Assembly (NCBI GenBank): GCA_009781425.1
Contig: WQYC01000005.1
Span: 1 to 64,000, forward strand
Reading direction: 5' to 3'
Length of the DNA: 64,000 bases
Source: Oscillospiraceae bacterium
GTDB taxonomy: Bacteria; Bacillota; Clostridia; Oscillospirales; Ruminococcaceae
In this document: positions 1 to 64,000 of the stretch, in pieces
Layout of the letters: each line of letters begins with the position of its first letter
How positions within the stretch are numbered: the first letter of the stretch is position 1
The notes under the pieces: model-generated
Told to the model about the DNA's origin: nothing
What the model saw: only the letters and a program-made list of their open reading frames with translations
Database searches by the model: none
Translations under genes and position numbers: made by a program

Positions 1-3000
1 CGGCAGGCGTTCCTTGATAAACGACAGCATCCACGGAACTATATCGAACGCTAAAATCATAATAACTGCCGCGCCAACTCCGAAGAAGGGCGTGGTTATT
101 ACCATGAACATTCCCGCGTAGAGCAGCATTGCACCCCATTGCAGAAACATGATTTGCTCGCCTGTTTCCTCGGGACGAACGGCTTTATTGCGCATGGGAA
201 ACGCGTTTTCCGCGAAGTCCTCGAGCAGCATACGAAGCCAGTAAGCACCGATTGCGGCGGCTTTCATTATTGTAAAATGCTCGCCGCTGAAAAATTCTAA
301 GCCGCTGAGTCCGTTAATCGCGTTGAGAATCGCAGAGGTTGCGAGAATAATGTAAATCGTCGGCATGACATAGTCGGCGAATCTGTCGAAAACGAAACGC
401 TTTTTAGATTCATTAAACGCATCGTATTTGCGGCGTAAGGGTCGCGTTCCGCCGAGGATTAACGTAGTTGCGAAGAGCGTGAACATTCCTACCAAGGTTC
501 GTATTTCATCTACTCCCGCCGCGTTGCCGTTTACGACGGCAAGCACTGCGATTGTCGCCCAGGCAAGGAAGCCTGCGCCCGAATCGAGAATACCGAGCAT
601 GACGATTGCAACCACGAATATGAAGGCAGGCGGCATTGCGTGATAGCCCATCTGCATTGAACTGTACGCGCCCAGCGCGATTCCAGCGAGCCAGAGCAGA
701 TACCCGCCTGAGCCGAACATCGCGCGCGCCCAGGAGCCGTCCCCTGCGAAGCGGTTGAGAATGAAGGAGGTTCTTGCGGTTTTTTCCTGCAATTTAACGC
801 TGATTTTATCGCCCGTTTTTCTGAATAAAGATAATTTCCAAAGCCCGAACCTGTCGCCCCAGCCCTGTTCATCGTCATCATCGTCGTCTTCATCATCATC
901 GTTGTTTTTGAAAATCATTTTGCGGACGCGCTTTTTTGAAACGCCCGCGATTGTCGCAATACCGCCGAGCAGTCCGAAGGTCACGGCGACCTGCGCGACT
1001 GTTTCGGGCTCGCTTTGCGCGTCGTAGAGCGGCACGCCCGCGATGAGTGACCGCGCCAATCTTGAGTCGCCGGGGTCAATCGGCTCGAATAACTGTGCCG
1101 AGCCTGTGAACGCTGTCAGAATCCCTTCGCGGTCAAGCTGAAACGGAGCGACTGCCTGAACAGCGAAGCCGTCGGGGCAGATTCCCTCGGCGATTATGAC
1201 ATGATTCCCCTGCTCCAAATCATCGGGGAAGACAGTGTTTATGCTTATACTCCCCGCTTCGCAGGTCATGCTTGTTCCGACAACCCGCGGTGTTGAATGA
1301 ATAGTAATCGTAAGCTCGGAAAGCGGCATTAAGCCTGTCGCTTCCAAGGAAATCGCTTTCCCTGCCACCGATGTCCCGATTTCAATATCCAAGCTCATGT
1401 GTACGGCGGGGCTGGGCGGGAATATATCGGAGAGCAGATTCGCGAGCCCTGTCGGCGGCTCGGTTGTGTCTGTAACGATTACCGGAATATGCTCTTCTTT
1501 GGCTTCTTCTTCCGGTTCTGTTTCTTCTTCGGTTTCCGGTTCGGGAATCATCGGCTCTTCGTAGAAAATTTCTTCGTGTTGTTCTTCGGGAAGAGCTTCC
1601 TCCTGCGGAGGTCGCGGCGTTTCAAAGGCATTAACAGGCGGCGAAGCCGCAGTTACTATCGCCGGCGGGATTGTAATTATTGGCGGAGCTTCTGTGATTG
1701 CTGTCGGCTCGTTTGTTGTCACAGGCGGCGGAGCTTCCTGCGTGTCTGCCGGCGGCGAAGTAACTACCGTCGGCGGCTCGCTTGTTGTTACGGGCGGAAT
1801 TGTCGTGATTTGGGCGGGCGTAGTCGTAGTTACGGGCGGGGTTGTAGTTACTGTTACGAGCGGCGTCGTAGTTACAGGCGGTGTGTAGCCGCCGCCGGGC
1901 CTGTTAGTTGTAGTGGTCGCGATTGGGGGAGTTGTTGTCGTAACAGGTGGTTCGGTCGTTGTAACAGGTGGTTCGGTTGTTGTAACAGGTGGTTCAGTCG
2001 TTGTAGTCACCGGCGGCGGTTCACATATATCGCAAATGCCGCAGTCTCCGCAGACAGGACAGCCGCAGATATTGCATGAATTATTGCAGGCTGCACAAGC
2101 GCAGTCACTGCATGAATTGCCACAGGTTGCACAAGCGCAGTCGTTACAGCCGCTGCAAATAATTGCCGCGTTTAGGAACATCGGCTGTGCTGTAGGAGCG
2201 GCGTATTTCCACAAGTCCGCGCCTGTTACGCTGTAATCGCCTGCTGTTACCGCCGCGCTTCCTACGTTCGCGGAAGCGAAGCCCGCGTTGCCGCTGATTG
2301 CGGTCACGTCGTCGCCGTTAATCACGCCGAGCAGCTCAGGCTCGGTTAAAATTGTTGCATTTGTGTTACCGTCGTAAACCTTATCTTCAACTGTGCCTGC
2401 GCTCCATTCGAGCGGCTTCGGCAGTATTCTGAAGCTCTCGCTTACGCCGATACCGAGATTCGTTGCAGTGTCGAGCGTTGCGGTAATTACATAAATACCC
2501 GGCAGAGCAGGCGGCGCAAGGTCGCTGTAAGGCGTGTTGAAGCCGTCTGCTGTTATGCCGTCGTAATGAAAATCGAAATCGTCTCCGCCTGTGCTTACTG
2601 CAAGCGGAGCGGGTAGTGCTTCGCCGTAGTGAATATTGGTGGGTGCGGCGACAATCACCTCACTGACTGTTTTGTCTGTGAGCGTTACGACGACGTTAAT
2701 AATTACGTCGCTGTAGTTCGTAAAGCCGCCGATATTAACGGGAATCACCGTGGTTTCGCCTACGTTTGCAATGCTTAAACCGCTTTCAAGATTAAACGAA
2801 AGTGTGCCGTCTTGCACGCTTGCGCCTGTTGAAATATTCGCGGCTTGCCCTTCATACGCCTGCACGGTGTACGTTAAAGGCTTGCCGTCTAAGTTATATG
2901 CGGTTACTAACGATTCAAGATTAACCGTCCGCGTCGAGGTATCCGCGAAGGTTATATTAAAAATCTGATGCTGATTTCCGATTAGAATATTTGTTTTTGT

Positions 3001-6000
3001 GATTTCAAATACTTCGTTGCTTAAATTAAGGCTGTAGCTGTTGTCTGTGGGTGCGAGCGTTCCGAGTTCAAACGCGTAAGCTCCTGCGTCTTCGCCCTGC
3101 TCACGTTCGAGCGTGCCTGTGAAGGCACTGCCGGGCAAGCCCGCGCTGTTCGTGAACGTAAACTGCGGGTCGTCAGCTCCGAAGACCTTGCTTTGCCCTG
3201 CCACAGGAGTAATCGTAACGTTCGGGTCGATTATATTCAACGTAATTTCCGTGGTCGCGGGAGCGTCGCCGCTTGTGAACTCTTCACCGAGCGGGTTATA
3301 TGAAACCGTAAGCGTATAGCTTCCCTCCGCAAGCGAGTTAAGATACGCCGCATAAATCGTAATTATATTACCCGAAACGCCGTAGTCGCCTGCCGTCAGC
3401 AGTGCCGCTCCGTTATGGATTTCATCGAATGTATTACTGCCGAGCGAAATCTCAGCCGTCTTATTCCCGCCGCCTAAGAAGTGGTTAATCTCGGTTGTGA
3501 CCGCCATGCTGTCGGTATATACCACCACGCCGTCCGCGCGGATAATCGCTTCATTTCCTGCGTTGTCGGTGATTCTTGCGTAAATATATCCCTTGAAGCT
3601 CGGCGAAATACTGAACGGCGCGTAGCTTTCCCAAATAGCGCCGCTCATGGCGCTTGCGCTTGTATATGCGCTCTCGCTTAAATAATACTCAATTCCCGCA
3701 ACGCCCGAGCCGCTGTCCGCGCCTTCGACCGTTACATCAATAGTATCGCTGAAAAACAGCCCGAAGGTGATTGTATTCAAAAAAGCTGTAAACGCGTTAG
3801 TGCCGATTGTAATCTCACCTGTCGGAGGTGTAATATCTGCGAAATTCGCCGTTACCGTTACGTCGTTCGCAGGCATTAAAAACGTCAGCGGATTTGCGGT
3901 ATTATCAGCGATATTAGCGCCGCTTACCGTCCAGCTTATGAAGGTATAGCCCGTGTTCGCTGCTGCGGCTATGTCAATTAAATTATTCTCAATGTAGTTC
4001 CCGCTGTCTGTGCCTGTGGTAACGCCGTTCTGCTCTGTAGTTAAAGTCAAGAAATATTCGGGCTCAATCCATTCTTCGATGATAATAACTGCGTCGGGGC
4101 TTGCGTTATGAGTCGCGGTTTCCGCGTAACGAACGTGATACTCGCCCGGGCTGAGCCCTGTGATTTCCCCGCCGATAACTGCAGTGTAGAGCAAATCTGT
4201 GCTTCGCTTGTATTCCATACCTGCTGTGACACCTAAGATTTTCCCGTCGTCGAGCGGTCTTGTTTCGTTGGTTTTATCAAGTCCCTGCGGCGCGGACTGC
4301 TCTGCCTTTTCAACCGTCAGCGTATAGCTTGCGGTCGCGGGGATATATATGTTATCCGTGGTAACAGACGCACTAATCACAGCCGAGCCGACACTGATAA
4401 TCGTTATTTCGCCTGTGTTTTCATCTACCGCCGCTACGCTCGGATTATCGCTTATATATGTAACCAAGCCCGTGCCGTCGCTTACTGCTGCGGGGTTTGT
4501 AAAGTTAGCGTCGCCGTAGGCTCTCAGCTGATTGCCCTCAGGGAACGAAAGCGTTCTTGCTATCCAGTAGGAATGGGTGAAGGTCGCGGTGATTGTGATA
4601 ACGCCGCTCGCTGTATCGCTTGTGTTTATTGCGTAATTCTGCGCCACGCTCGCACCTGCTTGCGTGAGGCTTACGAGCCCTGTGCCGCCTGTGAAGAACA
4701 GCGTGTTCGTATCCGTGCCGCCGCCGTCACCCAAAACATAGCTCAGCGTGATTATATCACCCGCACGCCCGCTTGAAGCCGAGAGCGTTACTTCTGTGTC
4801 GCCCGCGGCATTTCCTATATTCACAATCGCAATGTTATACGGAACCGTTTCGCCGAGCGTTGCAGTAACCTCACCGTCCGCGTCGGAACGTGTGATAATG
4901 CAGGTAATGATTTTGCCTGCTTCTGCGCCTGTCAGCGTCAGTGCCGCGTTGTTCGCGCCTGTGATACTCGCGCCGTCAGCCTGCCACTGAAAACCGAACG
5001 CACCGCCGCCGCCTGTAAGCGCGCTTGTGTCAACGCTCAAGTCCTGCCCGATTGCGTTTGTGCCGGAAATCGTTGCCGCGCCTTCAAGGGGCGGGAGCTT
5101 GATTAAAAGTGTAATTTCCGTCGTTTGAGGTTCATCGTTCCCTGCCGTGTTCACGAACGACTCGCCCATCGGGTTATATGAAACCGTGAGCGTATAGCTT
5201 CCTGCTTCTAATGAATCAAGGTAGCTTGCATAAAACGTAATCGTACTGCCCGTGACGCTGAAGTTACTTGAAGATAACGCGTTCCCGCCGTTTCGTACTC
5301 CCGCAACTGTATTGCCGTTTAGTTTTACCGCTGCCGTTACATCGCCGACAGAGCCCTTGATATATTCTATGCTCGCTGTGTCCTGTTCGCTGTCGGTGTA
5401 AATTACAGTCCCGCCCGACGCGATAATCGTAACATTCCCCGCGTTATCGGTTATTCTTGCGTAAACTCTGCCCTTGAAGTTAGGCGGGACAGTAAACGAA
5501 CCGGTGTAAATATGCCAGTTGTCTGTGCCGTTTAAGGAATATTCAATAGCAGCGACGCCCGAGCCGCAGTCCTCGCCCGTGATTTCTACCGTAATATCGC
5601 TGTTAAAAAACAAGCCGAAGGAGATTGTATTTATGAACGCCGCAAAAACATTGCTGCCTATTTTCACTGTGCCTGTCGGCGCAATATCGTCGTTCCATTT
5701 TGCATAAAGCGTTGTATTGCTTACAACCTCGTTGCTTGAAAATATCCATGGATTTGCGAGTGCCGAATCGCTGTACCAGCCGCCGAAGGAATAGCCTGTT
5801 CTCGTCGGAGCGGGCGGCGCGGGGACTGTCTCGCCGTGCTGAATATTGTAGAGTGAATCAACCGCCGAGCCGCCTGTTGAATCGAAATCAACGTCATATT
5901 TATTCGCCGTCCATACTGCAAAAACAGTTACCATGCCGTTACCCGTGAGCAAGCCGTTAACATCATCTGCTTCATACGTTCCGCCCTGCGTGAATGTTCT

Positions 6001-9000
6001 GACCGAGTTTTCCCAGCCCATGAACGTATGCCCTATTCTGAAAGGTTCAGCGAAATTGGGGAACGTGAAGTCTTCGTTCGCTTTTGCCGTCCGCGTCTGC
6101 GGGAAGCCGTTAAGCTCGCCGCCGTTCGCATTAAACGTAATCGTGATTACTCTGCCTTGCCCCGAATTACCGGGAAGCGCAGTGCCGCCGCCTGTTATAT
6201 CATCGCCTGCAATGCCGCCTTTACCTGCCTTGCAGTCCGCGTCGCAAACAGGGTCGCAGTCACAAATGAATAGGTTCCCGCCGTCGCCGCCGTAAATTTC
6301 TCCGCCGTTATTTGTATTGCCGACTGTTCCTATGCCGCCGTCGCCGCCCATGCCGAAGCCCGAGCTTCCGCCGTTACCGCCTCTAATTATGCCTTTGTTT
6401 ATTATTTCACCGCTGCCGCCCGAAACGTGAACTCCTGCGCCGCCGTTGCCGCCTCTTGCATTTTCGGAGTCGCCGCCGTTACCGCCGATTACAGTTCCGT
6501 TGTTGACAACTCTGGCGCTTGCTCTGATTCCTGCGCCGCCGTTGCCGCCGTTTCCTGTGTCGGAGCTTGCGCCGTTACCGCCGCGAACGGTTACACCCGC
6601 CCCAATCACAAGCCCTCCGGTGTCGATTTGAACGCCAAAACGCCCCGTGCTTCCGTTTATTCCGTGACCGCCTTGAACAACGGACGTTCCGCCTGCGTTA
6701 TTAATAATTTCAATAGCGACTGCGCCGCCTGCTCTGACGGCGATAGTATTGAGAGGCGCGAAAATCCCGAAGCCGTTCATGTCGATTATGACGCTTGTAT
6801 TCAGCTCTAAGGTCTGCGTTAAATGTACGTCTCGCGTGAGCTTGATTGTTGGCGGACTTGTCGTGTTGTCAAGCTCTGCGAAGTCCGCGAATACATCGTC
6901 TACCTTGTCGGGAGTCAGCGGACTTGTGAGCGTTCCGCCCGGCTCTTTTACCACCCACTGCGGGTAAAGTATCACGCTCGGCGACGGGTCGCTCCACGCG
7001 CCCGCGAACACGCCGTTCTCGTCGATAATACGCGTGCCGCCGCTTGTTTCAGTCCAATAGCCGTTGAAGCTGTAGCCCGTAAGCCGAGGCAGGCTTGTGA
7101 TTTGTGTAGGCGTGCTGTCGAAGGTTGCGCTGTGAGTCGCCGCGCCGCTTGTTGTAGCACCTATTTGACTCAGCGAAATCAGCGTAGTATTCGCTGTCCA
7201 TTGCGCGAACAGCTGAATCGTCGCATTGTTTGTAGTTGACAGGTTATTCACCGACTGACGGTTGACATATACAGTTCCTGTGCCGTTTTGCGCTGTGTTC
7301 CAGTTACCAAACGTATAGCCGGTTCTGGTAAACTGATTATCCGCTAATAGCTGTGCTTGGTCGTAGGTAAAGCCTTGATTGAGCATCGTGCCGCTTGTGC
7401 TTCCGTTGCCGTTAAAGCTGATTGTATACGTATTCGCTGTCCAGCGTGCATGGAAGGTCGCGTTGCCGTCCCTTTGCCAAACGCCGCCTACTCCTGTGAA
7501 GCCGCTTACATTCGCCTGCATAGTTCCGTTTGCGGCGATGATTAAAACGCCGCTTGAATCCTCTGCAGTCCAATAGCCTGCGAAGGTATATCCCGGGCGG
7601 CTTGGTAAAGTAATTGCAGGCACAGCGCCGAAATTAACCGTTGCATTCCCTGAGCCGCCTGTACCGCCGTGACGGTTGAGCGTGATTGTATATGTATTCG
7701 GAATCCAGCGCGCGTAGAGCGTTGTTGCCGCCGTCCTCTGCCAAATCCCGCCCGCGCCTGTATAGTTCGTTACCGATGCTTGCAAAGTACCGTCAACGCT
7801 GATTACCTGCGAGCCCGTGCCGTCTGCGCCCGTCCAGTAGCCGCCGAAGACGTAGCCCGTTCTTGTCGGCGCAGAATAGCCTGTTTTTACCGCTGAATCG
7901 TAAACAATCGAGAAGCCTGTCGAGCCGCCCACACCGCCGTTTGTGTCAAGCGTGACGTTATATGTATTCGGCGACCAGTGCGCGTGAAGCGTCAAATCCG
8001 CTGTGCGAATCCAAACACGCCCTGCCGGACTGACTGCACCGTCGCGGTTGTACCACATCATTCCGCCGCCGTTCGCTGACTCGAAATATCCCTCGAACGT
8101 ATACCCTGTACGGGTTGGGCGGGTTAATGCCGGCAAAACCGAATCGTACACTGCCGTCAGGTTTGCCGAGCCGCCTGTGCCGCCTTGTCTGTCAAAGAAA
8201 ATCGTGTTTGTGTTGGCTGTCCAGTGCGCGTAAAGCGTAATATTCGCTGTGAAATTACACGTTCTTGCGCCCGTGCCGTTGGCGTTGAAGTAGCGCGTTC
8301 CTCCGCCGTTAACGGCGGAAAAATATCCCTGGAAGGTATATCCCGTGCGGGTTGGCGGGGTGATTGTCGGCATGGTAACATCAAAGGTCACTGTTGAGCT
8401 TGTATTTCCGCCCGTGCCGCTTTGACGGTCGAAGGTCGCAGTGTATGTATTAGCCTGCCATCTTGCCCAAAGCTGGGTGTTTCCTGCCGTTGTGTAAACT
8501 GCTGTATTTACTCTTGCGCCCGAGCCGTTGTACCACTGCACACCGCCCGAAGCCGCGTTTGTCGTCCAGTAACCCATGAAAGTATATCCGCTTCGTGCCG
8601 GTACGGCAACGCTTGCAGGGATTTGCGCGTCGTAGGTTACGCTTGTGCTTGCTGTGCCGCCTGTTATTGCTGTTGACGGGCTTACTATTACCGTGTTTGT
8701 ACCGTGGTAGGCTGTGCCTGTGTTGTTGTAGTTTATGTTGTAGACGTTTGGCGTCCAGTGGGCGTGCAGGCTTGTATTCCCTGTTAAGTTCCATGTCCTT
8801 GCAGACGTTCCGTCAGCATTGTAATACCGCGTGCCTGTGCCTCCTGCGCCGCCGAAATATCCTTGGAACGTGTAGCCCGTGCGCGTAGGACGTGTTATAG
8901 CAGGCATTGCCGCGTCGTAGGTCGCCGTTACGCTCGTTGTCCCGCCGCCGCCGCTTTGCATATTGAAGGTAACAGTCGAGGTGATGGCGCGCCACTGCGC

Positions 9001-10293
9001 AAACAAAGTTACGTCAGCAGTCATCGCAAACACTGCATTCGCCGCACGAACTGTCCCTGTTCCGTTTGCGGCAGTGTTCCAGCCGTTGAAAGTATAGCCT
9101 GTTCTTGAAATAGCTCCGTTAGACGTTGATGCACTTGCAACCGTAGCGTTCAGCCCGTTGCCGTATCTCATAGCAGGCAGAACCGTCCCCGTGCCGCCGT
9201 TGAGGTTATAAGTAAGCGTGCGGACAGGTTGATGACCAAGATTTGTAGTAGCCGCCAGATTTCCTGTCCTGTTCCAAACAGTATCGGAAAACCAAGAAAA
9301 AACAGTTGTATTTGCAGTACCGACAGTTACAGTTACACCATTGAAATCGGTAGCTGTTCCGGTTGATTGGGTGACGCTTGTGGCATTGGCTTGCAACGTC
9401 ATAGCCAGCGCACGATTTTCTGCAGGAACAGCAGTGGCATTACTATTCCAGTTTCCGACTATACGCCCTCTGTTTGGTCCGCCCGTTGCTCTAACCGCAC
9501 CGCATAACGCAACGTTATTGCGAACGTTATTTGCGTTAAGCTGTGCGACTACACCTAAAACACCGCCGACAGAATTGTTGCCTTGAACCGTGGGGGCGCG
9601 CGAAAGATTACGTTGAATTATTGCACTTGTGGCTGTAATTTCGTTTATATAATTATTCCCTACAATACCTCCGACACTGCTCCCAGCAGAAACGACACTG
9701 TTGTGTACATAGTTATCTTGTATAGTTCCGAAATTTGCTCCCGCTATACCGCCGACATTGTTTCCGGCAGTGAGATTAATATTTACATCAACACGGCATC
9801 TTTCGACTAATCCGCCGTCGCGGACAACGCCTGTAAGACCGCCGACCCAGTTTCCGCTTCCTGTTATATTGCCTGTGACCGTGAGGTTGCGGACAACGCC
9901 GTCAGTAACGCCGAAAAAGCCTTTGTTGTCGATGGTTCTCGATAAATTCATACCCGAGATTGTATATCCGCCGCCGCAGAAAGTTCCGCTGAAACGCGCA
10001 GTGTGCGTGCCTATGGGAGTCCATCCGTTTGTTTCGGCTGTCAGAGCAATGTTGTTCATCAGCTTTACGTGCTGACCCGAATACGAAGTGCCGTTAAGCA
10101 CGTTTGTTCTGAATTGGACCAGGTGTGCTTGAGTGGAAATGCGCCACGGGTCAGCGGCTGTGCCGCTTCCGCCGCCGCCTGGGTTCGCGCTTGCTTCAAT
10201 CACAAACAACGAGTCTTGTAAAAAGGGAAACGGAAAGAAAGCCCCTACAACCATAAAGAGGGCGATGATTATTGATGAAATACGTTTCTTCAT
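1..10293 (-). CDS. Giant multidomain secreted surface protein with InlB-type repeats and polytopic C-terminus (3' end beyond window)
   Basis: One frame is open from ATG 10293 to base 1 (3,431 codons visible, no stop), with AAGGTG upstream. Order by residue: signal peptide about 1-33; GLUG-like beta-helix segment about 40-340; nine InlB B/Flg_new repeats (GYTFxGY...LYAxW) about 354-1114; Gly/Asn-rich segment about 1115-1375; two more InlB repeats to about 1534; two related units of about 200 residues (about 1534-1735 and 2150-2360); MBG-like domains; a YDG domain (KVYDGNTNA) near 2630; a 16-cysteine stretch about 2712-2753; a Thr/Pro linker with TEPPV repeats; an acidic linker; an Ig-like domain about 2968-3070; then about eight membrane helices from about 3098, with a poly-Asp/Glu loop near 3135. 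It is probably a cell-surface adhesin fixed by its own membrane domain. The function of the membrane domain is unknown. Confidence 0.85.
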   Translation of the reverse strand, partial: MKKRISSIIIALFMVVGAFFPFPFLQDSLFVIEASANPGGGGSGTAADPWRISTQAHLVQFRTNVLNGTSYSGQHVKLMNNIALTAETNGWTPIGTHTARFSGTFCGGGYTISGMNLSRTIDNKGFFGVTDGVVRNLTVTGNITGSGNWVGGLTGVVRDGGLVERCRVDVNINLTAGNNVGGIAGANFGTIQDNYVHNSVVSAGSSVGGIVGNNYINEITATSAIIQRNLSRAPTVQGNNSVGGVLGVVAQLNANNVRNNVALCGAVRATGGPNRGRIVGNWNSNATAVPAENRALAMTLQANATSVTQSTGTATDFNGVTVTVGTANTTVFSWFSDTVWNRTGNLAATTNLGHQPVRTLTYNLNGGTGTVLPAMRYGNGLNATVASASTSNGAISRTGYTFNGWNTAANGTGTVRAANAVFAMTADVTLFAQWRAITSTVTFNMQSGGGGTTSVTATYDAAMPAITRPTRTGYTFQGYFGGAGGTGTRYYNADGTSARTWNLTGNTSLHAHWTPNVYNINYNNTGTAYHGTNTVIVSPSTAITGGTASTSVTYDAQIPASVAVPARSGYTFMGYWTTNAASGGVQWYNGSGARVNTAVYTTAGNTQLWARWQANTYTATFDRQSGTGGNTSSTVTFDVTMPTITPPTRTGYTFQGYFSAVNGGGTRYFNANGTGARTCNFTANITLYAHWTANTNTIFFDRQGGTGGSANLTAVYDSVLPALTRPTRTGYTFEGYFESANGGGMMWYNRDGAVSPAGRVWIRTADLTLHAHWSPNTYNVTLDTNGGVGGSTGFSIVYDSAVKTGYSAPTRTGYVFGGYWTGADGTGSQVISVDGTLQASVTNYTGAGGIWQRTAATTLYARWIPNTYTITLNRHGGTGGSGNATVNFGAVPAITLPSRPGYTFAGYWTAEDSSGVLIIAANGTMQANVSGFTGVGGVWQRDGNATFHARWTANTYTISFNGNGSTSGTMLNQGFTYDQAQLLADNQFTRTGYTFGNWNTAQNGTGTVYVNRQSVNNLSTTNNATIQLFAQWTANTTLISLSQIGATTSGAATHSATFDSTPTQITSLPRLTGYSFNGYWTETSGGTRIIDENGVFAGAWSDPSPSVILYPQWVVKEPGGTLTSPLTPDKVDDVFADFAELDNTTSPPTIKLTRDVHLTQTLELNTSVIIDMNGFGIFAPLNTIAVRAGGAVAIEIINNAGGTSVVQGGHGINGSTGRFGVQIDTGGLVIGAGVTVRGGNGASSDTGNGGNGGAGIRASARVVNNGTVIGGNGGDSENARGGNGGAGVHVSGGSGEIINKGIIRGGNGGSSGFGMGGDGGIGTVGNTNNGGEIYGGDGGNLFICDCDPVCDADCKAGKGGIAGDDITGGGTALPGNSGQGRVITITFNANGGELNGFPQTRTAKANEDFTFPNFAEPFRIGHTFMGWENSVRTFTQGGTYEADDVNGLLTGNGMVTVFAVWTANKYDVDFDSTGGSAVDSLYNIQHGETVPAPPAPTRTGYSFGGWYSDSALANPWIFSSNEVVSNTTLYAKWNDDIAPTGTVKIGSNVFAAFINTISFGLFFNSDITVEITGEDCGSGVAAIEYSLNGTDNWHIYTGSFTVPPNFKGRVYARITDNAGNVTIIASGGTVIYTDSEQDTASIEYIKGSVGDVTAAVKLNGNTVAGVRNGGNALSSSNFSVTGSTITFYASYLDSLEAGSYTLTVSYNPMGESFVNTAGNDEPQTTEITLLIKLPPLEGAATISGTNAIGQDLSVDTSALTGGGGAFGFQWQADGASITGANNAALTLTGAEAGKIITCIITRSDADGEVTATLGETVPYNIAIVNIGNAAGDTEVTLSASSGRAGDIITLSYVLGDGGGTDTNTLFFTGGTGLVSLTQAGASVAQNYAINTSDTASGVITITATFTHSYWIARTLSFPEGNQLRAYGDANFTNPAAVSDGTGLVTYISDNPSVAAVDENTGEITIISVGSAVISASVTTDNIYIPATASYTLTVEKAEQSAPQGLDKTNETRPLDDGKILGVTAGMEYKRSTDLLYTAVIGGEITGLSPGEYHVRYAETATHNASPDAVIIIEEWIEPEYFLTLTTEQNGVTTGTDSGNYIENNLIDIAAAANTGYTFISWTVSGANIADNTANPLTFLMPANDVTVTANFADITPPTGEITIGTNAFTAFLNTITFGLFFSDTIDVTVEGADSGSGVAGIEYYLSESAYTSASAMSGAIWESYAPFSISPSFKGYIYARITDNAGNEAIIRADGVVVYTDSMAVTTEINHFLGGGNKTAEISLGSNTFDEIHNGAALLTAGDYGVSGNIITIYAAYLNSLAEGSYTLTVSYNPLGEEFTSGDAPATTEITLNIIDPNVTITPVAGQSKVFGADDPQFTFTNSAGLPGSAFTGTLEREQGEDAGAYAFELGTLAPTDNSYSLNLSNEVFEITKTNILIGNQHQIFNITFADTSTRTVNLESLVTAYNLDGKPLTYTVQAYEGQAANISTGASVQDGTLSFNLESGLSIANVGETTVIPVNIGGFTNYSDVIINVVVTLTDKTVSEVIVAAPTNIHYGEALPAPLAVSTGGDDFDFHYDGITADGFNTPYSDLAPPALPGIYVITATLDTATNLGIGVSESFRILPKPLEWSAGTVEDKVYDGNTNATILTEPELLGVINGDDVTAISGNAGFASANVGSAAVTAGDYSVTGADLWKYAAPTAQPMFLNAAIICSGCNDCACATCGNSCSDCACAACNNSCNICGCPVCGDCGICDICEPPPVTTTTEPPVTTTEPPVTTTEPPVTTTTPPIATTTTNRPGGGYTPPVTTTPLVTVTTTPPVTTTTPAQITTIPPVTTSEPPTVVTSPPADTQEAPPPVTTNEPTAITEAPPIITIPPAIVTAASPPVNAFETPRPPQEEALPEEQHEEIFYEEPMIPEPETEEETEPEEEAKEEHIPVIVTDTTEPPTGLANLLSDIFPPSPAVHMSLDIEIGTSVAGKAISLEATGLMPLSELTITIHSTPRVVGTSMTCEAGSISINTVFPDDLEQGNHVIIAEGICPDGFAVQAVAPFQLDREGILTAFTGSAQLFEPIDPGDSRLARSLIAGVPLYDAQSEPETVAQVAVTFGLLGGIATIAGVSKKRVRKMIFKNNDDDEDDDDDDEQGWGDRFGLWKLSLFRKTGDKISVKLQEKTARTSFILNRFAGDGSWARAMFGSGGYLLWLAGIALGAYSSMQMGYHAMPPAFIFVVAIVMLGILDSGAGFLAWATIAVLAVVNGNAAGVDEIRTLVGMFTLFATTLILGGTRPLRRKYDAFNESKKRFVFDRFADYVMPTIYIILATSAILNAINGLSGLEFFSGEHFTIMKAAAIGAYWLRMLLEDFAENAFPMRNKAVRPEETGEQIMFLQWGAMLLYAGMFMVITTPFFGVGAAVIMILAFDIVPWMLSFIKERLP

Positions 10294-10350
10294 GATTAAT
10301 CACCTTGTAAATACTTATATACTTTAATTATTTTTTTGCATATATAGTAC

Positions 10351-10356
10351 ATTATA
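10351..10356 (-). promoter_or_regulatory. Extended -10 promoter candidate for the giant surface protein
   Basis: On the minus strand the sequence reads TGTTATAAT, a perfect -10 with an extended TGn motif, about 58 bases before the ATG. No good -35 is seen, which fits an extended -10 promoter or one needing an activator such as the neighbouring response regulator (inference). Confidence 0.4.
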
Positions 10357-10400
10357 ACATATCGCCCGCAATAAATCCGCAACAAAAACAGGCAAAAAAA

Positions 10401-10432
10401 GAAAAAACCGAAAATATTTTTTCGGTTTTTTC
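10401..10432 (-). terminator. Rho-independent terminator after the histidine kinase
   Basis: A perfect 14-bp stem (10401-10414 with 10419-10432) has a 4-base loop and A/T-rich arms ending in a T run. It lies just downstream of the kinase stop codon at 10444 on the minus strand and separates the two-component operon from the giant gene. Confidence 0.75.
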
Positions 10433-10443
10433 AAAAATTATAT

Positions 10444-11040
10444 TTATTTCTTCGGAATTTTGATTATAACGGTTGTGCCTTTGTTTATTTCGCTTGAAAT
10501 TTCAAGCGTTCCGCCGCATTGTTCCTTGATTCTTTGGGAAACGTTCGTAATACCTATATGCTCTTTTTCATCTTTTCCAGAGTTATGAACGTCATACCCT
10601 GCGCCGTCGTCTGCTATGGTTATAAAATTTTCGCTGCCGGCTTCGCAAATTGAAATTGTGATTGTTCCGCCGCCTTCCTTTTCGCCGATGCCGTGCTTGA
10701 CGGCGTTTTCAACAATCGGCTGAACAGTAAGCGGCGGCAGTAAAAAATCACTCGCTTCGATATTATAAATCACGTTCAGCGCATTGCCGTAAATCGCTTT
10801 TTCCAAGTCAAGATAGCCTTTTACGTGGTTTAACTCCTTTTCAATGCTGATTAAGCCTTTATAGCTCAGCGATTCCATGTTACTGCGTAAATATGCAGAA
10901 AAATCGAGTGCCGCCTTTTTGGCTTTTTCGGGGTTTTTAGTGCAAAGATTGGCAATTGCGGATAGTGCGTTATGCAAAAAATGCAGTTGAATTTGTGCGA
11001 AATAATCTATAGAATTCATATTATTTAACTCTGCTTTCAT
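10444..11040 (-). CDS. Soluble LytS/YpdA-type histidine kinase, minimal
   Basis: A 198-residue kinase core of the His_kinase (LytS) class. The phosphoacceptor region QLHFLHNALSAI lies near residues 17-28. The HATPase part has the N-box (PIVENAVKHG) and G-box (DDGAGYD). It lacks membrane segments and any recognisable sensor domain, unlike typical LytS kinases, so it must sense a cytoplasmic cue or work through a partner. The ATG at 11040 overlaps the 3' end of the response regulator gene by 20 bases. A second ATG at 11019, one base after the regulator's stop, is an equally good coupled start. It very likely phosphorylates the adjacent regulator. Confidence 0.85.
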   Translation of the reverse strand: MKAELNNMNSIDYFAQIQLHFLHNALSAIANLCTKNPEKAKKAALDFSAYLRSNMESLSYKGLISIEKELNHVKGYLDLEKAIYGNALNVIYNIEASDFLLPPLTVQPIVENAVKHGIGEKEGGGTITISICEAGSENFITIADDGAGYDVHNSGKDEKEHIGITNVSQRIKEQCGGTLEISSEINKGTTVIIKIPKK

Positions 11041-11818
11041 TGAATTTTCCGATTGTCATTTCTGCCCAGCTGTACTGCGCCATGTACTGCCCCGCATAAG
11101 CATTTACGCAGCTCGGGTCGCCCTTCATGAAGCCGTAGCTGTCGCATATTATCCTTTCGGGAATAACGGCAATACTGTTATGACGCTTCGATATAATATC
11201 GGCAATTCCCGCTTCATTCAATGTTTTTATTAAATCGCTGAACAAGTTCCGCAGATATGATTTTAAATTATCGGTGTTCGGTTTATTTTCCCACAAAACT
11301 GAAATAAGCTCGCTTGTATCTATTTCCGCGCCATCTCTGTCGATTAAATATGCAAGCAGCTCTTTTGTCTTTTTATAAGCAAATTTAAGCGTTTTTCCAT
11401 GTGAATATATTTCAAAATTACCGAAGGCTTGTGCGTAAACCCTTGCGTTGCTTTTGAGCTCAACGGGATAACGTAAATTCTCGATTTCGCGCGCTACGGC
11501 TTCCTTTGTAACTGCCTTTAAAATATATCCGCTTGGGTAAAGCCCGAGGGCTTCGATTGCATATTCTGTATAAGCTGTCACAAAAATTATATTAATTCTC
11601 GGGTTATAATCCTTCAGCTTTTTTGCAACTGCAATACCGTTCATTCCCCACATTTTTATATCTAAAAAAGCTATGTCGCAGGGGTTATCCTTTGCAAACG
11701 TAAGAAGCTCAGAGGGCTTATTAAACGGAAAGATTTCCGCTGACGGCTGAACCTCAGCGATTGTGTCGGTGAGCAGCTCTAACGCTTGCTCGCTGTCGTC
11801 TATGGCAAGGATTCTCAT
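11021..11818 (-). CDS. Response regulator with receiver and SARP-type (winged-helix plus BTAD-like) output
   Basis: 265 residues. Receiver domain is about 1-120, with the phosphoacceptor Asp in FLDIKMWGMNG near residue 55 and a conserved Lys near the end. The output region, about 128-260, resembles the Trans_reg_C/SARP plus BTAD arrangement of COG3947 regulators. ATG 11818 is preceded by AAAGGAG. Translation is coupled to the downstream kinase. A good promoter lies upstream. Lying between two giant surface-protein genes, it is a candidate regulator of either or both (inference). Confidence 0.85.
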   Translation of the reverse strand: MRILAIDDSEQALELLTDTIAEVQPSAEIFPFNKPSELLTFAKDNPCDIAFLDIKMWGMNGIAVAKKLKDYNPRINIIFVTAYTEYAIEALGLYPSGYILKAVTKEAVAREIENLRYPVELKSNARVYAQAFGNFEIYSHGKTLKFAYKKTKELLAYLIDRDGAEIDTSELISVLWENKPNTDNLKSYLRNLFSDLIKTLNEAGIADIISKRHNSIAVIPERIICDSYGFMKGDPSCVNAYAGQYMAQYSWAEMTIGKFNESRVK

Positions 11819-11856
11819 AGCGGATTTGCTCCTTTAATGTTGTGATTATAATAGAT

Positions 11857-11885
11857 ATTATAGCACGAAAATAGTTAAACTTCAA
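11857..11885 (-). promoter_or_regulatory. Sigma-A-type promoter of the two-component operon
   Basis: On the minus strand TTGAAG (11880-11885), a 17-base spacer and TATAAT (11857-11862) precede the response regulator by about 40 bases. Confidence 0.6.
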
Positions 11886-11908
11886 GAAGAATTAATTTTT
11901 TACATGAA

Positions 11909-11937
11909 AAACAAGGCGCGGAATCCGCGCCTTGTTT
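11909..11937 (-). terminator. Rho-independent terminator of the FecR-domain gene
   Basis: A 14-bp perfect inverted repeat, 11909-11922 and 11924-11937, with a GC-rich core (GGCGCGGA) followed on the minus strand by a T run. It lies 11 bases after the stop codon of the gene ending at 11948. Confidence 0.8.
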
Positions 11938-11947
11938 ATTAGTTCGT

Positions 11948-14900
11948 TTAACCGGGAGGAGGAGGCGGTGGGGGCGGAGGAGGAGGGGGTGCAGGTGCCA
12001 AGTTCCCCAACGCATTGAATAATTCTTGATACGCATTATCTATTTGCTGTTGTGTTGTCGCTGTACTTAGTGCGGTTTTAGCCGCGTTTATAGCAGCGGC
12101 GAAGAGAAACGCGCCGGCGAGTCCTTCCGCATGAGCTATCAAGCCTTCTAACTCGCTCCTGTCGAGCGGAGGAGGAGGGGGTGCAGGTGCCAAGTTCCCC
12201 AACGCATTGAATAATTCTTGATACGCACTATTGACTTGCTGTTGTGTTGTCGCTGTACTTAGTGCGGTTTTAGCCGCGTTTATCTGAGCGGCGAAAATGA
12301 ACGCAACAGGAAGCTCTTCCGCATAGGCGATTAAATCTTCTAATGCACTCATATCGGGCGGGGGCGGCGGAGGTGGCAGAACCGCTCTTGCTCTGTCCAT
12401 TTGAGCACGAAGATTTGTTATAGTCTCGTCAATATGTGCTTGCGTGACTGTTAAATCATCGTATACAGTTTCTGCCGCTTGCCTTGCGGCAACCAACGGA
12501 GCGTGGTGGGAGGAAATCAAACTCATAGTCGAAATACCTCCGGCTATAATAAAATTCAGTAACTCTATTTCAAGAGTTCTTGCCTCAGTAATCGTAGCTC
12601 TCCACACAGTCGAGTCAAGCGTCAGCATAAAGCTTATCGTTTCAAGCAATTCAACGAGCATCTGCGTTGTGGCATTAACCTCTGTTTGTGTTGCAGACGG
12701 AGAAATATTTTTCGAGTCATTTATTCTGTTATTCAATATTAACCAAGAATTCATAAAATGCATACTAAATGTAGCATTTATAAAATCGGATAACCCTTGC
12801 AAAAATTCTTCCGCTTCCTCTATTGCCGCGTCTAACGCGGTAAAGCTTACAGTAGGCAGAAGCGCTCTTGCTTGCGGGAGCAAGGTGAAAAGGAAATTTG
12901 CCGCCGCCGCGTTAACATCAGACTGTGTCAGCGCAGGATTCGCGAAGAGCGCGTTAGCGTCAGCGATTGCGGCGGTTAAGCCTTCTGCGACAGTCCGAAG
13001 TGCCGAGTCTTGCGTCTCATTGTATAAATCCATAAGCTCACTCGCGAGAATTGTACCATCGTGTATTACGGCGTCTAACGCAGTGGTGTTAAAAATTAAT
13101 TTTCTTGCCGCGCTGATTGCGGCGCGAAGGTTCGCCGCCACTCTGTCAACGTCGCTCTGCGTGACATCGGGATTATCAAAAATATTATTGTTGCCGTTAG
13201 TGTTGCTTGCTATTGCTTCGCCTAACGAATTTGCGGCGCTTAAAGCTTCATAGTTCCAAAGGAATGGCGGTAACGTCAATACACCGGACAAATCCCACAA
13301 TTCATCTGCATAGGCTGTCGCTTCGGCGAGTGCCGCGTCATATTCAACAACGTCAAGCTTAGCTCTCCTTATCTCTCTCTCCGCGTTTAAAGCAGAAACT
13401 GCAAGAGTTCCCGTTGCGCTCCAAAGAACGCTCTGTGTGATTGTGGGGCTCTCAAGAACTGCTCTTACGTTGGCGAGATTTAAGTTCACTTCATCAAGAT
13501 TGGATTGCAATTGCGTTTTTCCTGTTTGAATTAACTTTTGCAATTCAATTATAACTGCTTCGGCGTCGCGGATTGCCGCGTATGTCGCAGTAGTATTGAG
13601 CGAAGCTATTCTCGCCGCCTGCGCTGCCGTGCGGAGCTTCACCGTTGCCGCATTTATATCGGCTTGCAAGGAAAATGCCTTTGTCCATATCGGCATCCCG
13701 ACAAGGTCAAGCACTCCATTTAAATCATTGAAAGCTTCTGCCGCTTGTTGGTTGCCGCTGTTCATCAACGGTTCTAATTGTGCTAAAAGCATTAAAACTT
13801 CATTAAATTCAACATAGAAATCAGCGTAGTCGAGAAGATTCCAAGCATCGTTTTCAAAGCTGTACTTCCCTGCGGGAATGACTCCCGCGCTTGCTCCCGC
13901 GATGTTAGATATATCCCATGCCGCCCCGCTGAACCTATCGTTTAATATAAGAACATTAACCCTTAATTCAGCGACATGGATAAATCCACCGTAAGAACCA
14001 ACGATTCTTACACCGGACGGTATATTTATCGTGCTTATCACGTTGAAGTTGAAACTACCGTTGTTTATAAAATTAGCAGCGGAGGTATAATCAAATGTAC
14101 TTCTGTCGTCAATTGAGATAGAACCGTTACTGACAAGCTCTGCCGCGCCGCTGTAAATAAATTCACTGCCGCCTTTTACAATTATTTCAGACGTTTCTGT
14201 TGTGTTCAGAACGCCGTTGTTTGTAAACACTCCCGCACTTGTGATAAGAGGGAGAGAGAGGAAACGTGCAGACAAGTTATCGGTTGTGACGGGAAGGTTT
14301 GGGTCATATTCGGGGTTGTGTATCGAGGTTATGGATTGTTCCAAAACTTCGATTGTACCGCCGTTTGTGATAACGCCGTTGTTGTCAAAGTTTCCTTTAA
14401 TAATTAAATCGCCGTTGTTTATGATTACGCCGCCCGGGTGATTTATAAATTGCGCGGCTTCATGAATTGGTTCACTTCCGACGAGCTTCGCTCTCCACAG
14501 GCGAACCCAATCGCCATACGGGCTCCAGCCTTCAATAGGAGGAACAGAGTAATCTGTTTCAGCTTCCCAAGCTTCGCCTTCAACCATAATCATGCCGCCT
14601 CTTATATGACGGTCAATCGGAATTGGGAATTCTTCGCCCGCCGCTGTCGTTATATCGCCCAAAGCTTCTTCAAGCACGATTCTTCCGTAGTTTTCAAATT
14701 TTGAGGTCGCAAGTGCCCATATTGACGAACCTGCTTCAATCGTGATTAATCCGTGGTTAATAATAGAATTGCTAATTCCGACCACAGTTCTCCACATACG
14801 CGCTCTGCCTAATTCGTCTACTCCTTCGTAGGCTCCCATAACGCGTATCTCACTGTTTTCGCCGACTATAATACTTATTTTCTTGAAGACTATAAATAAG

Positions 14901-17785
14901 TTTACTATTTCAAAATAACCGTCAAGAATCAGTTCGTCGCCGTCCTCTGCGTCGTTCTGTGCATTGTAAATATTTGCATATTCACCAATCAGCTCGCCGT
15001 CGCGCATGAGCAGCCATACCTTGTCGCCTCTTTCGGGGAGCGGGTGCTGTGCTTTGCTGCCCCACTGCGCTGTTGCGTCGCAGGCATTACGTGCAGTGAT
15101 TAATGTATTTGTTTCTTCATAAACCTCGCGCTGAGTGCTGTTGAGCAAGCCCGTAAAGCTGCTGATTGCTTTGTAAACAGGCGAATTTATGCGGAGAGTT
15201 TCAAGAACAAAGCGCCCTGTATCGCTGAGCTTAACATCTGCTCCTGCGAAGTCGTCCAAAGCCTGCGAAGTAACCCAGCGTTCGTTGTTGAATACGTCGC
15301 TGCCGTCTTCACTGATTTGCAAACTTTCAACAAATCTTTCGGATACAAACACGGCTACCGCTAATCTTTCAAGCTCAATCTTATCGCCGACTTTTTGAGC
15401 GGCTTTAAATTTTACAACTGCCGCGTCAAGTGCCGCCGCCGCGTCTGATAAGTCCTTCGGGGTTTCAGCGTTGCGCCACATAGCCTCTGCGAGCGCAATA
15501 GCGTTCATCATTGCGTCATGCTCCGCTTTCGTAACCCATAAGGTGCCGCGGATTGCGCCGCTTGCATTATCAGCTATGAAAATATTTCTCAGTGCGGCAT
15601 AAGCGTCTTCAATCGCTTTGTTCAAAACCTGTTTATTTAATGTAACTTCGGCTAATCCGAGCTGCTTCGCTGACTCGAAATTTGCCATCGCGTCTTCTAA
15701 ATCCTCAACCATAGCAGAATCTCTGGATTTAATCGCAACGTCTAAAGCTTGCGCCGCTTCGCTCAAGCTTTGAAGCTCGTCACTTAAATCCTGCAATGCA
15801 TCTGTTAAGTCGGATTCTGTAGAGTCTAATTCCGTGCGTGAAATGCCGGCGATTCTATCGTTCTGCTCATCAATTAACCTCTCGGCATTTGATTCTGTAG
15901 CAGTTCTTGAAAAAACCTCTTCAAATATATCTTGCACTATTGTTACAGAAGCTTCATATTCCTCGCGAGCTTCTTCAACGGCTTCTTCAGCTTCTTTTAC
16001 AGCTTCCTCCGCTTCTTCGACGGCGGATATTATTCTTTCTATATTTCTTTCTGCTTCGTCAACAACGGCTTGCGCTTTTGCCGCTTCTATTGAAAGCAAA
16101 GCTATTTGATTTGCATCATTTGCAATGCTTATCGCTTGTCTTAAAGCGTTCATCTGTGTCTGTGTAACCCAGTATCTGTCTTCGCCTATATCCTTTCCGT
16201 CATTAGATACATACACGTTTACCCATAACGAATTTGCTTCGTCGATAGCGTCAAAGAGCTTGTCAGCGGAAGTATCCTCGGGCGCGCCCCCTGCTTCTTT
16301 GTTATTTATAAATATATTAATGACCTCTTCAAGCTGCGACGCGGTAATAACGCCGCTTTCGGGGTCGTATCCCGCTGCTTTGAGTGCTAAGAAGTCAGCA
16401 CAGTCAGGCAGTACGGGTGTAGCGGGTTCACTTATAGGCGCGAAGCCTAAGAAGCTGCCGAAAGCGGCAAGAAATACACTTATGCTTGACTGAGCAGACT
16501 GGATTTGAGAATCTGTTCCGAAATCAATAGTTTTAGTGTGCGCGAACGATTCTTCTGCGTCTTTTAACGCAATCTCCATCATGTTCATATACGGCTCTTG
16601 AACAAAAAATCTGTTTTGGGGAATATTATCGGGAGAGTCACTCACAAGCACTCTCGATTTTGTCGAAAGCGCGAGTCTTAATGCGGATTCCATAGCTATG
16701 GGGACGGGGATTAAACCAGATACTCGCGGACTGTTATTGAAAGCCTCAATTGCGGCTTCTAATTCCGCAACTGCCGCATTTAATTCTCCGTGAGTAGTTG
16801 CAGCAGCTAATAAATTTGTCGCCTTGGCTACAGCCTCTTGAAAAGCTGTAAGAGCTTCCTGCGTAACACTTACCTGCCCCTGCATAAGATTAGCGGCACT
16901 TTCTACTTTTGAGTTCGCCAAAAGAACATTTGCGTTACCTAATGCATCTGTCAAGTTTTCTTTAGCGACTGTAAATAAGCCTGCTAAAATGCCTTCGTCG
17001 TCCGAACCGCCGCCAGCTCCTCCGCTTCCGCCGCCGGCACCGCCGATGCTTCCGAGAATTTCGTCAATAACTTCTTCATAAAGCGCGAATCCTGCTCTCA
17101 AGAGAGCAGCGGCAAGGGCATCAACGTCCTTCTCGCCGATGACGCCGTTTCTAACAAAGCGTTTCGGGTTATCAATTATAGTTTGGAGAACGAAAGGACT
17201 CGCTTCGGAAAAAGTGAAAGCTGAAAGCGTATGCCGCGGTGCTCCGCCGCCTGTGGAAATCCGCATGACGCGGTTGTTGCGCAGTTCTCTGCCGTCAACA
17301 ATACCCATGCCTTCAAACATGGTGAAAATAACTAAGTCGTCAGACGCGCGCTCGACCGCAAAGTAAGTCCCGCGTATGCTGAGCGCGGAGCTCCCCACAC
17401 GCACGTCAACGGTATCCGATGTTTTCTGCCGCATGGCATCAACCGTAATACCGCCTTTTAAAACTGTAATAGAAAGGTTTCTTCTCGAAACCGAGTCAAC
17501 CCGAACCTCACTGTTCTTGTTGACCTGCACCAACGAGCCGTCGTCAAGCTTCAAGAAGCAAAGAGAATCATCGCCCGTGATGACGCGGTATGTATCGGAA
17601 AGCCTTTGTCCGCCTCTTGCGGCGAATTCCCTTGTCCCTCCGCGCGTCATTCTGACATCTTTCCCTTCAATCTCGTAAATCGTGATTGTCCGGGACGATA
17701 CGCTTTCCGACGCCGCCGCTTCGATTTGCGCCAGCGGGACTACTATGCATATCGCAAGGAAAATAGCAAGGATTTTCTTAAACAT
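11948..17785 (-). CDS. 1,945-residue secreted FecR-domain protein with FIVAR-like helical repeats and polyproline tail
   Basis: The signal peptide is about residues 1-25. A FecR domain follows at about 38-180 (beta-rich, with SIRGTYFAV). Then come a Gly/Ser linker near 245-265; long alpha-helical FIVAR-like repeats and coiled coil (alternating AEEAVKEAEEAVEEA near 590-620); a beta-helix-like stretch about 960-1260 (repeated NNG/ITNGG turns); more FIVAR-like helices; and two 64-residue C-terminal repeats nearly identical at DNA level (offset 192 bp), each ending in a proline run. The last residues are 14 prolines and a glycine. No LPXTG, membrane helix or cell-wall module is visible. Start ATG has AAAGGAG upstream and a TTGACA promoter. 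FecR domains here probably bind or scaffold at the envelope rather than sense iron (inference). Confidence 0.8.
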   Translation of the reverse strand: MFKKILAIFLAICIVVPLAQIEAAASESVSSRTITIYEIEGKDVRMTRGGTREFAARGGQRLSDTYRVITGDDSLCFLKLDDGSLVQVNKNSEVRVDSVSRRNLSITVLKGGITVDAMRQKTSDTVDVRVGSSALSIRGTYFAVERASDDLVIFTMFEGMGIVDGRELRNNRVMRISTGGGAPRHTLSAFTFSEASPFVLQTIIDNPKRFVRNGVIGEKDVDALAAALLRAGFALYEEVIDEILGSIGGAGGGSGGAGGGSDDEGILAGLFTVAKENLTDALGNANVLLANSKVESAANLMQGQVSVTQEALTAFQEAVAKATNLLAAATTHGELNAAVAELEAAIEAFNNSPRVSGLIPVPIAMESALRLALSTKSRVLVSDSPDNIPQNRFFVQEPYMNMMEIALKDAEESFAHTKTIDFGTDSQIQSAQSSISVFLAAFGSFLGFAPISEPATPVLPDCADFLALKAAGYDPESGVITASQLEEVINIFINNKEAGGAPEDTSADKLFDAIDEANSLWVNVYVSNDGKDIGEDRYWVTQTQMNALRQAISIANDANQIALLSIEAAKAQAVVDEAERNIERIISAVEEAEEAVKEAEEAVEEAREEYEASVTIVQDIFEEVFSRTATESNAERLIDEQNDRIAGISRTELDSTESDLTDALQDLSDELQSLSEAAQALDVAIKSRDSAMVEDLEDAMANFESAKQLGLAEVTLNKQVLNKAIEDAYAALRNIFIADNASGAIRGTLWVTKAEHDAMMNAIALAEAMWRNAETPKDLSDAAAALDAAVVKFKAAQKVGDKIELERLAVAVFVSERFVESLQISEDGSDVFNNERWVTSQALDDFAGADVKLSDTGRFVLETLRINSPVYKAISSFTGLLNSTQREVYEETNTLITARNACDATAQWGSKAQHPLPERGDKVWLLMRDGELIGEYANIYNAQNDAEDGDELILDGYFEIVNLFIVFKKISIIVGENSEIRVMGAYEGVDELGRARMWRTVVGISNSIINHGLITIEAGSSIWALATSKFENYGRIVLEEALGDITTAAGEEFPIPIDRHIRGGMIMVEGEAWEAETDYSVPPIEGWSPYGDWVRLWRAKLVGSEPIHEAAQFINHPGGVIINNGDLIIKGNFDNNGVITNGGTIEVLEQSITSIHNPEYDPNLPVTTDNLSARFLSLPLITSAGVFTNNGVLNTTETSEIIVKGGSEFIYSGAAELVSNGSISIDDRSTFDYTSAANFINNGSFNFNVISTINIPSGVRIVGSYGGFIHVAELRVNVLILNDRFSGAAWDISNIAGASAGVIPAGKYSFENDAWNLLDYADFYVEFNEVLMLLAQLEPLMNSGNQQAAEAFNDLNGVLDLVGMPIWTKAFSLQADINAATVKLRTAAQAARIASLNTTATYAAIRDAEAVIIELQKLIQTGKTQLQSNLDEVNLNLANVRAVLESPTITQSVLWSATGTLAVSALNAEREIRRAKLDVVEYDAALAEATAYADELWDLSGVLTLPPFLWNYEALSAANSLGEAIASNTNGNNNIFDNPDVTQSDVDRVAANLRAAISAARKLIFNTTALDAVIHDGTILASELMDLYNETQDSALRTVAEGLTAAIADANALFANPALTQSDVNAAAANFLFTLLPQARALLPTVSFTALDAAIEEAEEFLQGLSDFINATFSMHFMNSWLILNNRINDSKNISPSATQTEVNATTQMLVELLETISFMLTLDSTVWRATITEARTLEIELLNFIIAGGISTMSLISSHHAPLVAARQAAETVYDDLTVTQAHIDETITNLRAQMDRARAVLPPPPPPPDMSALEDLIAYAEELPVAFIFAAQINAAKTALSTATTQQQVNSAYQELFNALGNLAPAPPPPPLDRSELEGLIAHAEGLAGAFLFAAAINAAKTALSTATTQQQIDNAYQELFNALGNLAPAPPPPPPPPPPPPG
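11979..12362 (-). repeat. Two tandem 192-bp repeats encoding 64-residue FIVAR-like units
   Basis: Blocks at about 11979-12170 and 12171-12362 match closely. A stretch from the GGAGGAGG run through about 60 bases is identical in both. Each encodes one helical unit plus an (AP)P-rich linker. The near identity points to recent duplication. Confidence 0.75.
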
Positions 17786-17847
17786 GATGATTTCTCCTTT
17801 GTTTTAAGTATTTAATAATTATATACATAAGTTTAAAATTTAGTTAC

Positions 17848-17876
17848 TATTTATAATATCATACATGGTGTGTCAA
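17848..17876 (-). promoter_or_regulatory. Promoter of the FecR-domain gene
   Basis: On the minus strand TTGACA (17871-17876), 17 bases, then TAAATA (17848-17853), about 60 bases upstream of ATG 17785. The Shine-Dalgarno sequence AAAGGAG is at about 17793-17799. Confidence 0.5.
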
Positions 17877-17952
17877 ATCTGTACCAGATATTGGCATTGT
17901 GTTTAAATTCTTTATTTTGGGCAAACCTCAGTAATGAGGGGAGTGGGATTTT

Positions 17953-18120
17953 TTGGTAGTTTTTCGCTATATTAACGGGCAGAAGCTTGAGTCGCAGAGC
18001 ATGAAAAATTATGTTATTGAAAGCGATATGATTTCAAGAGCAATAGCCGGAGTGAATCAAAGAATGACAGAAATTTCGACAAGAGACGTATCAAAGGAAA
18101 TAACTGTTGAAATTATCTAA
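17953..18120 (+). CDS. Small ORF of 55 codons upstream of the recombinase, unknown
   Basis: A TTG start at 17953 is preceded by GAGGGGAG at 17936-17943, and the frame is open to TAA at 18118-18120. A shorter in-frame start is ATG 18001 (39 residues). The product is polar with a short hydrophobic start (VVFRYINGQKLESQ) and ends in TVEII. I recognise no family. It lies 58 bases before the recombinase on the same strand, and the recombinase -35 falls in its last codons. A recombination directionality factor is one possibility from position only. It could equally be the 3' remnant of a lost gene. It is the only coding candidate in the 393 bases between 17786 and 18178. Confidence 0.35.
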   Translation: MVVFRYINGQKLESQSMKNYVIESDMISRAIAGVNQRMTEISTRDVSKEITVEII

Positions 18121-18135
18121 AAAATATGTTATAAT
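18107..18135 (+). promoter_or_regulatory. Sigma-A-type extended -10 promoter of the recombinase
   Basis: TTGAAA (18107-18112), 17 bases, then TGTTATAAT ending at 18135. The leader carries a small hairpin (GAGCA/TGCTC, 18138-18153). The match to the vegetative consensus suggests that transcription is not confined to sporulation. Confidence 0.6.
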
Positions 18136-18178
18136 GGGAGCAGAGGCTTGCTCTCGTTATTTCATGTGAGGTTAAATT

Positions 18179-19567
18179 ATGAAAAATAAAAAAGCGGCTA
18201 TTTATATTCGTGTTTCTACCGAAGCACAGCGCGAGGAAGGCTACTCCATTGACGCGCAGAAGGAAATGCTTACGGCGCACTGCGTTTCAAAAGGCATAAA
18301 AGACTATGACTTCTATATTGACGGCGGTTTTACGGGGAGCAACATCGAGCGCCCCGAGCTCGGGCGGCTTATAAGCGACATCAAAAACGGAGTCGTGAAC
18401 AGCGTTTTAGTGTACAAGCTCGACAGGCTCTCTCGTAGCCAAAAGGACACGCTGTACTTGATTGAAGACGTTTTCAATCCGCACGGCGTTGACTTCGTGT
18501 CGCTCAACGAGAGCATGGACACCTCCACACCGCTCGGACGTTTAATGCTCGGGATTTTGTCCGCGTTTGCACAGCTTGAACGCGAAAATATCCGCGAGCG
18601 CACCCGAATGGGCATGAAGGAACGCGTCAAGGCGGGCTTGTGGATGGGGGGCGGCAGAATCCCCTTTGGCTACGATTACGACAAGGAGCAAGGGATTCTC
18701 GTTCCGAACAAGGATGCGGAAACTGTTCGCAAGATTTACGATTTATACTTAGAGGGCTATTCCTGTTCAAAAATAGCGCAGATGGTCGGCTTGAAGTATG
18801 AAAAGCTTGCTTTGCAGATTCTCACCCGCAAGTCTAATGCGGGCTTCATCAATTACAACGGTGAGGAATATATCGGCAGGCATGAGCCGATTATCAGCCT
18901 TGAAACCTATCAAAAGGCGATGGATTATATGCTCTCGCGCTCGGTTACGCGTCCGAGCGACAGCAATTACTTATTAACAGGGCTTTTGTATTGCGGCAAG
19001 TGCGGCGCGAAGCTGCGCTATCAGAAATGGGGCAAGCACGACTGCAAGTTAGTCTGCTATTCGCAGGATAAAAACAAGCCCCACCTGCATAAAGACCCGA
19101 ACTGCGACAACGGACGGCAGTGGGCGGCGGACATAGAGGGCGCAATTGTACACGATTTGTTCACATTCTCGTTAAAGGGGAAAAAGGCAGTTAATATCAA
19201 GGAAGCGACACAAAGTATCATAGAAATATTAAAAAAACAATATGACGAGATTTCCAAAAAAATAAAACGCCTTTACGTTATTTATTCTGAGGGCGGTGAT
19301 AATATTCTGCTTGAAACCATTGAGGATTTGCGCAAGCAGCTCACCGATATTCAAAAGCAAATCGAGCTTGAGCAGGAGCGGAATTCTATCAGCGGACAAA
19401 TGCAAAGCTTGCAGAAAACGCTGACTACGCTTAAAGAAACATGGGAATACATGACGAGACACGAGCAAAAAAATATAGTCAGGAGCTGTATTAGCAAAAT
19501 CGTCATCACCGATAACCAGGTTGAGGTTTTCTATAAATTTGATGATTTTATGAGGGAGAGTACTTGA
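18179..19567 (+). CDS. Large serine recombinase (SpoIVCA/integrase type)
   Basis: 462 residues, intact. The resolvase catalytic domain is about 5-150, with the nucleophile Ser in YIRVST near residue 13 and the Arg motif YKLDRLSRS. A Recombinase domain is about 165-260, followed by a zinc ribbon with CGKCGAK and a later Cys pair (about 280-310), then a coiled-coil motif about 345-420. This is the architecture of large serine integrases of phages, transposons and the sigK skin recombinase SpoIVCA. ATG 18179 has GTGAGGT upstream. The gene's 3' end lies about 65 bp from the broken end of sigG, as expected for an integrase next to its attachment site. It probably integrates or excises the left-hand block. 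Confidence 0.92.
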   Translation: MKNKKAAIYIRVSTEAQREEGYSIDAQKEMLTAHCVSKGIKDYDFYIDGGFTGSNIERPELGRLISDIKNGVVNSVLVYKLDRLSRSQKDTLYLIEDVFNPHGVDFVSLNESMDTSTPLGRLMLGILSAFAQLERENIRERTRMGMKERVKAGLWMGGGRIPFGYDYDKEQGILVPNKDAETVRKIYDLYLEGYSCSKIAQMVGLKYEKLALQILTRKSNAGFINYNGEEYIGRHEPIISLETYQKAMDYMLSRSVTRPSDSNYLLTGLLYCGKCGAKLRYQKWGKHDCKLVCYSQDKNKPHLHKDPNCDNGRQWAADIEGAIVHDLFTFSLKGKKAVNIKEATQSIIEILKKQYDEISKKIKRLYVIYSEGGDNILLETIEDLRKQLTDIQKQIELEQERNSISGQMQSLQKTLTTLKETWEYMTRHEQKNIVRSCISKIVITDNQVEVFYKFDDFMREST

Positions 19568-19603
19568 AATATGTAGCAGAATAGATTATAATATAAGTAG
19601 AGG

Positions 19604-19921
19604 TTAAACGAAATTTCCACTATGGACATTCCTTGGCACTGCATACGTACTAAATTTTACGTTCAAGCTCGTATCAAAATTGTCAATAGATTTTATGAGC
19701 CCGATACAGCCGACCTGGAATAGGTCGTCAGGGTTCTCGCCGCGCCCCGAAAAACGCTGAATTACGCTCAGCACTAACCGCAGGTTCCCGTTAATGAGGT
19801 CTTCGCGCGCTTTCATGTCGCCGGTCTTGATTTTATTCAGTAATTCGATTTTTTCCGCCTCCTTGAGGACTTTTAAAGTGGCAGTATTTACGCCGCTGAT
19901 TTCAACCTTGTTATAATACAA
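19604..19921 (-). CDS. sigG: 5' part of sigG (RNA polymerase sigma-G), interrupted after region 2
   Basis: The first 96 or so codons match sigma-G. The N-terminal NKVEISGVNT and NGNLRLVLSVIQRF, DDLFQVGCIGL and NVKFSTYAVP of region 2 are diagnostic. After the Pro codon at 19634-19636 the match stops. Intact sigma-G continues with MIIGEIRRYLRDN, while here nine unrelated residues lead to a stop at 19604. Promoter melting and regions 3 and 4 are missing, about 60% of the protein. A TTG start at 19921 follows AGGAG. The break is beside a serine recombinase gene, suggesting an element that splits the gene and could restore it by excision. Alternatively it is a dead fragment, with an intact copy elsewhere. 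Confidence 0.88.
   Translation of the reverse strand: MYYNKVEISGVNTATLKVLKEAEKIELLNKIKTGDMKAREDLINGNLRLVLSVIQRFSGRGENPDDLFQVGCIGLIKSIDNFDTSLNVKFSTYAVPRNVHSGNFV
19625..19640. other. Probable recombination junction (att half-site) in sigG
   Basis: Homology to sigG ends between the GTG-CCA codons (19634-19639) and the following AGG. The next base A could be shared with the expected ATG codon, so the crossover lies within a few bases of 19633. The partner half-site is not in this window, so the core dinucleotide cannot be read. Confidence 0.55.
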
Positions 19922-19957
19922 ATCGAATCACTCCTGTCAAAAAAATTGCATACATAA

Positions 19958-19985
19958 AGTATTGACCGCGGCGATTCCTTTATTC
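19958..19985 (-). promoter_or_regulatory. Weak candidate forespore promoter of sigG
   Basis: On the minus strand GAATA (19981-19985) and CAATACT (19958-19964) are separated by 16 bases. They resemble sigma-G/sigma-F elements (GnATR ... CATnnTA) but the spacing and -10 are imperfect. Confidence 0.25.
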
Positions 19986-20024
19986 GTATATTTAATTGGA
20001 AAAAAATAGTTTTAGGAGGCAGAA

Positions 20025-20633
20025 ATGAGAAAAGTTGCTCTATTATTAGCGTTGTGCGTTGTTTTGGCGGGGTGCGGGGACAGCTTTGAAATTACGTTTA
20101 ATGAAAGAACTCGTGAAGATATAGATTTTGAAAATATAATTATTGATGAAACCGACCCGGATTATATATTATTGTTAGAAGCTGAGTTTTTTGCATGGGG
20201 CGGTGTTGGTTACGCAGGTAGCACTCCTGTGTATCATTATTCATTTAAAAGGCTTTTTGAGAAAGAAAATGCTTTAGATTATTTTTATATGTTAGAGTCT
20301 AACGCAAATAATCAAGGGAAATTATATGCTTTATGTGCATTATTCTACTTAGATTACGACTTTTTTTACACTTTAATAGAAGAATACAGCGAAACTGATG
20401 AAGAAGTAACTTTTATGAGTGGTTGCTCAATGATTATTGGTTACGAAATGAACGATTTGATTAGAACAGACGGCAGAGGTATGGTTCGGCTACGGAATAA
20501 TGATGATACGACAGATGATTGGCTTAAAAGAAATTTCAGAAAATCATTCGGTGTAGACTTTTACGGTGGTGGGATTCCCTGTATGTTAATGTTTAGGGTA
20601 GAAAGAATAGATATAATTGATGAGGAAAATTAA
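20025..20633 (+). CDS. Small lipoprotein of unknown function
   Basis: 202 residues, starting with a lipoprotein signal (MRKVALLLALCVVLAGC) whose lipobox LAGC puts the lipidated Cys at residue 17. The rest is acidic and aromatic-rich, with no family I recognise. Strong AGGAGG before ATG. The coding sequence is clearly more A/T-rich than the downstream nrdG, which may mean a different origin. It ends one base before nrdG and is probably cotranscribed with it. The product would sit on the outer face of the membrane. Confidence 0.75.
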   Translation: MRKVALLLALCVVLAGCGDSFEITFNERTREDIDFENIIIDETDPDYILLLEAEFFAWGGVGYAGSTPVYHYSFKRLFEKENALDYFYMLESNANNQGKLYALCALFYLDYDFFYTLIEEYSETDEEVTFMSGCSMIIGYEMNDLIRTDGRGMVRLRNNDDTTDDWLKRNFRKSFGVDFYGGGIPCMLMFRVERIDIIDEEN

Positions 20634-20634
20634 T

Positions 20635-21126
20635 ATGCAAATCAGAATCGCGGGGCTTGTCCCCGAATCTATTGTAGACGGCACGGGCTACCGCTTCGCG
20701 ATTTTCGCGCAGGGCTGTCCGCATAACTGCCCGAGCTGCCACAACCCGCATACTCACGACTTCAGCGGCGGCGAGCTTTACGACACTGACGACATTATCG
20801 CGCGCGTAAAATCCTATCCGCACAACGACGGCGTGACTTTCACAGGCGGCGAGCCGTTTTGTCAGCCGGAAGCATTTCTTGAAATAACAAAAGCACCGGA
20901 TATTTCTAACATCTGGTGCTTCACGGGTTATAATTTTGAAGAACTGCTCGCTGACAAAAACCCCGCTGTCCGCGCGCTTCTTGCGAGAATCGATGTACTT
21001 ATAGACGGCAGGTTTGTTGAAGCGCAGTTCAACCATGAATTGAAGTTTAAAGGCAGTAAAAATCAGCGTTTCATTGATTGCAAAGAGAGTTTAAAGCGAG
21101 GAGAGGTCGTTTTAATTGAAGATTAG
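20635..21126 (+). CDS. nrdG: Anaerobic ribonucleoside-triphosphate reductase activating protein
   Basis: 163 residues of a short radical SAM enzyme. The cluster motif CPHNCPSC lies near residues 28-35, preceded by the NrdG-type opening IAGLVPESIVDGTGYRFAIF, and followed by TFTGGEPF. It generates the glycyl radical on NrdD for anaerobic deoxynucleotide synthesis. NrdD is not in the window. An ATG at 20635 (GAGG upstream) is preferred over upstream in-frame TTG/ATG codons that overlap the lipoprotein end. The 3' end overlaps the next gene by 11 bases. Confidence 0.9.
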   Translation: MQIRIAGLVPESIVDGTGYRFAIFAQGCPHNCPSCHNPHTHDFSGGELYDTDDIIARVKSYPHNDGVTFTGGEPFCQPEAFLEITKAPDISNIWCFTGYNFEELLADKNPAVRALLARIDVLIDGRFVEAQFNHELKFKGSKNQRFIDCKESLKRGEVVLIED

Positions 21127-22603
21127 CGTTTTAATTATTTTTGCGCTCGTTTGCGCTTTTTTCGCGGGCTGTTCCGAGAGTGAAGGGAGCGGCTTTGTTT
21201 TTAAATACGATATTCCGGCGAATCCGGGCACGCTCGACCCGCAGACGGCGACAGGGCGGGTTGCTTCGCTTTTAATCGCGAACCTGTTCGACGGGCTTCT
21301 GCGCGTTGAAAGCGACGGCAGAATCACCGCGAACGTCGCGGCGGAATACTTCGTTTCCGAGGACGGCTTGACTTATACTTTTCTGCTTCGTGACGATGTT
21401 TACTGGTATTTTGACGGCGACTATTCCGTGAAATGTACAGCGTATGACTTTGTTTTTGCGTTTCGGCGGCTGTTTAATCCCGCGATTAAATCCGAGAACG
21501 CGCATCTTTTTTACAACATCAAGAACTCGCGGGAGGTGCATAACGGTGCAATCCCGCACCTTGACGCGGTTGGCGTTGAGGCGTTTGGCGACTTTGAGCT
21601 CGTAATCACGCTCGAAGAACCGAATCCCCTGCTCCCCTACCTGCTGACGACTTCACCTGCAATGCCCTGCAACGAAGAGCTTTTTGAGAGAACCGCAGGA
21701 CGTTATGGCTTGAACGCGAACAGCGTGCCTTCTAACGGCGCGTTTTTCATAACGCACTGGAACTTTGACCCGTTCAGCAACAGCAGTGAAAGCAATCTTA
21801 TAATCATGCGCCGCAACGAGAAAAACAGCGAAGCAGAAAGGATTTACCCTCGCGGATTGAATTTTTTTATTAATTACGCTGAACCTCTCGCGCACTTTGC
21901 TGAGGGCACGACGCACGCGCTTATAGCGGAGGGCGAAGCCGCAGATACGCTGATAGCGCGAGAAATTCCTTATGACGCTTTTGAAAACTCTGTTTGGGGA
22001 ATTACTTTTAATACAAGCGGCGTTTTTAGGAACGCTGACTTGCGCTACGCGCTTGCGGCGGGCTTTGACCGCGCTGAGGTTAATTTAAATAAAATCGGCT
22101 TTCGGGAGGCGCGGGAAATAATTCCGCCGATTATAACTACTTCGGGAGCTACGCAGATAGAATTCGACATTGAAACAGCCCGCGAGACTTACGAGCGCGG
22201 TGCGGACGCCGCAAGACGCAATAACCTTGTCGGGCTTCGCGTGATTATTCCAGCTGATGAAAATAGCACAGCCTATCAGTATTTAAGCAGGATTCTGCAC
22301 GAATGGCAAAAGCACCTCGGCTTTTTTTGCAGCATTGAGGTACTTACAGCAGATAATTTTGACCGCGCGCTAGCATGCGGCGATTACGACATTGCAATGC
22401 TAAAGCTCACAGGCGAATACAACAGCCCCGAAGCTTATTTGAACCGCTTCGGCGATTTCACGGAGGAAATGCTGCTTGAACAAGCGATTTTCATTCCCGT
22501 CTGCTTTCAAACCGAGATGTTCTTCTACGACAAAAAGAGCGAGGGCTTGGTTTACAATCCTTTTACGGGAACTGTTATTTTTAGGGACGGTAAGTATTTC
22601 TAA
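21116..22603 (+). CDS. Peptide/oligopeptide ABC transporter substrate-binding lipoprotein
   Basis: 495 residues. The lipoprotein signal ends FFAGC. An SBP_bac_5 (OppA/DppA) fold follows, with the family opening GTLDPQTATGRVASLLIANLFDGL, the YDFVFAFRRL segment and SNGAFFITHW. A TTG start at 21116 has GAGGAGAGG upstream; no ATG fits as well. No permease or ATPase genes adjoin, so it is an orphan binding protein that must use another transporter or act as a receptor. The C-terminal lobe is shorter than in classical OppA (about 540). Its last bases overlap the convergent nitroreductase gene. Confidence 0.87.
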   Translation: MKISVLIIFALVCAFFAGCSESEGSGFVFKYDIPANPGTLDPQTATGRVASLLIANLFDGLLRVESDGRITANVAAEYFVSEDGLTYTFLLRDDVYWYFDGDYSVKCTAYDFVFAFRRLFNPAIKSENAHLFYNIKNSREVHNGAIPHLDAVGVEAFGDFELVITLEEPNPLLPYLLTTSPAMPCNEELFERTAGRYGLNANSVPSNGAFFITHWNFDPFSNSSESNLIIMRRNEKNSEAERIYPRGLNFFINYAEPLAHFAEGTTHALIAEGEAADTLIAREIPYDAFENSVWGITFNTSGVFRNADLRYALAAGFDRAEVNLNKIGFREAREIIPPIITTSGATQIEFDIETARETYERGADAARRNNLVGLRVIIPADENSTAYQYLSRILHEWQKHLGFFCSIEVLTADNFDRALACGDYDIAMLKLTGEYNSPEAYLNRFGDFTEEMLLEQAIFIPVCFQTEMFFYDKKSEGLVYNPFTGTVIFRDGKYF

Positions 22604-23130
22604 CTAAGCTTTCCGAATTTGCTATACGAAACGCGCTCTTCAAACGGGAGCTTCTCGCGCCTTTTCATTTCATTATCCGGCAGTCCGACAGGAAGCACAA
22701 CGCGAAGATGATGATTTGGGAGCGCGCCGAGAACTTTAATTGCCTCGCGTTGCTTTTCTGCGTCAAAATAAGGGCTGTCTAACCACAGCGAGGAATAACC
22801 CAGCGCAGTCGCGGCTAAAAGCATTTGCGTGGCGGCGGCGGAATAATCCTCCATCTCAAAGTTTACTGTACCTTTTTGCACTAACTTGTCAGTCAGCAGG
22901 GCAATCGCCGCAGGCGCGGTCAGCATACCGTCAGTTGGTGCGACATCGCAGAGCGGCGCAACCGCTTCCCTATCCGGCAGAAGAATCAGTCTCACGCACT
23001 GGCTGTTCATGCCCGTAGGAGCCGCGAGCCCTGCTTTAGCGATAAGCTCAAGGTCGGCGAGCGGCACAGGCTTCGGTGAAAACCGCTCTTTGTGCGAATA
23101 TCTTTTCTCAATTGCTTCAAAAAAGTCCAT
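22600..23130 (-). CDS. Nitroreductase-family flavoprotein
   Basis: 176 residues. Family motifs: an N-terminal Arg (EKRYSHKERF), GLAAPTGMNSQ for FMN phosphate contact, then AAATQMLLAATALGYSSLW and a late VGLPDNE segment. Probably an FMN-dependent NAD(P)H oxidoreductase acting as a homodimer in the cytoplasm; the substrate is not predictable. Monocistronic, convergent with the binding-protein gene; the stop codons overlap with no terminator between. Confidence 0.88.
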   Translation of the reverse strand: MDFFEAIEKRYSHKERFSPKPVPLADLELIAKAGLAAPTGMNSQCVRLILLPDREAVAPLCDVAPTDGMLTAPAAIALLTDKLVQKGTVNFEMEDYSAAATQMLLAATALGYSSLWLDSPYFDAEKQREAIKVLGALPNHHLRVVLPVGLPDNEMKRREKLPFEERVSYSKFGKLS

Positions 23131-23210
23131 ATTAATGCCCTTTCAGTAAGAAATAATTATAGTCATAAATTAATTATATCTAAATACATATTTTTTGTCA
23201 ATGATTTTTG

Positions 23211-23239
23211 TTGACAAAAGCTGACTTTTATGTTAGACT
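23211..23239 (+). promoter_or_regulatory. Sigma-A-type promoter of comFB
   Basis: TTGACA (23211-23216), 17 bases, TAGACT (23234-23239). A tandem repeat of CTTTATAGGA-like units (about 23246-23268) follows in the leader. Confidence 0.6.
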
Positions 23240-23287
23240 ATACTTTATAGGACTTTATAGGACGTCAAGAACAGGAGGAGCTTTATT

Positions 23288-23551
23288 ATGGCTTTTATAA
23301 ATATGATGGAAAAAATGGTAGAGGTGCGCATGGAAGAGCGCATGAAAACAGGCGATTATTGCAAGTGCGACCAGTGCTTGGAGGATATTAAGTGTATCGC
23401 TCTGAACGCCCTTCCGCCGAAATACGTGAGCACTACAAAGGGCGAGCTTTTCACGAAAATCGACCAGCAGATGATAAGGCAGAATGTACTTGACATTGAC
23501 GTTGCGGTGATTAACGCGCTTGAATTCGTACATAAACGCCCGCGTCATTAA
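23288..23551 (+). CDS. comFB: ComFB-family protein (late competence development / possible c-di-GMP receptor)
   Basis: 87 residues, full length for the family. The Cys-containing core DYCKCDQCLEDIKCIALNALPPKYV (shown here only as a description; residues about 24-48) is the ComFB signature and probably binds zinc. In Bacillus comFB lies in a competence operon, while in cyanobacteria ComFB-type proteins have been described as c-di-GMP receptors. Here it stands alone with its own promoter and terminator and no comF genes, so a signalling role is more likely than DNA uptake (inference). A diguanylate cyclase is encoded at 55037-55969. GGAGGAG precedes ATG. Confidence 0.85.
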   Translation: MAFINMMEKMVEVRMEERMKTGDYCKCDQCLEDIKCIALNALPPKYVSTTKGELFTKIDQQMIRQNVLDIDVAVINALEFVHKRPRH

Positions 23552-23572
23552 TATTTCATGACAAATAAAATG

Positions 23573-23592
23573 CGCCGCTCTTACGAGCGGCG
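23573..23592. terminator. Bidirectional terminator between comFB and the LCP gene
   Basis: CGCCGCTC (23573-23580) pairs with GAGCGGCG (23585-23592) around a TTAC loop. The two genes converge on it. The minus-strand tail is T-rich. Confidence 0.7.
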
Positions 23593-23602
23593 TTCATAAT
23601 AA

Positions 23603-24469
23603 TTAAAATCTGTCTCGTATTGTCGCGGCGGCTGTCTCGGAAACGGTGAAATGCCCGCTTGAATTGGTTGTACCGATTGGCACGTAATAATCCGCTAAAT
23701 TAAAGCTATTCTGCGTGGTAAACATATAAGCCTGCTGATTCTGTACAAAATCATTAAAATCAAGGCTGGTGTCAGTGTTAAGAATTCTGTAAAACAAGCT
23801 TTGCAGCTGCGGAACGCTTAGATTTCTGCTGTTTTTATTAATGAAATTAGCGACTGCGACACCTTGAACCATGAAGCGGTAGTCCTCACCCTGCTCATAA
23901 TCGGGATAAGTTATGTAGTTATAGAGGTCTTCGCCCGTGAATTCATAAGAGCCGGCTAAGAAATCAACCGCGCCGCCGTTCAAATCATACGGGACGTTAA
24001 CAGGAGTGAAACCCGCCTCGTCCAAAAAGCCTATAAACGAGTCTTTATCGAACTTTATGTAGTGGTCAGCTTCAACACCGAGCGAGTTTTGGATTGCGTG
24101 CATAACGCCCCCTGCGCCGCCGTCTAAATAGTGCTCCGTCAGCGTCCCGCGCATATAGCCGACCTCTGCGTAAAGATTACTCTTGACCGGCACAACCAAA
24201 ATCGCTTCATCGCCCGGGCGATAGTTAAGAAGCATATAATAATCTGGAACCGCACCTTTATTCTCCGACAGCATTAATAAAAACGTCGCGTTGAACGAAG
24301 CGTCAGGGCGATAATCAGCAGAGGTGCTCATTGCGGGAAGATTCTCCGCAGGGAAAAGAAAGTCCCAGATGTTATAAATAACAAAGCTGACAATCAGCGA
24401 CATAATCATGAAAGTCAAAAGATAAATATACCAGTTGCTTCTTCTTTTGATTGATTTTTTTAACGACAT
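23603..24469 (-). CDS. LytR-CpsA-Psr (LCP) family membrane protein
   Basis: 288 residues with a basic cytoplasmic N-terminus, one membrane helix (about 14-36) and an extracellular LCP domain (about 60-250). Seen motifs: LLMLSENKG, DYYMLLNYRPGDEAILVVPV, a GTLTEHYLDGG segment and ADHYIKFDKDSF. LCP proteins transfer undecaprenyl-linked glycopolymers to peptidoglycan. The usual Asp/Arg set is only partly evident and the domain is short, so it may be a divergent member without full transferase activity. AGGAGGT precedes ATG. Divergent from alr. Confidence 0.75.
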   Translation of the reverse strand: MSLKKSIKRRSNWYIYLLTFMIMSLIVSFVIYNIWDFLFPAENLPAMSTSADYRPDASFNATFLLMLSENKGAVPDYYMLLNYRPGDEAILVVPVKSNLYAEVGYMRGTLTEHYLDGGAGGVMHAIQNSLGVEADHYIKFDKDSFIGFLDEAGFTPVNVPYDLNGGAVDFLAGSYEFTGEDLYNYITYPDYEQGEDYRFMVQGVAVANFINKNSRNLSVPQLQSLFYRILNTDTSLDFNDFVQNQQAYMFTTQNSFNLADYYVPIGTTNSSGHFTVSETAAATIRDRF

Positions 24470-24573
24470 TTTGACCTCCTGTGCAATTTTATGTAAAAAT
24501 ATATAATTTGCGTGTTATAATTTATTTTACCACATATTATATTAAAATACAATATGGAAATTGAGGTAATTTT

Positions 24574-25668
24574 ATGGGTTTTCACGGCAGAACTTGGGTT
24601 GAAGCGAATCTTTGTGCCATAGCAAGCAACGTCGCAGAAATACGCAAAGCCGCTCCCGGCAAGGAAATAATCGCCGTCGTCAAGGCTAACGCCTACGGTC
24701 ACGGTGACACTTTAATCTGCGCAGAGCTGAAAAAGCTCGGTGTAAACTTTTTTGCGGTTTCCTGCATAGACGAGGCTGTTCATATTAAAGAGGTTATCGG
24801 AACAAGCGATGTTTTAATCTTCGGCTTCACCGAAGCAAAACGCTTGAAAGAAGCCGCCGAGAACGGCTTTATTCTCACTATCGGCGATATTGAGTACGCG
24901 AGAGAGCTCAGCGCGTTCGCGTCGAGCGAAAACATTAAACTACGCGCTCACGTTAAAATAAACACAGGCATGAACCGCGTGGGAATCAATACGGAAGCCG
25001 AGCTTGAAGAAATCCTTTCTCTTTCGGGTTTGAACTGCGAGGCGATTTATACGCACTTCTCCTGCGCTGACAGCAATTCCGCAGATGACGTGGCTTTCAC
25101 GCGCAGTCAGCAAGAAAAGTTTTTTGCCCTTGCTAAGAACCGCGGATTAAAGCTACATACACAGAATAGCGGCGGCGTGCTTTTTCACGGTGATTTTGAA
25201 GCTGATTATGTACGTGCGGGGTTGATTCTTTACGGGCTTTCGCCTGACTCGAATTTTCCTGCGCCAATCAAGCTGTCTCCTGTAATGTCGCTGAAGTCTG
25301 TAATTCATCAAATCCGATTACTTAATGCGGGCGATTTCGTCAGCTACGGCAGGACTTATGAAGCTTCCGAAACGCGCAAAGCCGCCGTGATTCCTGTAGG
25401 ATATGCGGACGGATATTCGCGGAGCCACTCGAACAGCGGGTTTGTCGCTGTTAAAAGCACGCTCTGCCCTGTTCTCGGGCGGGTTTGCATGGACCAGATT
25501 GTAATTGATGTTACTGACGTGAGCGACGCGAAGGTCGGCGACGAAGTGCTGATTTATTCGGCTGATTTCAAGGAAACGAGCATTGACTACATAGCCGAGA
25601 AGCTCGGCACGATTCCTTATGAGGTGATTTGCGCAGTGAGCAACAGGGTTCAGCGATTACCCGTTTAA
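24574..25668 (+). CDS. alr: Alanine racemase
   Basis: 364 residues, full length. PLP Lys in VVKANAYGHG near residue 38, the barrel motif HVKINTGMNRVG, and the catalytic Tyr in FVSYGRTYEA near 265 contributed to the partner subunit. GYADGYSR and GRVCMDQIVIDVT are also typical. It interconverts L- and D-alanine for peptidoglycan. In spore formers, alanine racemase also limits premature germination by L-alanine. GAGGT precedes ATG 24574. Convergent with the LRR gene, five bases apart. Confidence 0.95.
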   Translation: MGFHGRTWVEANLCAIASNVAEIRKAAPGKEIIAVVKANAYGHGDTLICAELKKLGVNFFAVSCIDEAVHIKEVIGTSDVLIFGFTEAKRLKEAAENGFILTIGDIEYARELSAFASSENIKLRAHVKINTGMNRVGINTEAELEEILSLSGLNCEAIYTHFSCADSNSADDVAFTRSQQEKFFALAKNRGLKLHTQNSGGVLFHGDFEADYVRAGLILYGLSPDSNFPAPIKLSPVMSLKSVIHQIRLLNAGDFVSYGRTYEASETRKAAVIPVGYADGYSRSHSNSGFVAVKSTLCPVLGRVCMDQIVIDVTDVSDAKVGDEVLIYSADFKETSIDYIAEKLGTIPYEVICAVSNRVQRLPV

Positions 25669-25673
25669 ATAAT

Positions 25674-26345
25674 TTAAGGTCTGCCGTCTACCTCTCTGAC
25701 GTGTTCTACAGGCGACCAGTCGGTTATCGGGTTGCCGTTCAGGCGCAGTGTTGTTAATTCTTTCAAGTTTTCGAGCGGCGAAATATCGCTTATTTGATTA
25801 TCGCGAAGCGTTAAGTGCCGCATTTTCGTAAGATTCGTAAGCGGCGTCAGGTCACTTACGTTGCAATCGCTCATTCTCAGCTCCGTAAGCTCTGTGAGGT
25901 TCGCGAGCGGCGAAATATCAACCACAGGATTCCCGCCGAGCTGTAAAACTTTAAGCTCTGTAAGCCCGGCTAAAGGCGAAATGTCGATAATCCTATTATC
26001 TCCCCATAAATTAAGCTCAACCAAGTTCGTCATATATTGCAAGGGAATTATATCCTCGCAGGTTAACCTCATGTCGGATAAATCCAGCGAAGTTAAATCT
26101 GCAGGAAAGTGCATATTTTTAATCGTTATGTAGTGCGGCGGTTCGTCCGTTATAACAGCGGCTTCGGGCGGGTTTTCCTCATCAGGCGGCGTTTCAGCTT
26201 CCTCCTCAGCAACAAGCGGAAGCTCAATTTCCGCTCTACTGCCAAAAGCACCGTCAACGTGCATTACAAGCACGATTACGGCAATAAAAACCACACAAAC
26301 GCCAAACGCAAACAGGCGTTTTTCTTTTTGATGTTCGTTGTTCAT
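25674..26345 (-). CDS. Membrane-anchored leucine-rich repeat protein (internalin-like)
   Basis: 223 residues: short cytoplasmic N-terminus, one membrane helix (about 12-30), an acidic Pro/Glu linker (about 40-68), then about five 22-residue SDS22/internalin-type LRRs (LTxLxxLxLxxNxIxDISPLxxL) to the C-terminus. Probably a surface protein that binds a protein ligand; no catalytic domain. AAGGAGAC precedes ATG. It follows the dockerin-like gene by 21 bases and probably shares its transcript. Confidence 0.8.
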   Translation of the reverse strand: MNNEHQKEKRLFAFGVCVVFIAVIVLVMHVDGAFGSRAEIELPLVAEEEAETPPDEENPPEAAVITDEPPHYITIKNMHFPADLTSLDLSDMRLTCEDIIPLQYMTNLVELNLWGDNRIIDISPLAGLTELKVLQLGGNPVVDISPLANLTELTELRMSDCNVSDLTPLTNLTKMRHLTLRDNQISDISPLENLKELTTLRLNGNPITDWSPVEHVREVDGRP

Positions 26346-26366
26346 TTTAAGTCTCCTTAAATTATT

Positions 26367-27194
26367 TTAAAGCCCCGCGACTATCCGCAGAATCCTAACC
26401 GCATCGGCAGAAGTCGGCTTCCCGCTAATATTATATCTCGCCATATCCCTGTCAGAAAGCCAATCCAAGCCCGCTATAGCTCTCAAAATCAGTATCGCAT
26501 CAGAAGTATTTACAGCCCGCTCATTTATTAGCACTACATCTCTCCCCAAAAACTCCGAGAGCTTTTCATCGAAAGAAGTCTCTATTTCAGCGGAAATTAC
26601 CAAATCGCTCCATATAGGTAATTTTTCCTCTATCATTTGCGGCGTTATTCCTACTGCCTGTATTTCTTCAAGAGTGTGGAGGTTAATCCATGATGGCGAA
26701 AACGCTCTGTTTCCGATTACAATCGTTGCTTCGGTTGCGAATTGCGCTGTAACCGTTTCTTCACAACGGGTTAAAAGTGCTGCAATATCTTCATCTGTGA
26801 AAACTCTATATCCAAATCCTACTCTTTTACAATGTTCATTATGCACTTTTATAGCGTCAATAATCACCTCGTCTGGAATATCAAATATGATTATTTCCCA
26901 AAATAAAGTTGTGTGTTCTATCAATCCGGTATCAAAAATCCGCCATGAAGTAAAATGTTCTTCTCCGAAATATTCTCTGGCAACGGCACGATATTCTTCA
27001 CCGGAAATACCTAAATACTTAAAGAATTCATCTTGTATTACAGAACCTCCCCCTAAAAATTTTTCGTTATATCGATTTCTAAAATATCCTTCTACTATCC
27101 CTCTGTCTCTGTCTGTTCTTTCGTGTGGAGTGCTTGCGCTCACAGTAGTCGTGAATGTAGCAAACATAAGTATGATTAATAAAAGCTTTTTCAT
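26367..27194 (-). CDS. Secreted protein with degenerate C-terminal dockerin-like domain
   Basis: 275 residues with a signal peptide (about 1-20). The middle region, about 25-220, has no family I can name. The C-terminal 50 residues contain two F-helix-like repeats (VNTSDAILILRAIAGL and PTSADAVRILRIVAGL), the pattern of type I dockerins. The calcium-loop residues usually preceding each (DxNxDG) are replaced, so calcium-dependent cohesin binding is doubtful. It lies six bases downstream of ligA, probably by chance cotranscription. Confidence 0.7.
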   Translation of the reverse strand: MKKLLLIILMFATFTTTVSASTPHERTDRDRGIVEGYFRNRYNEKFLGGGSVIQDEFFKYLGISGEEYRAVAREYFGEEHFTSWRIFDTGLIEHTTLFWEIIIFDIPDEVIIDAIKVHNEHCKRVGFGYRVFTDEDIAALLTRCEETVTAQFATEATIVIGNRAFSPSWINLHTLEEIQAVGITPQMIEEKLPIWSDLVISAEIETSFDEKLSEFLGRDVVLINERAVNTSDAILILRAIAGLDWLSDRDMARYNISGKPTSADAVRILRIVAGL

Positions 27195-27200
27195 GTCCCC

Positions 27201-29866
<2,666 letters not shown>

Positions 29867-29878
29867 GAAACCCCCACT

Positions 29879-29935
29879 GTAGGGAACGGATTTATCCGTT
29901 CCGCCAATAACGGAACGCATTAATGCGTTCCCTAC
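29879..29935. repeat. 57-bp palindromic interspersed repeat with GTAGGGAACG ends
   Basis: GTAGGGAACG at 29879-29888 is inverted as CGTTCCCTAC at 29926-29935. Inside are two hairpins, GGAACGGAT/ATCCGTTCC (29883-29902) and a perfect GGAACGCATT/AATGCGTTCC (29912-29931). It lies just 5' of yunB. Related GTAGGG-type repeats occur at 33312-33345 and 49887-49920. Confidence 0.7.
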
Positions 29936-30001
29936 ATTCTAAACATATAAAATACATTATATGTTTATGTCGGCGGAGGGGTGAATAGGACAGGGGAAAA
30001 G

Positions 30002-30418
30002 TTATACTTTTTTAATATAAATTTTCTTACATACTATTTCATATTCACAGTTAAAATCAGCGTCTATCATTCCTTGCTTCCATTGTTCGTCTTGCAATAA
30101 TTCTAACTCGCCATATCCCCAACTCATCGTTCCATAAAACCATTTATTAACTTTAGGGACACTAAAACTATATGAACTTACATTCTTATAAATTAAAGCG
30201 TATAGTTTTTGTTTTATTAGGAGAATTATTTTTATATTTATTCCGCAATTCTTAGTTCTTTCAACAACAATATTTTCTATTATTGAATCATGAAAACCAT
30301 CATTTTTATAATATAGATTTAAATATTCTTTTGAAAGTTTATCTTTAATAGAATTAAAATACTTAAAATATTGTTTTGTCGTTTCATTATCAAAATCAAA
30401 TTTTGTATAATATTTCAT
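30002..30418 (-). CDS. Hypothetical protein, A/T-rich
   Basis: 138 residues, soluble, rich in Tyr, Lys and Asn, with a NDGFHDSIIENI segment near residue 40. No family is recognised with confidence. The small size, low GC against its neighbours and position between housekeeping genes suggest a recently acquired accessory gene, possibly an immunity-type protein. It starts 24 bases after the M18 peptidase stop; the region 29921-30001 downstream holds an A/T hairpin (29941-29966). Confidence 0.6.
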   Translation of the reverse strand: MKYYTKFDFDNETTKQYFKYFNSIKDKLSKEYLNLYYKNDGFHDSIIENIVVERTKNCGINIKIILLIKQKLYALIYKNVSSYSFSVPKVNKWFYGTMSWGYGELELLQDEQWKQGMIDADFNCEYEIVCKKIYIKKV

Positions 30419-30441
30419 AACGTATTCCTCACTGTCAATGA

Positions 30442-31866
30442 TTAACTATTAATAAAAGCTCCAAACGCCCTATAAGCCTCGTAAACATCATTCTTCGCCG
30501 TAATTTCCATCGGCGCGTGCATTGACAGCACCGGCACGCCCACGTCAATCGTGTCGATATTCAGATTCGCAAGGAACATCGCGACAGTCCCGCCGCCGCC
30601 CATGTCCACCTTGCCGAGCTCGCCCGTCTGCCAAGCGATTTTGTTATCGTCGAACAGCTTGCGGATTTCCGCGGTAAACTCCGCGCTTGCATCGCTTGTA
30701 CCTGCCTTGCCGCGCGAGCCTGTGTACTTCGTGAGCGCAACGCCGTAGTTGATATACGCAACGTTCAGCTTCTCGGTAACGTCAGGAAATGTCGGGTCGA
30801 AAGCGGCGTTTACGTCTGCTGAAAGACAGCGTGAGTTACTTAAAAGTGTCCGAAGTGCAACGCTCTGCATTTCCGCCAAATCAGCTAAGAAAAACTTCAT
30901 ATAAGCTGATTTTAAGCCGGTATTTCCGTCACTGCCGACTTCTTCTTTGTCAGTTAAAACGACGACTGCGGTTTTCTGTGGCGTTTTCTTGAGGTCGAGC
31001 AAAGCTTTCAGCGTTGTGTACGCGCAAACCCTGTCGTCCTGACCGTAAGAACCAATCAGCGAGCGGTCAAAGCCGATGTCGCGGGCTTTGAAAGCGGGGA
31101 CTGCTTCAAGCTCTGCGCTTAGTAAATCTGCTTCAATAATGCCGTATTTCTCGTTTAAAAGCTTCATGATATTGAGCTTCACAAGCTCGCTACCGTCGTC
31201 CTCTCTGAAAGGTCGTGAGCCTATCAAAATATTCAGTTCTTCGCCCTTTATGAGCTTGTTTGCGGGGCGTTTGTACTGCTCCTCTGCAAGGTGCGGAAGC
31301 AGGTCAGTGACCGCGAAAACAGGGTCGCTATCGTCTTCGCCGATGTTAATTTTAACTTCTGATAAATCGGATTTAATGACCACGCCATGCAGTGCAAGCG
31401 GCACCGCCGTCCACTGATATTTCTTGATTCCGCCGTAGTAGTGCGTCTTGAAATACGCAAGCTCGCCGTCCTCATAGAGCGGACGTTGTTTTAAGTCCAA
31501 GCGCGGCGAATCTATGTGCGAAGCGAGCAGATTCACGCCCTTGTCTAAGCTCTCTTTTCCGATAATCGCGGCGATTACGCTTTTGCCGCGATTGACAGTG
31601 TAAATTTTGTCGCCGGCTTTATATTTTTTGCCCGCTTCAAAGAGGGAAAATCCTGCTTTTTCAAGCTCAGTTACCGCCTGCTGAACAGCTTCGCGTTCGG
31701 TTTTTGCAAGGTCTAAAAAAGCCTTGTAACCGTCGCAGAATTTATCAGCTTTTTTCTGCTCTGCTTCCGTGAAAATCTTCGCCGTGTTCCTTCTTTTGAT
31801 GAACAATTTTTCCTTTAATTCTTTTGATTTTGCGTTCTTTTTTTCTTGGTTAGCCTTGTTTGCCAT
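30442..31866 (-). CDS. apeA: M18 family aminopeptidase
   Basis: 474 residues, full length. Metal and catalytic residues are seen in LLASHIDSPRLD, VLTDKEEVGSDGNTG, DVNAAFDPTF and SMHAPMEITAKNDV. The M18 enzymes are cytoplasmic dodecameric zinc aminopeptidases that trim peptides, often with acidic N-termini. The N-terminal 40 residues are very Lys-rich. Preceded by AAGGAGAAA. Twelve bases follow the transglycosylase gene stop, so an operon with coaE and tsaC upstream is likely. Confidence 0.92.
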   Translation of the reverse strand: MANKANQEKKNAKSKELKEKLFIKRRNTAKIFTEAEQKKADKFCDGYKAFLDLAKTEREAVQQAVTELEKAGFSLFEAGKKYKAGDKIYTVNRGKSVIAAIIGKESLDKGVNLLASHIDSPRLDLKQRPLYEDGELAYFKTHYYGGIKKYQWTAVPLALHGVVIKSDLSEVKINIGEDDSDPVFAVTDLLPHLAEEQYKRPANKLIKGEELNILIGSRPFREDDGSELVKLNIMKLLNEKYGIIEADLLSAELEAVPAFKARDIGFDRSLIGSYGQDDRVCAYTTLKALLDLKKTPQKTAVVVLTDKEEVGSDGNTGLKSAYMKFFLADLAEMQSVALRTLLSNSRCLSADVNAAFDPTFPDVTEKLNVAYINYGVALTKYTGSRGKAGTSDASAEFTAEIRKLFDDNKIAWQTGELGKVDMGGGGTVAMFLANLNIDTIDVGVPVLSMHAPMEITAKNDVYEAYRAFGAFINS

Positions 31867-31878
31867 AATCTTTCTCCT

Positions 31879-32469
31879 TTATGAATACAGTTTTATGTAG
31901 TTTTCGTAAGCGGTATTAACCTTGTGAATATAGTGCCTTGTGTCAGAGTCGGGGACCGCGGTTAAAGTCCGTCCGTCAGCGGAATAATCGGGATTGTTCA
32001 GCCATCTGATTACCGTATTATCTCCTGCGAAATAAGCCGCCAGTGCGCAGTCTAAGTCGCCGAAATTCTCCAAATGATACGCGATTAAATAACTGCCGTA
32101 ACGAATATTATCGTCGGGATTGAACATATTATCGAAGCTAATTTCACTCTCCCGAAGCCGATAAACACTGAGCCAATCGAAGGTATCCTCCATGATTTGC
32201 ATGAGCCCGCGCGCGCCTACATTCGACACTGCGTCAGCTTCAAAGCTGCTCTCGGTTTTAATAACAGCATAAATCAAAAACTTGTCAAGTCCGTACTCAT
32301 TTGCATATTTTTCAACATACTGCGTAAACTCAAGCGGGTGCGTGCGCAAAAGCCATTCGTGCTGTAAATAATCATGCACAAATTTCGCAGAAGCAATCAA
32401 AATCGCTGTGATTAAAAACGCGATTATTACTGCGAAAATCGGCGACTTTTTTCTTCGTCTTTCTCTCAT
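31879..32469 (-). CDS. Lytic transglycosylase (SLT domain), membrane-anchored
   Basis: 196 residues with a basic N-terminus, one membrane helix (about 11-30) and an SLT domain (about 45-185). The catalytic Glu is in YAVIKTESSF near residue 71, followed by GARGLMQIM and a late AYFAGDNTVIRWL. It cleaves peptidoglycan with 1,6-anhydro product. Small anchored SLT proteins of this kind sit beside coaE in many Clostridia. Its ATG overlaps the coaE stop by four bases. Confidence 0.9.
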   Translation of the reverse strand: MRERRRKKSPIFAVIIAFLITAILIASAKFVHDYLQHEWLLRTHPLEFTQYVEKYANEYGLDKFLIYAVIKTESSFEADAVSNVGARGLMQIMEDTFDWLSVYRLRESEISFDNMFNPDDNIRYGSYLIAYHLENFGDLDCALAAYFAGDNTVIRWLNNPDYSADGRTLTAVPDSDTRHYIHKVNTAYENYIKLYS

Positions 32470-33065
32470 TTTATATCCTCAATTACTCTTTTAACAGCCT
32501 TCAAAAAGCTTTCTGTATCGCTGTTATTTTCAATAAAATAATCGGCTTTTTCTTTGTAGAAATCTGCACTCGGTTGTGAATTTAAACGCAGAAGTGCGTC
32601 GGCTTCACTTATATTATCGCGCGCCGTTATCCGCTGTATGCAAGCGGTTTTATCTGCGACAACAGCGACAATTTTTCCGCAAAAATCATCAGCTCCGCCT
32701 TGATATAAAGTAGGCGCGTCAAGCAGGAAATTCTTTTCGCCTTTTTCAGCTTCGCGCTGAATTAAATTCACAATTTCGTAGATTATAAACGGGAAAATTA
32801 TTCGCTCGTATTCCTTTAATTTCGCGCTGTCCGAAAAGACAAGCCGCGCCATTTTAACTCTGTCGAATTCATTGTTTGTGTAAGCTTCGGGGAAGGCGTT
32901 CTTCACAGCTTCGGCGCACTTTTCGCTTTGAATTACGCGTCTCGCTTCCATGTCGCAGTCAATTGCGCAGAAGCCGTTTTCCGCGAAAACCCGCGCGGCA
33001 AGGCTCTTCCCTGCCCCCGACATTCCTGTAAGTCCAATAATATTTAACTCGTTAAAACTTTTCAT
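32466..33065 (-). CDS. coaE: Dephospho-CoA kinase
   Basis: 199 residues. P-loop GMSGAGKS near residue 13, DCDMEARRV, and the lid and C-terminal segment ENNSDTESFLKAV. It performs the last step of CoA synthesis. Overlaps tsaC upstream by 14 bases and the transglycosylase downstream by four, so it is translationally coupled in an operon. Confidence 0.93.
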   Translation of the reverse strand: MKSFNELNIIGLTGMSGAGKSLAARVFAENGFCAIDCDMEARRVIQSEKCAEAVKNAFPEAYTNNEFDRVKMARLVFSDSAKLKEYERIIFPFIIYEIVNLIQREAEKGEKNFLLDAPTLYQGGADDFCGKIVAVVADKTACIQRITARDNISEADALLRLNSQPSADFYKEKADYFIENNSDTESFLKAVKRVIEDIK

Positions 33066-33987
33066 TTTCTACCTTTAATACATTAAATTCCGCCGCTCGA
33101 ATAATGCGATTGTACAGTGCCAAGCCGATTCCGCAAGGTTCGGGGAGCCTGATGAATACCTGCTTTGCGCCGAGCTCGTCGAACTCGCGCAGCTTTGCGA
33201 ACAGCGTCTGCGTTTCGGGATTTGCGATTACAAACTCGCCGAGTCCCGCAACGTCGCCCTCAACCGCAATTACCTCAGCGCGCGGCGAATAGTGCTTGTA
33301 TTTAGTGCCGGGGGATAACGGGCGGACAGAATCGTCCGCCCCTACATGATAACCCTCAACAACAACCTCGCCGAATTCTGAAAGCATTTCCGCTGTAACT
33401 GCGCCCGGTCGCAGAATTTTTATTTTATTTTCATCAAACATAATTACCGTGCTTTCAACACCGCAGGAGCAATCGCCGCCGTCGATTATAAGCGGGATTT
33501 TCCCGTTCATGTCTGCAAAAACGTGCGCGGCTTTCGTCGGGCTCGGGCTCCCCGAGATGTTCGCGGACGGCGCGGCAAGCGGGAATCCGCAGGCTTTTAT
33601 AAGCTCGAGCGCAACAGGGTGCGCCGGAACACGCACCGCCACGGTGTTAAGTCCGCAGCTGATTTCGCTCGGAATTATATCTGCAACTCTACGCAAAACC
33701 ATAGTTAGCGCACCTGCCCAAAACCGCTCTGCAAGCCTTGCTGCAAGCTCGTGGATTTCCAAACCTAAACCTCGCACCATTTCCAAATCCGATGCGTGGA
33801 CAATGAGCGGATTGTCGCGCGGGCGCCCCTTTGCAACGAATATTTTCTCAATTGCGGCGGGGTTCAGCGCGTTCGCGGCTAAGCCGTAAACAGTTTCAGT
33901 GGGAATCGCAACGATTTCGCCGTTTGTAAGAAGCGAAGCGGCTTCGGCTATGACGGCGGGGGTGGGGGAGTTAATTATTGATTTCAT
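33052..33987 (-). CDS. tsaC: L-threonylcarbamoyladenylate synthase (Sua5/YwlC type)
   Basis: 311 residues with a YrdC domain (about 1-200; IPTETVYGLAANA, KGRPRDNPLIVH, SANISGSPSPT) and a C-terminal Sua5 domain. It makes the threonylcarbamoyl-AMP used for t6A37 on ANN-decoding tRNAs. The linker between domains contains a palindromic repeat translated as GADDSVRP, just before the conserved SPGTKYKHY, so the insertion is tolerated in frame. Its 5' end overlaps the LRR lipoprotein gene by four bases. Confidence 0.93.
   Translation of the reverse strand: MKSIINSPTPAVIAEAASLLTNGEIVAIPTETVYGLAANALNPAAIEKIFVAKGRPRDNPLIVHASDLEMVRGLGLEIHELAARLAERFWAGALTMVLRRVADIIPSEISCGLNTVAVRVPAHPVALELIKACGFPLAAPSANISGSPSPTKAAHVFADMNGKIPLIIDGGDCSCGVESTVIMFDENKIKILRPGAVTAEMLSEFGEVVVEGYHVGADDSVRPLSPGTKYKHYSPRAEVIAVEGDVAGLGEFVIANPETQTLFAKLREFDELGAKQVFIRLPEPCGIGLALYNRIIRAAEFNVLKVENEKF
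33312..33345. repeat. Palindromic interspersed repeat inside tsaC
   Basis: GGGCGGAC (33320-33327) pairs with GTCCGCCC (33334-33341), followed by CTAC, giving the GTAGGGGCGGAC...GTCCGCCCG form read on the minus strand. It is translated within the tsaC linker. Confidence 0.7.
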
Positions 33988-35549
33988 TCTTCTGCACCAT
34001 TTACAGCTTCATAAAACTCTTGCGGAAAATCAAAACCTTCATGAAGTACGTCACAAAAAACACTGCAATAATATTGAATTGACTCTTTATAATAAGACAC
34101 ACCTTTGTAAGTAATATTTATTAAATTCGGACAATCATCAAAAACACCCAAATCAAGACGCGTCACACTTTCGGGAATCGTTATGCTCGTTATTCCTGTT
34201 TGCGAAAACGCGCCAAATTTAATCGTTTCAACACCGTTGCCTAAATCAACACTTGTTAGATTTTCAGAACCCCAAAATGCGTTACTCTTTATTTCAATTA
34301 CGCTGTCGGGAATCACTATGCTTGTAATTCCCGTATTAGCAAACGCATCCCAGCCAATATATGCTACACTGTCACCAAACACAGCACTGGTTAAGTATTC
34401 ACAATTAATAAATGCATAACCGCCGATATGTGTCACATTGTCGGGTATTGCAATGCTCGTCAGCCGCGAACCTGCGAAAGCATTACTACCGATATGCGTA
34501 ACGGCTTCAGGTATGATTATACTCGTTAAATTTGTATTTTCAAACGCGTGATTTGCTATTGTTTGTGTATCCTCGCGGAGTTCAACAACAGTATTTTCAT
34601 TTATTTGGTTTTTATAACCTAAAGCATTTCTTCCAATATAAACCACCCCTTCAGGTTGCGCTAAGTACCATGGCGTTCCAATAAAAGTTTCTTTATAGAT
34701 TTCAATGAAACCGTCATGAAGGTCTATGTCGTTCAATCCCGAGCCAAAAAATGCCCTGTTCCCGATATATGATACGCTTTCCGGTATTATTATACTTTTC
34801 AATTTTTTACATTCGCCGAATACAAAAGCACTTATTCTTGTTACTCCATCTTTTATCGTAACGTTAGTCAACCTTTCACAATTACTGAAGGCACCAAAAC
34901 CAATATATTTCAAGCCACTACCAAGTGTAACATCTGTTACACCGCTAAATCCGAATGCTGATAAATCAATATTCGTTACACTATCAGGAATATCAATAAT
35001 TGACAATGATTTATTACCCCAAAAAGCTTCTTGACCGATAGTTGTTACGCTATCAGGTATTTCATTGATTATCAAAAACTTGCAACCTCTGAATGCATAT
35101 TTTCCGATACTTGTTACAGTATTGGGGATATAGACATATTTTATATTATCCTTAAAAACAGGGATTGGCTCTTTATAATAAGTCCCATGAATACCGACAA
35201 CAGGTTCATCATCTATCATTGCGGGTATACGCACTGTAGTTTCATGTCCCCAATATCGCGTAATCACCATACCCTCAAGCCTCTCGTCATACTCATAAGT
35301 GAAATAGTTTTCGGGAGTTTCTTCCAAATCCTCCGGATTAAATTCTTTCGCTTCTTCTTCCGCTTCCTGTTCAGGTTCGGGTTCTTCCTCAACCTCCGCT
35401 TCTTCCTGCGGTTCAAAAAGTTCATCATTCCCCTCCTGTGGAGGGGTGTCGCCGATAGGCGACGGGGTGGTTAAAGTTTCAACAAGCTCGGCTTCCCCGC
35501 ACCCTGCAAGCAAAGCCGCAATCAGCATTAAAGCGATAAATTTTTTCAT
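33984..35549 (-). CDS. BspA-like LRR_5 lipoprotein
   Basis: 521 residues. Lipobox LLAGC puts the lipidated Cys at 17. There follow a repeat-derived TTPSPIGDTPPQEG insert, a long acidic Glu/Pro linker (about 45-75), then about thirteen LRR_5 repeats of about 23 residues (SVTxIGxxAFxxCxxLTSIxIPD) from about 110 to 480. BspA-type proteins are surface-exposed and bind host or matrix proteins. The last 40 residues depart from the repeat. It overlaps tsaC by four bases, an unusual operon partner for a surface protein. Confidence 0.85.
   Translation of the reverse strand: MKKFIALMLIAALLAGCGEAELVETLTTPSPIGDTPPQEGNDELFEPQEEAEVEEEPEPEQEAEEEAKEFNPEDLEETPENYFTYEYDERLEGMVITRYWGHETTVRIPAMIDDEPVVGIHGTYYKEPIPVFKDNIKYVYIPNTVTSIGKYAFRGCKFLIINEIPDSVTTIGQEAFWGNKSLSIIDIPDSVTNIDLSAFGFSGVTDVTLGSGLKYIGFGAFSNCERLTNVTIKDGVTRISAFVFGECKKLKSIIIPESVSYIGNRAFFGSGLNDIDLHDGFIEIYKETFIGTPWYLAQPEGVVYIGRNALGYKNQINENTVVELREDTQTIANHAFENTNLTSIIIPEAVTHIGSNAFAGSRLTSIAIPDNVTHIGGYAFINCEYLTSAVFGDSVAYIGWDAFANTGITSIVIPDSVIEIKSNAFWGSENLTSVDLGNGVETIKFGAFSQTGITSITIPESVTRLDLGVFDDCPNLINITYKGVSYYKESIQYYCSVFCDVLHEGFDFPQEFYEAVNGAEE
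35430..35463. repeat. Double-hairpin palindromic repeat inside the LRR lipoprotein gene
   Basis: CCCCTCC/GGAGGGG (35430-35436, 35440-35446) is followed by GTCGCC/GGCGAC (35448-35453, 35458-35463). It is translated right after the lipobox region as part of the linker. Confidence 0.65.
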
Positions 35550-35553
35550 GTCC

Positions 35554-36024
35554 TCACAACCTTATCTCAAACTCAATTTCATGTTTAATAGGTATATTTT
35601 CCTCACCGAGCAGCGGAATCGTCGGCTTCAGCCTTCTCATGCCGTCAGCGGAATTTATATGCGTTGCAATCCAGTCAAAACCGCGCCTTTGATAAAAGCG
35701 AATCGCGTGAATAATATCGTTCGTGGTCACGAGCCAAAGCCGCGCGCAGTTGTTTTCTTTTGCAACCTCCAAAACCGCGTCAATCAGCGCAGAGCCTACG
35801 CCCTTGTTCTCCTCAAAGCTGTTCAGCGACGTAATTTCGCAGCCGCGCTCGTCTATATTATAAGTCACAAGCCCGTTTATTTTTTCGTCTGAAACCGAGA
35901 CAAAACCCGGAAGCTTCGTGCCGTCATGAGCCGTTTCACGGCTGACAATCGGCAAGCCCCACTCGCGTTTAAGTATTTCTGTTACAGCTTCACGGTTTTC
36001 GGCGGTGATTGGTTTTATGTTCAT
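35554..36024 (-). CDS. GNAT family N-acetyltransferase
   Basis: 156 residues from ATG 36024, chosen because AAAGGAC precedes it and homology begins at MNIKPITAENREAV. A longer frame to 36072 lies within the upstream gene. Acetyl-CoA binding motif GVGSALIDAVLEVA (near 85-98), then RFYQRRGFDW typical of motif B. The substrate is unknown. The upstream 210-residue gene overlaps by ATGA. Partial copies of this gene's 5' end occur at 36681-36710 and 37264-37313. Confidence 0.85.
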   Translation of the reverse strand: MNIKPITAENREAVTEILKREWGLPIVSRETAHDGTKLPGFVSVSDEKINGLVTYNIDERGCEITSLNSFEENKGVGSALIDAVLEVAKENNCARLWLVTTNDIIHAIRFYQRRGFDWIATHINSADGMRRLKPTIPLLGEENIPIKHEIEFEIRL

Positions 36025-36653
36025 TTTATCATGTCCTTTCGGCTTCGGAGCTGATATTTTTTGAAATACCACCCTTTGTTGATTTCGCTCAATGCCCTTT
36101 CGCTTATTCTCGCAGAAGCGGGTTTTTCTTCTTTGAAGGAATCGGCTGTAGGTACAAAAAACCTAAACGGCTTAGTAATGCTTTTAATATAATCGGTAAC
36201 CTCTTTCCAAAAGGCATACGATAAAGGCTGATGTTCACGAATATCCTCGTAAATATAGTATTTACCCTTCTCATCTCCAAGGTTTATTTGAAAGCCTTTT
36301 GTAAACATTATCCTTGGAAATTGAATGTCATCCTCCGGCCATTTATTTTGATAAATCCAGTTAATTGGTTCATTTCTGACAAAGAAAAGGTCGGGTTTTT
36401 CACTTCCCAAAGTAAAATCAATTGCATATATAAAAGATGCAAAACCATCAGGTTTTTCCTCCGCGGCAAAATAATTATAAAATTTTGTATACCGCTCAAG
36501 AACCTGTGCAAAGCCGTGAATCTCGGCAGCAAGGGTTGACAAACGAAATGCTGCTTGCTTCAACTCAAGAAACTTATAAATGTCGGCAAATTCATCCGGT
36601 GTAACAAAAAATTTCAATGTATAATGCCCGCCGAATTTTATCCTTTCCGGCAT
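36021..36653 (-). CDS. Hypothetical protein
   Basis: 210 residues, soluble, rich in aromatic and charged residues. It contains SEKPDLFFVRNEPINWIYQ and a central EDIREHQPLSYAFWKEV segment. I recognise no domain. Good Shine-Dalgarno (GAGGAGGAG) before ATG 36653. It overlaps the GNAT start by four bases. It lies between two copies of the GNAT 5' end, so it is probably an inserted accessory gene. Confidence 0.65.
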   Translation of the reverse strand: MPERIKFGGHYTLKFFVTPDEFADIYKFLELKQAAFRLSTLAAEIHGFAQVLERYTKFYNYFAAEEKPDGFASFIYAIDFTLGSEKPDLFFVRNEPINWIYQNKWPEDDIQFPRIMFTKGFQINLGDEKGKYYIYEDIREHQPLSYAFWKEVTDYIKSITKPFRFFVPTADSFKEEKPASARISERALSEINKGWYFKKYQLRSRKDMIK

Positions 36654-36680
36654 GATTCCACTCCTCCTCGTTATATAAAT

Positions 36681-36710
36681 TTGGTTTTATGTTCATTTTT
36701 ATTCTTTCGA
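36681..36710 (-). repeat. Partial copy of the GNAT gene 5' end (copy B)
   Basis: On the minus strand CGAAAGAATAAAAATGAACATAAAACC repeats the translation start region of the gene at 36024 in reduced form (about 27 bases; ATG at 36696). It marks the boundary between the SUKH gene and the 210-residue gene. Confidence 0.65.
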
Positions 36711-36724
36711 TTATGTTTATAATG

Positions 36725-37165
36725 TCAAGTTGATAATATACCGCTATGCCACTCAACAACCCATGTTTTGAAATCGGGTGTGACTATTCTGAACTCATTT
36801 TCAATGGGATAATACACCCCTACCTTGCCGTCGGATATTCGACCGTTTTCAATTCTAAAACCAAAATATTCACCGCAACCATTATTGGCAAAGAAAAGGA
36901 TTTTATGGGGTGGTACAGTGTAGGACATCTTCAAGAAACTACAATGACAGTTGTACAATTCGATGATTTCGCTTGAATTGCCCACTAACCAACAACCAAA
37001 TCGATTCTCTTTTATACCATTTGTTTCTTTCAAGACTTCTAATAACTCCCCCGAGAGTGTGACGTGAAGAGTTTCTTCTATTTGAGCTATTTCCTGTTCA
37101 TTTATCGCTTCTAAAAAAGTTAATTCAGTTTCGTTAACACTTTGGAATATCTTTTTCCAATGCAT
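36725..37165 (-). CDS. SMI1/KNR4 (SUKH-1) family protein
   Basis: 146 residues with the SUKH fold pattern: EQEIAQIEETLHVTLSGELLEVLKETNG at about 24-51, a central loop, then FFANNGCGEYFGFRIE. Bacterial SUKH proteins are mostly immunity proteins against polymorphic or contact-dependent toxins. No toxin gene adjoins, so it is an orphan immunity candidate. GGGGAGG precedes ATG. It is flanked on both sides by duplicated gene-end sequences (see 36681-36710 and 37223-37313). Confidence 0.85.
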   Translation of the reverse strand: MHWKKIFQSVNETELTFLEAINEQEIAQIEETLHVTLSGELLEVLKETNGIKENRFGCWLVGNSSEIIELYNCHCSFLKMSYTVPPHKILFFANNGCGEYFGFRIENGRISDGKVGVYYPIENEFRIVTPDFKTWVVEWHSGILST

Positions 37166-37187
37166 TGTACAACCTCCCCATTATAAT

Positions 37188-37236
37188 AAACTGCCAACTG
37201 TACATTGTTAATTGTTCATTGTCCGTCACTCCTGCA
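37188..37236. repeat. TGTACATTGTTAATTG-type extragenic repeat, copy 1
   Basis: Alternating TGTACATTGT and TTAATTGTTCATTG units, then CGTCACTCCTGCACATT. The same composite recurs at 37818-37877 after prfA. Confidence 0.65.
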
Positions 37237-37313
37237 CATTCGCTAATTTCGCCGCTTGGTTAGCGGTTTTCGGCGGTGATTGGTTTTATGTTCATTTTTT
37301 GTCCTTTCGGTTT
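37223..37313 (-). pseudogene. Scar: GNAT 5' end fused to prfA 3' end
   Basis: Reading the minus strand, ATG 37295 begins ten codons identical to the GNAT gene start at 36024 (MNIKPITAEN). This is followed at about 37262 by the last twelve codons of prfA (ANQAAKLANVQE, stop at about 37225). The two parts are out of frame. It cannot encode a useful product. It records a duplication and deletion event joining two genes that now flank the accretion zone. Confidence 0.75.
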
Positions 37314-37329
37314 TGCTTATTGGGTAAAG

Positions 37330-37797
37330 TTATAATTGCATAGTCAACCATGTAATTTCATCTTCCGTATCGCTTTGCATTTCATCAATGACAAAACCAC
37401 ATTTTTCATAAAATGAAATGGCATTTCTGCTTGACGGAACATGAAAACTGCTTGCATTTACATTCTTTGCATCGAATAAAAGATTATTAAAAATCCTTGT
37501 ACCGATTCCTTGTGAGTGATATTCAGGCATTATATATAAGTTTGACACAGAATATTTATGCTTATCGGCATTCCCAAAATCAACAAACGCCCCTGTTCCT
37601 ACAACTATATCGTTTTGCTCTGCAACATAAACAACTTTCCAAGTTAATTGATTCGATAAGCTTTCTAATGTGTTATAAGATTTATATTTTTCAATGATAG
37701 CTTTTGAATGATATTCTGACATTATCTCGTCAAAATTTCTGTCAAGTATTATCTTGATTTGTTCAATATCATCTTTTTTAGCTTTTCTGATTTCCAT
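37330..37797 (-). CDS. GNAT family N-acetyltransferase (second)
   Basis: 155 residues, full GNAT domain: N-terminal EIRKAKKDDIEQIK, VSNLYIMPEYHSQGIGTRIFNNLLF for acetyl-CoA binding and AISFYEKCGFV near the end. Not closely related to the GNAT at 35554-36024. Lower GC than prfA. It is bounded by copies of the repeat after prfA and of the GNAT 5' end, consistent with insertion after prfA. Substrate unknown. Confidence 0.85.
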   Translation of the reverse strand: MEIRKAKKDDIEQIKIILDRNFDEIMSEYHSKAIIEKYKSYNTLESLSNQLTWKVVYVAEQNDIVVGTGAFVDFGNADKHKYSVSNLYIMPEYHSQGIGTRIFNNLLFDAKNVNASSFHVPSSRNAISFYEKCGFVIDEMQSDTEDEITWLTMQL

Positions 37798-37817
37798 TTT
37801 TCAACCCCGAATTATAT

Positions 37818-37877
37818 AAATACTGTCAATTGTACATTGTTCATTGTACATTGTTAATTGTTCGTCACTCCTGCACA
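37818..37877. repeat. TGTACATTGTTAATTG-type extragenic repeat, copy 2
   Basis: Matches the composite at 37188-37236 and runs into the prfA stop codon. Such A/T-rich iterated units are noncoding here. Confidence 0.65.
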
Positions 37878-38938
37878 TTTGCGAGTTTCGCCGCTTGGTC
37901 GGCTATTCGCAGTGCGTCGAAAACCTCGTCGCAGTCGCCGTTTAGGATATTCGTGAGCTTATAAAGCGTCAGCCCGATTCTGTGGTCAGTCACCCGCCCC
38001 TGCGGATAATTGTACGTGCGAATCCGCTCGGAGCGGTCGCCTGTACCTACTTGAATCTTGCGCTGCTCGGCGATTTTGCCCGTCTGCTCTGCAATCGCCG
38101 TTTCGTAAAGCTTACTGTAAAGCATTTTCAAGGCTTTGTCTTTATTTTTGTGCTGACTACGCTCTTCCTGGCACTCAACGACAATCCCCGACGGCGCGTG
38201 GATTATCCGAATCGCAGACTCGGTTTTGTTCACGTGCTGACCGCCCGCGCCGCCCGCCCTGTACGTCTGGAAAGTCAAATCGGCAGGGTTAATTTCCACG
38301 TCAACCTCTTCAACTTCCGGAAGCACCGCCACGGTGATTGTTGAGGTATGCACACGCCCCTGCGACTCTGTTTCGGGCACGCGCTGAACGCGATGAACAC
38401 CGCTTTCGTACTTGAGTTTTGCGTATGCGCCCTCACCCTCGACAGAGAAGCTTATTTCCTTGAAGCCGCCAAGCTCTGTCGGGTTCGAGTTTATAACCTC
38501 AACGCGCCAGCCTTTCAGCTGACCGTACATTGTGTACATTCTGTAGAGCGAATTCGCGAAAAGTGCCGCTTCATCCCCGCCCGCGCCGCCGCGGATTTCG
38601 ATGATTACGTTTCTGTCGTCATCGGGGTCACGCGGGAGAAGCAGGATTTTCAGTTCCTCTTCGCAAGCCGCGATTTTTTCCTTGCTGTCGTCGTACTGAA
38701 GCCGCGCCATTTCCTTGAGCTCAGCATCAAGTCCGCCCTCATCAAGCATTTGCTTCGCTTCGTCGAACTCAGTCTTCGCAGTTGTATACTCGGCATATTT
38801 TTCGACAACAGGCGTCAAGCCCTTGTGCTCGCGCATAAGCGAACGGTAGAGCTCCTGATTGCTGATTACTTCTGCGTCCGACAGCTTTTCGTTGATTTCG
38901 TCGTAACGCTTTTTAGTCATTTCAAGTTTATCTGTCAT
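37865..38938 (-). CDS. prfA: Peptide chain release factor 1
   Basis: 357 residues, full length. The GGQ motif lies in RAGGAGGQHVNKTES near residue 230, and the anticodon-like PxT region is present as PETESQGRVHTST. It ends translation at UAA and UAG. HemK/prmC, often next to prfA, is absent. The last twelve codons are duplicated at about 37225-37261. Confidence 0.95.
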   Translation of the reverse strand: MTDKLEMTKKRYDEINEKLSDAEVISNQELYRSLMREHKGLTPVVEKYAEYTTAKTEFDEAKQMLDEGGLDAELKEMARLQYDDSKEKIAACEEELKILLLPRDPDDDRNVIIEIRGGAGGDEAALFANSLYRMYTMYGQLKGWRVEVINSNPTELGGFKEISFSVEGEGAYAKLKYESGVHRVQRVPETESQGRVHTSTITVAVLPEVEEVDVEINPADLTFQTYRAGGAGGQHVNKTESAIRIIHAPSGIVVECQEERSQHKNKDKALKMLYSKLYETAIAEQTGKIAEQRKIQVGTGDRSERIRTYNYPQGRVTDHRIGLTLYKLTNILNGDCDEVFDALRIADQAAKLANVQE

Positions 38939-38955
38939 GGTTTCCTCCGTTCATA

Positions 38956-40110
38956 TTAATTCGATTTCATGAACATTCTGATTAGTGCGCAAAACGGCCC
39001 GGATATTCCGCCTTCCATCTTCCGTTTGACGGTTTTGAGCTGTTTTCTTATTTCGATTCCCTGCGGACAGCGCGGCTCGCAGTCGCCGCAGGCGGTGCAG
39101 AGCGAAGCCCTGTTGTTCCAAACGCGCGTTGCATAGCTGACGCGTGACATGAGCTTGCCGTCTAATTCGATGTCGTTGTAATAAGAAAAGCAGTGCGCAA
39201 TATCGACATCGTTTTTGCAAGGCATACAGTAATTACAGCCCGTGCAAGGGATTTTCGTAGTTTGTGCAATTAATTCGCGCGCCTTAACGAACGCCGCTTC
39301 CTGCTCCTCGGTCAGCTCGTAATTGTCAACCGAAGCAGATTTTAAGTTACTTTCCAAAACCTCCATGTTGTTCATGCCCGAAAGCACAGTCAGCACTTCA
39401 TTATGGCTGTAAATCCAACGGAACGCCCACTCTGCGGGAGTATGCTTAGGCTCCAAGCCGGACAGTAGCTTAGCCGCTTCTGCAGGTAATTTAGTAACAA
39501 GTCTGCCGCCTCTGAGCGGCTCCATAATCATAACAGGAATATTTTTTTCAGCTGCGTAAAGCAAGCCGCTTTTCCCCGCCTGACTGTTCACGTCGTAATA
39601 ATTATATTGAATCATCGTGTATTCCCAGTCATAGGCGTCAATCAAAGCCTTGAACTCCTCCGCGTTGCCGTGGAATGAAAAACCGATGTTTTTTATTATG
39701 CCGCTCTTCTTTTTCTCGGCTATCCACTCCTTAACGCCGAGGTCAACGAGCCTTTCCCAGCTTTTCAAGCTCGTCAGCATATGCATTTTATAGTAGTGAA
39801 TATGGCTTGTATGAAGGCGTTCAAGCTGTATTCGCAGATACTTATCGAAATCCGAATACTTCTTCACAAGGAAAGTAGGCATTTTATCAGCGAGAAATAC
39901 TTTTCCGTGAAGATTATTCTTTTCGAGGATTCTGCCGAGCATAGCTTCGCTCCCCGAGTAAATGTAAGCGGTGTCGAAATAGTTCACGCCGCCCTTAACC
40001 GCCTTCACCACCAATTGCTCGCAGGCGGTGAAATCCTTGGGGAAACGCATACACCCAAACGCCAAAAGCGAGATTTTATCGCCGTTTCTCGGATTAGTTC
40101 TGTAGTTCAT
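38956..40110 (-). CDS. Aldo/keto reductase with C-terminal 4Fe-4S ferredoxin domain
   Basis: 384 residues. AKR barrel (about 1-270), with the Asp/Tyr of FDTAYIYSGSE, Lys in LADKMPTF and HYYKMHMLTS; then a ferredoxin-like part with CTGCNYCMPC (near 290) and CTACGDCEPRCPQ (near 350). Such fusions are common in anaerobes and probably use ferredoxin or flavin electrons; the substrate is unknown. GGAGGG precedes ATG 40110. The promoter is at 40151-40179. Confidence 0.9.
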   Translation of the reverse strand: MNYRTNPRNGDKISLLAFGCMRFPKDFTACEQLVVKAVKGGVNYFDTAYIYSGSEAMLGRILEKNNLHGKVFLADKMPTFLVKKYSDFDKYLRIQLERLHTSHIHYYKMHMLTSLKSWERLVDLGVKEWIAEKKKSGIIKNIGFSFHGNAEEFKALIDAYDWEYTMIQYNYYDVNSQAGKSGLLYAAEKNIPVMIMEPLRGGRLVTKLPAEAAKLLSGLEPKHTPAEWAFRWIYSHNEVLTVLSGMNNMEVLESNLKSASVDNYELTEEQEAAFVKARELIAQTTKIPCTGCNYCMPCKNDVDIAHCFSYYNDIELDGKLMSRVSYATRVWNNRASLCTACGDCEPRCPQGIEIRKQLKTVKRKMEGGISGPFCALIRMFMKSN

Positions 40111-40150
40111 AAATGTCCCTCCGCGTGCTTTTCGTCAAACAATACATTAT

Positions 40151-40179
40151 AGTATACCATATTTTTCCCGCATAGTCAA
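40151..40179 (-). promoter_or_regulatory. Sigma-A-type promoter of the aldo/keto reductase
   Basis: On the minus strand TTGACT (40174-40179), 17 bases, TATACT (40151-40156). Confidence 0.65.
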
Positions 40180-40206
40180 ATATAAAGAGTTTTTTTAATC
40201 TTTGTA

Positions 40207-40235
40207 TTGAAAAATGGGATTTTTTATGATATAAT
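40207..40235 (+). promoter_or_regulatory. Sigma-A-type promoter of the hybrid kinase
   Basis: TTGAAA (40207-40212), 17 bases, TATAAT (40230-40235). Transcription would begin near 40242, which rules out upstream start codons at 40207 and supports ATG 40270. Confidence 0.7.
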
Positions 40236-40269
40236 GGACAAAGCTATGAAAATTAAAGCGAGGTTCAGT

Positions 40270-42708
40270 ATGAAAATAAGCTCCACAGCAAGAATCATTA
40301 TATCCTCCGCGCTTATGTTTGTTATTATTTTGACAAGCTTTGCGGTTGTTTTTAATATTTTCGCCAAGCAAGCCGAGGAAAGAAATAAAATCCAGGTCAC
40401 AAAGCTTTACGCCGAGCTCGCGCTCAGCGGCGGCTTGAATAATAAGCATATTTTTCATGCGGTGCTGAATGAAAACGGACTGATAATGGATTCTGACGGT
40501 AATGTCAACGGCGAAAGCATTACTTCAATTCTGATAAAAAGAATTTCTTTTAAAACACTGGGGCGGATTTCCGATTTTATCCGCGAGCCGAGCGGCTTTT
40601 TCACGGCTAAAGCCGGCGATTATTATCTGGGCATTCTGCGCGCTGAGCAACGCTTTGTTTTTGTTCAAGTTCCCGCGCAGTATTTGCCGTCCTATTCTGA
40701 GGGTGTAATACCGCTGCTTTTCTTATTTGCGCCGATGTGCTTGATTTTGTTTGTTTTTGCAGTTTACTGTGCTGTTAAGAAAAGCAGTGCTGACGAAAAA
40801 ACGCTGTACATTAAAGACATTGAGGACATAAAACAAAAGCACAGCCTTTCGCTTCTCGCTTCAGAAGAGCAGTTTGAAGAGAAAAACACGCAAGCCGCTT
40901 CAGACTTGCAAACTGCTTTCTTCAGCAGAGTCTCGCATGAAATCCGCACGCCAATGAACTCAATTCTCGGAATTGCGCAGATAATGCTCACTGACAGCAA
41001 TCTTTCCGAGCCGCAGATAAATTATATGAGCGATATTAAGCTTTCGGCTGATTCCCTGCTCAAAACGATTAATGACATTTTAGATATATCGCGGCTTTCC
41101 GCCGGAAAGATGTCACTGTATCTGCATGATTATAACTTTATTCAGTTCGTCGATAACATCAGCGCATATGCACGCTTTACCTCAGAGAACAAGAACCTTG
41201 AATATAACTTCAACGTCCCCGAAAAGCTGCCGCAGTGCCTCTTCGGTGACAGCGCGCGCTTGAAGCAGCTGCTCACAAATTTAATCAGCAACGCTGTTAA
41301 ATTTACGAAAAAAGGCAGTGTTTCTTTCAGTGTCATTTCCCGTGAGAACGATATTCTTTTTGAAATAAAAGACACAGGAATGGGCATAAAGCCCGAGCAC
41401 GCGAAGAGCCTGTTCGACCCCTTTTCGTTTACACTTAAAACGAGCACAGGCGCAGGTTTAGGGCTTGCAATCGCTAAAAGCCTTGCAAGACTTATGGACG
41501 GCGATATAAGCTTTGAAAGTGAGTACGAAGCGGGTAGCACCTTTACGGTTATTATTCCTAAAATCATAGGCGACAGCGGCAAGCTGCAAACAGTTACTTC
41601 AAAGGCAAGCTTGAACTTTGTCAGCGACACAAGAATCCTTATAGTTGACGATAACGAGATAAACTTGAACGTCGCAAAAGGGCTTGTCACCTCGCTTTAC
41701 GGGATTGAATGTGATACCGCGCTCTCGGGGATTGAAGCTCTCGCTTATATCGAAAAGAATAAATATGACCTCATTTTTATGGACCATATGATGCCCGAGA
41801 TGGACGGGATTCAAACAACTAAGCGTATACGTGAAAAGAACGAAGCTTACGCTACTGTGCCTGTTGTCGCGCTCACCGCAAACACCGCAATCGACGCGAA
41901 GGACATTCTTATACGTGCAGGCATGAACGACCTTCTTGCGAAGCCGATTATTATTGAAGAAATGAGCAATATCCTGCAAAAATGGCTCGCTTCTAAAAAA
42001 TGCGCGCCGGAAATTAACTCGGAAAACCTCCAAATTGATGATGATTTGCTCAGCTTCATGGAAAAAGGCGGGCGGATAATCACCGCCGCGATGAGTATTC
42101 CCGAGTTAGACGTGAACGCAGGGCTCTCCGCTGTTGCTTTTAAAGAGGATTTTTATGAAAGCTCGTTGAAGCTTCTCTTCGCAAAAATCCCGAAAATTAT
42201 AATCATTTTGGAAAAGTGCTTTGAAGATAATAATTTATCTGAATTCGCGCTTCACATAAACGGCTTAAAGGGCTCTCTGTCTGCTGTCGGCGCAGTTTCA
42301 CTCTCGGCGATTGCTGAGACTCTTGAGAACGCAGGAAGAGAAAACGATTATAAATTATGTGAAAATATGCTTCCCGAATTTACTGATTCTTTAAGGAAGC
42401 TTGAGGGGCAGCTTGCTTCTGTTTTCGCCGAGCAGACAACTGCTCAAGCAGTGAAAAAAGCAGGCACACGCGCGGCTTTAGACGAGTTTCTGCAAAGCTT
42501 AAAGGAAGCTGTGGAAAATTACAACTACGAGCTGTTAATAAATTCAATCACGGAAATGACCAAGCTTGATTTCGGGATTGAAATCAACAGCGATACTGCA
42601 AGAATCAAGATTTTAGCTGACAACTTCGATTATGACGGGATTACACAAGCGATAAACGAGCTTAAATACGAGCTTGAAAAAAATCCCGAATTATTTAAAA
42701 CATCATGA
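40270..42708 (+). CDS. Hybrid sensor histidine kinase with receiver and Hpt-like domains
   Basis: 812 residues from ATG 40270 (GAGG upstream). Two membrane helices (about 8-28 and 150-172) enclose an extracytoplasmic sensor. HisKA has His near 223 in VSHEIRTPMNS. HATPase has a N-box (NLISNAVKF) and G-boxes (DTGMGIKPEH, GAGLGLAIAK). The receiver has its Asp in LIFMDHMMPEMDG near 504. An Hpt-like helical domain follows (about 625-720). In it the position of the phosphorylated His is Asn664 (INGLKGS where VHALKSS is usual), so this Hpt is probably not phosphorylated. It overlaps lhr by four bases (ATGA). The output partner is not adjacent. Confidence 0.9.
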   Translation: MKISSTARIIISSALMFVIILTSFAVVFNIFAKQAEERNKIQVTKLYAELALSGGLNNKHIFHAVLNENGLIMDSDGNVNGESITSILIKRISFKTLGRISDFIREPSGFFTAKAGDYYLGILRAEQRFVFVQVPAQYLPSYSEGVIPLLFLFAPMCLILFVFAVYCAVKKSSADEKTLYIKDIEDIKQKHSLSLLASEEQFEEKNTQAASDLQTAFFSRVSHEIRTPMNSILGIAQIMLTDSNLSEPQINYMSDIKLSADSLLKTINDILDISRLSAGKMSLYLHDYNFIQFVDNISAYARFTSENKNLEYNFNVPEKLPQCLFGDSARLKQLLTNLISNAVKFTKKGSVSFSVISRENDILFEIKDTGMGIKPEHAKSLFDPFSFTLKTSTGAGLGLAIAKSLARLMDGDISFESEYEAGSTFTVIIPKIIGDSGKLQTVTSKASLNFVSDTRILIVDDNEINLNVAKGLVTSLYGIECDTALSGIEALAYIEKNKYDLIFMDHMMPEMDGIQTTKRIREKNEAYATVPVVALTANTAIDAKDILIRAGMNDLLAKPIIIEEMSNILQKWLASKKCAPEINSENLQIDDDLLSFMEKGGRIITAAMSIPELDVNAGLSAVAFKEDFYESSLKLLFAKIPKIIIILEKCFEDNNLSEFALHINGLKGSLSAVGAVSLSAIAETLENAGRENDYKLCENMLPEFTDSLRKLEGQLASVFAEQTTAQAVKKAGTRAALDEFLQSLKEAVENYNYELLINSITEMTKLDFGIEINSDTARIKILADNFDYDGITQAINELKYELEKNPELFKTS

Positions 42709-45700
42709 ACTCATTAAATCTTTTCAGCGAAAACACAAGAAACTGGTTTAAATCCACTCTCGGCGAGCCTACAGCTGTTCAGGCGGAAGCGTGGGCGGCG
42801 ATTGCCGAGGGGAAAAGCGCGCTTGTAAGCGCGCCGACCGGCACGGGTAAAACCCTGTCGGCTTTTCTTGTTTTTATCGACAGATTAATGGAATTAGCGC
42901 ATAAAAGCGAGCTGAAGGACGAATTGCAAGTGATTTATATTTCGCCGCTGAAGGCTCTCGCGGGCGATATTCGCGAGAATCTTTATAGACCTTTGAACGG
43001 CATTGCGAGCGGGGATTTCACGCCAATTACTACCTTTGTCAGAACCGGTGATACGACCTCTGCCGAGCGGCAGAAAATGCTTCGCAAGCCGCCGCATATT
43101 CTTATAACAACGCCCGAATCGCTATATCTTCTGCTGACTTCAAAGACAGGGCGAAACGTGCTAAAGACTGCAAAAGCTGTAATCGCAGACGAGCTGCACG
43201 CTATGATGAACTCCAAGCGCGGCGCGCATTTTATGCTGTCGCTTGCACGGTTGGACGATTTATGCGGCAGAAAATTACAGCGAATCGGCTTGTCCGCCAC
43301 CGTGAATCCGCTTCAGCTTGCGGCGGATTATTTATCCGGCGGTGAGCCTGTTGAAATCATCGCACCGAAAATGACGAAAAACTTTGAAATAATCGTTACA
43401 GGCCCGAAAGAAGACTTCGGGCTTTTGCCGCACGGCACGATTTGGACAGAAATCGCGCGAATGGTTTACGCGCAGTGCGAGGACGCACGGAGCGTAATCG
43501 CGTTCACTGACGGCAGAATGTTCGCGGAGAAATTAGCTTTTTATGTGAATCAAGTTGCAGGCGAAAACTTCGCGCTTACCCATCACGGCTGTGTTTCAAA
43601 GGAACAGCGGCAAAAAGCCGAGCAAAGGCTAAGAAGCGGAGATTTGCGTCTGCTCTGCGCGACTTCTTCAATGGAGCTCGGCATCGACGTGGGTGAAATT
43701 GATAAGGTTTTGCAGGTCGGCTCACCGAAAAACGTTTCGAGTGTTTTGCAAAGGCTTGGGCGCGCGGGACATAATCCCGGAAGATTAAGTATTATGCACA
43801 TCTTCCCGAAAACCGCCGCTGACGGGCTTTCCTGCGGATTGACAGCTTACGCCGCCGTGAAGCACGGCGTTGAGCCGCTTAAACCGCCGCGGCTCTGCTT
43901 TGACGTGCTTTCACAGCACCTTGTTTCAATGGCTGTCGGCGAGGGCTACACGCTTGACGAGGTTATGCAGCTTCTTCCGCGCGCTTACCCTTTCCGCGAG
44001 GTTACCCGCGAGGACGTGAAGTTGATTCTTGAAATGCTTGCAGGTGACTACGAGCATGACAAGGATTTACCCGTGCGGCCTCGCCTGCTCTACGACAGGA
44101 TTAACGAGCGGGTTGAGGGAGATTCTTACAGCCGAATGTTAGCTGTTTCTGCGGGCGGCACTATTCCCGATACGGGAATGTTCGCGGTTAAGAGCGAAAC
44201 GGGCGTTAAGCTCGGCGAATTGGACGAGGAATTCGTTTTTGAATCGCGAGTAGGCGATAAATTCCTGCTCGGTTCGTTTGCGTGGAAAATCGCCAAGCTT
44301 GACAAGGACACGGTTACCGTTCGGCAAGCAGGCTCTGACGGCGCACGTCCGCCTTTTTGGCGGAATATGTGGCTTGCGAGAAATTACAGCATGGCGGACT
44401 TTTTCGGCGAGCAGATGAAAAAATTATCAGACGCGGAAGCCTACGACGATGTCGTTAATGTTCTCGGAAGCTTCGGCATGGACGCGAATTCGGCGGCTGA
44501 TACCGCTCATTATCTCGTGCGGCAGAAGGAAGCAACAGGAATTCTGCCCGATAATAAAACCATAATCGCTGAGCATTTCTGTGATGAATCGGGTGACAAT
44601 CAGCTCATGGTCCATTCAGTTTTCGGCAGGCAGGTGAATTTTCCGCTCGGGCTTTTATTACAGCATAAGCTGCAGGAGCTGACAGGTACTGCTGTAACTA
44701 TTTTCGATGACGACGACGGAATTCTCCTTTATCTGCGCGGAAAGTACGAAATCCCCGAAAGACTTTTGCAAGCTATTGCACCTGAAACCGCGCGTGTAAT
44801 TCTCGAAGCACTTCTGCCGACCACATCCCTTTTCAATATTTCATTCAGACATAACGCCGCCCGCGCGCTTATAATGGGCGTTCGTCAAGGAAAACGCCAG
44901 CCGCTTTGGGTTCAGCGGCTTCGCGGCGCGGAAACGCTCGACATGATTATCGAGCACAAAAAGCACCCGCTAATCCGCGAAACAATGCGCGAGTGCCTTG
45001 AGGATTATTGGAATCTTGACGGGCTTGTTGACGTGCTGAACAAAATCCAAAGCGGCGCAATTGCAATCCGCGAAATGACAAGCAAAGACCCTTCGCCCAT
45101 GTCGCTGTCGCTCCGCAGAGATGCGGAAGCGAATTTCCTCTACGAATATCACCCGACTACAAGGCGGGTTAATCAGTCGGTTGAAGAAGCCTTAAAAGAA
45201 GCTGAAAAAATTAAACCCGCTTCGGAATTCTTAGCCAAAGCCGAGCGACTTAAATTACCGCAGGACGAAAATCAGCTTCATTCGTTGTTAATGATTGAGG
45301 GTGACTTGGAGAGCGGCGAGCTTGATTTGCCTTTAGAATGGTTCGAGAAGCTTGCAAAAGCAGGCAGAATCGCTTATATCGAGCCGGGCTTGTGGATTGC
45401 CGCCGAGCATACGCAGGAATACGAAGAGCAAAATTATGCAAAAATTATCCGACGCTGTCTGCGTTACAAGGGTGCAATGGACGCCGAAAGTATTTCTGCG
45501 CGTTACTTTATTTCCACGGAAATAGTACGGGAAATATTGTCGGAATTAGATGTAATTGAAGACGGCGGCTTGTATTATCACAAGGATTTATATGAGAGAG
45601 CGAGACGGGAGACAATCGCGTTCCGTCGCCGTGAAATTACAACTGCGCCGCCGCAAAATTATGCGGCACTGCTCACCGAAAAGCTGCGTATAAATGCACC

Positions 45701-46766
45701 TTCGCAGGAACAGTTAGACCATGCCCTTTCCGCGCTTGCTGACCGTGCTTTTTCGGTCAGTATGTGGGAGAGCGTGCTCCTCCCTGCTCGCGTAAAAGGC
45801 TATAACGGCGCGCTTCTTGACAAGCTTTTATCAGAGGGAAAATACTTTTGGAGCATAAATGAATCCGAGCTTGCTTTTCATCTTTACGAAGATATTGAAT
45901 GGGATTTTGAAAATTCTTCCTCGCTTCAAGGCGACGAAAAAATTATTTACGAGCAAATAAAAAAGCGCGGCGCGGTTTTCCTGTCGAGCCTTTCAAGCGC
46001 GGTTAATCAGCGTCCGCTCCTTGAGCCCGCGCTGTCGTTAATCGAAAAAGGCTTGCTCCGTGCCGACAGCTTCGTGCCTGTACGGCAATTGCTTGACAAA
46101 GAAAAATTGCTTACCGCGCCGCTTAAACAGCGGGTAAAAGCGACTGTGAACGCTTTAAACTGCGGACGTTTTGACTTTGTGCGCCCTGTTGCAGAAAAAT
46201 CAATAGAAGAGCTGATTGACCGCGCTTTTGATAAGGTTGTTATTCTCTGCCGCGAAACCGCCGCGCAAGTAAATCTGCCGTGGGGGCTTGCTCTTGAAAA
46301 GCTTCGCGTGCGGGAATATACGGGGGAGGTGCGGCGCGGGTATTTCGTGGAGGGCTTGTCGGGTGCGCAGTTCATTCGCGGCGAGGACTTCACGGGAACT
46401 GTTCACAAGCTCGCGAATCCGAGCAACGGCATTATTTGCATGAACGCCGCCGACCCGCTGATGCCTTGGGGCAAATGCTTCTCACATTTTTCCGAGCGTA
46501 ATTTCATCTGCGTTTCGGGTACTGTTGCGGTCTTAAAAGCGGGGATTCCTGTTGCTCTGCTCGAAAAGCAGGGACAGGTTCTGCGGGTTTTCGATGAAAA
46601 GCTAACAGCCGAAGTGATTACAGCTTTCGCCGAGGACTTCAATAAAGGCTTTATTTTCCCGAATTTTAAAAGATTGGTTATTAAACAATACCCGAAAGAG
46701 GCAGAAACCGCGCTTAAAAGCGCGGGGTTCTCGGGTCAGATGTTAGACTTTGTATTATATAAATAG
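42705..46766 (+). CDS. lhr: Large Lhr-type DEAD/DEAH-box helicase
   Basis: 1,353 residues. Walker A SAPTGTGKTLSAF near residue 40, Walker B IADELHAM (DELH in place of DEVH), SATVNP, and motifs V/VI in CATSSMELGIDVGEIDKV and QRLGRAGHNPG. The winged-helix and DEAD_assoc parts follow, then a long C-terminal region of about 500 residues, as in Lhr proteins. Lhr helicases are 3'-5' ssDNA translocases linked to repair. Translation is coupled to the upstream kinase, but a functional link is not evident. Confidence 0.92.
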   Translation: MNSLNLFSENTRNWFKSTLGEPTAVQAEAWAAIAEGKSALVSAPTGTGKTLSAFLVFIDRLMELAHKSELKDELQVIYISPLKALAGDIRENLYRPLNGIASGDFTPITTFVRTGDTTSAERQKMLRKPPHILITTPESLYLLLTSKTGRNVLKTAKAVIADELHAMMNSKRGAHFMLSLARLDDLCGRKLQRIGLSATVNPLQLAADYLSGGEPVEIIAPKMTKNFEIIVTGPKEDFGLLPHGTIWTEIARMVYAQCEDARSVIAFTDGRMFAEKLAFYVNQVAGENFALTHHGCVSKEQRQKAEQRLRSGDLRLLCATSSMELGIDVGEIDKVLQVGSPKNVSSVLQRLGRAGHNPGRLSIMHIFPKTAADGLSCGLTAYAAVKHGVEPLKPPRLCFDVLSQHLVSMAVGEGYTLDEVMQLLPRAYPFREVTREDVKLILEMLAGDYEHDKDLPVRPRLLYDRINERVEGDSYSRMLAVSAGGTIPDTGMFAVKSETGVKLGELDEEFVFESRVGDKFLLGSFAWKIAKLDKDTVTVRQAGSDGARPPFWRNMWLARNYSMADFFGEQMKKLSDAEAYDDVVNVLGSFGMDANSAADTAHYLVRQKEATGILPDNKTIIAEHFCDESGDNQLMVHSVFGRQVNFPLGLLLQHKLQELTGTAVTIFDDDDGILLYLRGKYEIPERLLQAIAPETARVILEALLPTTSLFNISFRHNAARALIMGVRQGKRQPLWVQRLRGAETLDMIIEHKKHPLIRETMRECLEDYWNLDGLVDVLNKIQSGAIAIREMTSKDPSPMSLSLRRDAEANFLYEYHPTTRRVNQSVEEALKEAEKIKPASEFLAKAERLKLPQDENQLHSLLMIEGDLESGELDLPLEWFEKLAKAGRIAYIEPGLWIAAEHTQEYEEQNYAKIIRRCLRYKGAMDAESISARYFISTEIVREILSELDVIEDGGLYYHKDLYERARRETIAFRRREITTAPPQNYAALLTEKLRINAPSQEQLDHALSALADRAFSVSMWESVLLPARVKGYNGALLDKLLSEGKYFWSINESELAFHLYEDIEWDFENSSSLQGDEKIIYEQIKKRGAVFLSSLSSAVNQRPLLEPALSLIEKGLLRADSFVPVRQLLDKEKLLTAPLKQRVKATVNALNCGRFDFVRPVAEKSIEELIDRAFDKVVILCRETAAQVNLPWGLALEKLRVREYTGEVRRGYFVEGLSGAQFIRGEDFTGTVHKLANPSNGIICMNAADPLMPWGKCFSHFSERNFICVSGTVAVLKAGIPVALLEKQGQVLRVFDEKLTAEVITAFAEDFNKGFIFPNFKRLVIKQYPKEAETALKSAGFSGQMLDFVLYK

Positions 46767-46774
46767 TTGACGGC

Positions 46775-46803
46775 TTGACAAACGCTAAATCTTGTGCTAT
46801 AAT
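46775..46803 (+). promoter_or_regulatory. Perfect sigma-A consensus promoter of ppa
   Basis: TTGACA (46775-46780), exactly 17 bases, TATAAT (46798-46803). It implies strong constitutive expression of ppa and maf. Confidence 0.85.
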
Positions 46804-46839
46804 AGTCCAAGACACCCAAAATGAAGGGATTTAATCGCT

Positions 46840-47370
46840 ATGAACGTTTGGCATGATATAGATGACAGGCGCATTTCACCCGATAATTTTCTTGCTATTG
46901 TCGAGATTTCAAAGGGCGAGAAGACGAAATACGAGCTTGACAAGGAAAGCGGGCTGTTAATTCTTGACCGCGTGCTTTACACATCGACGCACTATCCCGC
47001 GAGCTACGGCTTTATTCCGCGGACTCTCGCCGACGACGACGACCCGCTTGATGTGCTGATTCTCTGCAACGAGCCGATTCAACCGATGGTTTTAGTTCAC
47101 TGCTATCCAATCGGTGTAATAAACATGAACGACAACGACAGCCGCGACGAAAAAATCATCGCGATTCCTTTTAACGACCCGACTTATAATACATACACCG
47201 ATATAACCGACCTCCCTGCGCACATTTTTGCAGAAATGCGGCATTTCTTTGAGGTTTATAAACAGCTTGAAGGCAAAACGACAGCCGTCGACGAGGTCAT
47301 GAACGCAGAAAAAGCGCGCGAAATAATCGAACAGAGTATCGCGAATTACAAGCGTGAATTCTCATGTTAA
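46840..47370 (+). CDS. ppa: Inorganic pyrophosphatase, family I
   Basis: 176 residues. Metal-binding DDDDPLDVLIL near residue 65, KYELDKESG and YPASYGFIPRT are family I signatures. It hydrolyses pyrophosphate in the cytoplasm. GAAGGGA precedes ATG. It overlaps maf by seven bases. Confidence 0.95.
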   Translation: MNVWHDIDDRRISPDNFLAIVEISKGEKTKYELDKESGLLILDRVLYTSTHYPASYGFIPRTLADDDDPLDVLILCNEPIQPMVLVHCYPIGVINMNDNDSRDEKIIAIPFNDPTYNTYTDITDLPAHIFAEMRHFFEVYKQLEGKTTAVDEVMNAEKAREIIEQSIANYKREFSC

Positions 47371-47924
47371 TTTTGGCGAGCGCGTCTCCGCGCAGAAGCG
47401 AGCTTCTCAGAAACGCGGGCTTTGAATTTAAGGTAATTCCCGCTGAGAATGATGAAATCGTCCCTAAGCTAAAGCCGGAAGCCGCGGCGGTTCTGACCGC
47501 CGAGAGCAAAGCTCTCGAAGTCGCCGCGAAATATCAGAGCGATGTTGTGTTAGCGGCGGACACGATTGTTTTCATAAACGGCGAAATCATGAACAAGCCT
47601 GAAAACGAAGCCGATGCTTTTCGTATGCTGAGTATTCTTTCGAGCGCACGGCACACGGTTATTACAGCGGTTTGCATAATTCACGGCAGTAAAACCCGCT
47701 CGTTCTACGGGCGGACATCGGTAGAATTTAACAAGCTTTCAGACAGCGAAATAAAAGCTTACATAAAAACAGGCGAGCCTTTTGACAAGGCGGGCGCATA
47801 CGGGATTCAAGAAAAAGGCGCGCTTCTTGTTAAAGGTATACGCGGCGACTTTTTCAACGTGATGGGTCTGCCGCTTGCGAGAACGGCGCAGGAGCTTAAA
47901 AAATTCGGCGTAGAGCCTAAGTAA
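47364..47924 (+). CDS. maf: Maf-like nucleoside triphosphate pyrophosphatase
   Basis: 186 residues. N-terminal LASASPRRSELL, then AADTIV, and GAYGIQEKGALLV. Maf proteins hydrolyse dTTP, UTP or modified nucleotides, probably as house-cleaning enzymes, and are linked to septum formation. The start overlaps ppa, whose pyrophosphatase activity removes the product pyrophosphate (inference). Confidence 0.93.
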   Translation: MLILASASPRRSELLRNAGFEFKVIPAENDEIVPKLKPEAAAVLTAESKALEVAAKYQSDVVLAADTIVFINGEIMNKPENEADAFRMLSILSSARHTVITAVCIIHGSKTRSFYGRTSVEFNKLSDSEIKAYIKTGEPFDKAGAYGIQEKGALLVKGIRGDFFNVMGLPLARTAQELKKFGVEPK

Positions 47925-47949
47925 ACCAAAACAACAAAGAGGTGCAAAA

Positions 47950-48378
47950 ATGTTTGGATTGTTTAAAAAGAAGAAAAAAGACGTGGGGCGCGACTTTCTT
48001 GACGTGCCGCAAGAGCAAGTGAACGACGCGCCTCCAAGCGCGTTCAACACGCCGTTTCCTATAGACGAGAACGGCTACTTTTTGAGCGAGAAGGATATAA
48101 AAGTTATCGTAAAAGCCTGTGTTTTCTTCGCCCGTAATGGTGACGGCTATGACGACATCGTTGATATGATTCCCGAAACAGGCGGCAAGTTGCGTGATAA
48201 AACCGATTTATCCCCCGACGACATAACGGTGATTTCAATCTGCCTGCAAGCCTATAATAATGAAATGTGCAAGCTCATGAGCGAGCACCCCGAGTCGCCG
48301 GTTATGTTTAAATTGCGTAACGAGAAAGTATATTTTTTGACAATTATTGAAAAACTGACGAATTACTTGGCAGCTTAA
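47950..48378 (+). CDS. Hypothetical protein with basic N-terminus
   Basis: 142 residues. The N-terminus MFGLFKKKKKD is followed by a disordered stretch and a helical domain (about 45-142), with ENGYFLSEKDIKVIVKACVFFARNGDGYDDIVD. No membrane helix and no family recognised. AGAGGTG precedes ATG. Third gene of the ppa-maf operon, closed by a strong terminator. Confidence 0.75.
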   Translation: MFGLFKKKKKDVGRDFLDVPQEQVNDAPPSAFNTPFPIDENGYFLSEKDIKVIVKACVFFARNGDGYDDIVDMIPETGGKLRDKTDLSPDDITVISICLQAYNNEMCKLMSEHPESPVMFKLRNEKVYFLTIIEKLTNYLAA

Positions 48379-48393
48379 CGCGTATTAATTCGC

Positions 48394-48430
48394 TTTTGGT
48401 CGGGCTTTTATGTCCGACCAAAATTTTTTT
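48394..48430 (+). terminator. Rho-independent terminator of the ppa operon
   Basis: TTTTGGTCGG (48394-48403) pairs with CCGACCAAAA (48414-48423), followed by seven T. Confidence 0.85.
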
Positions 48431-48451
48431 GTAATTTTTTTCAAAAACCTA

Positions 48452-48503
48452 TTGACCGAATCGGTTTATTGTGCTATAATAGAATTAATAAACCGATTCG
48501 GTC
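48452..48503 (+). promoter_or_regulatory. TetR-regulated promoter with two operator sites
   Basis: Promoter: TTGACC (48452-48457), 17 bases, TATAAT (48475-48480). A 17-base sequence (48454-48470) is repeated inverted without mismatch at 48487-48503. Each half contains a near-palindrome ACCGA(A/T)TCGGT. One site overlaps the -35 and the other the transcription start, as expected for an autoregulated TetR operon. Confidence 0.85.
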
Positions 48504-48521
48504 TAAAAAGGAGGCGATTCC

Positions 48522-49163
48522 ATGTCCGCTTTACAGCACGCGGAATACTTAGAACATTTTCTGCATCTGCCGTCTGAAAAACAGCATAAAATCATAGACG
48601 CCGCGCTATATTCCTTCGGGCGAAACGGCTACAAAAAGGCTTCAGTCGCCGACATTGCCAAAGCCGCAGGAATCTCCAAGCCGATGGTTTTTCACTACTT
48701 CGGCAGTAAAAAGAACCTTTATATGTACCTGTTAGACTTCTGCGGAAGCACGCTCGCAAGCGGCGTAATGAGCAAATTTGACAAAAGCGAGACAGATTTT
48801 TTCAAGGCAGTCAGGAACGCGTCCGTTATCAAAACCGCAGTTTTAAAGGAATATCCCGACATTATGCATTTCATCGAAAGTATGTATTTCGAGACTGACC
48901 CTGAGGTTGAGCAGGAAATCAAGAAAGTCATTCAACGCGGAAAAGGCAATTTCGATATTGGGCGGTTCTTTGAAAATGTGGATTATTCAAGGTTCAAGGA
49001 CGGCGTTAACCCTGCACTCGTTATGAAGCTTTTGGTGTATTTTTCAGAAGGCGTAATCCGCGAAAACCCGCAGGGACAGAAGCTTGACATTGAAAGCTTA
49101 ATGAAGCAATTCGATGAATGCTTAGAGTTATTCAGAAAAAACTTTTATAAGGAGGAAATATAA
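48522..49163 (+). CDS. TetR/AcrR family transcriptional repressor
   Basis: 213 residues. N-terminal helix-turn-helix about 20-65 (IIDAALYSFGRNGYKKASVADIAKAAGISKPMVFHYFGSKKN is the classic region, described here as positions). The ligand domain is not assignable. AGGAGG precedes ATG. Its own promoter bears the paired operators, and its stop codon touches the ABC ATPase start, so it is the local regulator of the exporter. Confidence 0.93.
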   Translation: MSALQHAEYLEHFLHLPSEKQHKIIDAALYSFGRNGYKKASVADIAKAAGISKPMVFHYFGSKKNLYMYLLDFCGSTLASGVMSKFDKSETDFFKAVRNASVIKTAVLKEYPDIMHFIESMYFETDPEVEQEIKKVIQRGKGNFDIGRFFENVDYSRFKDGVNPALVMKLLVYFSEGVIRENPQGQKLDIESLMKQFDECLELFRKNFYKEEI

Positions 49164-49928
49164 ATGTTCATGTTAGAAATCGAGAATTTAACTAAGAAAT
49201 TCGGCAAGTTCACCGCGCTGAACAACGTAAATTTGCAAGTAAAGGAGGGCGAGGTCTTCGGCTATGTAGGCCCTAACGGCGCGGGAAAAACCACTACAAT
49301 CCGCGTGCTTTTGGGGATACTTCAAGCTACCTCGGGGACTGCAAAGGTCTTCGGAATGGACGCTTGGAAAGATGCGGTTGAAATTCACAAGCGTATAGCT
49401 TATGTTCCGGGCGACGTAAACCTTTGGCCCAATTTAACAGGCGGCGAGGTGATTGATTTATTCGTTAGTCTGCGCCAAAAAAGTGACAAGGAAAAGCGCG
49501 AAAGGCTGATTAAAAAATTCGAGCTTGACCCGACAAAAAAGTGCCGTACCTACTCGAAAGGCAACCGCCAGAAGGTAGCGTTAATTGCGGCTTTCGCGTC
49601 CGACGCGGATTTATATATTCTTGACGAGCCGACCTCGGGGCTTGACCCGCTTATGGGTGAGTTTTTCGTTGAAGAGGTGCTTAATCTCAAAAACAACGGC
49701 AAAAGCGTGATTCTTTCGAGTCATATTTTGTCGGAGGTTGAGCGGCTTTGTGACCGTGTCGGCGTGATTATGCGCGGGAACGTGATTAAAACAGGCACGC
49801 TCGACGAGCTAAAGCAGAGCGCGGCTACAGCTGACGGCAAGCTCCCGGATTCCATGGAGGAATTATTTATGCGCTACTATCATTCTGTAGGGAGCGACGT
49901 CCTCGACGCTCCGTCCGAGGAGGTGTAA
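49164..49928 (+). CDS. ABC exporter ATP-binding protein
   Basis: 254 residues. Walker A GPNGAGKTTT near residue 40, a degenerate signature YSKGNRQKVAL, Walker B LYILDEPTSGLDPL and a switch His in SSHILSE. It pairs with the next gene as a drug or polyketide-type exporter. The last 15 codons (HSVGSDVLDAPSEEV) are read from a palindromic repeat inserted at the 3' end, giving an altered C-terminus. Confidence 0.93.
   Translation: MFMLEIENLTKKFGKFTALNNVNLQVKEGEVFGYVGPNGAGKTTTIRVLLGILQATSGTAKVFGMDAWKDAVEIHKRIAYVPGDVNLWPNLTGGEVIDLFVSLRQKSDKEKRERLIKKFELDPTKKCRTYSKGNRQKVALIAAFASDADLYILDEPTSGLDPLMGEFFVEEVLNLKNNGKSVILSSHILSEVERLCDRVGVIMRGNVIKTGTLDELKQSAATADGKLPDSMEELFMRYYHSVGSDVLDAPSEEV
49887..49920. 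repeat. GTAGGGAGCG palindromic repeat at the 3' end of the ABC ATPase gene
   Basis: GGAGCG (49891-49896) pairs with CGCTCC (49907-49912), overlapped by CCTCG/CGAGG (49901-49905, 49916-49920). It is translated as the end of the protein. Confidence 0.65.
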
Positions 49929-49930
49929 AT

Positions 49931-51598
49931 ATGAAAGGTAATTTTGATTACACCGGGAAGTTAGTGAAGTTTATGCTTCGGCGTGAGCGGATTATCGCGG
50001 CGATTTGGATAGTGGTAATCGTGATTTTTACAGTTGCGCTTGCACCTGGGCTTGAAGCGATGTTCCCCGACGGCGAAGCACGGGAAAATATTTCGCTGAT
50101 GTATGACAACCCGATTATGGTTTCGATGATGGGGCCTATTTATGAGATTGACGGCGAATACACGACAGGCGGGATTTACGCAGGAATGATGCTGCTTTGG
50201 GTGATGATTTCGGTCGCTGTAATGAATATTTTTATTGTAGTTCGGCACACTCGCGCAGACGAGGAACGCTGGCGCGCAGAGGTTATTCGCTCGCTTCCCG
50301 TCGGCAGGCTCGCGAATATCAATGCGGCGATGCTTACTGCGCTTGTCATTAACGCGATTCTTGCAATTACAACAGGGCTCGGTTTGGCTGTCGCCGGAGT
50401 TGAAAGCATAGATTTCGCGGGAAGTATGCTTTACGGCGCAGTTCTCGGTGCAAGCGGGCTTGCTTTCGCCGCAATTTCCGCGATTTTCTGCCAGCTTTCC
50501 GCAAGCACGAGCGGCGCGTTCGGATTGTCGTTTCTTGCACTCGGCGGCTCTTATATGCTTCGCGCGGCGGGCGATGTGGGAAATGAGGTTTTGTCCTTAA
50601 TCAGCCCGCTCGGTCTCGCACAGCGCACAAAAGTCTATGTCGAGAATGATTTATTGCCCCTCTTTGCACTTTTAATAATTACAATCGCGCTATCGGCTTT
50701 GGCGTATAAGTTAAATTCTATGCGTGACTTGGGTCAGGGCTTTATTCCCGCGCGAATGGGCAGACGCGAAGCAAAGAAGTCACTGCTTTCGCCGTTCGGA
50801 TTATCACTGCGGCTTCTCAAAAACGCGATTATTGTTTGGGTTATTTCCATGCTTTTGCTCGGCGCGTCTTACGGCTCGATTATAGGCGAAATCGACCGCT
50901 TTGTCGGCGACAGCCCCGAGTATTTAACATTAGTCGGGCTTTCACCGGAAATCTTAGAACTGCTTTCCGAGCAGGATAAAGCCGACATGATTGTAGACGG
51001 CTTCGGCAGCTTTGTTACGACGATGATGACGCTGATTGCGCTTGTGCCATTATTAATGTTCGCGATGAAACCCAAGAGCGAAGAGGTTGACGGACGCGCG
51101 GAGGGAATTTTATCACGCTCGGTTTCGCGCCCGAAATATCTTGCAGGCTACGTAATTATCACGTTCACAATGAGTTTAATTATGCAATTATGTACAGCTC
51201 TCGGCTTATACGGTGCGGCGGCGGCGAATGAAGTCAATCCGTTCGTGCTTGAAAAACTGCTCGCGGCGAACTTCGTTTACCTGCCTGCTTTGTGGCTTAT
51301 TATCGGGCTTGCGGTGCTGATTGTCGGCGTCTTCCCGAAGGCGGGCGGCGTGGTTTGGGGGTACTACGGATTTATTTGCTTCATGGCTTTAATAGGCAAT
51401 ATTCCCGACTTGCTTCCTGCGTGGGTCGCAAACCTGTCGCCGTTCAAGTTTATCCCCGAAATAAGAGTTACGAGCTTCGATTTATTCCCTGCCGCAGAGA
51501 ACAGCTTTGCGCCGCTGATTGTAATGACCGTAATTGCAATTACGCTGACTGTGATAGGATTCATCGGATACAGAAAACGAGATTTAATGACGCACTAA
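49931..51598 (+). CDS. ABC exporter permease (two-repeat, polytopic)
   Basis: 555 residues and about twelve membrane helices in two similar halves, the layout of ABC-2 permeases of tetronasin/polyketide-type exporters. Hydrophobic segments begin near residues 20, 80, 120, 155, 190 and 240 in the first half. It starts two bases after the ATPase stop with GAGGAGGTG in the ATPase end. Substrate unknown; the TetR gene suggests induction by it. Confidence 0.9.
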   Translation: MKGNFDYTGKLVKFMLRRERIIAAIWIVVIVIFTVALAPGLEAMFPDGEARENISLMYDNPIMVSMMGPIYEIDGEYTTGGIYAGMMLLWVMISVAVMNIFIVVRHTRADEERWRAEVIRSLPVGRLANINAAMLTALVINAILAITTGLGLAVAGVESIDFAGSMLYGAVLGASGLAFAAISAIFCQLSASTSGAFGLSFLALGGSYMLRAAGDVGNEVLSLISPLGLAQRTKVYVENDLLPLFALLIITIALSALAYKLNSMRDLGQGFIPARMGRREAKKSLLSPFGLSLRLLKNAIIVWVISMLLLGASYGSIIGEIDRFVGDSPEYLTLVGLSPEILELLSEQDKADMIVDGFGSFVTTMMTLIALVPLLMFAMKPKSEEVDGRAEGILSRSVSRPKYLAGYVIITFTMSLIMQLCTALGLYGAAAANEVNPFVLEKLLAANFVYLPALWLIIGLAVLIVGVFPKAGGVVWGYYGFICFMALIGNIPDLLPAWVANLSPFKFIPEIRVTSFDLFPAAENSFAPLIVMTVIAITLTVIGFIGYRKRDLMTH

Positions 51599-51607
51599 TA
51601 CACAATA

Positions 51608-51635
51608 AAACGGCTCTGTTAAGTCAGAGCCGTTT
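51608..51635. terminator. Bidirectional terminator overlapping the end of the phosphatase gene
   Basis: AAACGGCTCTG (51608-51618) pairs with CAGAGCCGTTT (51625-51635). T-rich tails lie on both sides. The minus-strand gene's stop codon (51619-51621) is in the loop, so its last codons form one arm. Confidence 0.8.
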
Positions 51636-52197
51636 CTTCTTTATCAATTATGTAGCGGACAACATCGCAGTTTGAATAATGCGGGGCTTCGGCGATTGTT
51701 TCGACTCGCCTGTCTAACATACACGCATATATCACACGCAGAGCGTAGCCGTGCGTCAGCACGAAAACTTTTTCATAGTTTTTGCTTTTCATATCGTCAA
51801 TAAACGAGCTGAATCTTTCAATCACGTCGCTGACAGCTTCGCCGTTGGCAGGCGGCTTGTATAGAATCGGGTCAGTGTAGAACAACATTCCAGATTCGGG
51901 GAAATTAACGGAGGCTTCTTCGTACTTCATGCCCTCTAAGATGCCGAGACGAATTTCCTCCAAACGCTCGTCAATATTAATCGCATATTTATCGCCGAAC
52001 GCAAGCTTAACTGTATCAACAGCGCGCTCCAAGGGACTGCTGTAAACCGCGTCAAAAGTAATATCTTCAAGCGATTTCCCGAGCTGCTTCGCCTGCTCTA
52101 TGCCGTTTTCTGTAAGCGGCGAGTTCGTTCTGCCGCCTGTTAACCGTCTTTCGACGTTCGATTGTGTTTCACCGTGCCGCGCGATGTATAATTCCAT
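51619..52197 (-). CDS. Histidine phosphatase (phosphoglycerate mutase-like) family protein
   Basis: 192 residues. Catalytic RHGETQSN near residue 8, SSPLERAVDT, acid residue in LEEIRLGILEGM and the second His in VLTHGYALRV. Candidates are a cofactor-dependent phosphatase such as alpha-ribazole phosphatase or a general one; context does not decide. Its ATG shares a base with the tmk stop. Confidence 0.88.
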   Translation of the reverse strand: MELYIARHGETQSNVERRLTGGRTNSPLTENGIEQAKQLGKSLEDITFDAVYSSPLERAVDTVKLAFGDKYAINIDERLEEIRLGILEGMKYEEASVNFPESGMLFYTDPILYKPPANGEAVSDVIERFSSFIDDMKSKNYEKVFVLTHGYALRVIYACMLDRRVETIAEAPHYSNCDVVRYIIDKEETALT

Positions 52198-52820
52198 TAT
52201 AACAGCTCCTCAATATATTTTATAATTTCCCTCGTAATCGCTTCCTCGCTCTGATTTCCTTTTACAATCAGCAAGTTTTTAAGCAAGCTTTTCTCTTTCA
52301 AAAAATCAAAAGCCTTATAAAAATTCTCGCGCACTGCTACGCCTTCTTTATCGAAAAGCTCGTTCCCTACTCTCGATTTGCCGATTCTCGCCATTGTTTC
52401 CTCCGGCTCGGTGTCGATGAAAATAGTTATATCCGGCATGAGGAGCTTCATCGCCGCCTTGTTGCACTCGTAAACAGTTTCAAAATCAAGCTCAAGCCCT
52501 TGATACGCGAGGTTCGAGAAAACATAACGGTCGCAAATTACGTGAATCCCCTCGTTTAAATACGGTTTTATATCGTGAATTATATGCTCGTATCTGTCCG
52601 CGGCGAAAAGCAGAGCCATCGTCTGCGGCGCGAATTTCACCTGCTTTTTAATCGCACTGCGGGCAAGCGCACCGGGCAGGCTTTCGCTCGGCTCGCGCTC
52701 TTCGCGGCATTTCAAGCCTTTTTCTTTTGTGATGTACTTGTGAATCGCCGCAAGCTGGGTTGTCTTGCCCGAGCCGTCTAAGCCCTCGAAGACTATGAAT
52801 TTGCCGTTGTTGCTGTTCAT
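52197..52820 (-). CDS. tmk: Thymidylate kinase
   Basis: 207 residues. P-loop GLDGSGKTTQ near residue 14, DR(Y/H) motif ICDRYVFSNLAYQG, and FIDTEPEETMARI. It phosphorylates dTMP to dTDP. Starts five bases after the RDD gene end. Confidence 0.94.
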   Translation of the reverse strand: MNSNNGKFIVFEGLDGSGKTTQLAAIHKYITKEKGLKCREEREPSESLPGALARSAIKKQVKFAPQTMALLFAADRYEHIIHDIKPYLNEGIHVICDRYVFSNLAYQGLELDFETVYECNKAAMKLLMPDITIFIDTEPEETMARIGKSRVGNELFDKEGVAVRENFYKAFDFLKEKSLLKNLLIVKGNQSEEAITREIIKYIEELL

Positions 52821-52824
52821 GAAT

Positions 52825-53553
52825 TCACCGCCTTATACTTATTGCAACATCTACTATTTCCCAATTACCAGACGGTTCTTTTTTCAGCCAAATCCAAATG
52901 TTCGCGGAATCCCTTTCGCCGACTGCGTATACCGTGAATTCAGCGTTTCCGCCTTGATTTGAAGTGCTTATATTTCCTTGCTTGAAGCGAGTATAGATTA
53001 TGTTTCCGACAATGTCGCGAACCTCTTCGCTTGTTTCAATATAGTCAATTGCAGTTCGATATGAATCATCATTCTTAATGAAGTCTGATATACCTAAAAT
53101 TAAGGGTATTGATAAAACAAAAGGTGCTACAAAAATTATTAAAATGATAGGTACAGTTTTTACTTTATTTGAAACAATATATACATCAGTTTTGACAAGC
53201 ATATCTCCGATTTTTCTTTTGCTCTTACTTAATAGAAGCACCAATAATTCAAAAAACCACAAATAGGTAAAAAGATTCCTACAAAATAATGTTAATGTAG
53301 TAAAATTAGGTTTATCTACATCAATGCTTTTGACTTTTAATCCCACTAATCTTTTTCCCAAACTTGCACCGCCGAATATATCTTTTAAACCGAAATACAG
53401 AAAAAATGCAATCCACCATAATAACATCATGTTTTGTGAGTTTCTGATTATGTAGAACATAAATATGCCTTGAATCGGAAAAATTATAATAGTATCGACC
53501 AATAGAGCAAGAAGCCGTTTTCCTATACTTGCTTTTTGAATTGTTTCTGTCAT
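52825..53553 (-). CDS. RDD family membrane protein
   Basis: 242 residues from ATG 53553, chosen because AAGGTGG lies eight bases upstream. An in-frame TTG at 53574 would start in the -10 region. The RDD domain (about 5-150) has three membrane helices with ASIGKRLLALLVDTIII, GGASLGKRLVGLKV and a fourth hydrophobic segment near 135-155. The rest is an extracytoplasmic domain ending with a GDRDSANIW-like fold. Function unknown. Confidence 0.82.
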   Translation of the reverse strand: MTETIQKASIGKRLLALLVDTIIIFPIQGIFMFYIIRNSQNMMLLWWIAFFLYFGLKDIFGGASLGKRLVGLKVKSIDVDKPNFTTLTLFCRNLFTYLWFFELLVLLLSKSKRKIGDMLVKTDVYIVSNKVKTVPIILIIFVAPFVLSIPLILGISDFIKNDDSYRTAIDYIETSEEVRDIVGNIIYTRFKQGNISTSNQGGNAEFTVYAVGERDSANIWIWLKKEPSGNWEIVDVAISIRR

Positions 53554-53573
53554 AAATACACCACCTTCCTCCA

Positions 53574-53602
53574 ATTATAACACAAAAAAGGCGGGAAATC
53601 AA
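53574..53602 (-). promoter_or_regulatory. Promoter of the RDD gene, embedded in the spoIVB terminator
   Basis: On the minus strand TTGATT (53597-53602), 17 bases, TATAAT (53574-53579). The -35 is in the loop of the terminator 53588-53611. Confidence 0.5.
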
Positions 53603-53611
53603 TCCCGCCTT
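53588..53611 (-). terminator. Rho-independent terminator of spoIVB
   Basis: AAGGCGGGA/TCCCGCCTT stem (53588-53596, 53603-53611) followed on the minus strand by six T. Confidence 0.8.
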
Positions 53612-53619
53612 CATATTTT

Positions 53620-54861
53620 TTACGCCGCGTCATCTAAAACAGTTTCCAGCTCCTCGCATTCCGTCATCTTCCTGTACATATTCTCTGCGAAAATCGCGTA
53701 GCCGCGCGTATTATCGTTCACAAACACATGAGTCACCGCGCCCGCAAGCATACCATTTTGAATAATAGGGCTGCCGCTCATTCCCTGCACTATTCCGCCT
53801 GTTTTTGCAATCAGCTCTTCGTCTGTGATTCTGATTACCATGTTTTTGACCTGATTATTCTCGTTAAAATCCAACCGCTCTATATAAATTTCATATTCCT
53901 GCGCACTGCTGCCGCCGATTGTTGATAAAATAGTCGCCGCGCCTGTTGTCACTTCCTGTTTAAATGCCATCGGAATCCCCGAATCAAGCGACGGCGCATA
54001 GTTCATTGTGCCGAATACGCCGAGCTCTGTGTTTCGCTCAATCGTGCCAATCGGTGCGCGCGACAGAAACGAACCGGAGAGCTCGCCCGGGTCGCCCGGT
54101 CTGCCTTTTATGACGCCGCTGATTGTCACCGAAACCGCTTCACCGCTTGAAAGCGGCAGAATCTTCCCTGTGTCAACGTCGCAGACGCCATGCCCCAAGC
54201 CGCCGAAGCTTCCTCTCGCGGGGTCATAAAAGGTCAGCGTGCCTATTCCCGCGGAAGATGCCCGCACCCAAACTCCGATTCTGTAAAGATTATCGCGCCC
54301 GGACTGAATTGGATTGATATTAAGCGACATTTCCTTGCCGTCTCTGATTAATTCTACGACTGCTTCACCTGCTTTAAACTGCACTGCATCTGTTATGTCT
54401 GCACTTTTTTCTATACTTACGCCGTTCACCGATACAATTATATCGCCTGTTCGCAGTCCCGCGAGCCGCGCAGGTGAGGGGCTTCCGTCAATATCTCCCA
54501 GCCCTGTTACAATCGCGCCATCGGTTCTGATTTTAATCCCGAACGGCGTTCCGCAGGGCACAAGCACAGGTCTGTCAATTCTTTCAAGCTGTACTTCTTT
54601 TATAGGAATTATTCCGAATAATTTTAAGCTGACTGTCTGCTCTTGTATGCCTGTATCCACGCTCGAAAGCGCAGGTAACGCCTCGTTTTCTGTATGACTT
54701 AAATCTGCTGTTATATTAAAAAAGGTTCTTATATTCAGCGGCGCGTTGCCGGAAAGGTAAAACTTGTCAGGGAGCTGTGTGTAATAGAAAGCAAAAACTA
54801 CGCATAATAGTAACACAAAGCAAACAAGCGTTCCGTACGCCGCTTTAAAAATTTTCCTCAT
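53620..54861 (-). CDS. spoIVB: SpoIVB signalling serine peptidase
   Basis: 413 residues. One membrane helix (about 9-30), a PDZ domain (about 115-190; GIKIRTDGAIVTGLG, LRTGDIIVSVNG) and an S55 peptidase domain with His in GLGHGVCD (near 226) and the Ser in VQGMSGSPIIQNG (near 366). Made in the forespore under sigma-G, it is secreted into the space between forespore and mother cell and cuts SpoIVFA to trigger pro-sigma-K processing. Spo0A, the usual neighbour in Bacillus and Clostridia, is not next to it here. Confidence 0.95.
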   Translation of the reverse strand: MRKIFKAAYGTLVCFVLLLCVVFAFYYTQLPDKFYLSGNAPLNIRTFFNITADLSHTENEALPALSSVDTGIQEQTVSLKLFGIIPIKEVQLERIDRPVLVPCGTPFGIKIRTDGAIVTGLGDIDGSPSPARLAGLRTGDIIVSVNGVSIEKSADITDAVQFKAGEAVVELIRDGKEMSLNINPIQSGRDNLYRIGVWVRASSAGIGTLTFYDPARGSFGGLGHGVCDVDTGKILPLSSGEAVSVTISGVIKGRPGDPGELSGSFLSRAPIGTIERNTELGVFGTMNYAPSLDSGIPMAFKQEVTTGAATILSTIGGSSAQEYEIYIERLDFNENNQVKNMVIRITDEELIAKTGGIVQGMSGSPIIQNGMLAGAVTHVFVNDNTRGYAIFAENMYRKMTECEELETVLDDAA

Positions 54862-54989
54862 AATTTATCTCCGCTTTTCTCATTTATGCAAGCCCGTCAA
54901 AGCCTTTGCATACATTTAATATTGACAAATCGGCGGATTTTATAAGAGGTATTTTTTAATTTTTGATTTTGGAACTTCAGCGAACAGAT

Positions 54990-55016
54990 AAAAGCCGTAA
55001 AATTTTTACGGCTTTT
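54990..55016 (-). terminator. Rho-independent terminator of the diguanylate cyclase gene
   Basis: AAAAGCCGTAAAA (54990-55002) pairs with TTTTACGGCTTTT (55004-55016). It lies 20 bases past the stop at 55037 on the minus strand. Confidence 0.75.
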
Positions 55017-55036
55017 TTTATGGAAAATGTTGTTAT

Positions 55037-55969
55037 TTATTTTTCTTCCTTCTGCATATCGCTATACAAGCAAACCCTGTTTCTGCCGTCTGCTTTTGCT
55101 TTGTAAAGCGCTTCGTCGGCATCGTGAAGAAAATCGTCAACACAGCAATCCGCTGACGGCTTTTGTGTATTTACCCCGATGCTTACGGTGGTATAGGTGT
55201 TTCTGCCGTCGCGAAGAGTTACTGTTGTTTTTTCAATGTTAGCGCGGACTTGCTCTGCAATTGCCGTCGCGCCTTTTAAATCCGTGTCGGGCAGCAGTGC
55301 TATAAACTCTTCCCCGCCCCAGCGCGCCGCGAAGTCTCCAGGGCGTTTAAGCGTCTGCGCTATGACATCTGCAATCGTTTTCAGCACTAAGTCGCCGTTG
55401 AGATGCCCGTAGGTATCGTTATATTTTTTGAAGAAATCAATGTCGATGGCGAGTATGCTGATTTCTCCTTCTTCTCTGATTGTGCGCTTCCACTCGGAAT
55501 ACAGCCGCTCATCAAAGCCGCGCCTATTCGCGATTCCCGTCATAGAATCGACGAGTCCCATGCGCTCTATTTGGCTTATATAATTAAGTATACGAATTTG
55601 GCTTCCCACCCGAAGCTTTACTATCGCAGGGTTAAACGGCTTTACTATGAAATCCGCACCTCCGAGCGCAAGAGCTTTTTCTTCCTCGTTGCGGTCTGTG
55701 AGCCCTGTTATGAATATAACAGGGATATTTTGTAAATGTACGTCTTCCTTCAGCAAAGCGATTGTCTGATAGCCGTCCATTTTCGGCATTATTATGTCTA
55801 AAATAATCACGTCCGGCTCATGCTCTTTTGCGGCTTTAAGTCCGTCTATGCCGTTCCACGCTGTATATATTTGATAGTCCTCGCCTAAAATACGCTGCAA
55901 AACAGCTATATTCAGCGGTGAATCATCAATGATGAGCAGGCTTCTTTTTATATTGTTTTGTTCTTTCAT
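55037..55969 (-). CDS. Response regulator-diguanylate cyclase (REC-GGDEF)
   Basis: 310 residues. Receiver domain about 8-125, Asp in VIILDIIMPKMDG near 58 and Lys in VKPFNP. GGDEF domain about 135-300 with active-site GGEEF in ARWGGEEFIA. The inhibitory RxxD is intact five residues before it (RPGD). It should make c-di-GMP on phosphorylation. No cognate kinase adjoins. Confidence 0.93.
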   Translation of the reverse strand: MKEQNNIKRSLLIIDDSPLNIAVLQRILGEDYQIYTAWNGIDGLKAAKEHEPDVIILDIIMPKMDGYQTIALLKEDVHLQNIPVIFITGLTDRNEEEKALALGGADFIVKPFNPAIVKLRVGSQIRILNYISQIERMGLVDSMTGIANRRGFDERLYSEWKRTIREEGEISILAIDIDFFKKYNDTYGHLNGDLVLKTIADVIAQTLKRPGDFAARWGGEEFIALLPDTDLKGATAIAEQVRANIEKTTVTLRDGRNTYTTVSIGVNTQKPSADCCVDDFLHDADEALYKAKADGRNRVCLYSDMQKEEK

Positions 55970-56002
55970 TTGTTTCGCCCTCTATTTATATATTCTGTTT
56001 GT

Positions 56003-56031
56003 ATTTTATCATATATTCATCGCTCTGTCAA
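56003..56031 (-). promoter_or_regulatory. Promoter of the diguanylate cyclase gene
   Basis: On the minus strand TTGACA (56026-56031), overlapping the uvrA stop, 17 bases, TAAAAT (56003-56008). Confidence 0.65.
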
Positions 56032-58880
56032 TCCTTTTTCGCTTTCCCCTTCCCGAACATTTTCTTCAAATACTGCCCCGTGAAGCTTTCCTTGCTTTTC
56101 GCAAGCTGTTCGGGCGTACCCTCGGCTATGATGAAGCCGCCGCCGTCGCCGCCCTCGGGACCCAAGTCAATTACATAATCCGCAGTTTTAATTATATCAA
56201 GATTATGTTCAATCACAACCACGGTATTCCCGCCCTCGACAAGCTTCTGAAGCACGTCTATAAGCTTATGCACGTCGGCGGTGTGCAGTCCTGTCGTCGG
56301 CTCGTCAAGAATATAAATCGTGCGCCCTGTTGCACGTTTTGCGAGCTCTGTTGCAAGCTTGACGCGCTGGGCTTCACCGCCCGAAAGCGTGGTTGCCGAC
56401 TGCCCGATTTTAATGTAACCGAGTCCAACGTCGAACAAGGTCTGCATCTTTTTTGCAATTCGCGGGATATTCTCAAAGAAGCCGATTCCCTCCTCAACAG
56501 TCATTTCGAGCACGTCGTAAATATTCTTGCCTTTGTAAGTCACCTCTAACGTTTCCCTGCTGTACCGCTGACCCTTGCAGACATCGCAGGGCACGTAAAT
56601 ATCCGGCAGAAAATGCATTTCAATTTTAATTATGCCGTCGCCCTCGCAGGCTTCACAGCGTCCGCCGCGCACGTTAAAAGAGAATCTGCCAGTCGAAAAG
56701 CCTTTCATCTTCGCCGCATTCGTAGAAGCGAAAAGGTCACGAATATCCGTGAAAACACCCGTGTAGGTCGCAGGGTTTGAACGCGGCGTTCTGCCGATTG
56801 GCGACTGGTCAATATCTATGACTTTATCAAGATGTTCCGTGCCTGTAATTTTTAAAAACTTCCCTGTTTTTGTCCGCGCGCGGTTGAGCTTACCGACGAG
56901 GTACTTATAAAGAATCTCGTTTACAAGCGAGCTTTTCCCGCTGCCCGAAACACCCGTAACGCAGGTTAAAACACCGAGAGGAATACTAACATCTATATTT
57001 TTAAGATTATTTTCTTCCGCGCCGAGAACAGTCAGGAATCTGCCATCTGTTTTCCTGCGCTTCTTCGGAATCGGGATTTCTTTTCTGCCCGAAAGATACT
57101 GCCCCGTGATTGAATCCTTGCAGGCGAGAACCTCCTTCATACCGCCCGCGCAGACGATTTCGCCGCCGTGAATCCCTGCTCCGGGCCCGATGTCTACTAT
57201 ATAATCAGCCGCGTGCATTGTTTCCTCGTCGTGCTCAACTACAATCAGCGTGTTGCCAAGGTCGCGCAGTCGTTTCAAGGTCGCAATCAGCTTATCATTA
57301 TCGCGCTGATGAAGCCCTATGCTCGGCTCGTCAAGTATATACAAAACCCCCATAAGCGAGCTTCCTATTTGCGTAGCAAGGCGAATCCGCTGACTTTCAC
57401 CGCCCGAAAGCGTCCCCGCCGCCCTCGATAAATTCAAGTAGCCGAGTCCGACACTTTTTAAGAAGCCGAGGCGTTCACGGATTTCCTTTACAATCTGCTC
57501 GGCGATAATCATATCGCGCTCGGAAAGCTCGGCGTTCAAGCTGAAATTCAAGGCTTCGTCAATGCTCATGCGGCTATAATCGCTTATATTTATTCCCGAA
57601 ACTGTGACTGAAAGAGCCTCTTTGTTAAGCCTCTCGCCCTTGCAAGAAGGACAAAGCACATCGCTCATAAGGGTTTGAATTTCGTCCCGCGAATGATTGC
57701 TTCCTGTTTCGCGGAAGCGGCGTTCAAGGTTGTTCACAAGCCCTTCAAAGTCGGTCGTGTACTTTCCGTGACCGCTTTCGTAGGAACGCTGAACTTCGAT
57801 TTTTTCGCCGTTTGTGCCGTAGAGCAGAATATTCAGAGCAGTCTGCGGAAGCTTCCCGACAGGCACGGCAAGCGAGAATTTAAAATGTTTGGCAAGTGCT
57901 TCATAATACATCTGCGCGATTGAGCCCTCTGCGTAGCCCCAGCCCGAAGCCTTGATTGCGCCTTCTTTAATTGAAAGCTCTTTATTCGGCATAATCAGCT
58001 CGGGGTCAACCCGCATAAAAGTCCCAAGCCCTGTGCATTTTTGGCACGCGCCATAAGGATTGTTAAACGAGAACATTCGCGGCTCTAACGCCTCCATGCT
58101 GACACCGTGCTCGGGGCAGGCGTAATTCTGTGAGAAATGCAGTTCTTCTTCTGCGCCGGTATCAACGAAAATCAAGCCATCGGTAAGACTTCCTGCAGTT
58201 TCCAAGCTTTCGGAAAGGCGCGATTTTATATCGGGCTTGATTACAAGCCTGTCCACCACGACTTCGATGTCGTGTTTAATATTTTTATCGAGCTTAATTC
58301 TCTCTGAAAGGTCGTAAATACTGCCGTCGATTCTCACGCGAACATAACCCTGCTTGCGGATTTGGTCAAGCTCTTTCTGATATTCGCCCTTGCGTCCGCG
58401 CACTATCGGCGCAAGCACCTGTACCTTCGTTCCTTGCGGTAAAACTAAGATTTGGTCAACGATTTGGTCGATTGTCTGCTGCTTGATTTCGCGGTTGCAA
58501 ACAGGGCAGTGCGGAATTCCGATTCTCGCGTAAAGCAGACGCAGATAGTCATAAATCTCTGTTACCGTTCCGACTGTTGAGCGCGGATTGCGCGAGGTGG
58601 TCTTCTGGTCGATTGAAATAGCGGGCGAAAGCCCCTCAATGCTGTCTACATTAGGCTTTTCCATCTGTCCTAAGAACTGCCGCGCGTAGGACGAAAGGCT
58701 TTCAATATATCTTCTCTGACCGTCCGCGTAAATCGTATCGAACGCGAGCGAGGACTTTCCCGAACCGGAAAGCCCTGTCATGACTATTAATTTATCGCGG
58801 GGGAGCTCAAGGTCAATGTTTTTGAGGTTGTGCTCCCGCGCACCGCGGATAATAATTTTATTTATTTTATTAGTTGGCAT
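56028..58880 (-). CDS. uvrA: Excinuclease ABC subunit A
   Basis: 950 residues, full length. Two ABC ATPase halves: Walker [14 protein letters not shown] near residue 38 and [13 protein letters not shown] near 645. Zinc Cys pairs, [10 protein letters not shown] and [10 protein letters not shown] signatures. It detects helix distortion and loads UvrB in nucleotide excision repair. uvrB and uvrC are not in the window. Ten bases follow the DinB-like gene. Confidence 0.96.
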
Positions 58881-58889
58881 AGTTGTTTT

Positions 58890-59567
58890 TTAATACTCCT
58901 GTAATTTTTGCTTCCATTTAATGCAGTCATTTAAGTGGAGCATCAAATGGCGTGTCGGCGGCATAAGCAGAAGCCCCGCGATGTCTTTTCCGCCCCAGTA
59001 TTCAAGCAGCCACTCAGAATATTCGCAGGTTCCGCCCTCGCTTCGGATTTTATTTATACCGTCAGCAGGTACTCTGCGTTTCATATCCTGCGCGGTTAGC
59101 GCGGCGATGATTTCTCTTGTTCGTGTTCCGACGGCGTTTCTGTAATTGAGCAGTTCGGCAGAATTTAACTCACTGCTCAGTTTAATTATTTTCTCGCTGT
59201 CCATAGATACGCCTGTGTCGGTGAACGCCGTGTTCATGCGCTTTTGCCACTCTGAGTCGAAAATCTGCTCTGAACCTGCGACAAGTATATTCATTGTCAT
59301 GTCTTCAATCCGCGCTAAGTGCCAAACCGCCCACGCAATCGTTTCCGCTTTAGCAGACGGTACTACTGCGAATTCCTGCGGCTTTAAGTCAGCGAAAAGC
59401 GTATCAATTTCGTTAGCTTTCCCGCCGGAAACTGCACAAGAGTGCAAAGCCGCATGAATCTCCAAAAACAGCTTCTTTGCTTGTTCAATTCTGTCGCTTT
59501 TGCGTATGATTTTTTTAAGCTCGTGATGTTTTTCGGTTATTGAATTATCCGTGTCAAGATATTTCAT
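58890..59567 (-). CDS. DinB-superfamily protein
   Basis: 225 residues, four-helix bundle pattern of DinB/YfiT. The metal-binding His positions are in [11 protein letters not shown] (near 93) and [11 protein letters not shown] (near 205-210). These may be thiol S-transferases or hydrolases, often stress-induced; the true substrate is unknown. It lies between uvrA and a cluster of small effector-binding genes. Confidence 0.8.
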
Positions 59568-59573
59568 TCACAG

Positions 59574-60092
59574 TTACCTCTTTAAGTAAATCCCATAATC
59601 AAGAATTACGTTGCCGTCGCTGTCCTTTTCGGTGAAACGCGGGCAGTTGTAGCGTTCAAAGTGATAAAGATATTTTTTCTCGTCGTACATAAAATTACCC
59701 ATGCCGTTCTTTTGAAGTGCTTCCACGCAGGCATCATGCATACCGTAAATACTGCCGTCGTCTTGACTGCCTTTAATCCAGCAAATACCGACATCGCCGC
59801 CGTCTAAGTCTAAGAATTCATAACCGTCGGGAGCTTCCGTACCGGGCGCAAAGAAGCAACCAATCCAGTATTCAAACTCGTCTTGGTTTAAATTGCAACG
59901 CATGAAGCCGAGACAGCCGTTCTCGGTATTTTCCGCCATGCCGAGCTTATTGAGCTCATCAAAACAGCCTGTTTCAAACCACTCGCCCCATTTATGTCCG
60001 AAGCCGTTGTCAAAGTCGGCGTGTCCGTAACGCTTGCCAATCAAACGAAGCGCGGGTAATGTTTCTTTATAGGTTTTAATAATTTCTGCCAT
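59574..60092 (-). CDS. GyrI-like / effector-binding domain protein
   Basis: 172 residues. Core pattern of the AraC-type effector-binding (SOUL/GyrI-like) fold: TLPALRLIGKRYGHAD near the start, FEYWIGCFFAPG, and C-terminal YDEKKYLYHFERYNCPRF. No DNA-binding domain. Such stand-alone proteins bind or hydrolyse hydrophobic xenobiotics. The gene starts one base before the DUF3788 gene end. Confidence 0.78.
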   Translation of the reverse strand: MAEIIKTYKETLPALRLIGKRYGHADFDNGFGHKWGEWFETGCFDELNKLGMAENTENGCLGFMRCNLNQDEFEYWIGCFFAPGTEAPDGYEFLDLDGGDVGICWIKGSQDDGSIYGMHDACVEALQKNGMGNFMYDEKKYLYHFERYNCPRFTEKDSDGNVILDYGIYLKR

Positions 60093-60093
60093 T

Positions 60094-60528
60094 TTATTTC
60101 TCCTTCGGTTTTAATTTTACCATGCAAAGCTTTTTGTAATCATTAAATTGCGTTTCATTTTCGATTCTGAACATGAAGTATTTCCCGACCTTCATAAAGT
60201 CGCCGCCGTTTTCGTAAGAGTCACGTATTTCGGGTGAAAGCTCAGGCAGAACCGCTTCGGCTTCTGCGGTGAGCTTATAAGCAATTACCATGAACACAGA
60301 ATAGCCGCCGACCTCGGGGTAGAAAGTCCCGAGAGCCTGTCCGCTTTTTTGAAACTTTACGTTCCAGCCGGGCATACCCGAGCAGGTACTGTAGGTCATT
60401 TTGGGCTTGGCTTTGTACGCGCTTTCCATAAAGGTGAAAAGCCCGCTCCAAAGCGGATTATTAACATAATCGTCAATTTCTTCATAACGAGGTTGATGTG
60501 CTTGTGGAAATAAGATATGCCACTCCAT
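60094..60528 (-). CDS. DUF3788-like protein
   Basis: 144 residues from ATG 60528, because AGGAGG sits eight bases upstream and the homologous region begins MEWHILFP; a longer frame to 60612 lies inside the next gene. The pattern resembles DUF3788 (LWSGLFTFMESAYKAKPKMTYSTCSGMPGWNVKF is described here by position 30-63). Function unknown. Often found beside GyrI-like and DUF3795 genes. Confidence 0.75.
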   Translation of the reverse strand: MEWHILFPQAHQPRYEEIDDYVNNPLWSGLFTFMESAYKAKPKMTYSTCSGMPGWNVKFQKSGQALGTFYPEVGGYSVFMVIAYKLTAEAEAVLPELSPEIRDSYENGGDFMKVGKYFMFRIENETQFNDYKKLCMVKLKPKEK

Positions 60529-60529
60529 A

Positions 60530-60805
60530 TTATGCCTCCTGTTTTTGTTTGCACCATTCTCTGCATTGCTCGATTCTTGCGCCGTTGTCGCCGTGTTCGG
60601 GGTCGTTTGCATACTTTTTCAGCGTTTCGCACGGGAAAGCCGCGCACAAGCCGCAGTGCTCGTGTCCTTTACCCTCACAGCAGATTTTAATTTCGCAGTC
60701 GCCCCAAGGCGCGCTCTCGATATTCGTGCAGCCCGCGCAGTCAAAGCCGAACGCTTCCTTACACGCCGCCGTGTCGCAGTAAATTCCGCATCTTGATTTT
60801 AACAT
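60530..60805 (-). CDS. DUF3795-like cysteine-rich protein
   Basis: 91 residues with 12 cysteines (CGIYC, CKEAFGFDCAGC, CCEGKGHEHCGLC, CREWC), typical of DUF3795 and probably binding metal ions. Start ATG with AAGGAGA. First gene of a four-gene minus-strand cluster ending at 58890. Confidence 0.8.
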   Translation of the reverse strand: MLKSRCGIYCDTAACKEAFGFDCAGCTNIESAPWGDCEIKICCEGKGHEHCGLCAAFPCETLKKYANDPEHGDNGARIEQCREWCKQKQEA

Positions 60806-60914
60806 GATAAATCTCCTTTATGTTTAATAATTCGATTTTATCACAGGTAATATGACAACTGCCTGTCATATTCATACCAAAAATTTCCGTCTTGTTAATC
60901 ATAGCACATTTTTC

Positions 60915-60943
60915 TTGCAAAAGCAAGGAGTTTATGTTATACT
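60915..60943 (+). promoter_or_regulatory. Promoter of rmuC
   Basis: TTGCAA (60915-60920), 17 bases, TATACT (60938-60943), with transcription beginning near 60950 just before AAAGGCGGTG. Confidence 0.6.
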
Positions 60944-60965
60944 GTCAAATAAAGGCGGTGTTTGC

Positions 60966-62159
60966 ATGGAAATGATTCATACAGGACTTATTATAACGCA
61001 AATAGGTTTAACAATAATTGCTATCGGCTTGCTCATAGCTTTGTTCACAAGTAAGAAAAAGGAGAACAACGACGAAATATCGGCGTTGTTAAAGCGTGCT
61101 TTTGATGAACAGCGCGACAGTGTTGCGAAGCAGATTGCAAGCGGCACAACTGAGCAGTTTCAGCGGTTCGGCGTGATTCACGAGAGCATTAACAGAACCT
61201 TGCAGGAAAACCGCGCCGAAATCACAACGACACTCGAAAATAAAATAAAATCATTGCAAGACAGCAACGAAAAACGCCTTGAGCAAATGCAAGGCGTGGT
61301 AGATGAAAAGTTTCAAAAAACGCTTGAAACGCGGCTCGCACAGTCCTTTGAGCTTGTAAGCAAGCAGCTTGACAATGTTCAGCAGGGTCTCGGCGAGATG
61401 AAAAACCTCGCCGCCGACGCAAAAAGCCTTAAAAACGCGCTGATTAACGTAAAAGAGCGCGGAACATACGGCGAGGTGCGCCTTGAAAAGCTTCTCTCCG
61501 ATATACTCGCGCCGAGCCAGTACGAAACCAACGCAGAAATCATCGACGGCAAACGGGTGGAGTTTGCTATAAAACTGCCCGGGAACGGCGATGAGCCGCT
61601 TCTTCTGCCGATTGACTCGAAGTTCCCGATTGAAGACTACAACCGCCTGCTTGATGCCGAGGACAGAAAAGACATAAAGGAAGCGCGGGAATCGTTGTTA
61701 AAGAAAATCCGTGAGGAAGCGAAAACAATTCAAAGCAAGTACATACAGCCGCCGAAAACCACTGATTTCGCGCTGATGTTTCTGCCGACTGAGGGATTAT
61801 ACGCCGAGGTGATTCAGAACGCCGCATTGTTTGAAGAATTGCGGGACAAGCACAAAGTCACAGTTGTCGGCGCGACGACGCTTTCTGCGTTTTTGAGTTC
61901 TCTTCAAATGGGCTTCAACACCCTTGCCATTGAGCAGAGCTCGCAGAAGGTCTGGGATACTTTGCGGGCTGTTAAGTCCGAATTCGTTAAGTTCGGCGAT
62001 ATACTTGACCGCGCACACAAGCAAATACAAACAGCCGACAAGACCTTGGAAGAAATCGTCGGCAGACGGACTCGCGCGATTAACAAGACTCTGCGCACCG
62101 TCGAAACTATCGGTGCTGTCGGCGGAAGCGATGAATTGCTGTTAATTGAGGAAGAATAA
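60966..62159 (+). CDS. rmuC: DNA recombination protein RmuC
   Basis: 397 residues from ATG 60966 (AAAGGCGGTG upstream); a frame extending to 60852 has no ribosome site and begins before the promoter. One membrane helix (about 6-27), a coiled coil (about 35-150), then the RmuC nuclease-like domain with GTYGEVRLEKLL, PIDSKFPIEDYNRL and TVVGATTLSAFLSSLQMGF. RmuC limits inversions and recombination at short inverted repeats. Confidence 0.93.
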   Translation: MEMIHTGLIITQIGLTIIAIGLLIALFTSKKKENNDEISALLKRAFDEQRDSVAKQIASGTTEQFQRFGVIHESINRTLQENRAEITTTLENKIKSLQDSNEKRLEQMQGVVDEKFQKTLETRLAQSFELVSKQLDNVQQGLGEMKNLAADAKSLKNALINVKERGTYGEVRLEKLLSDILAPSQYETNAEIIDGKRVEFAIKLPGNGDEPLLLPIDSKFPIEDYNRLLDAEDRKDIKEARESLLKKIREEAKTIQSKYIQPPKTTDFALMFLPTEGLYAEVIQNAALFEELRDKHKVTVVGATTLSAFLSSLQMGFNTLAIEQSSQKVWDTLRAVKSEFVKFGDILDRAHKQIQTADKTLEEIVGRRTRAINKTLRTVETIGAVGGSDELLLIEEE

Positions 62160-62177
62160 CACGTATGCGTTGATAAG

Positions 62178-62204
62178 AGGGACGAGGGTTAAGCTCTCGT
62201 CCCT
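62178..62204 (+). terminator. Rho-independent terminator of rmuC
   Basis: AGGGACGAG (62178-62186) pairs with CTCGTCCCT (62196-62204); the tail is A then T-rich. Confidence 0.6.
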
Positions 62205-62234
62205 TAAAAAATTTTTGACAAATTTTGAATCTCA

Positions 62235-62264
62235 TGCAACCGGCACAAATATTTTACGGGTATA
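62235..62264 (+). promoter_or_regulatory. ECF-type autoregulatory promoter candidate
   Basis: TGCAACC (62235-62241) and CGGGTATA (62257-62264), 15 bases apart. The GCAACC -35 is typical of ECF sigma promoters. Confidence 0.45.
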
Positions 62265-62297
62265 TAAGTGAAAGCCTAAAACAAAGGGGGAATAGCG

Positions 62298-62855
62298 GTG
62301 AATGATAATATAATCGTCGATATGTATTGGAAGCGCGACGAAGCCGCAATCAAGGAAACCGAGAAGAAATACGGCAGTTATCTGAAAAAGGTGGCTGTCA
62401 ACATACTCGGCAGCCTTGAAGACAGCGAAGAAAGCGTCAACGACACCTACTTAAAAGCGTGGGATTCCATACCGCCGCATAATCCTGCAGTTCTCGCTAC
62501 CTTTCTCGGAAGAATCACGCGACAGGTCTCTATTGATATTTTGCGGAAGCGTTCAAGTCAAAAGCGAAAAGGCTCTCAGTTTTCATTGTCTTTATCAGAA
62601 TTGGAGGACTGCGTGCCTTCAGGCGGGGCGAGCCCCGAGCTTGAAGCCGAAAGCAAGCTCATGGGAGCTTTGATTAATAAATGGCTCGGCACTCTCAAAA
62701 AGGAAACTCGTGACGCATTTGTCGGGAGATATTATTTTATGGATTCGCTTAAAGAGGTAGCGGCTTATTGCGGTATGAGCGAGTCTAAAGCTAAGACGGT
62801 TCTGCACCGCGCACGGAATAATCTGAAAGAATATTTGGCAACGGAGGGTTTTTGA
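62298..62855 (+). CDS. ECF-type RNA polymerase sigma factor
   Basis: 185 residues. Region 2 about 22-95 (GSLEDSEESVNDTYLKAW, FLGRITRQVSIDILRKR) and region 4 about 125-180 (LGTLKKETRDAFVGRYYFMDSLKEVAAYCG is positions 134-163). GTG start at 62298 with AAAGGGGG. It is followed two bases on by a membrane protein that probably acts as its anti-sigma, and preceded by an ECF-like promoter, so it is probably autoregulated. Confidence 0.92.
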   Translation: MNDNIIVDMYWKRDEAAIKETEKKYGSYLKKVAVNILGSLEDSEESVNDTYLKAWDSIPPHNPAVLATFLGRITRQVSIDILRKRSSQKRKGSQFSLSLSELEDCVPSGGASPELEAESKLMGALINKWLGTLKKETRDAFVGRYYFMDSLKEVAAYCGMSESKAKTVLHRARNNLKEYLATEGF

Positions 62856-62856
62856 T

Positions 62857-64000
62857 ATGAAAAATAAAAAGATTAAAGCAGAGCAAATAAGCATTGCGAT
62901 AGGTGAAATCGGTGACAGCTATATCGAAAGTGCTAACGCGCTCAGAACGTCCGGCATTAAAAACGTAAGGAAATCGGGAAATTTTTTATACAGGCAATTC
63001 GCGGGAATAGCGGCGGCGGTAATGGTTTTGGCTGTAGGTTCAATATTTATGCTCCGCTTCTTCGCGCCGGAGGATATTATCATGCCGCCCGTTGCCGAAA
63101 CTGTACCGGAAATCGGCGAAATAATACAATTAGGCGAGTTTGACTGGCGTGTGCTTGACGTGCAGGACGGCAGGGCTTTAATCATCACAGAAAACGTAAT
63201 AGAGAACAGACCATATCATTCGCCCGGCGGTGATATTACATGGGAGCACAGCGAAATAAGAGAATATCTGAACGGCGAGTTCTATGAAAACACGTTTACA
63301 GACGAAGAAAAGATACGCATAAGCGAAACGGTAAATATAAACAGAGACAGTCAATATGGCACAGCAGGCGGCAATAATACAACAGATAAATTGTTTTTAT
63401 TAAGTGTTGAAGACGCTCTTGTTTATTTTATCGACGGTTCGCCGCGGAAGGCTTTTAACGCTGACGGCGATGAAAGCTGGTGGTTGCTTCGGTCGCCGGG
63501 CAACGGTAGTAATTTTGTATTATATGTAGCAAACGGCTTTATCGACAGCGGCGATGGTGCAGATGTCAGCAACAGTAATGCGGGTATTCGTCCGGCTATG
63601 TGGGTGAGGTTTGCGCCGCCTGCTGAAGCTATTCCCGACCCTGCATGGACGTGGATTGTTGAGCCTACGCTTGATTACCCTTTTATCATGTATACCGATG
63701 TTGACGATATTTATTTCGTGCCTGTTGATTTTGAATATACCGGACCTGAATTTGATTTTGCCATTTTATGCGAAGCTACTGGGGGATACGCTGAAATATT
63801 TACGAATATTCCCGACCATTATGAAGACCGCAGTATCAGACCGCTCTTTTCAAACTGGTTGTATGACGCAGAGTTTGAATTATTCGGGCGCAGAATGTGG
63901 GAAACGACCGGGTATTACGACGAAATGTACCCCGTATCTGAGTTCGCGGAAAGATTCCCCCAAGCAATCGGGCGTATCAAGCACGTATATTTAATCGACA
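62857..64000 (+). CDS. Membrane protein with DUF6273-type extracellular domain, putative anti-sigma (3' end beyond window)
   Basis: At least 381 residues; the frame is open to base 64000. The start ATG 62857 is one base after the sigma stop. A short cytoplasmic N-terminus (1-46), one membrane helix (about 50-70), then a DUF6273-like domain: FDWRVLDVQDGRALIITENVI, WEHSEIREYLNGEF, TTDKLFLLS, WWLLRSPG and GIRPAMWV (about 95-250). After a Pro/Trp linker there is a further domain of unknown type. Anti-sigma proteins with fused DUF6273-like sensors occur in Clostridia. It may gate the sigma factor in response to an envelope signal (inference). Confidence 0.8.
   Translation, partial: MKNKKIKAEQISIAIGEIGDSYIESANALRTSGIKNVRKSGNFLYRQFAGIAAAVMVLAVGSIFMLRFFAPEDIIMPPVAETVPEIGEIIQLGEFDWRVLDVQDGRALIITENVIENRPYHSPGGDITWEHSEIREYLNGEFYENTFTDEEKIRISETVNINRDSQYGTAGGNNTTDKLFLLSVEDALVYFIDGSPRKAFNADGDESWWLLRSPGNGSNFVLYVANGFIDSGDGADVSNSNAGIRPAMWVRFAPPAEAIPDPAWTWIVEPTLDYPFIMYTDVDDIYFVPVDFEYTGPEFDFAILCEATGGYAEIFTNIPDHYEDRSIRPLFSNWLYDAEFELFGRRMWETTGYYDEMYPVSEFAERFPQAIGRIKHVYLID

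Follow-up and report, generated by a model that had tools for sequence, protein, structure and literature searches.

sigK acts in the mother cell, which dies, whereas the DNA of the forespore, where sigG acts, is inherited. In the skin element in sigK of Bacillus subtilis and Clostridioides difficile, as in the sigG locus described here, the gene of a sporulation sigma factor is interrupted, a large serine recombinase (LSR) is present and the joint is in frame; in C. difficile, according to the accessible part of PMC5025042, the small directionality factor CD1234 confines skin excision to the mother cell. Excision of the SPbeta prophage likewise rebuilds a sporulation gene, spsM (PMC4191935, in its accessible part), but spsM is a late spore-envelope gene and encodes no sigma factor, and the case involves one phage and one topology. 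In gin (in gerE) and yin (in yabG), serine recombinases again split small sporulation genes and excision is linked to sporulation, as far as the accessible portions of PMC5595907 and PMC10747680 go; gerE, unlike sigG, is a mother-cell regulator (PMC5595907, same portion), and the word sigG is absent from the text of either paper. The fdxN element of heterocystous cyanobacteria resembles the sigG case in that a serine recombinase, XisF, carries out excision in a differentiating cell. That cell is terminal and serves nitrogen fixation. To our knowledge, the programmed rearrangements known in sporulating or differentiating bacteria (skin, gin, the cyanobacterial elements) occur in cells without descendants. 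We found no report of an interrupted sigG in the open-access literature, which is weak evidence of absence because subscription journals and preprints lie outside that scope.

The split of sigG in the window (the whole stretch of 64,000 nucleotides analysed, from an Oscillospiraceae bacterium) is confirmed. A minus-strand ORF at 19604-19921 matches positions 1-94 of the sigma-G profile TIGR02850 (E=1.9e-43), where the match ends, and after the proline of STYAVP the ORF gains nine unrelated residues (RNVHSGNFV) before its stop; profile and translation thus agree with the preliminary description, which had the sigma-G frame end right after that proline. The intact SpoIVCA-like serine recombinase that it placed about 65 bp away is also there, with Resolvase, Recombinase and Zn_ribbon_recom domains in one protein (Pfam) and its stop 67 bp from the joint (Table 1). 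This LSR matches the XisF model NF041201 only distantly (134 bits, under the cut-off of 375). Because the same cut occurs at the same residue in dozens of other genomes, the split is not a matter of chance.

The window's own genome (2.55 Mb, 67 contigs, 97.66% complete) contains no full-length sigG; all eight of its sigma-G profile matches are partial, the best being the 3' half, and the search for another intact copy proposed earlier gave none. The 3' half had been predicted beyond the left edge of the window, on the minus strand and starting MIIGEIRR; it exists, beside a matching half-site, but on another contig (C57). Joined in silico at the CC dinucleotide, the two halves read A V P M I L in frame. 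The proposed comparison of the two junctions revealed this CC as a common core with mirror-image arms, that is, the 2-bp core and imperfect inverted arms of LSR attachment sites: the attL arm is identical to the reverse complement of the C57 arm at 17 of 23 positions, and TAGTGGAAA is present in both arms, equidistant from CC on each side. With no intact sigG and a 3' half beside a matching half-site, the preliminary reading of a sigG split by an element with an LSR is supported overall.

Contigs C5 and C57 both end within the interruption, which, assuming direct order of the halves, measures at least 20.3 kb and presumably includes window positions 1 to 17785. Gene order beside the halves differs from that in genome G012, and one inversion accounts for the difference; after that inversion, we infer, direct order would hold in the window's genome. 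No phage structural genes were recognised among the ORFs and Pfam matches of window positions 1-18000. In the same region (1-17785), two giant minus-strand proteins of surface type (more than 3431 and 1945 aa) flank a histidine kinase and a response regulator. Relatives of the same genus offer no empty site for comparison, as none was found with the window's flank genes next to an intact sigG.

Table 1. Features of the window at and around the split sigG, with the 3' half on contig C57
Feature	Position	Strand	Basis
Giant repeat protein, open at contig end	1-10293	-	ORF, Pfam
Histidine kinase	10444-11040	-	ORF, Pfam
Response regulator	11021-11818	-	ORF, Pfam
FecR-domain giant protein	11948-17785	-	ORF, Pfam
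Sigma-F-like site GTTTA-N14-GGCAAACCTC before small ORF	17901-17929	+	Score 11 of 13; -10 box weak in the window
Small ORF, 55 aa (LVVFRYINGQKL...), candidate recombination directionality factor	17953-18120	+	Family just upstream of related LSRs
LSR, 462 aa, convergent with sigG 5' half	18179-19567	+	Pfam PF00239, PF07508, PF13408; PHROG integrase phrog_95, 1.4e-120
attL arm (AAGGAATGTCCATAGTGGAAATTTC...)	19608-19634	-	Mirrors C57 arm beside 3' half
CC dinucleotide in Pro codon of STYAVP, inferred crossover point	19635-19636	-	Sole bases common to both junctions
sigG 5' half, N-terminal 96 residues, ...FSTYAVP	19635-19921	-	TIGR02850 match and translation; ORF continues to 19604
Sigma-F-like site GAATA-N14-GTCAATACTT before sigG 5' half	19957-19985	-	Motif match
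sigG 3' half, start MILGEVKRYL	G000:C57:718-1200	+	Profile positions 92-253, E=9.7e-74

Splitting of sigG extends well beyond this genome. Of 41 genomes drawn as relatives, 30 yielded a full-length sigG; the gene is split in the window's own genome, G012 and G025, and G008 has a lone 5' half. At the level of the order, two draws were treated as one set of 394 genomes, of which 29 are LSR-bearing (a match to the window's LSR at E<=1e-100), and a profile match at E<=1e-100 was taken as full-length sigG. Such a gene is absent from 28 of the 29 LSR-bearing genomes versus 55 of the 365 without such a match (Fisher 4e-20, related genomes each counted separately), and 47 of those 55 are without any match at 1e-58. 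Both halves occur in 26 of the 29, including G150, G176 and G289, where the 3' part matches from position 133-143 only; G280 has only the 3' half and G228 only a 5' part. The sole LSR-bearing genome of the order with full-length sigG is G393. Like G167, it combines a complete sigG with an additional, diverged half; at only 68% (G393) and 89% (G167) identity to the complete copy, the two copies were rejected as two states of one gene. The extra half lies beside an att-like site in both (L129 in G393, L146 in G167) and may have travelled with an element. In the closed genome G014, a second partial 3' part of 73 residues, 77% identical to that of the window's genome, lies 0.8 kb downstream of an intact sigG (L048, about 8483-8701). 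Three other candidates were rejected: in G096 the sigG match runs into the contig end, and the matches in G090 and G144 were judged to belong to other sigma factors.

The preliminary description had also asked whether relatives show the same truncation without a recombinase. Outside this LSR clade the truncation was seen in two of the 365 order genomes, G358 and G381; the 5' half of G358, however, adjoins another, distant LSR with a small ORF, and G381 was read only over 7.8 kb around its 3' half. At class level, nine further LSR-bearing genomes were found among 391, three of them with coordinates identical to genomes in the named-species set; all nine have the 3' half, seven also the 5' half, and none a full-length gene. 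Scanning the LSR alignment over 84,980 named species genomes gave at least 80 loci, and among the matches listed a sigG half is present in 43 of the 53 loci L151-L203 and in none of the 27 loci L204-L230. Again among the matches listed, 11 genomes of the LSR clade have no sigG half near the LSR (ten of L151-L203 plus L204, with short flanking DNA in some, e.g. L162 and L172); full-length sigG occurs in none of them, a 3' half elsewhere in all 11 and a 5' half elsewhere in ten. The L223 genome, with a partial related LSR (49% over 323 residues), has no sigG match. In Agathobaculum sigG is split in ten of 11 sampled genomes; G279, from the same genus, carries a sigG-like gene without interruption and shows no LSR at the cut-off used. 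The split also occurs in named isolates, namely Agathobaculum massiliense Marseille-P4005, Agathobaculum sp. Marseille-P7918, Butyricicoccus sp. Marseille-Q5471, Flavonifractor sp. An112 (halves direct, 6.4 kb apart) and Cuneatibacter sp. NSJ-177 (halves inverted, 30 kb apart), so it is not only a matter of metagenome assembly.

Several observations point to phages as the source of the recombinase. In the LSR tree, 61 sigG-adjacent, 12 non-adjacent and six phage rows stand apart from 29 other LSRs, two changes being sufficient, and the phage rows are scattered among host rows (five changes for six rows); L298, one of the other LSRs, and the LSR of G358 form long branches whose placement is unsure. 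On IMG/VR contigs of 63-148 kb the LSR is followed by a palindrome, the putative attP, which matches itself at 23 of 24 positions in L293, 18 in L290 and L304, and 17 in L292, all higher than any of 500 shuffles, and at 17 of 24 in L291, where the best shuffle gave 18. Inspection by eye found a similar small ORF before the LSR on phage contigs L291, L292 and L293, and an HNH-repeat-like ORF after it on L292, L293 and L304. The window's genome has the order of the phage contigs, with small ORF, LSR and arm on one side and, on the far side, arm and HNH-repeat-like ORF. The latter, a 200-aa protein beside the 3' half, has no match in NCBIfam or PHROGs, and its 218-aa relative in G008 matches a homing-endonuclease-associated repeat weakly, below cut-off; inspection by eye places such proteins near several sigG halves or phage att sites, but a search recovered them in only three of 295 order genomes. 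After the lone 5' half of G008 (L044, 43-1793) comes an HNH-repeat-like ORF of equal orientation, and an endolysin gene (phrog_3513) is close by; this locus looks like a prophage in sigG in the other orientation. The best match in the phage collection, MT839977 (5.9 kb), was considered as an excised circle and rejected, since this scaffold is linear and carries an LSR together with a sigG 3' half.

Judged from these comparisons, sigG is genuinely split by an LSR system of phage origin, repeatedly and in part as a fixed state. That phage contigs carry the same module, that an endolysin gene lies beside the G008 half and that some genera contain both split and intact species would also suit plain damage, in which a phage or element landed in sigG, the host no longer sporulates and nothing rejoins the gene. 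As a general account we consider this very improbable, given how the halves are preserved and that nearly all sampled Agathobaculum share the split, while for single genomes such as the window's it is possible. Purifying selection acts on both halves. In nine Agathobaculum genomes the 5' half has a median dN/dS of 0.082 and the 3' half one of 0.054, in six Flavonifractor genomes both stand at 0.036, and neither set contains stops; intact sigG of the window's genus gives 0.07 and 0.05, with dS saturated in 23 and 35 of 36 pairs. SASP genes are forespore genes and belong to the sigma-G regulon. A SASP gene is retained in 37 of 38 split genomes (the exception, G274, is 81% complete), as in 3 of 3 genomes with intact sigG and 6 of 12 without a sigG match, and this retention, too, speaks against damage. 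In three Agathobaculum genomes the SASP gene is itself split (L270 in G332, L271/L272 in G350, L273/L274 in G401), with its parts 4.1, 20 and 23 kb apart, a different LSR of 557-558 aa directly before the 3' part, and a common GAGGT core between mirror-image arms.

The attachment-site arms are preserved as well. Among genomes from which both halves were fetched (G008, G167, G274, G280, G381 and G393 yielded one half only and were left out), all 34 pairs have junction arms that mirror each other around the same CC, matching on average at 15.6 of 23 positions within a pair; arms compared across genomes reach 12.0, and shuffled arms 6.7 (sd 2.2). The CC-CC joint, built in silico, is in frame in every one of the 34, so that here, as in skin, a sporulation gene is cut in two with both parts present and recombination would restore its reading frame. 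Both arms are retained even where the halves lie 30-757 kb apart, which damage would not lead one to expect. Conservation of both halves, and the natural Met codon at which the 3' half begins, would also fit a split sigma factor whose halves are made as separate polypeptides that assemble; we find this scarcely credible, because the cut falls inside conserved region 2, paired arms and an LSR would be needless, and a Shine-Dalgarno match of at least 5 nt, present before 30 of 34 5' halves, is lacking at the native Met of all 34 3' halves and occurs in 2 of 34 when every in-frame start further upstream is allowed. This Met has no such match in intact sigG either (0 of 28). Rejoining of split sigG by the LSR system we consider very likely.

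The two halves were found on one contig in 17 pairs, direct or inverted and separated by 2.5-757 kb. Twelve are direct and in normal order, at 2.5 kb (L153, L165), 6.3-6.4 kb (L174, G079, G109, G162, G235), 6.7-6.8 kb (G402, L181), 8.6 kb (L185), about 14.7 kb (L151) and 17 kb (G212). Four are inverted, at 3.4 kb in G315 (a 290-contig draft), 30 kb in G422, 41 kb in G421 and 757 kb in G356 (on one contig of 4.0 Mb). In G350 the halves share a strand in reversed order, 112 kb apart, so joining would place sigG on a 112-kb circle. The smallest interruptions contain little beyond small ORF and LSR; of those of 2.5 kb, that of L165 has one additional gene, and that of L153 also holds an HNH-repeat-like ORF and two tRNA genes (Thr, Trp; L153:9503-9692), which means that the intervening DNA may not be dispensable in growing cells. 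The LSR adjoins the 5' half in the window, lies inside the interruption in L153, L165 and L170, and sits elsewhere in others, e.g. L204. The idea of one insertion has to give way to a recurrent system in which the LSR can sit away from sigG and the halves can be inverted, two features that are new in comparison with skin.

The LSR is preceded by a small ORF at 42 distinct loci, with a median length of 55 aa and a median distance to the LSR of 3 nt; at 23 of the 42 the two overlap or are no more than 10 nt apart. The small ORF typically has R-Y-I-N-G near its start and gave no match in NCBIfam or PHROGs. Its position and size make it a likely directionality factor of the LSR; two known elements possess directionality factors of 72 and 53 residues (PMC10747680, in the part accessible). 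Whereas CD1234 of skin is under sigma-E and SpoIIID (PMC5025042, in its accessible part), the sigG LSR operon has a sigma-F-like site. Such a site, scoring at least 11, lies 14-40 nt before the small ORF in 20 of 34 rows, whereas of 853 upstream regions used as controls 61 have one (Fisher 8e-14). Leaving Agathobaculum aside, 10 of 20 rows have it (Fisher 6.5e-7), the motif being short and the rows related to each other. A looser test gave 37 of 63 versus 183 of 623, and dinucleotide shuffles of each region gave a median P of 0.12, with P<=0.05 in only 7 of 34 rows. In ten of ten Agathobaculum genomes a sigma-F-like promoter, GTATA-N15-GGGGAAAAT, also precedes the 5' half. A sigma-F-like promoter before the LSR operon together with the 5' half's own promoter makes sigma-F, LSR, joined sigG and sigma-G the likely order of events, and the forespore most likely the place of rejoining.

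These promoters also bear on phase variation, in which the LSR would flip or excise sigG at random in growing cells and only part of the population could sporulate, with no developmental timing. Four of the 17 same-contig pairs (G315, G356, G421, G422) do have a switch-like, inverted layout, and excised and integrated subpopulations are described for yin in the accessible part of PMC10747680. We nevertheless regard it as unlikely: a sigma-F-like promoter precedes small ORF and LSR, and the split state of all LSR-bearing order genomes except G393 shows no mixture of on and off.

The explanation that we consider probable as a whole is that a phage-derived LSR rejoins sigG in the forespore, timed by sigma-F. 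Temperate phages would use sigG as attB, leaving each half with one attachment-site arm, and in several host lineages the interruption would have become a fixed part of the genome. Once sigma-F is active in the forespore, the small protein and the LSR would be made and would recombine the two sites at the CC within the proline codon (STYAVP|MI), excising the DNA between direct halves and inverting it between opposed ones; the uninterrupted sigG would then give sigma-G. Because the spore inherits a forespore rearrangement, the split state must be restored later, presumably after germination. A further-reaching proposal, quite possible though we advance it tentatively, is that every sporulation cycle rearranges the germ line: during growth sigG would exist only in pieces, as would an SASP gene in three Agathobaculum genomes, a sigma-F-driven LSR with its directionality factor would rebuild them in the forespore, and the LSR alone would split them again after germination, by excision or by inversions of up to 757 kb.

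The sigG system works like skin but in a forespore gene, skin and gin having targets that act in the mother cell (as far as the accessible parts of their sources go), and with layouts unreported in the sources compared. The data suggest that spore formation requires the cell to cut its own DNA and join it again. If so, the rearrangement forced by split sigG would take place in the forespore and so reach the descendants, making a way back necessary; a DNA-joining step would stand between sigma-F and sigma-G; gene searches that call these genomes sigG-less would be accounted for; and a developmental master gene would be a recurrent landing site of phages. Since split sigG occurs in the cultured gut genera Agathobaculum, Flavonifractor and Cuneatibacter, these predictions are testable.
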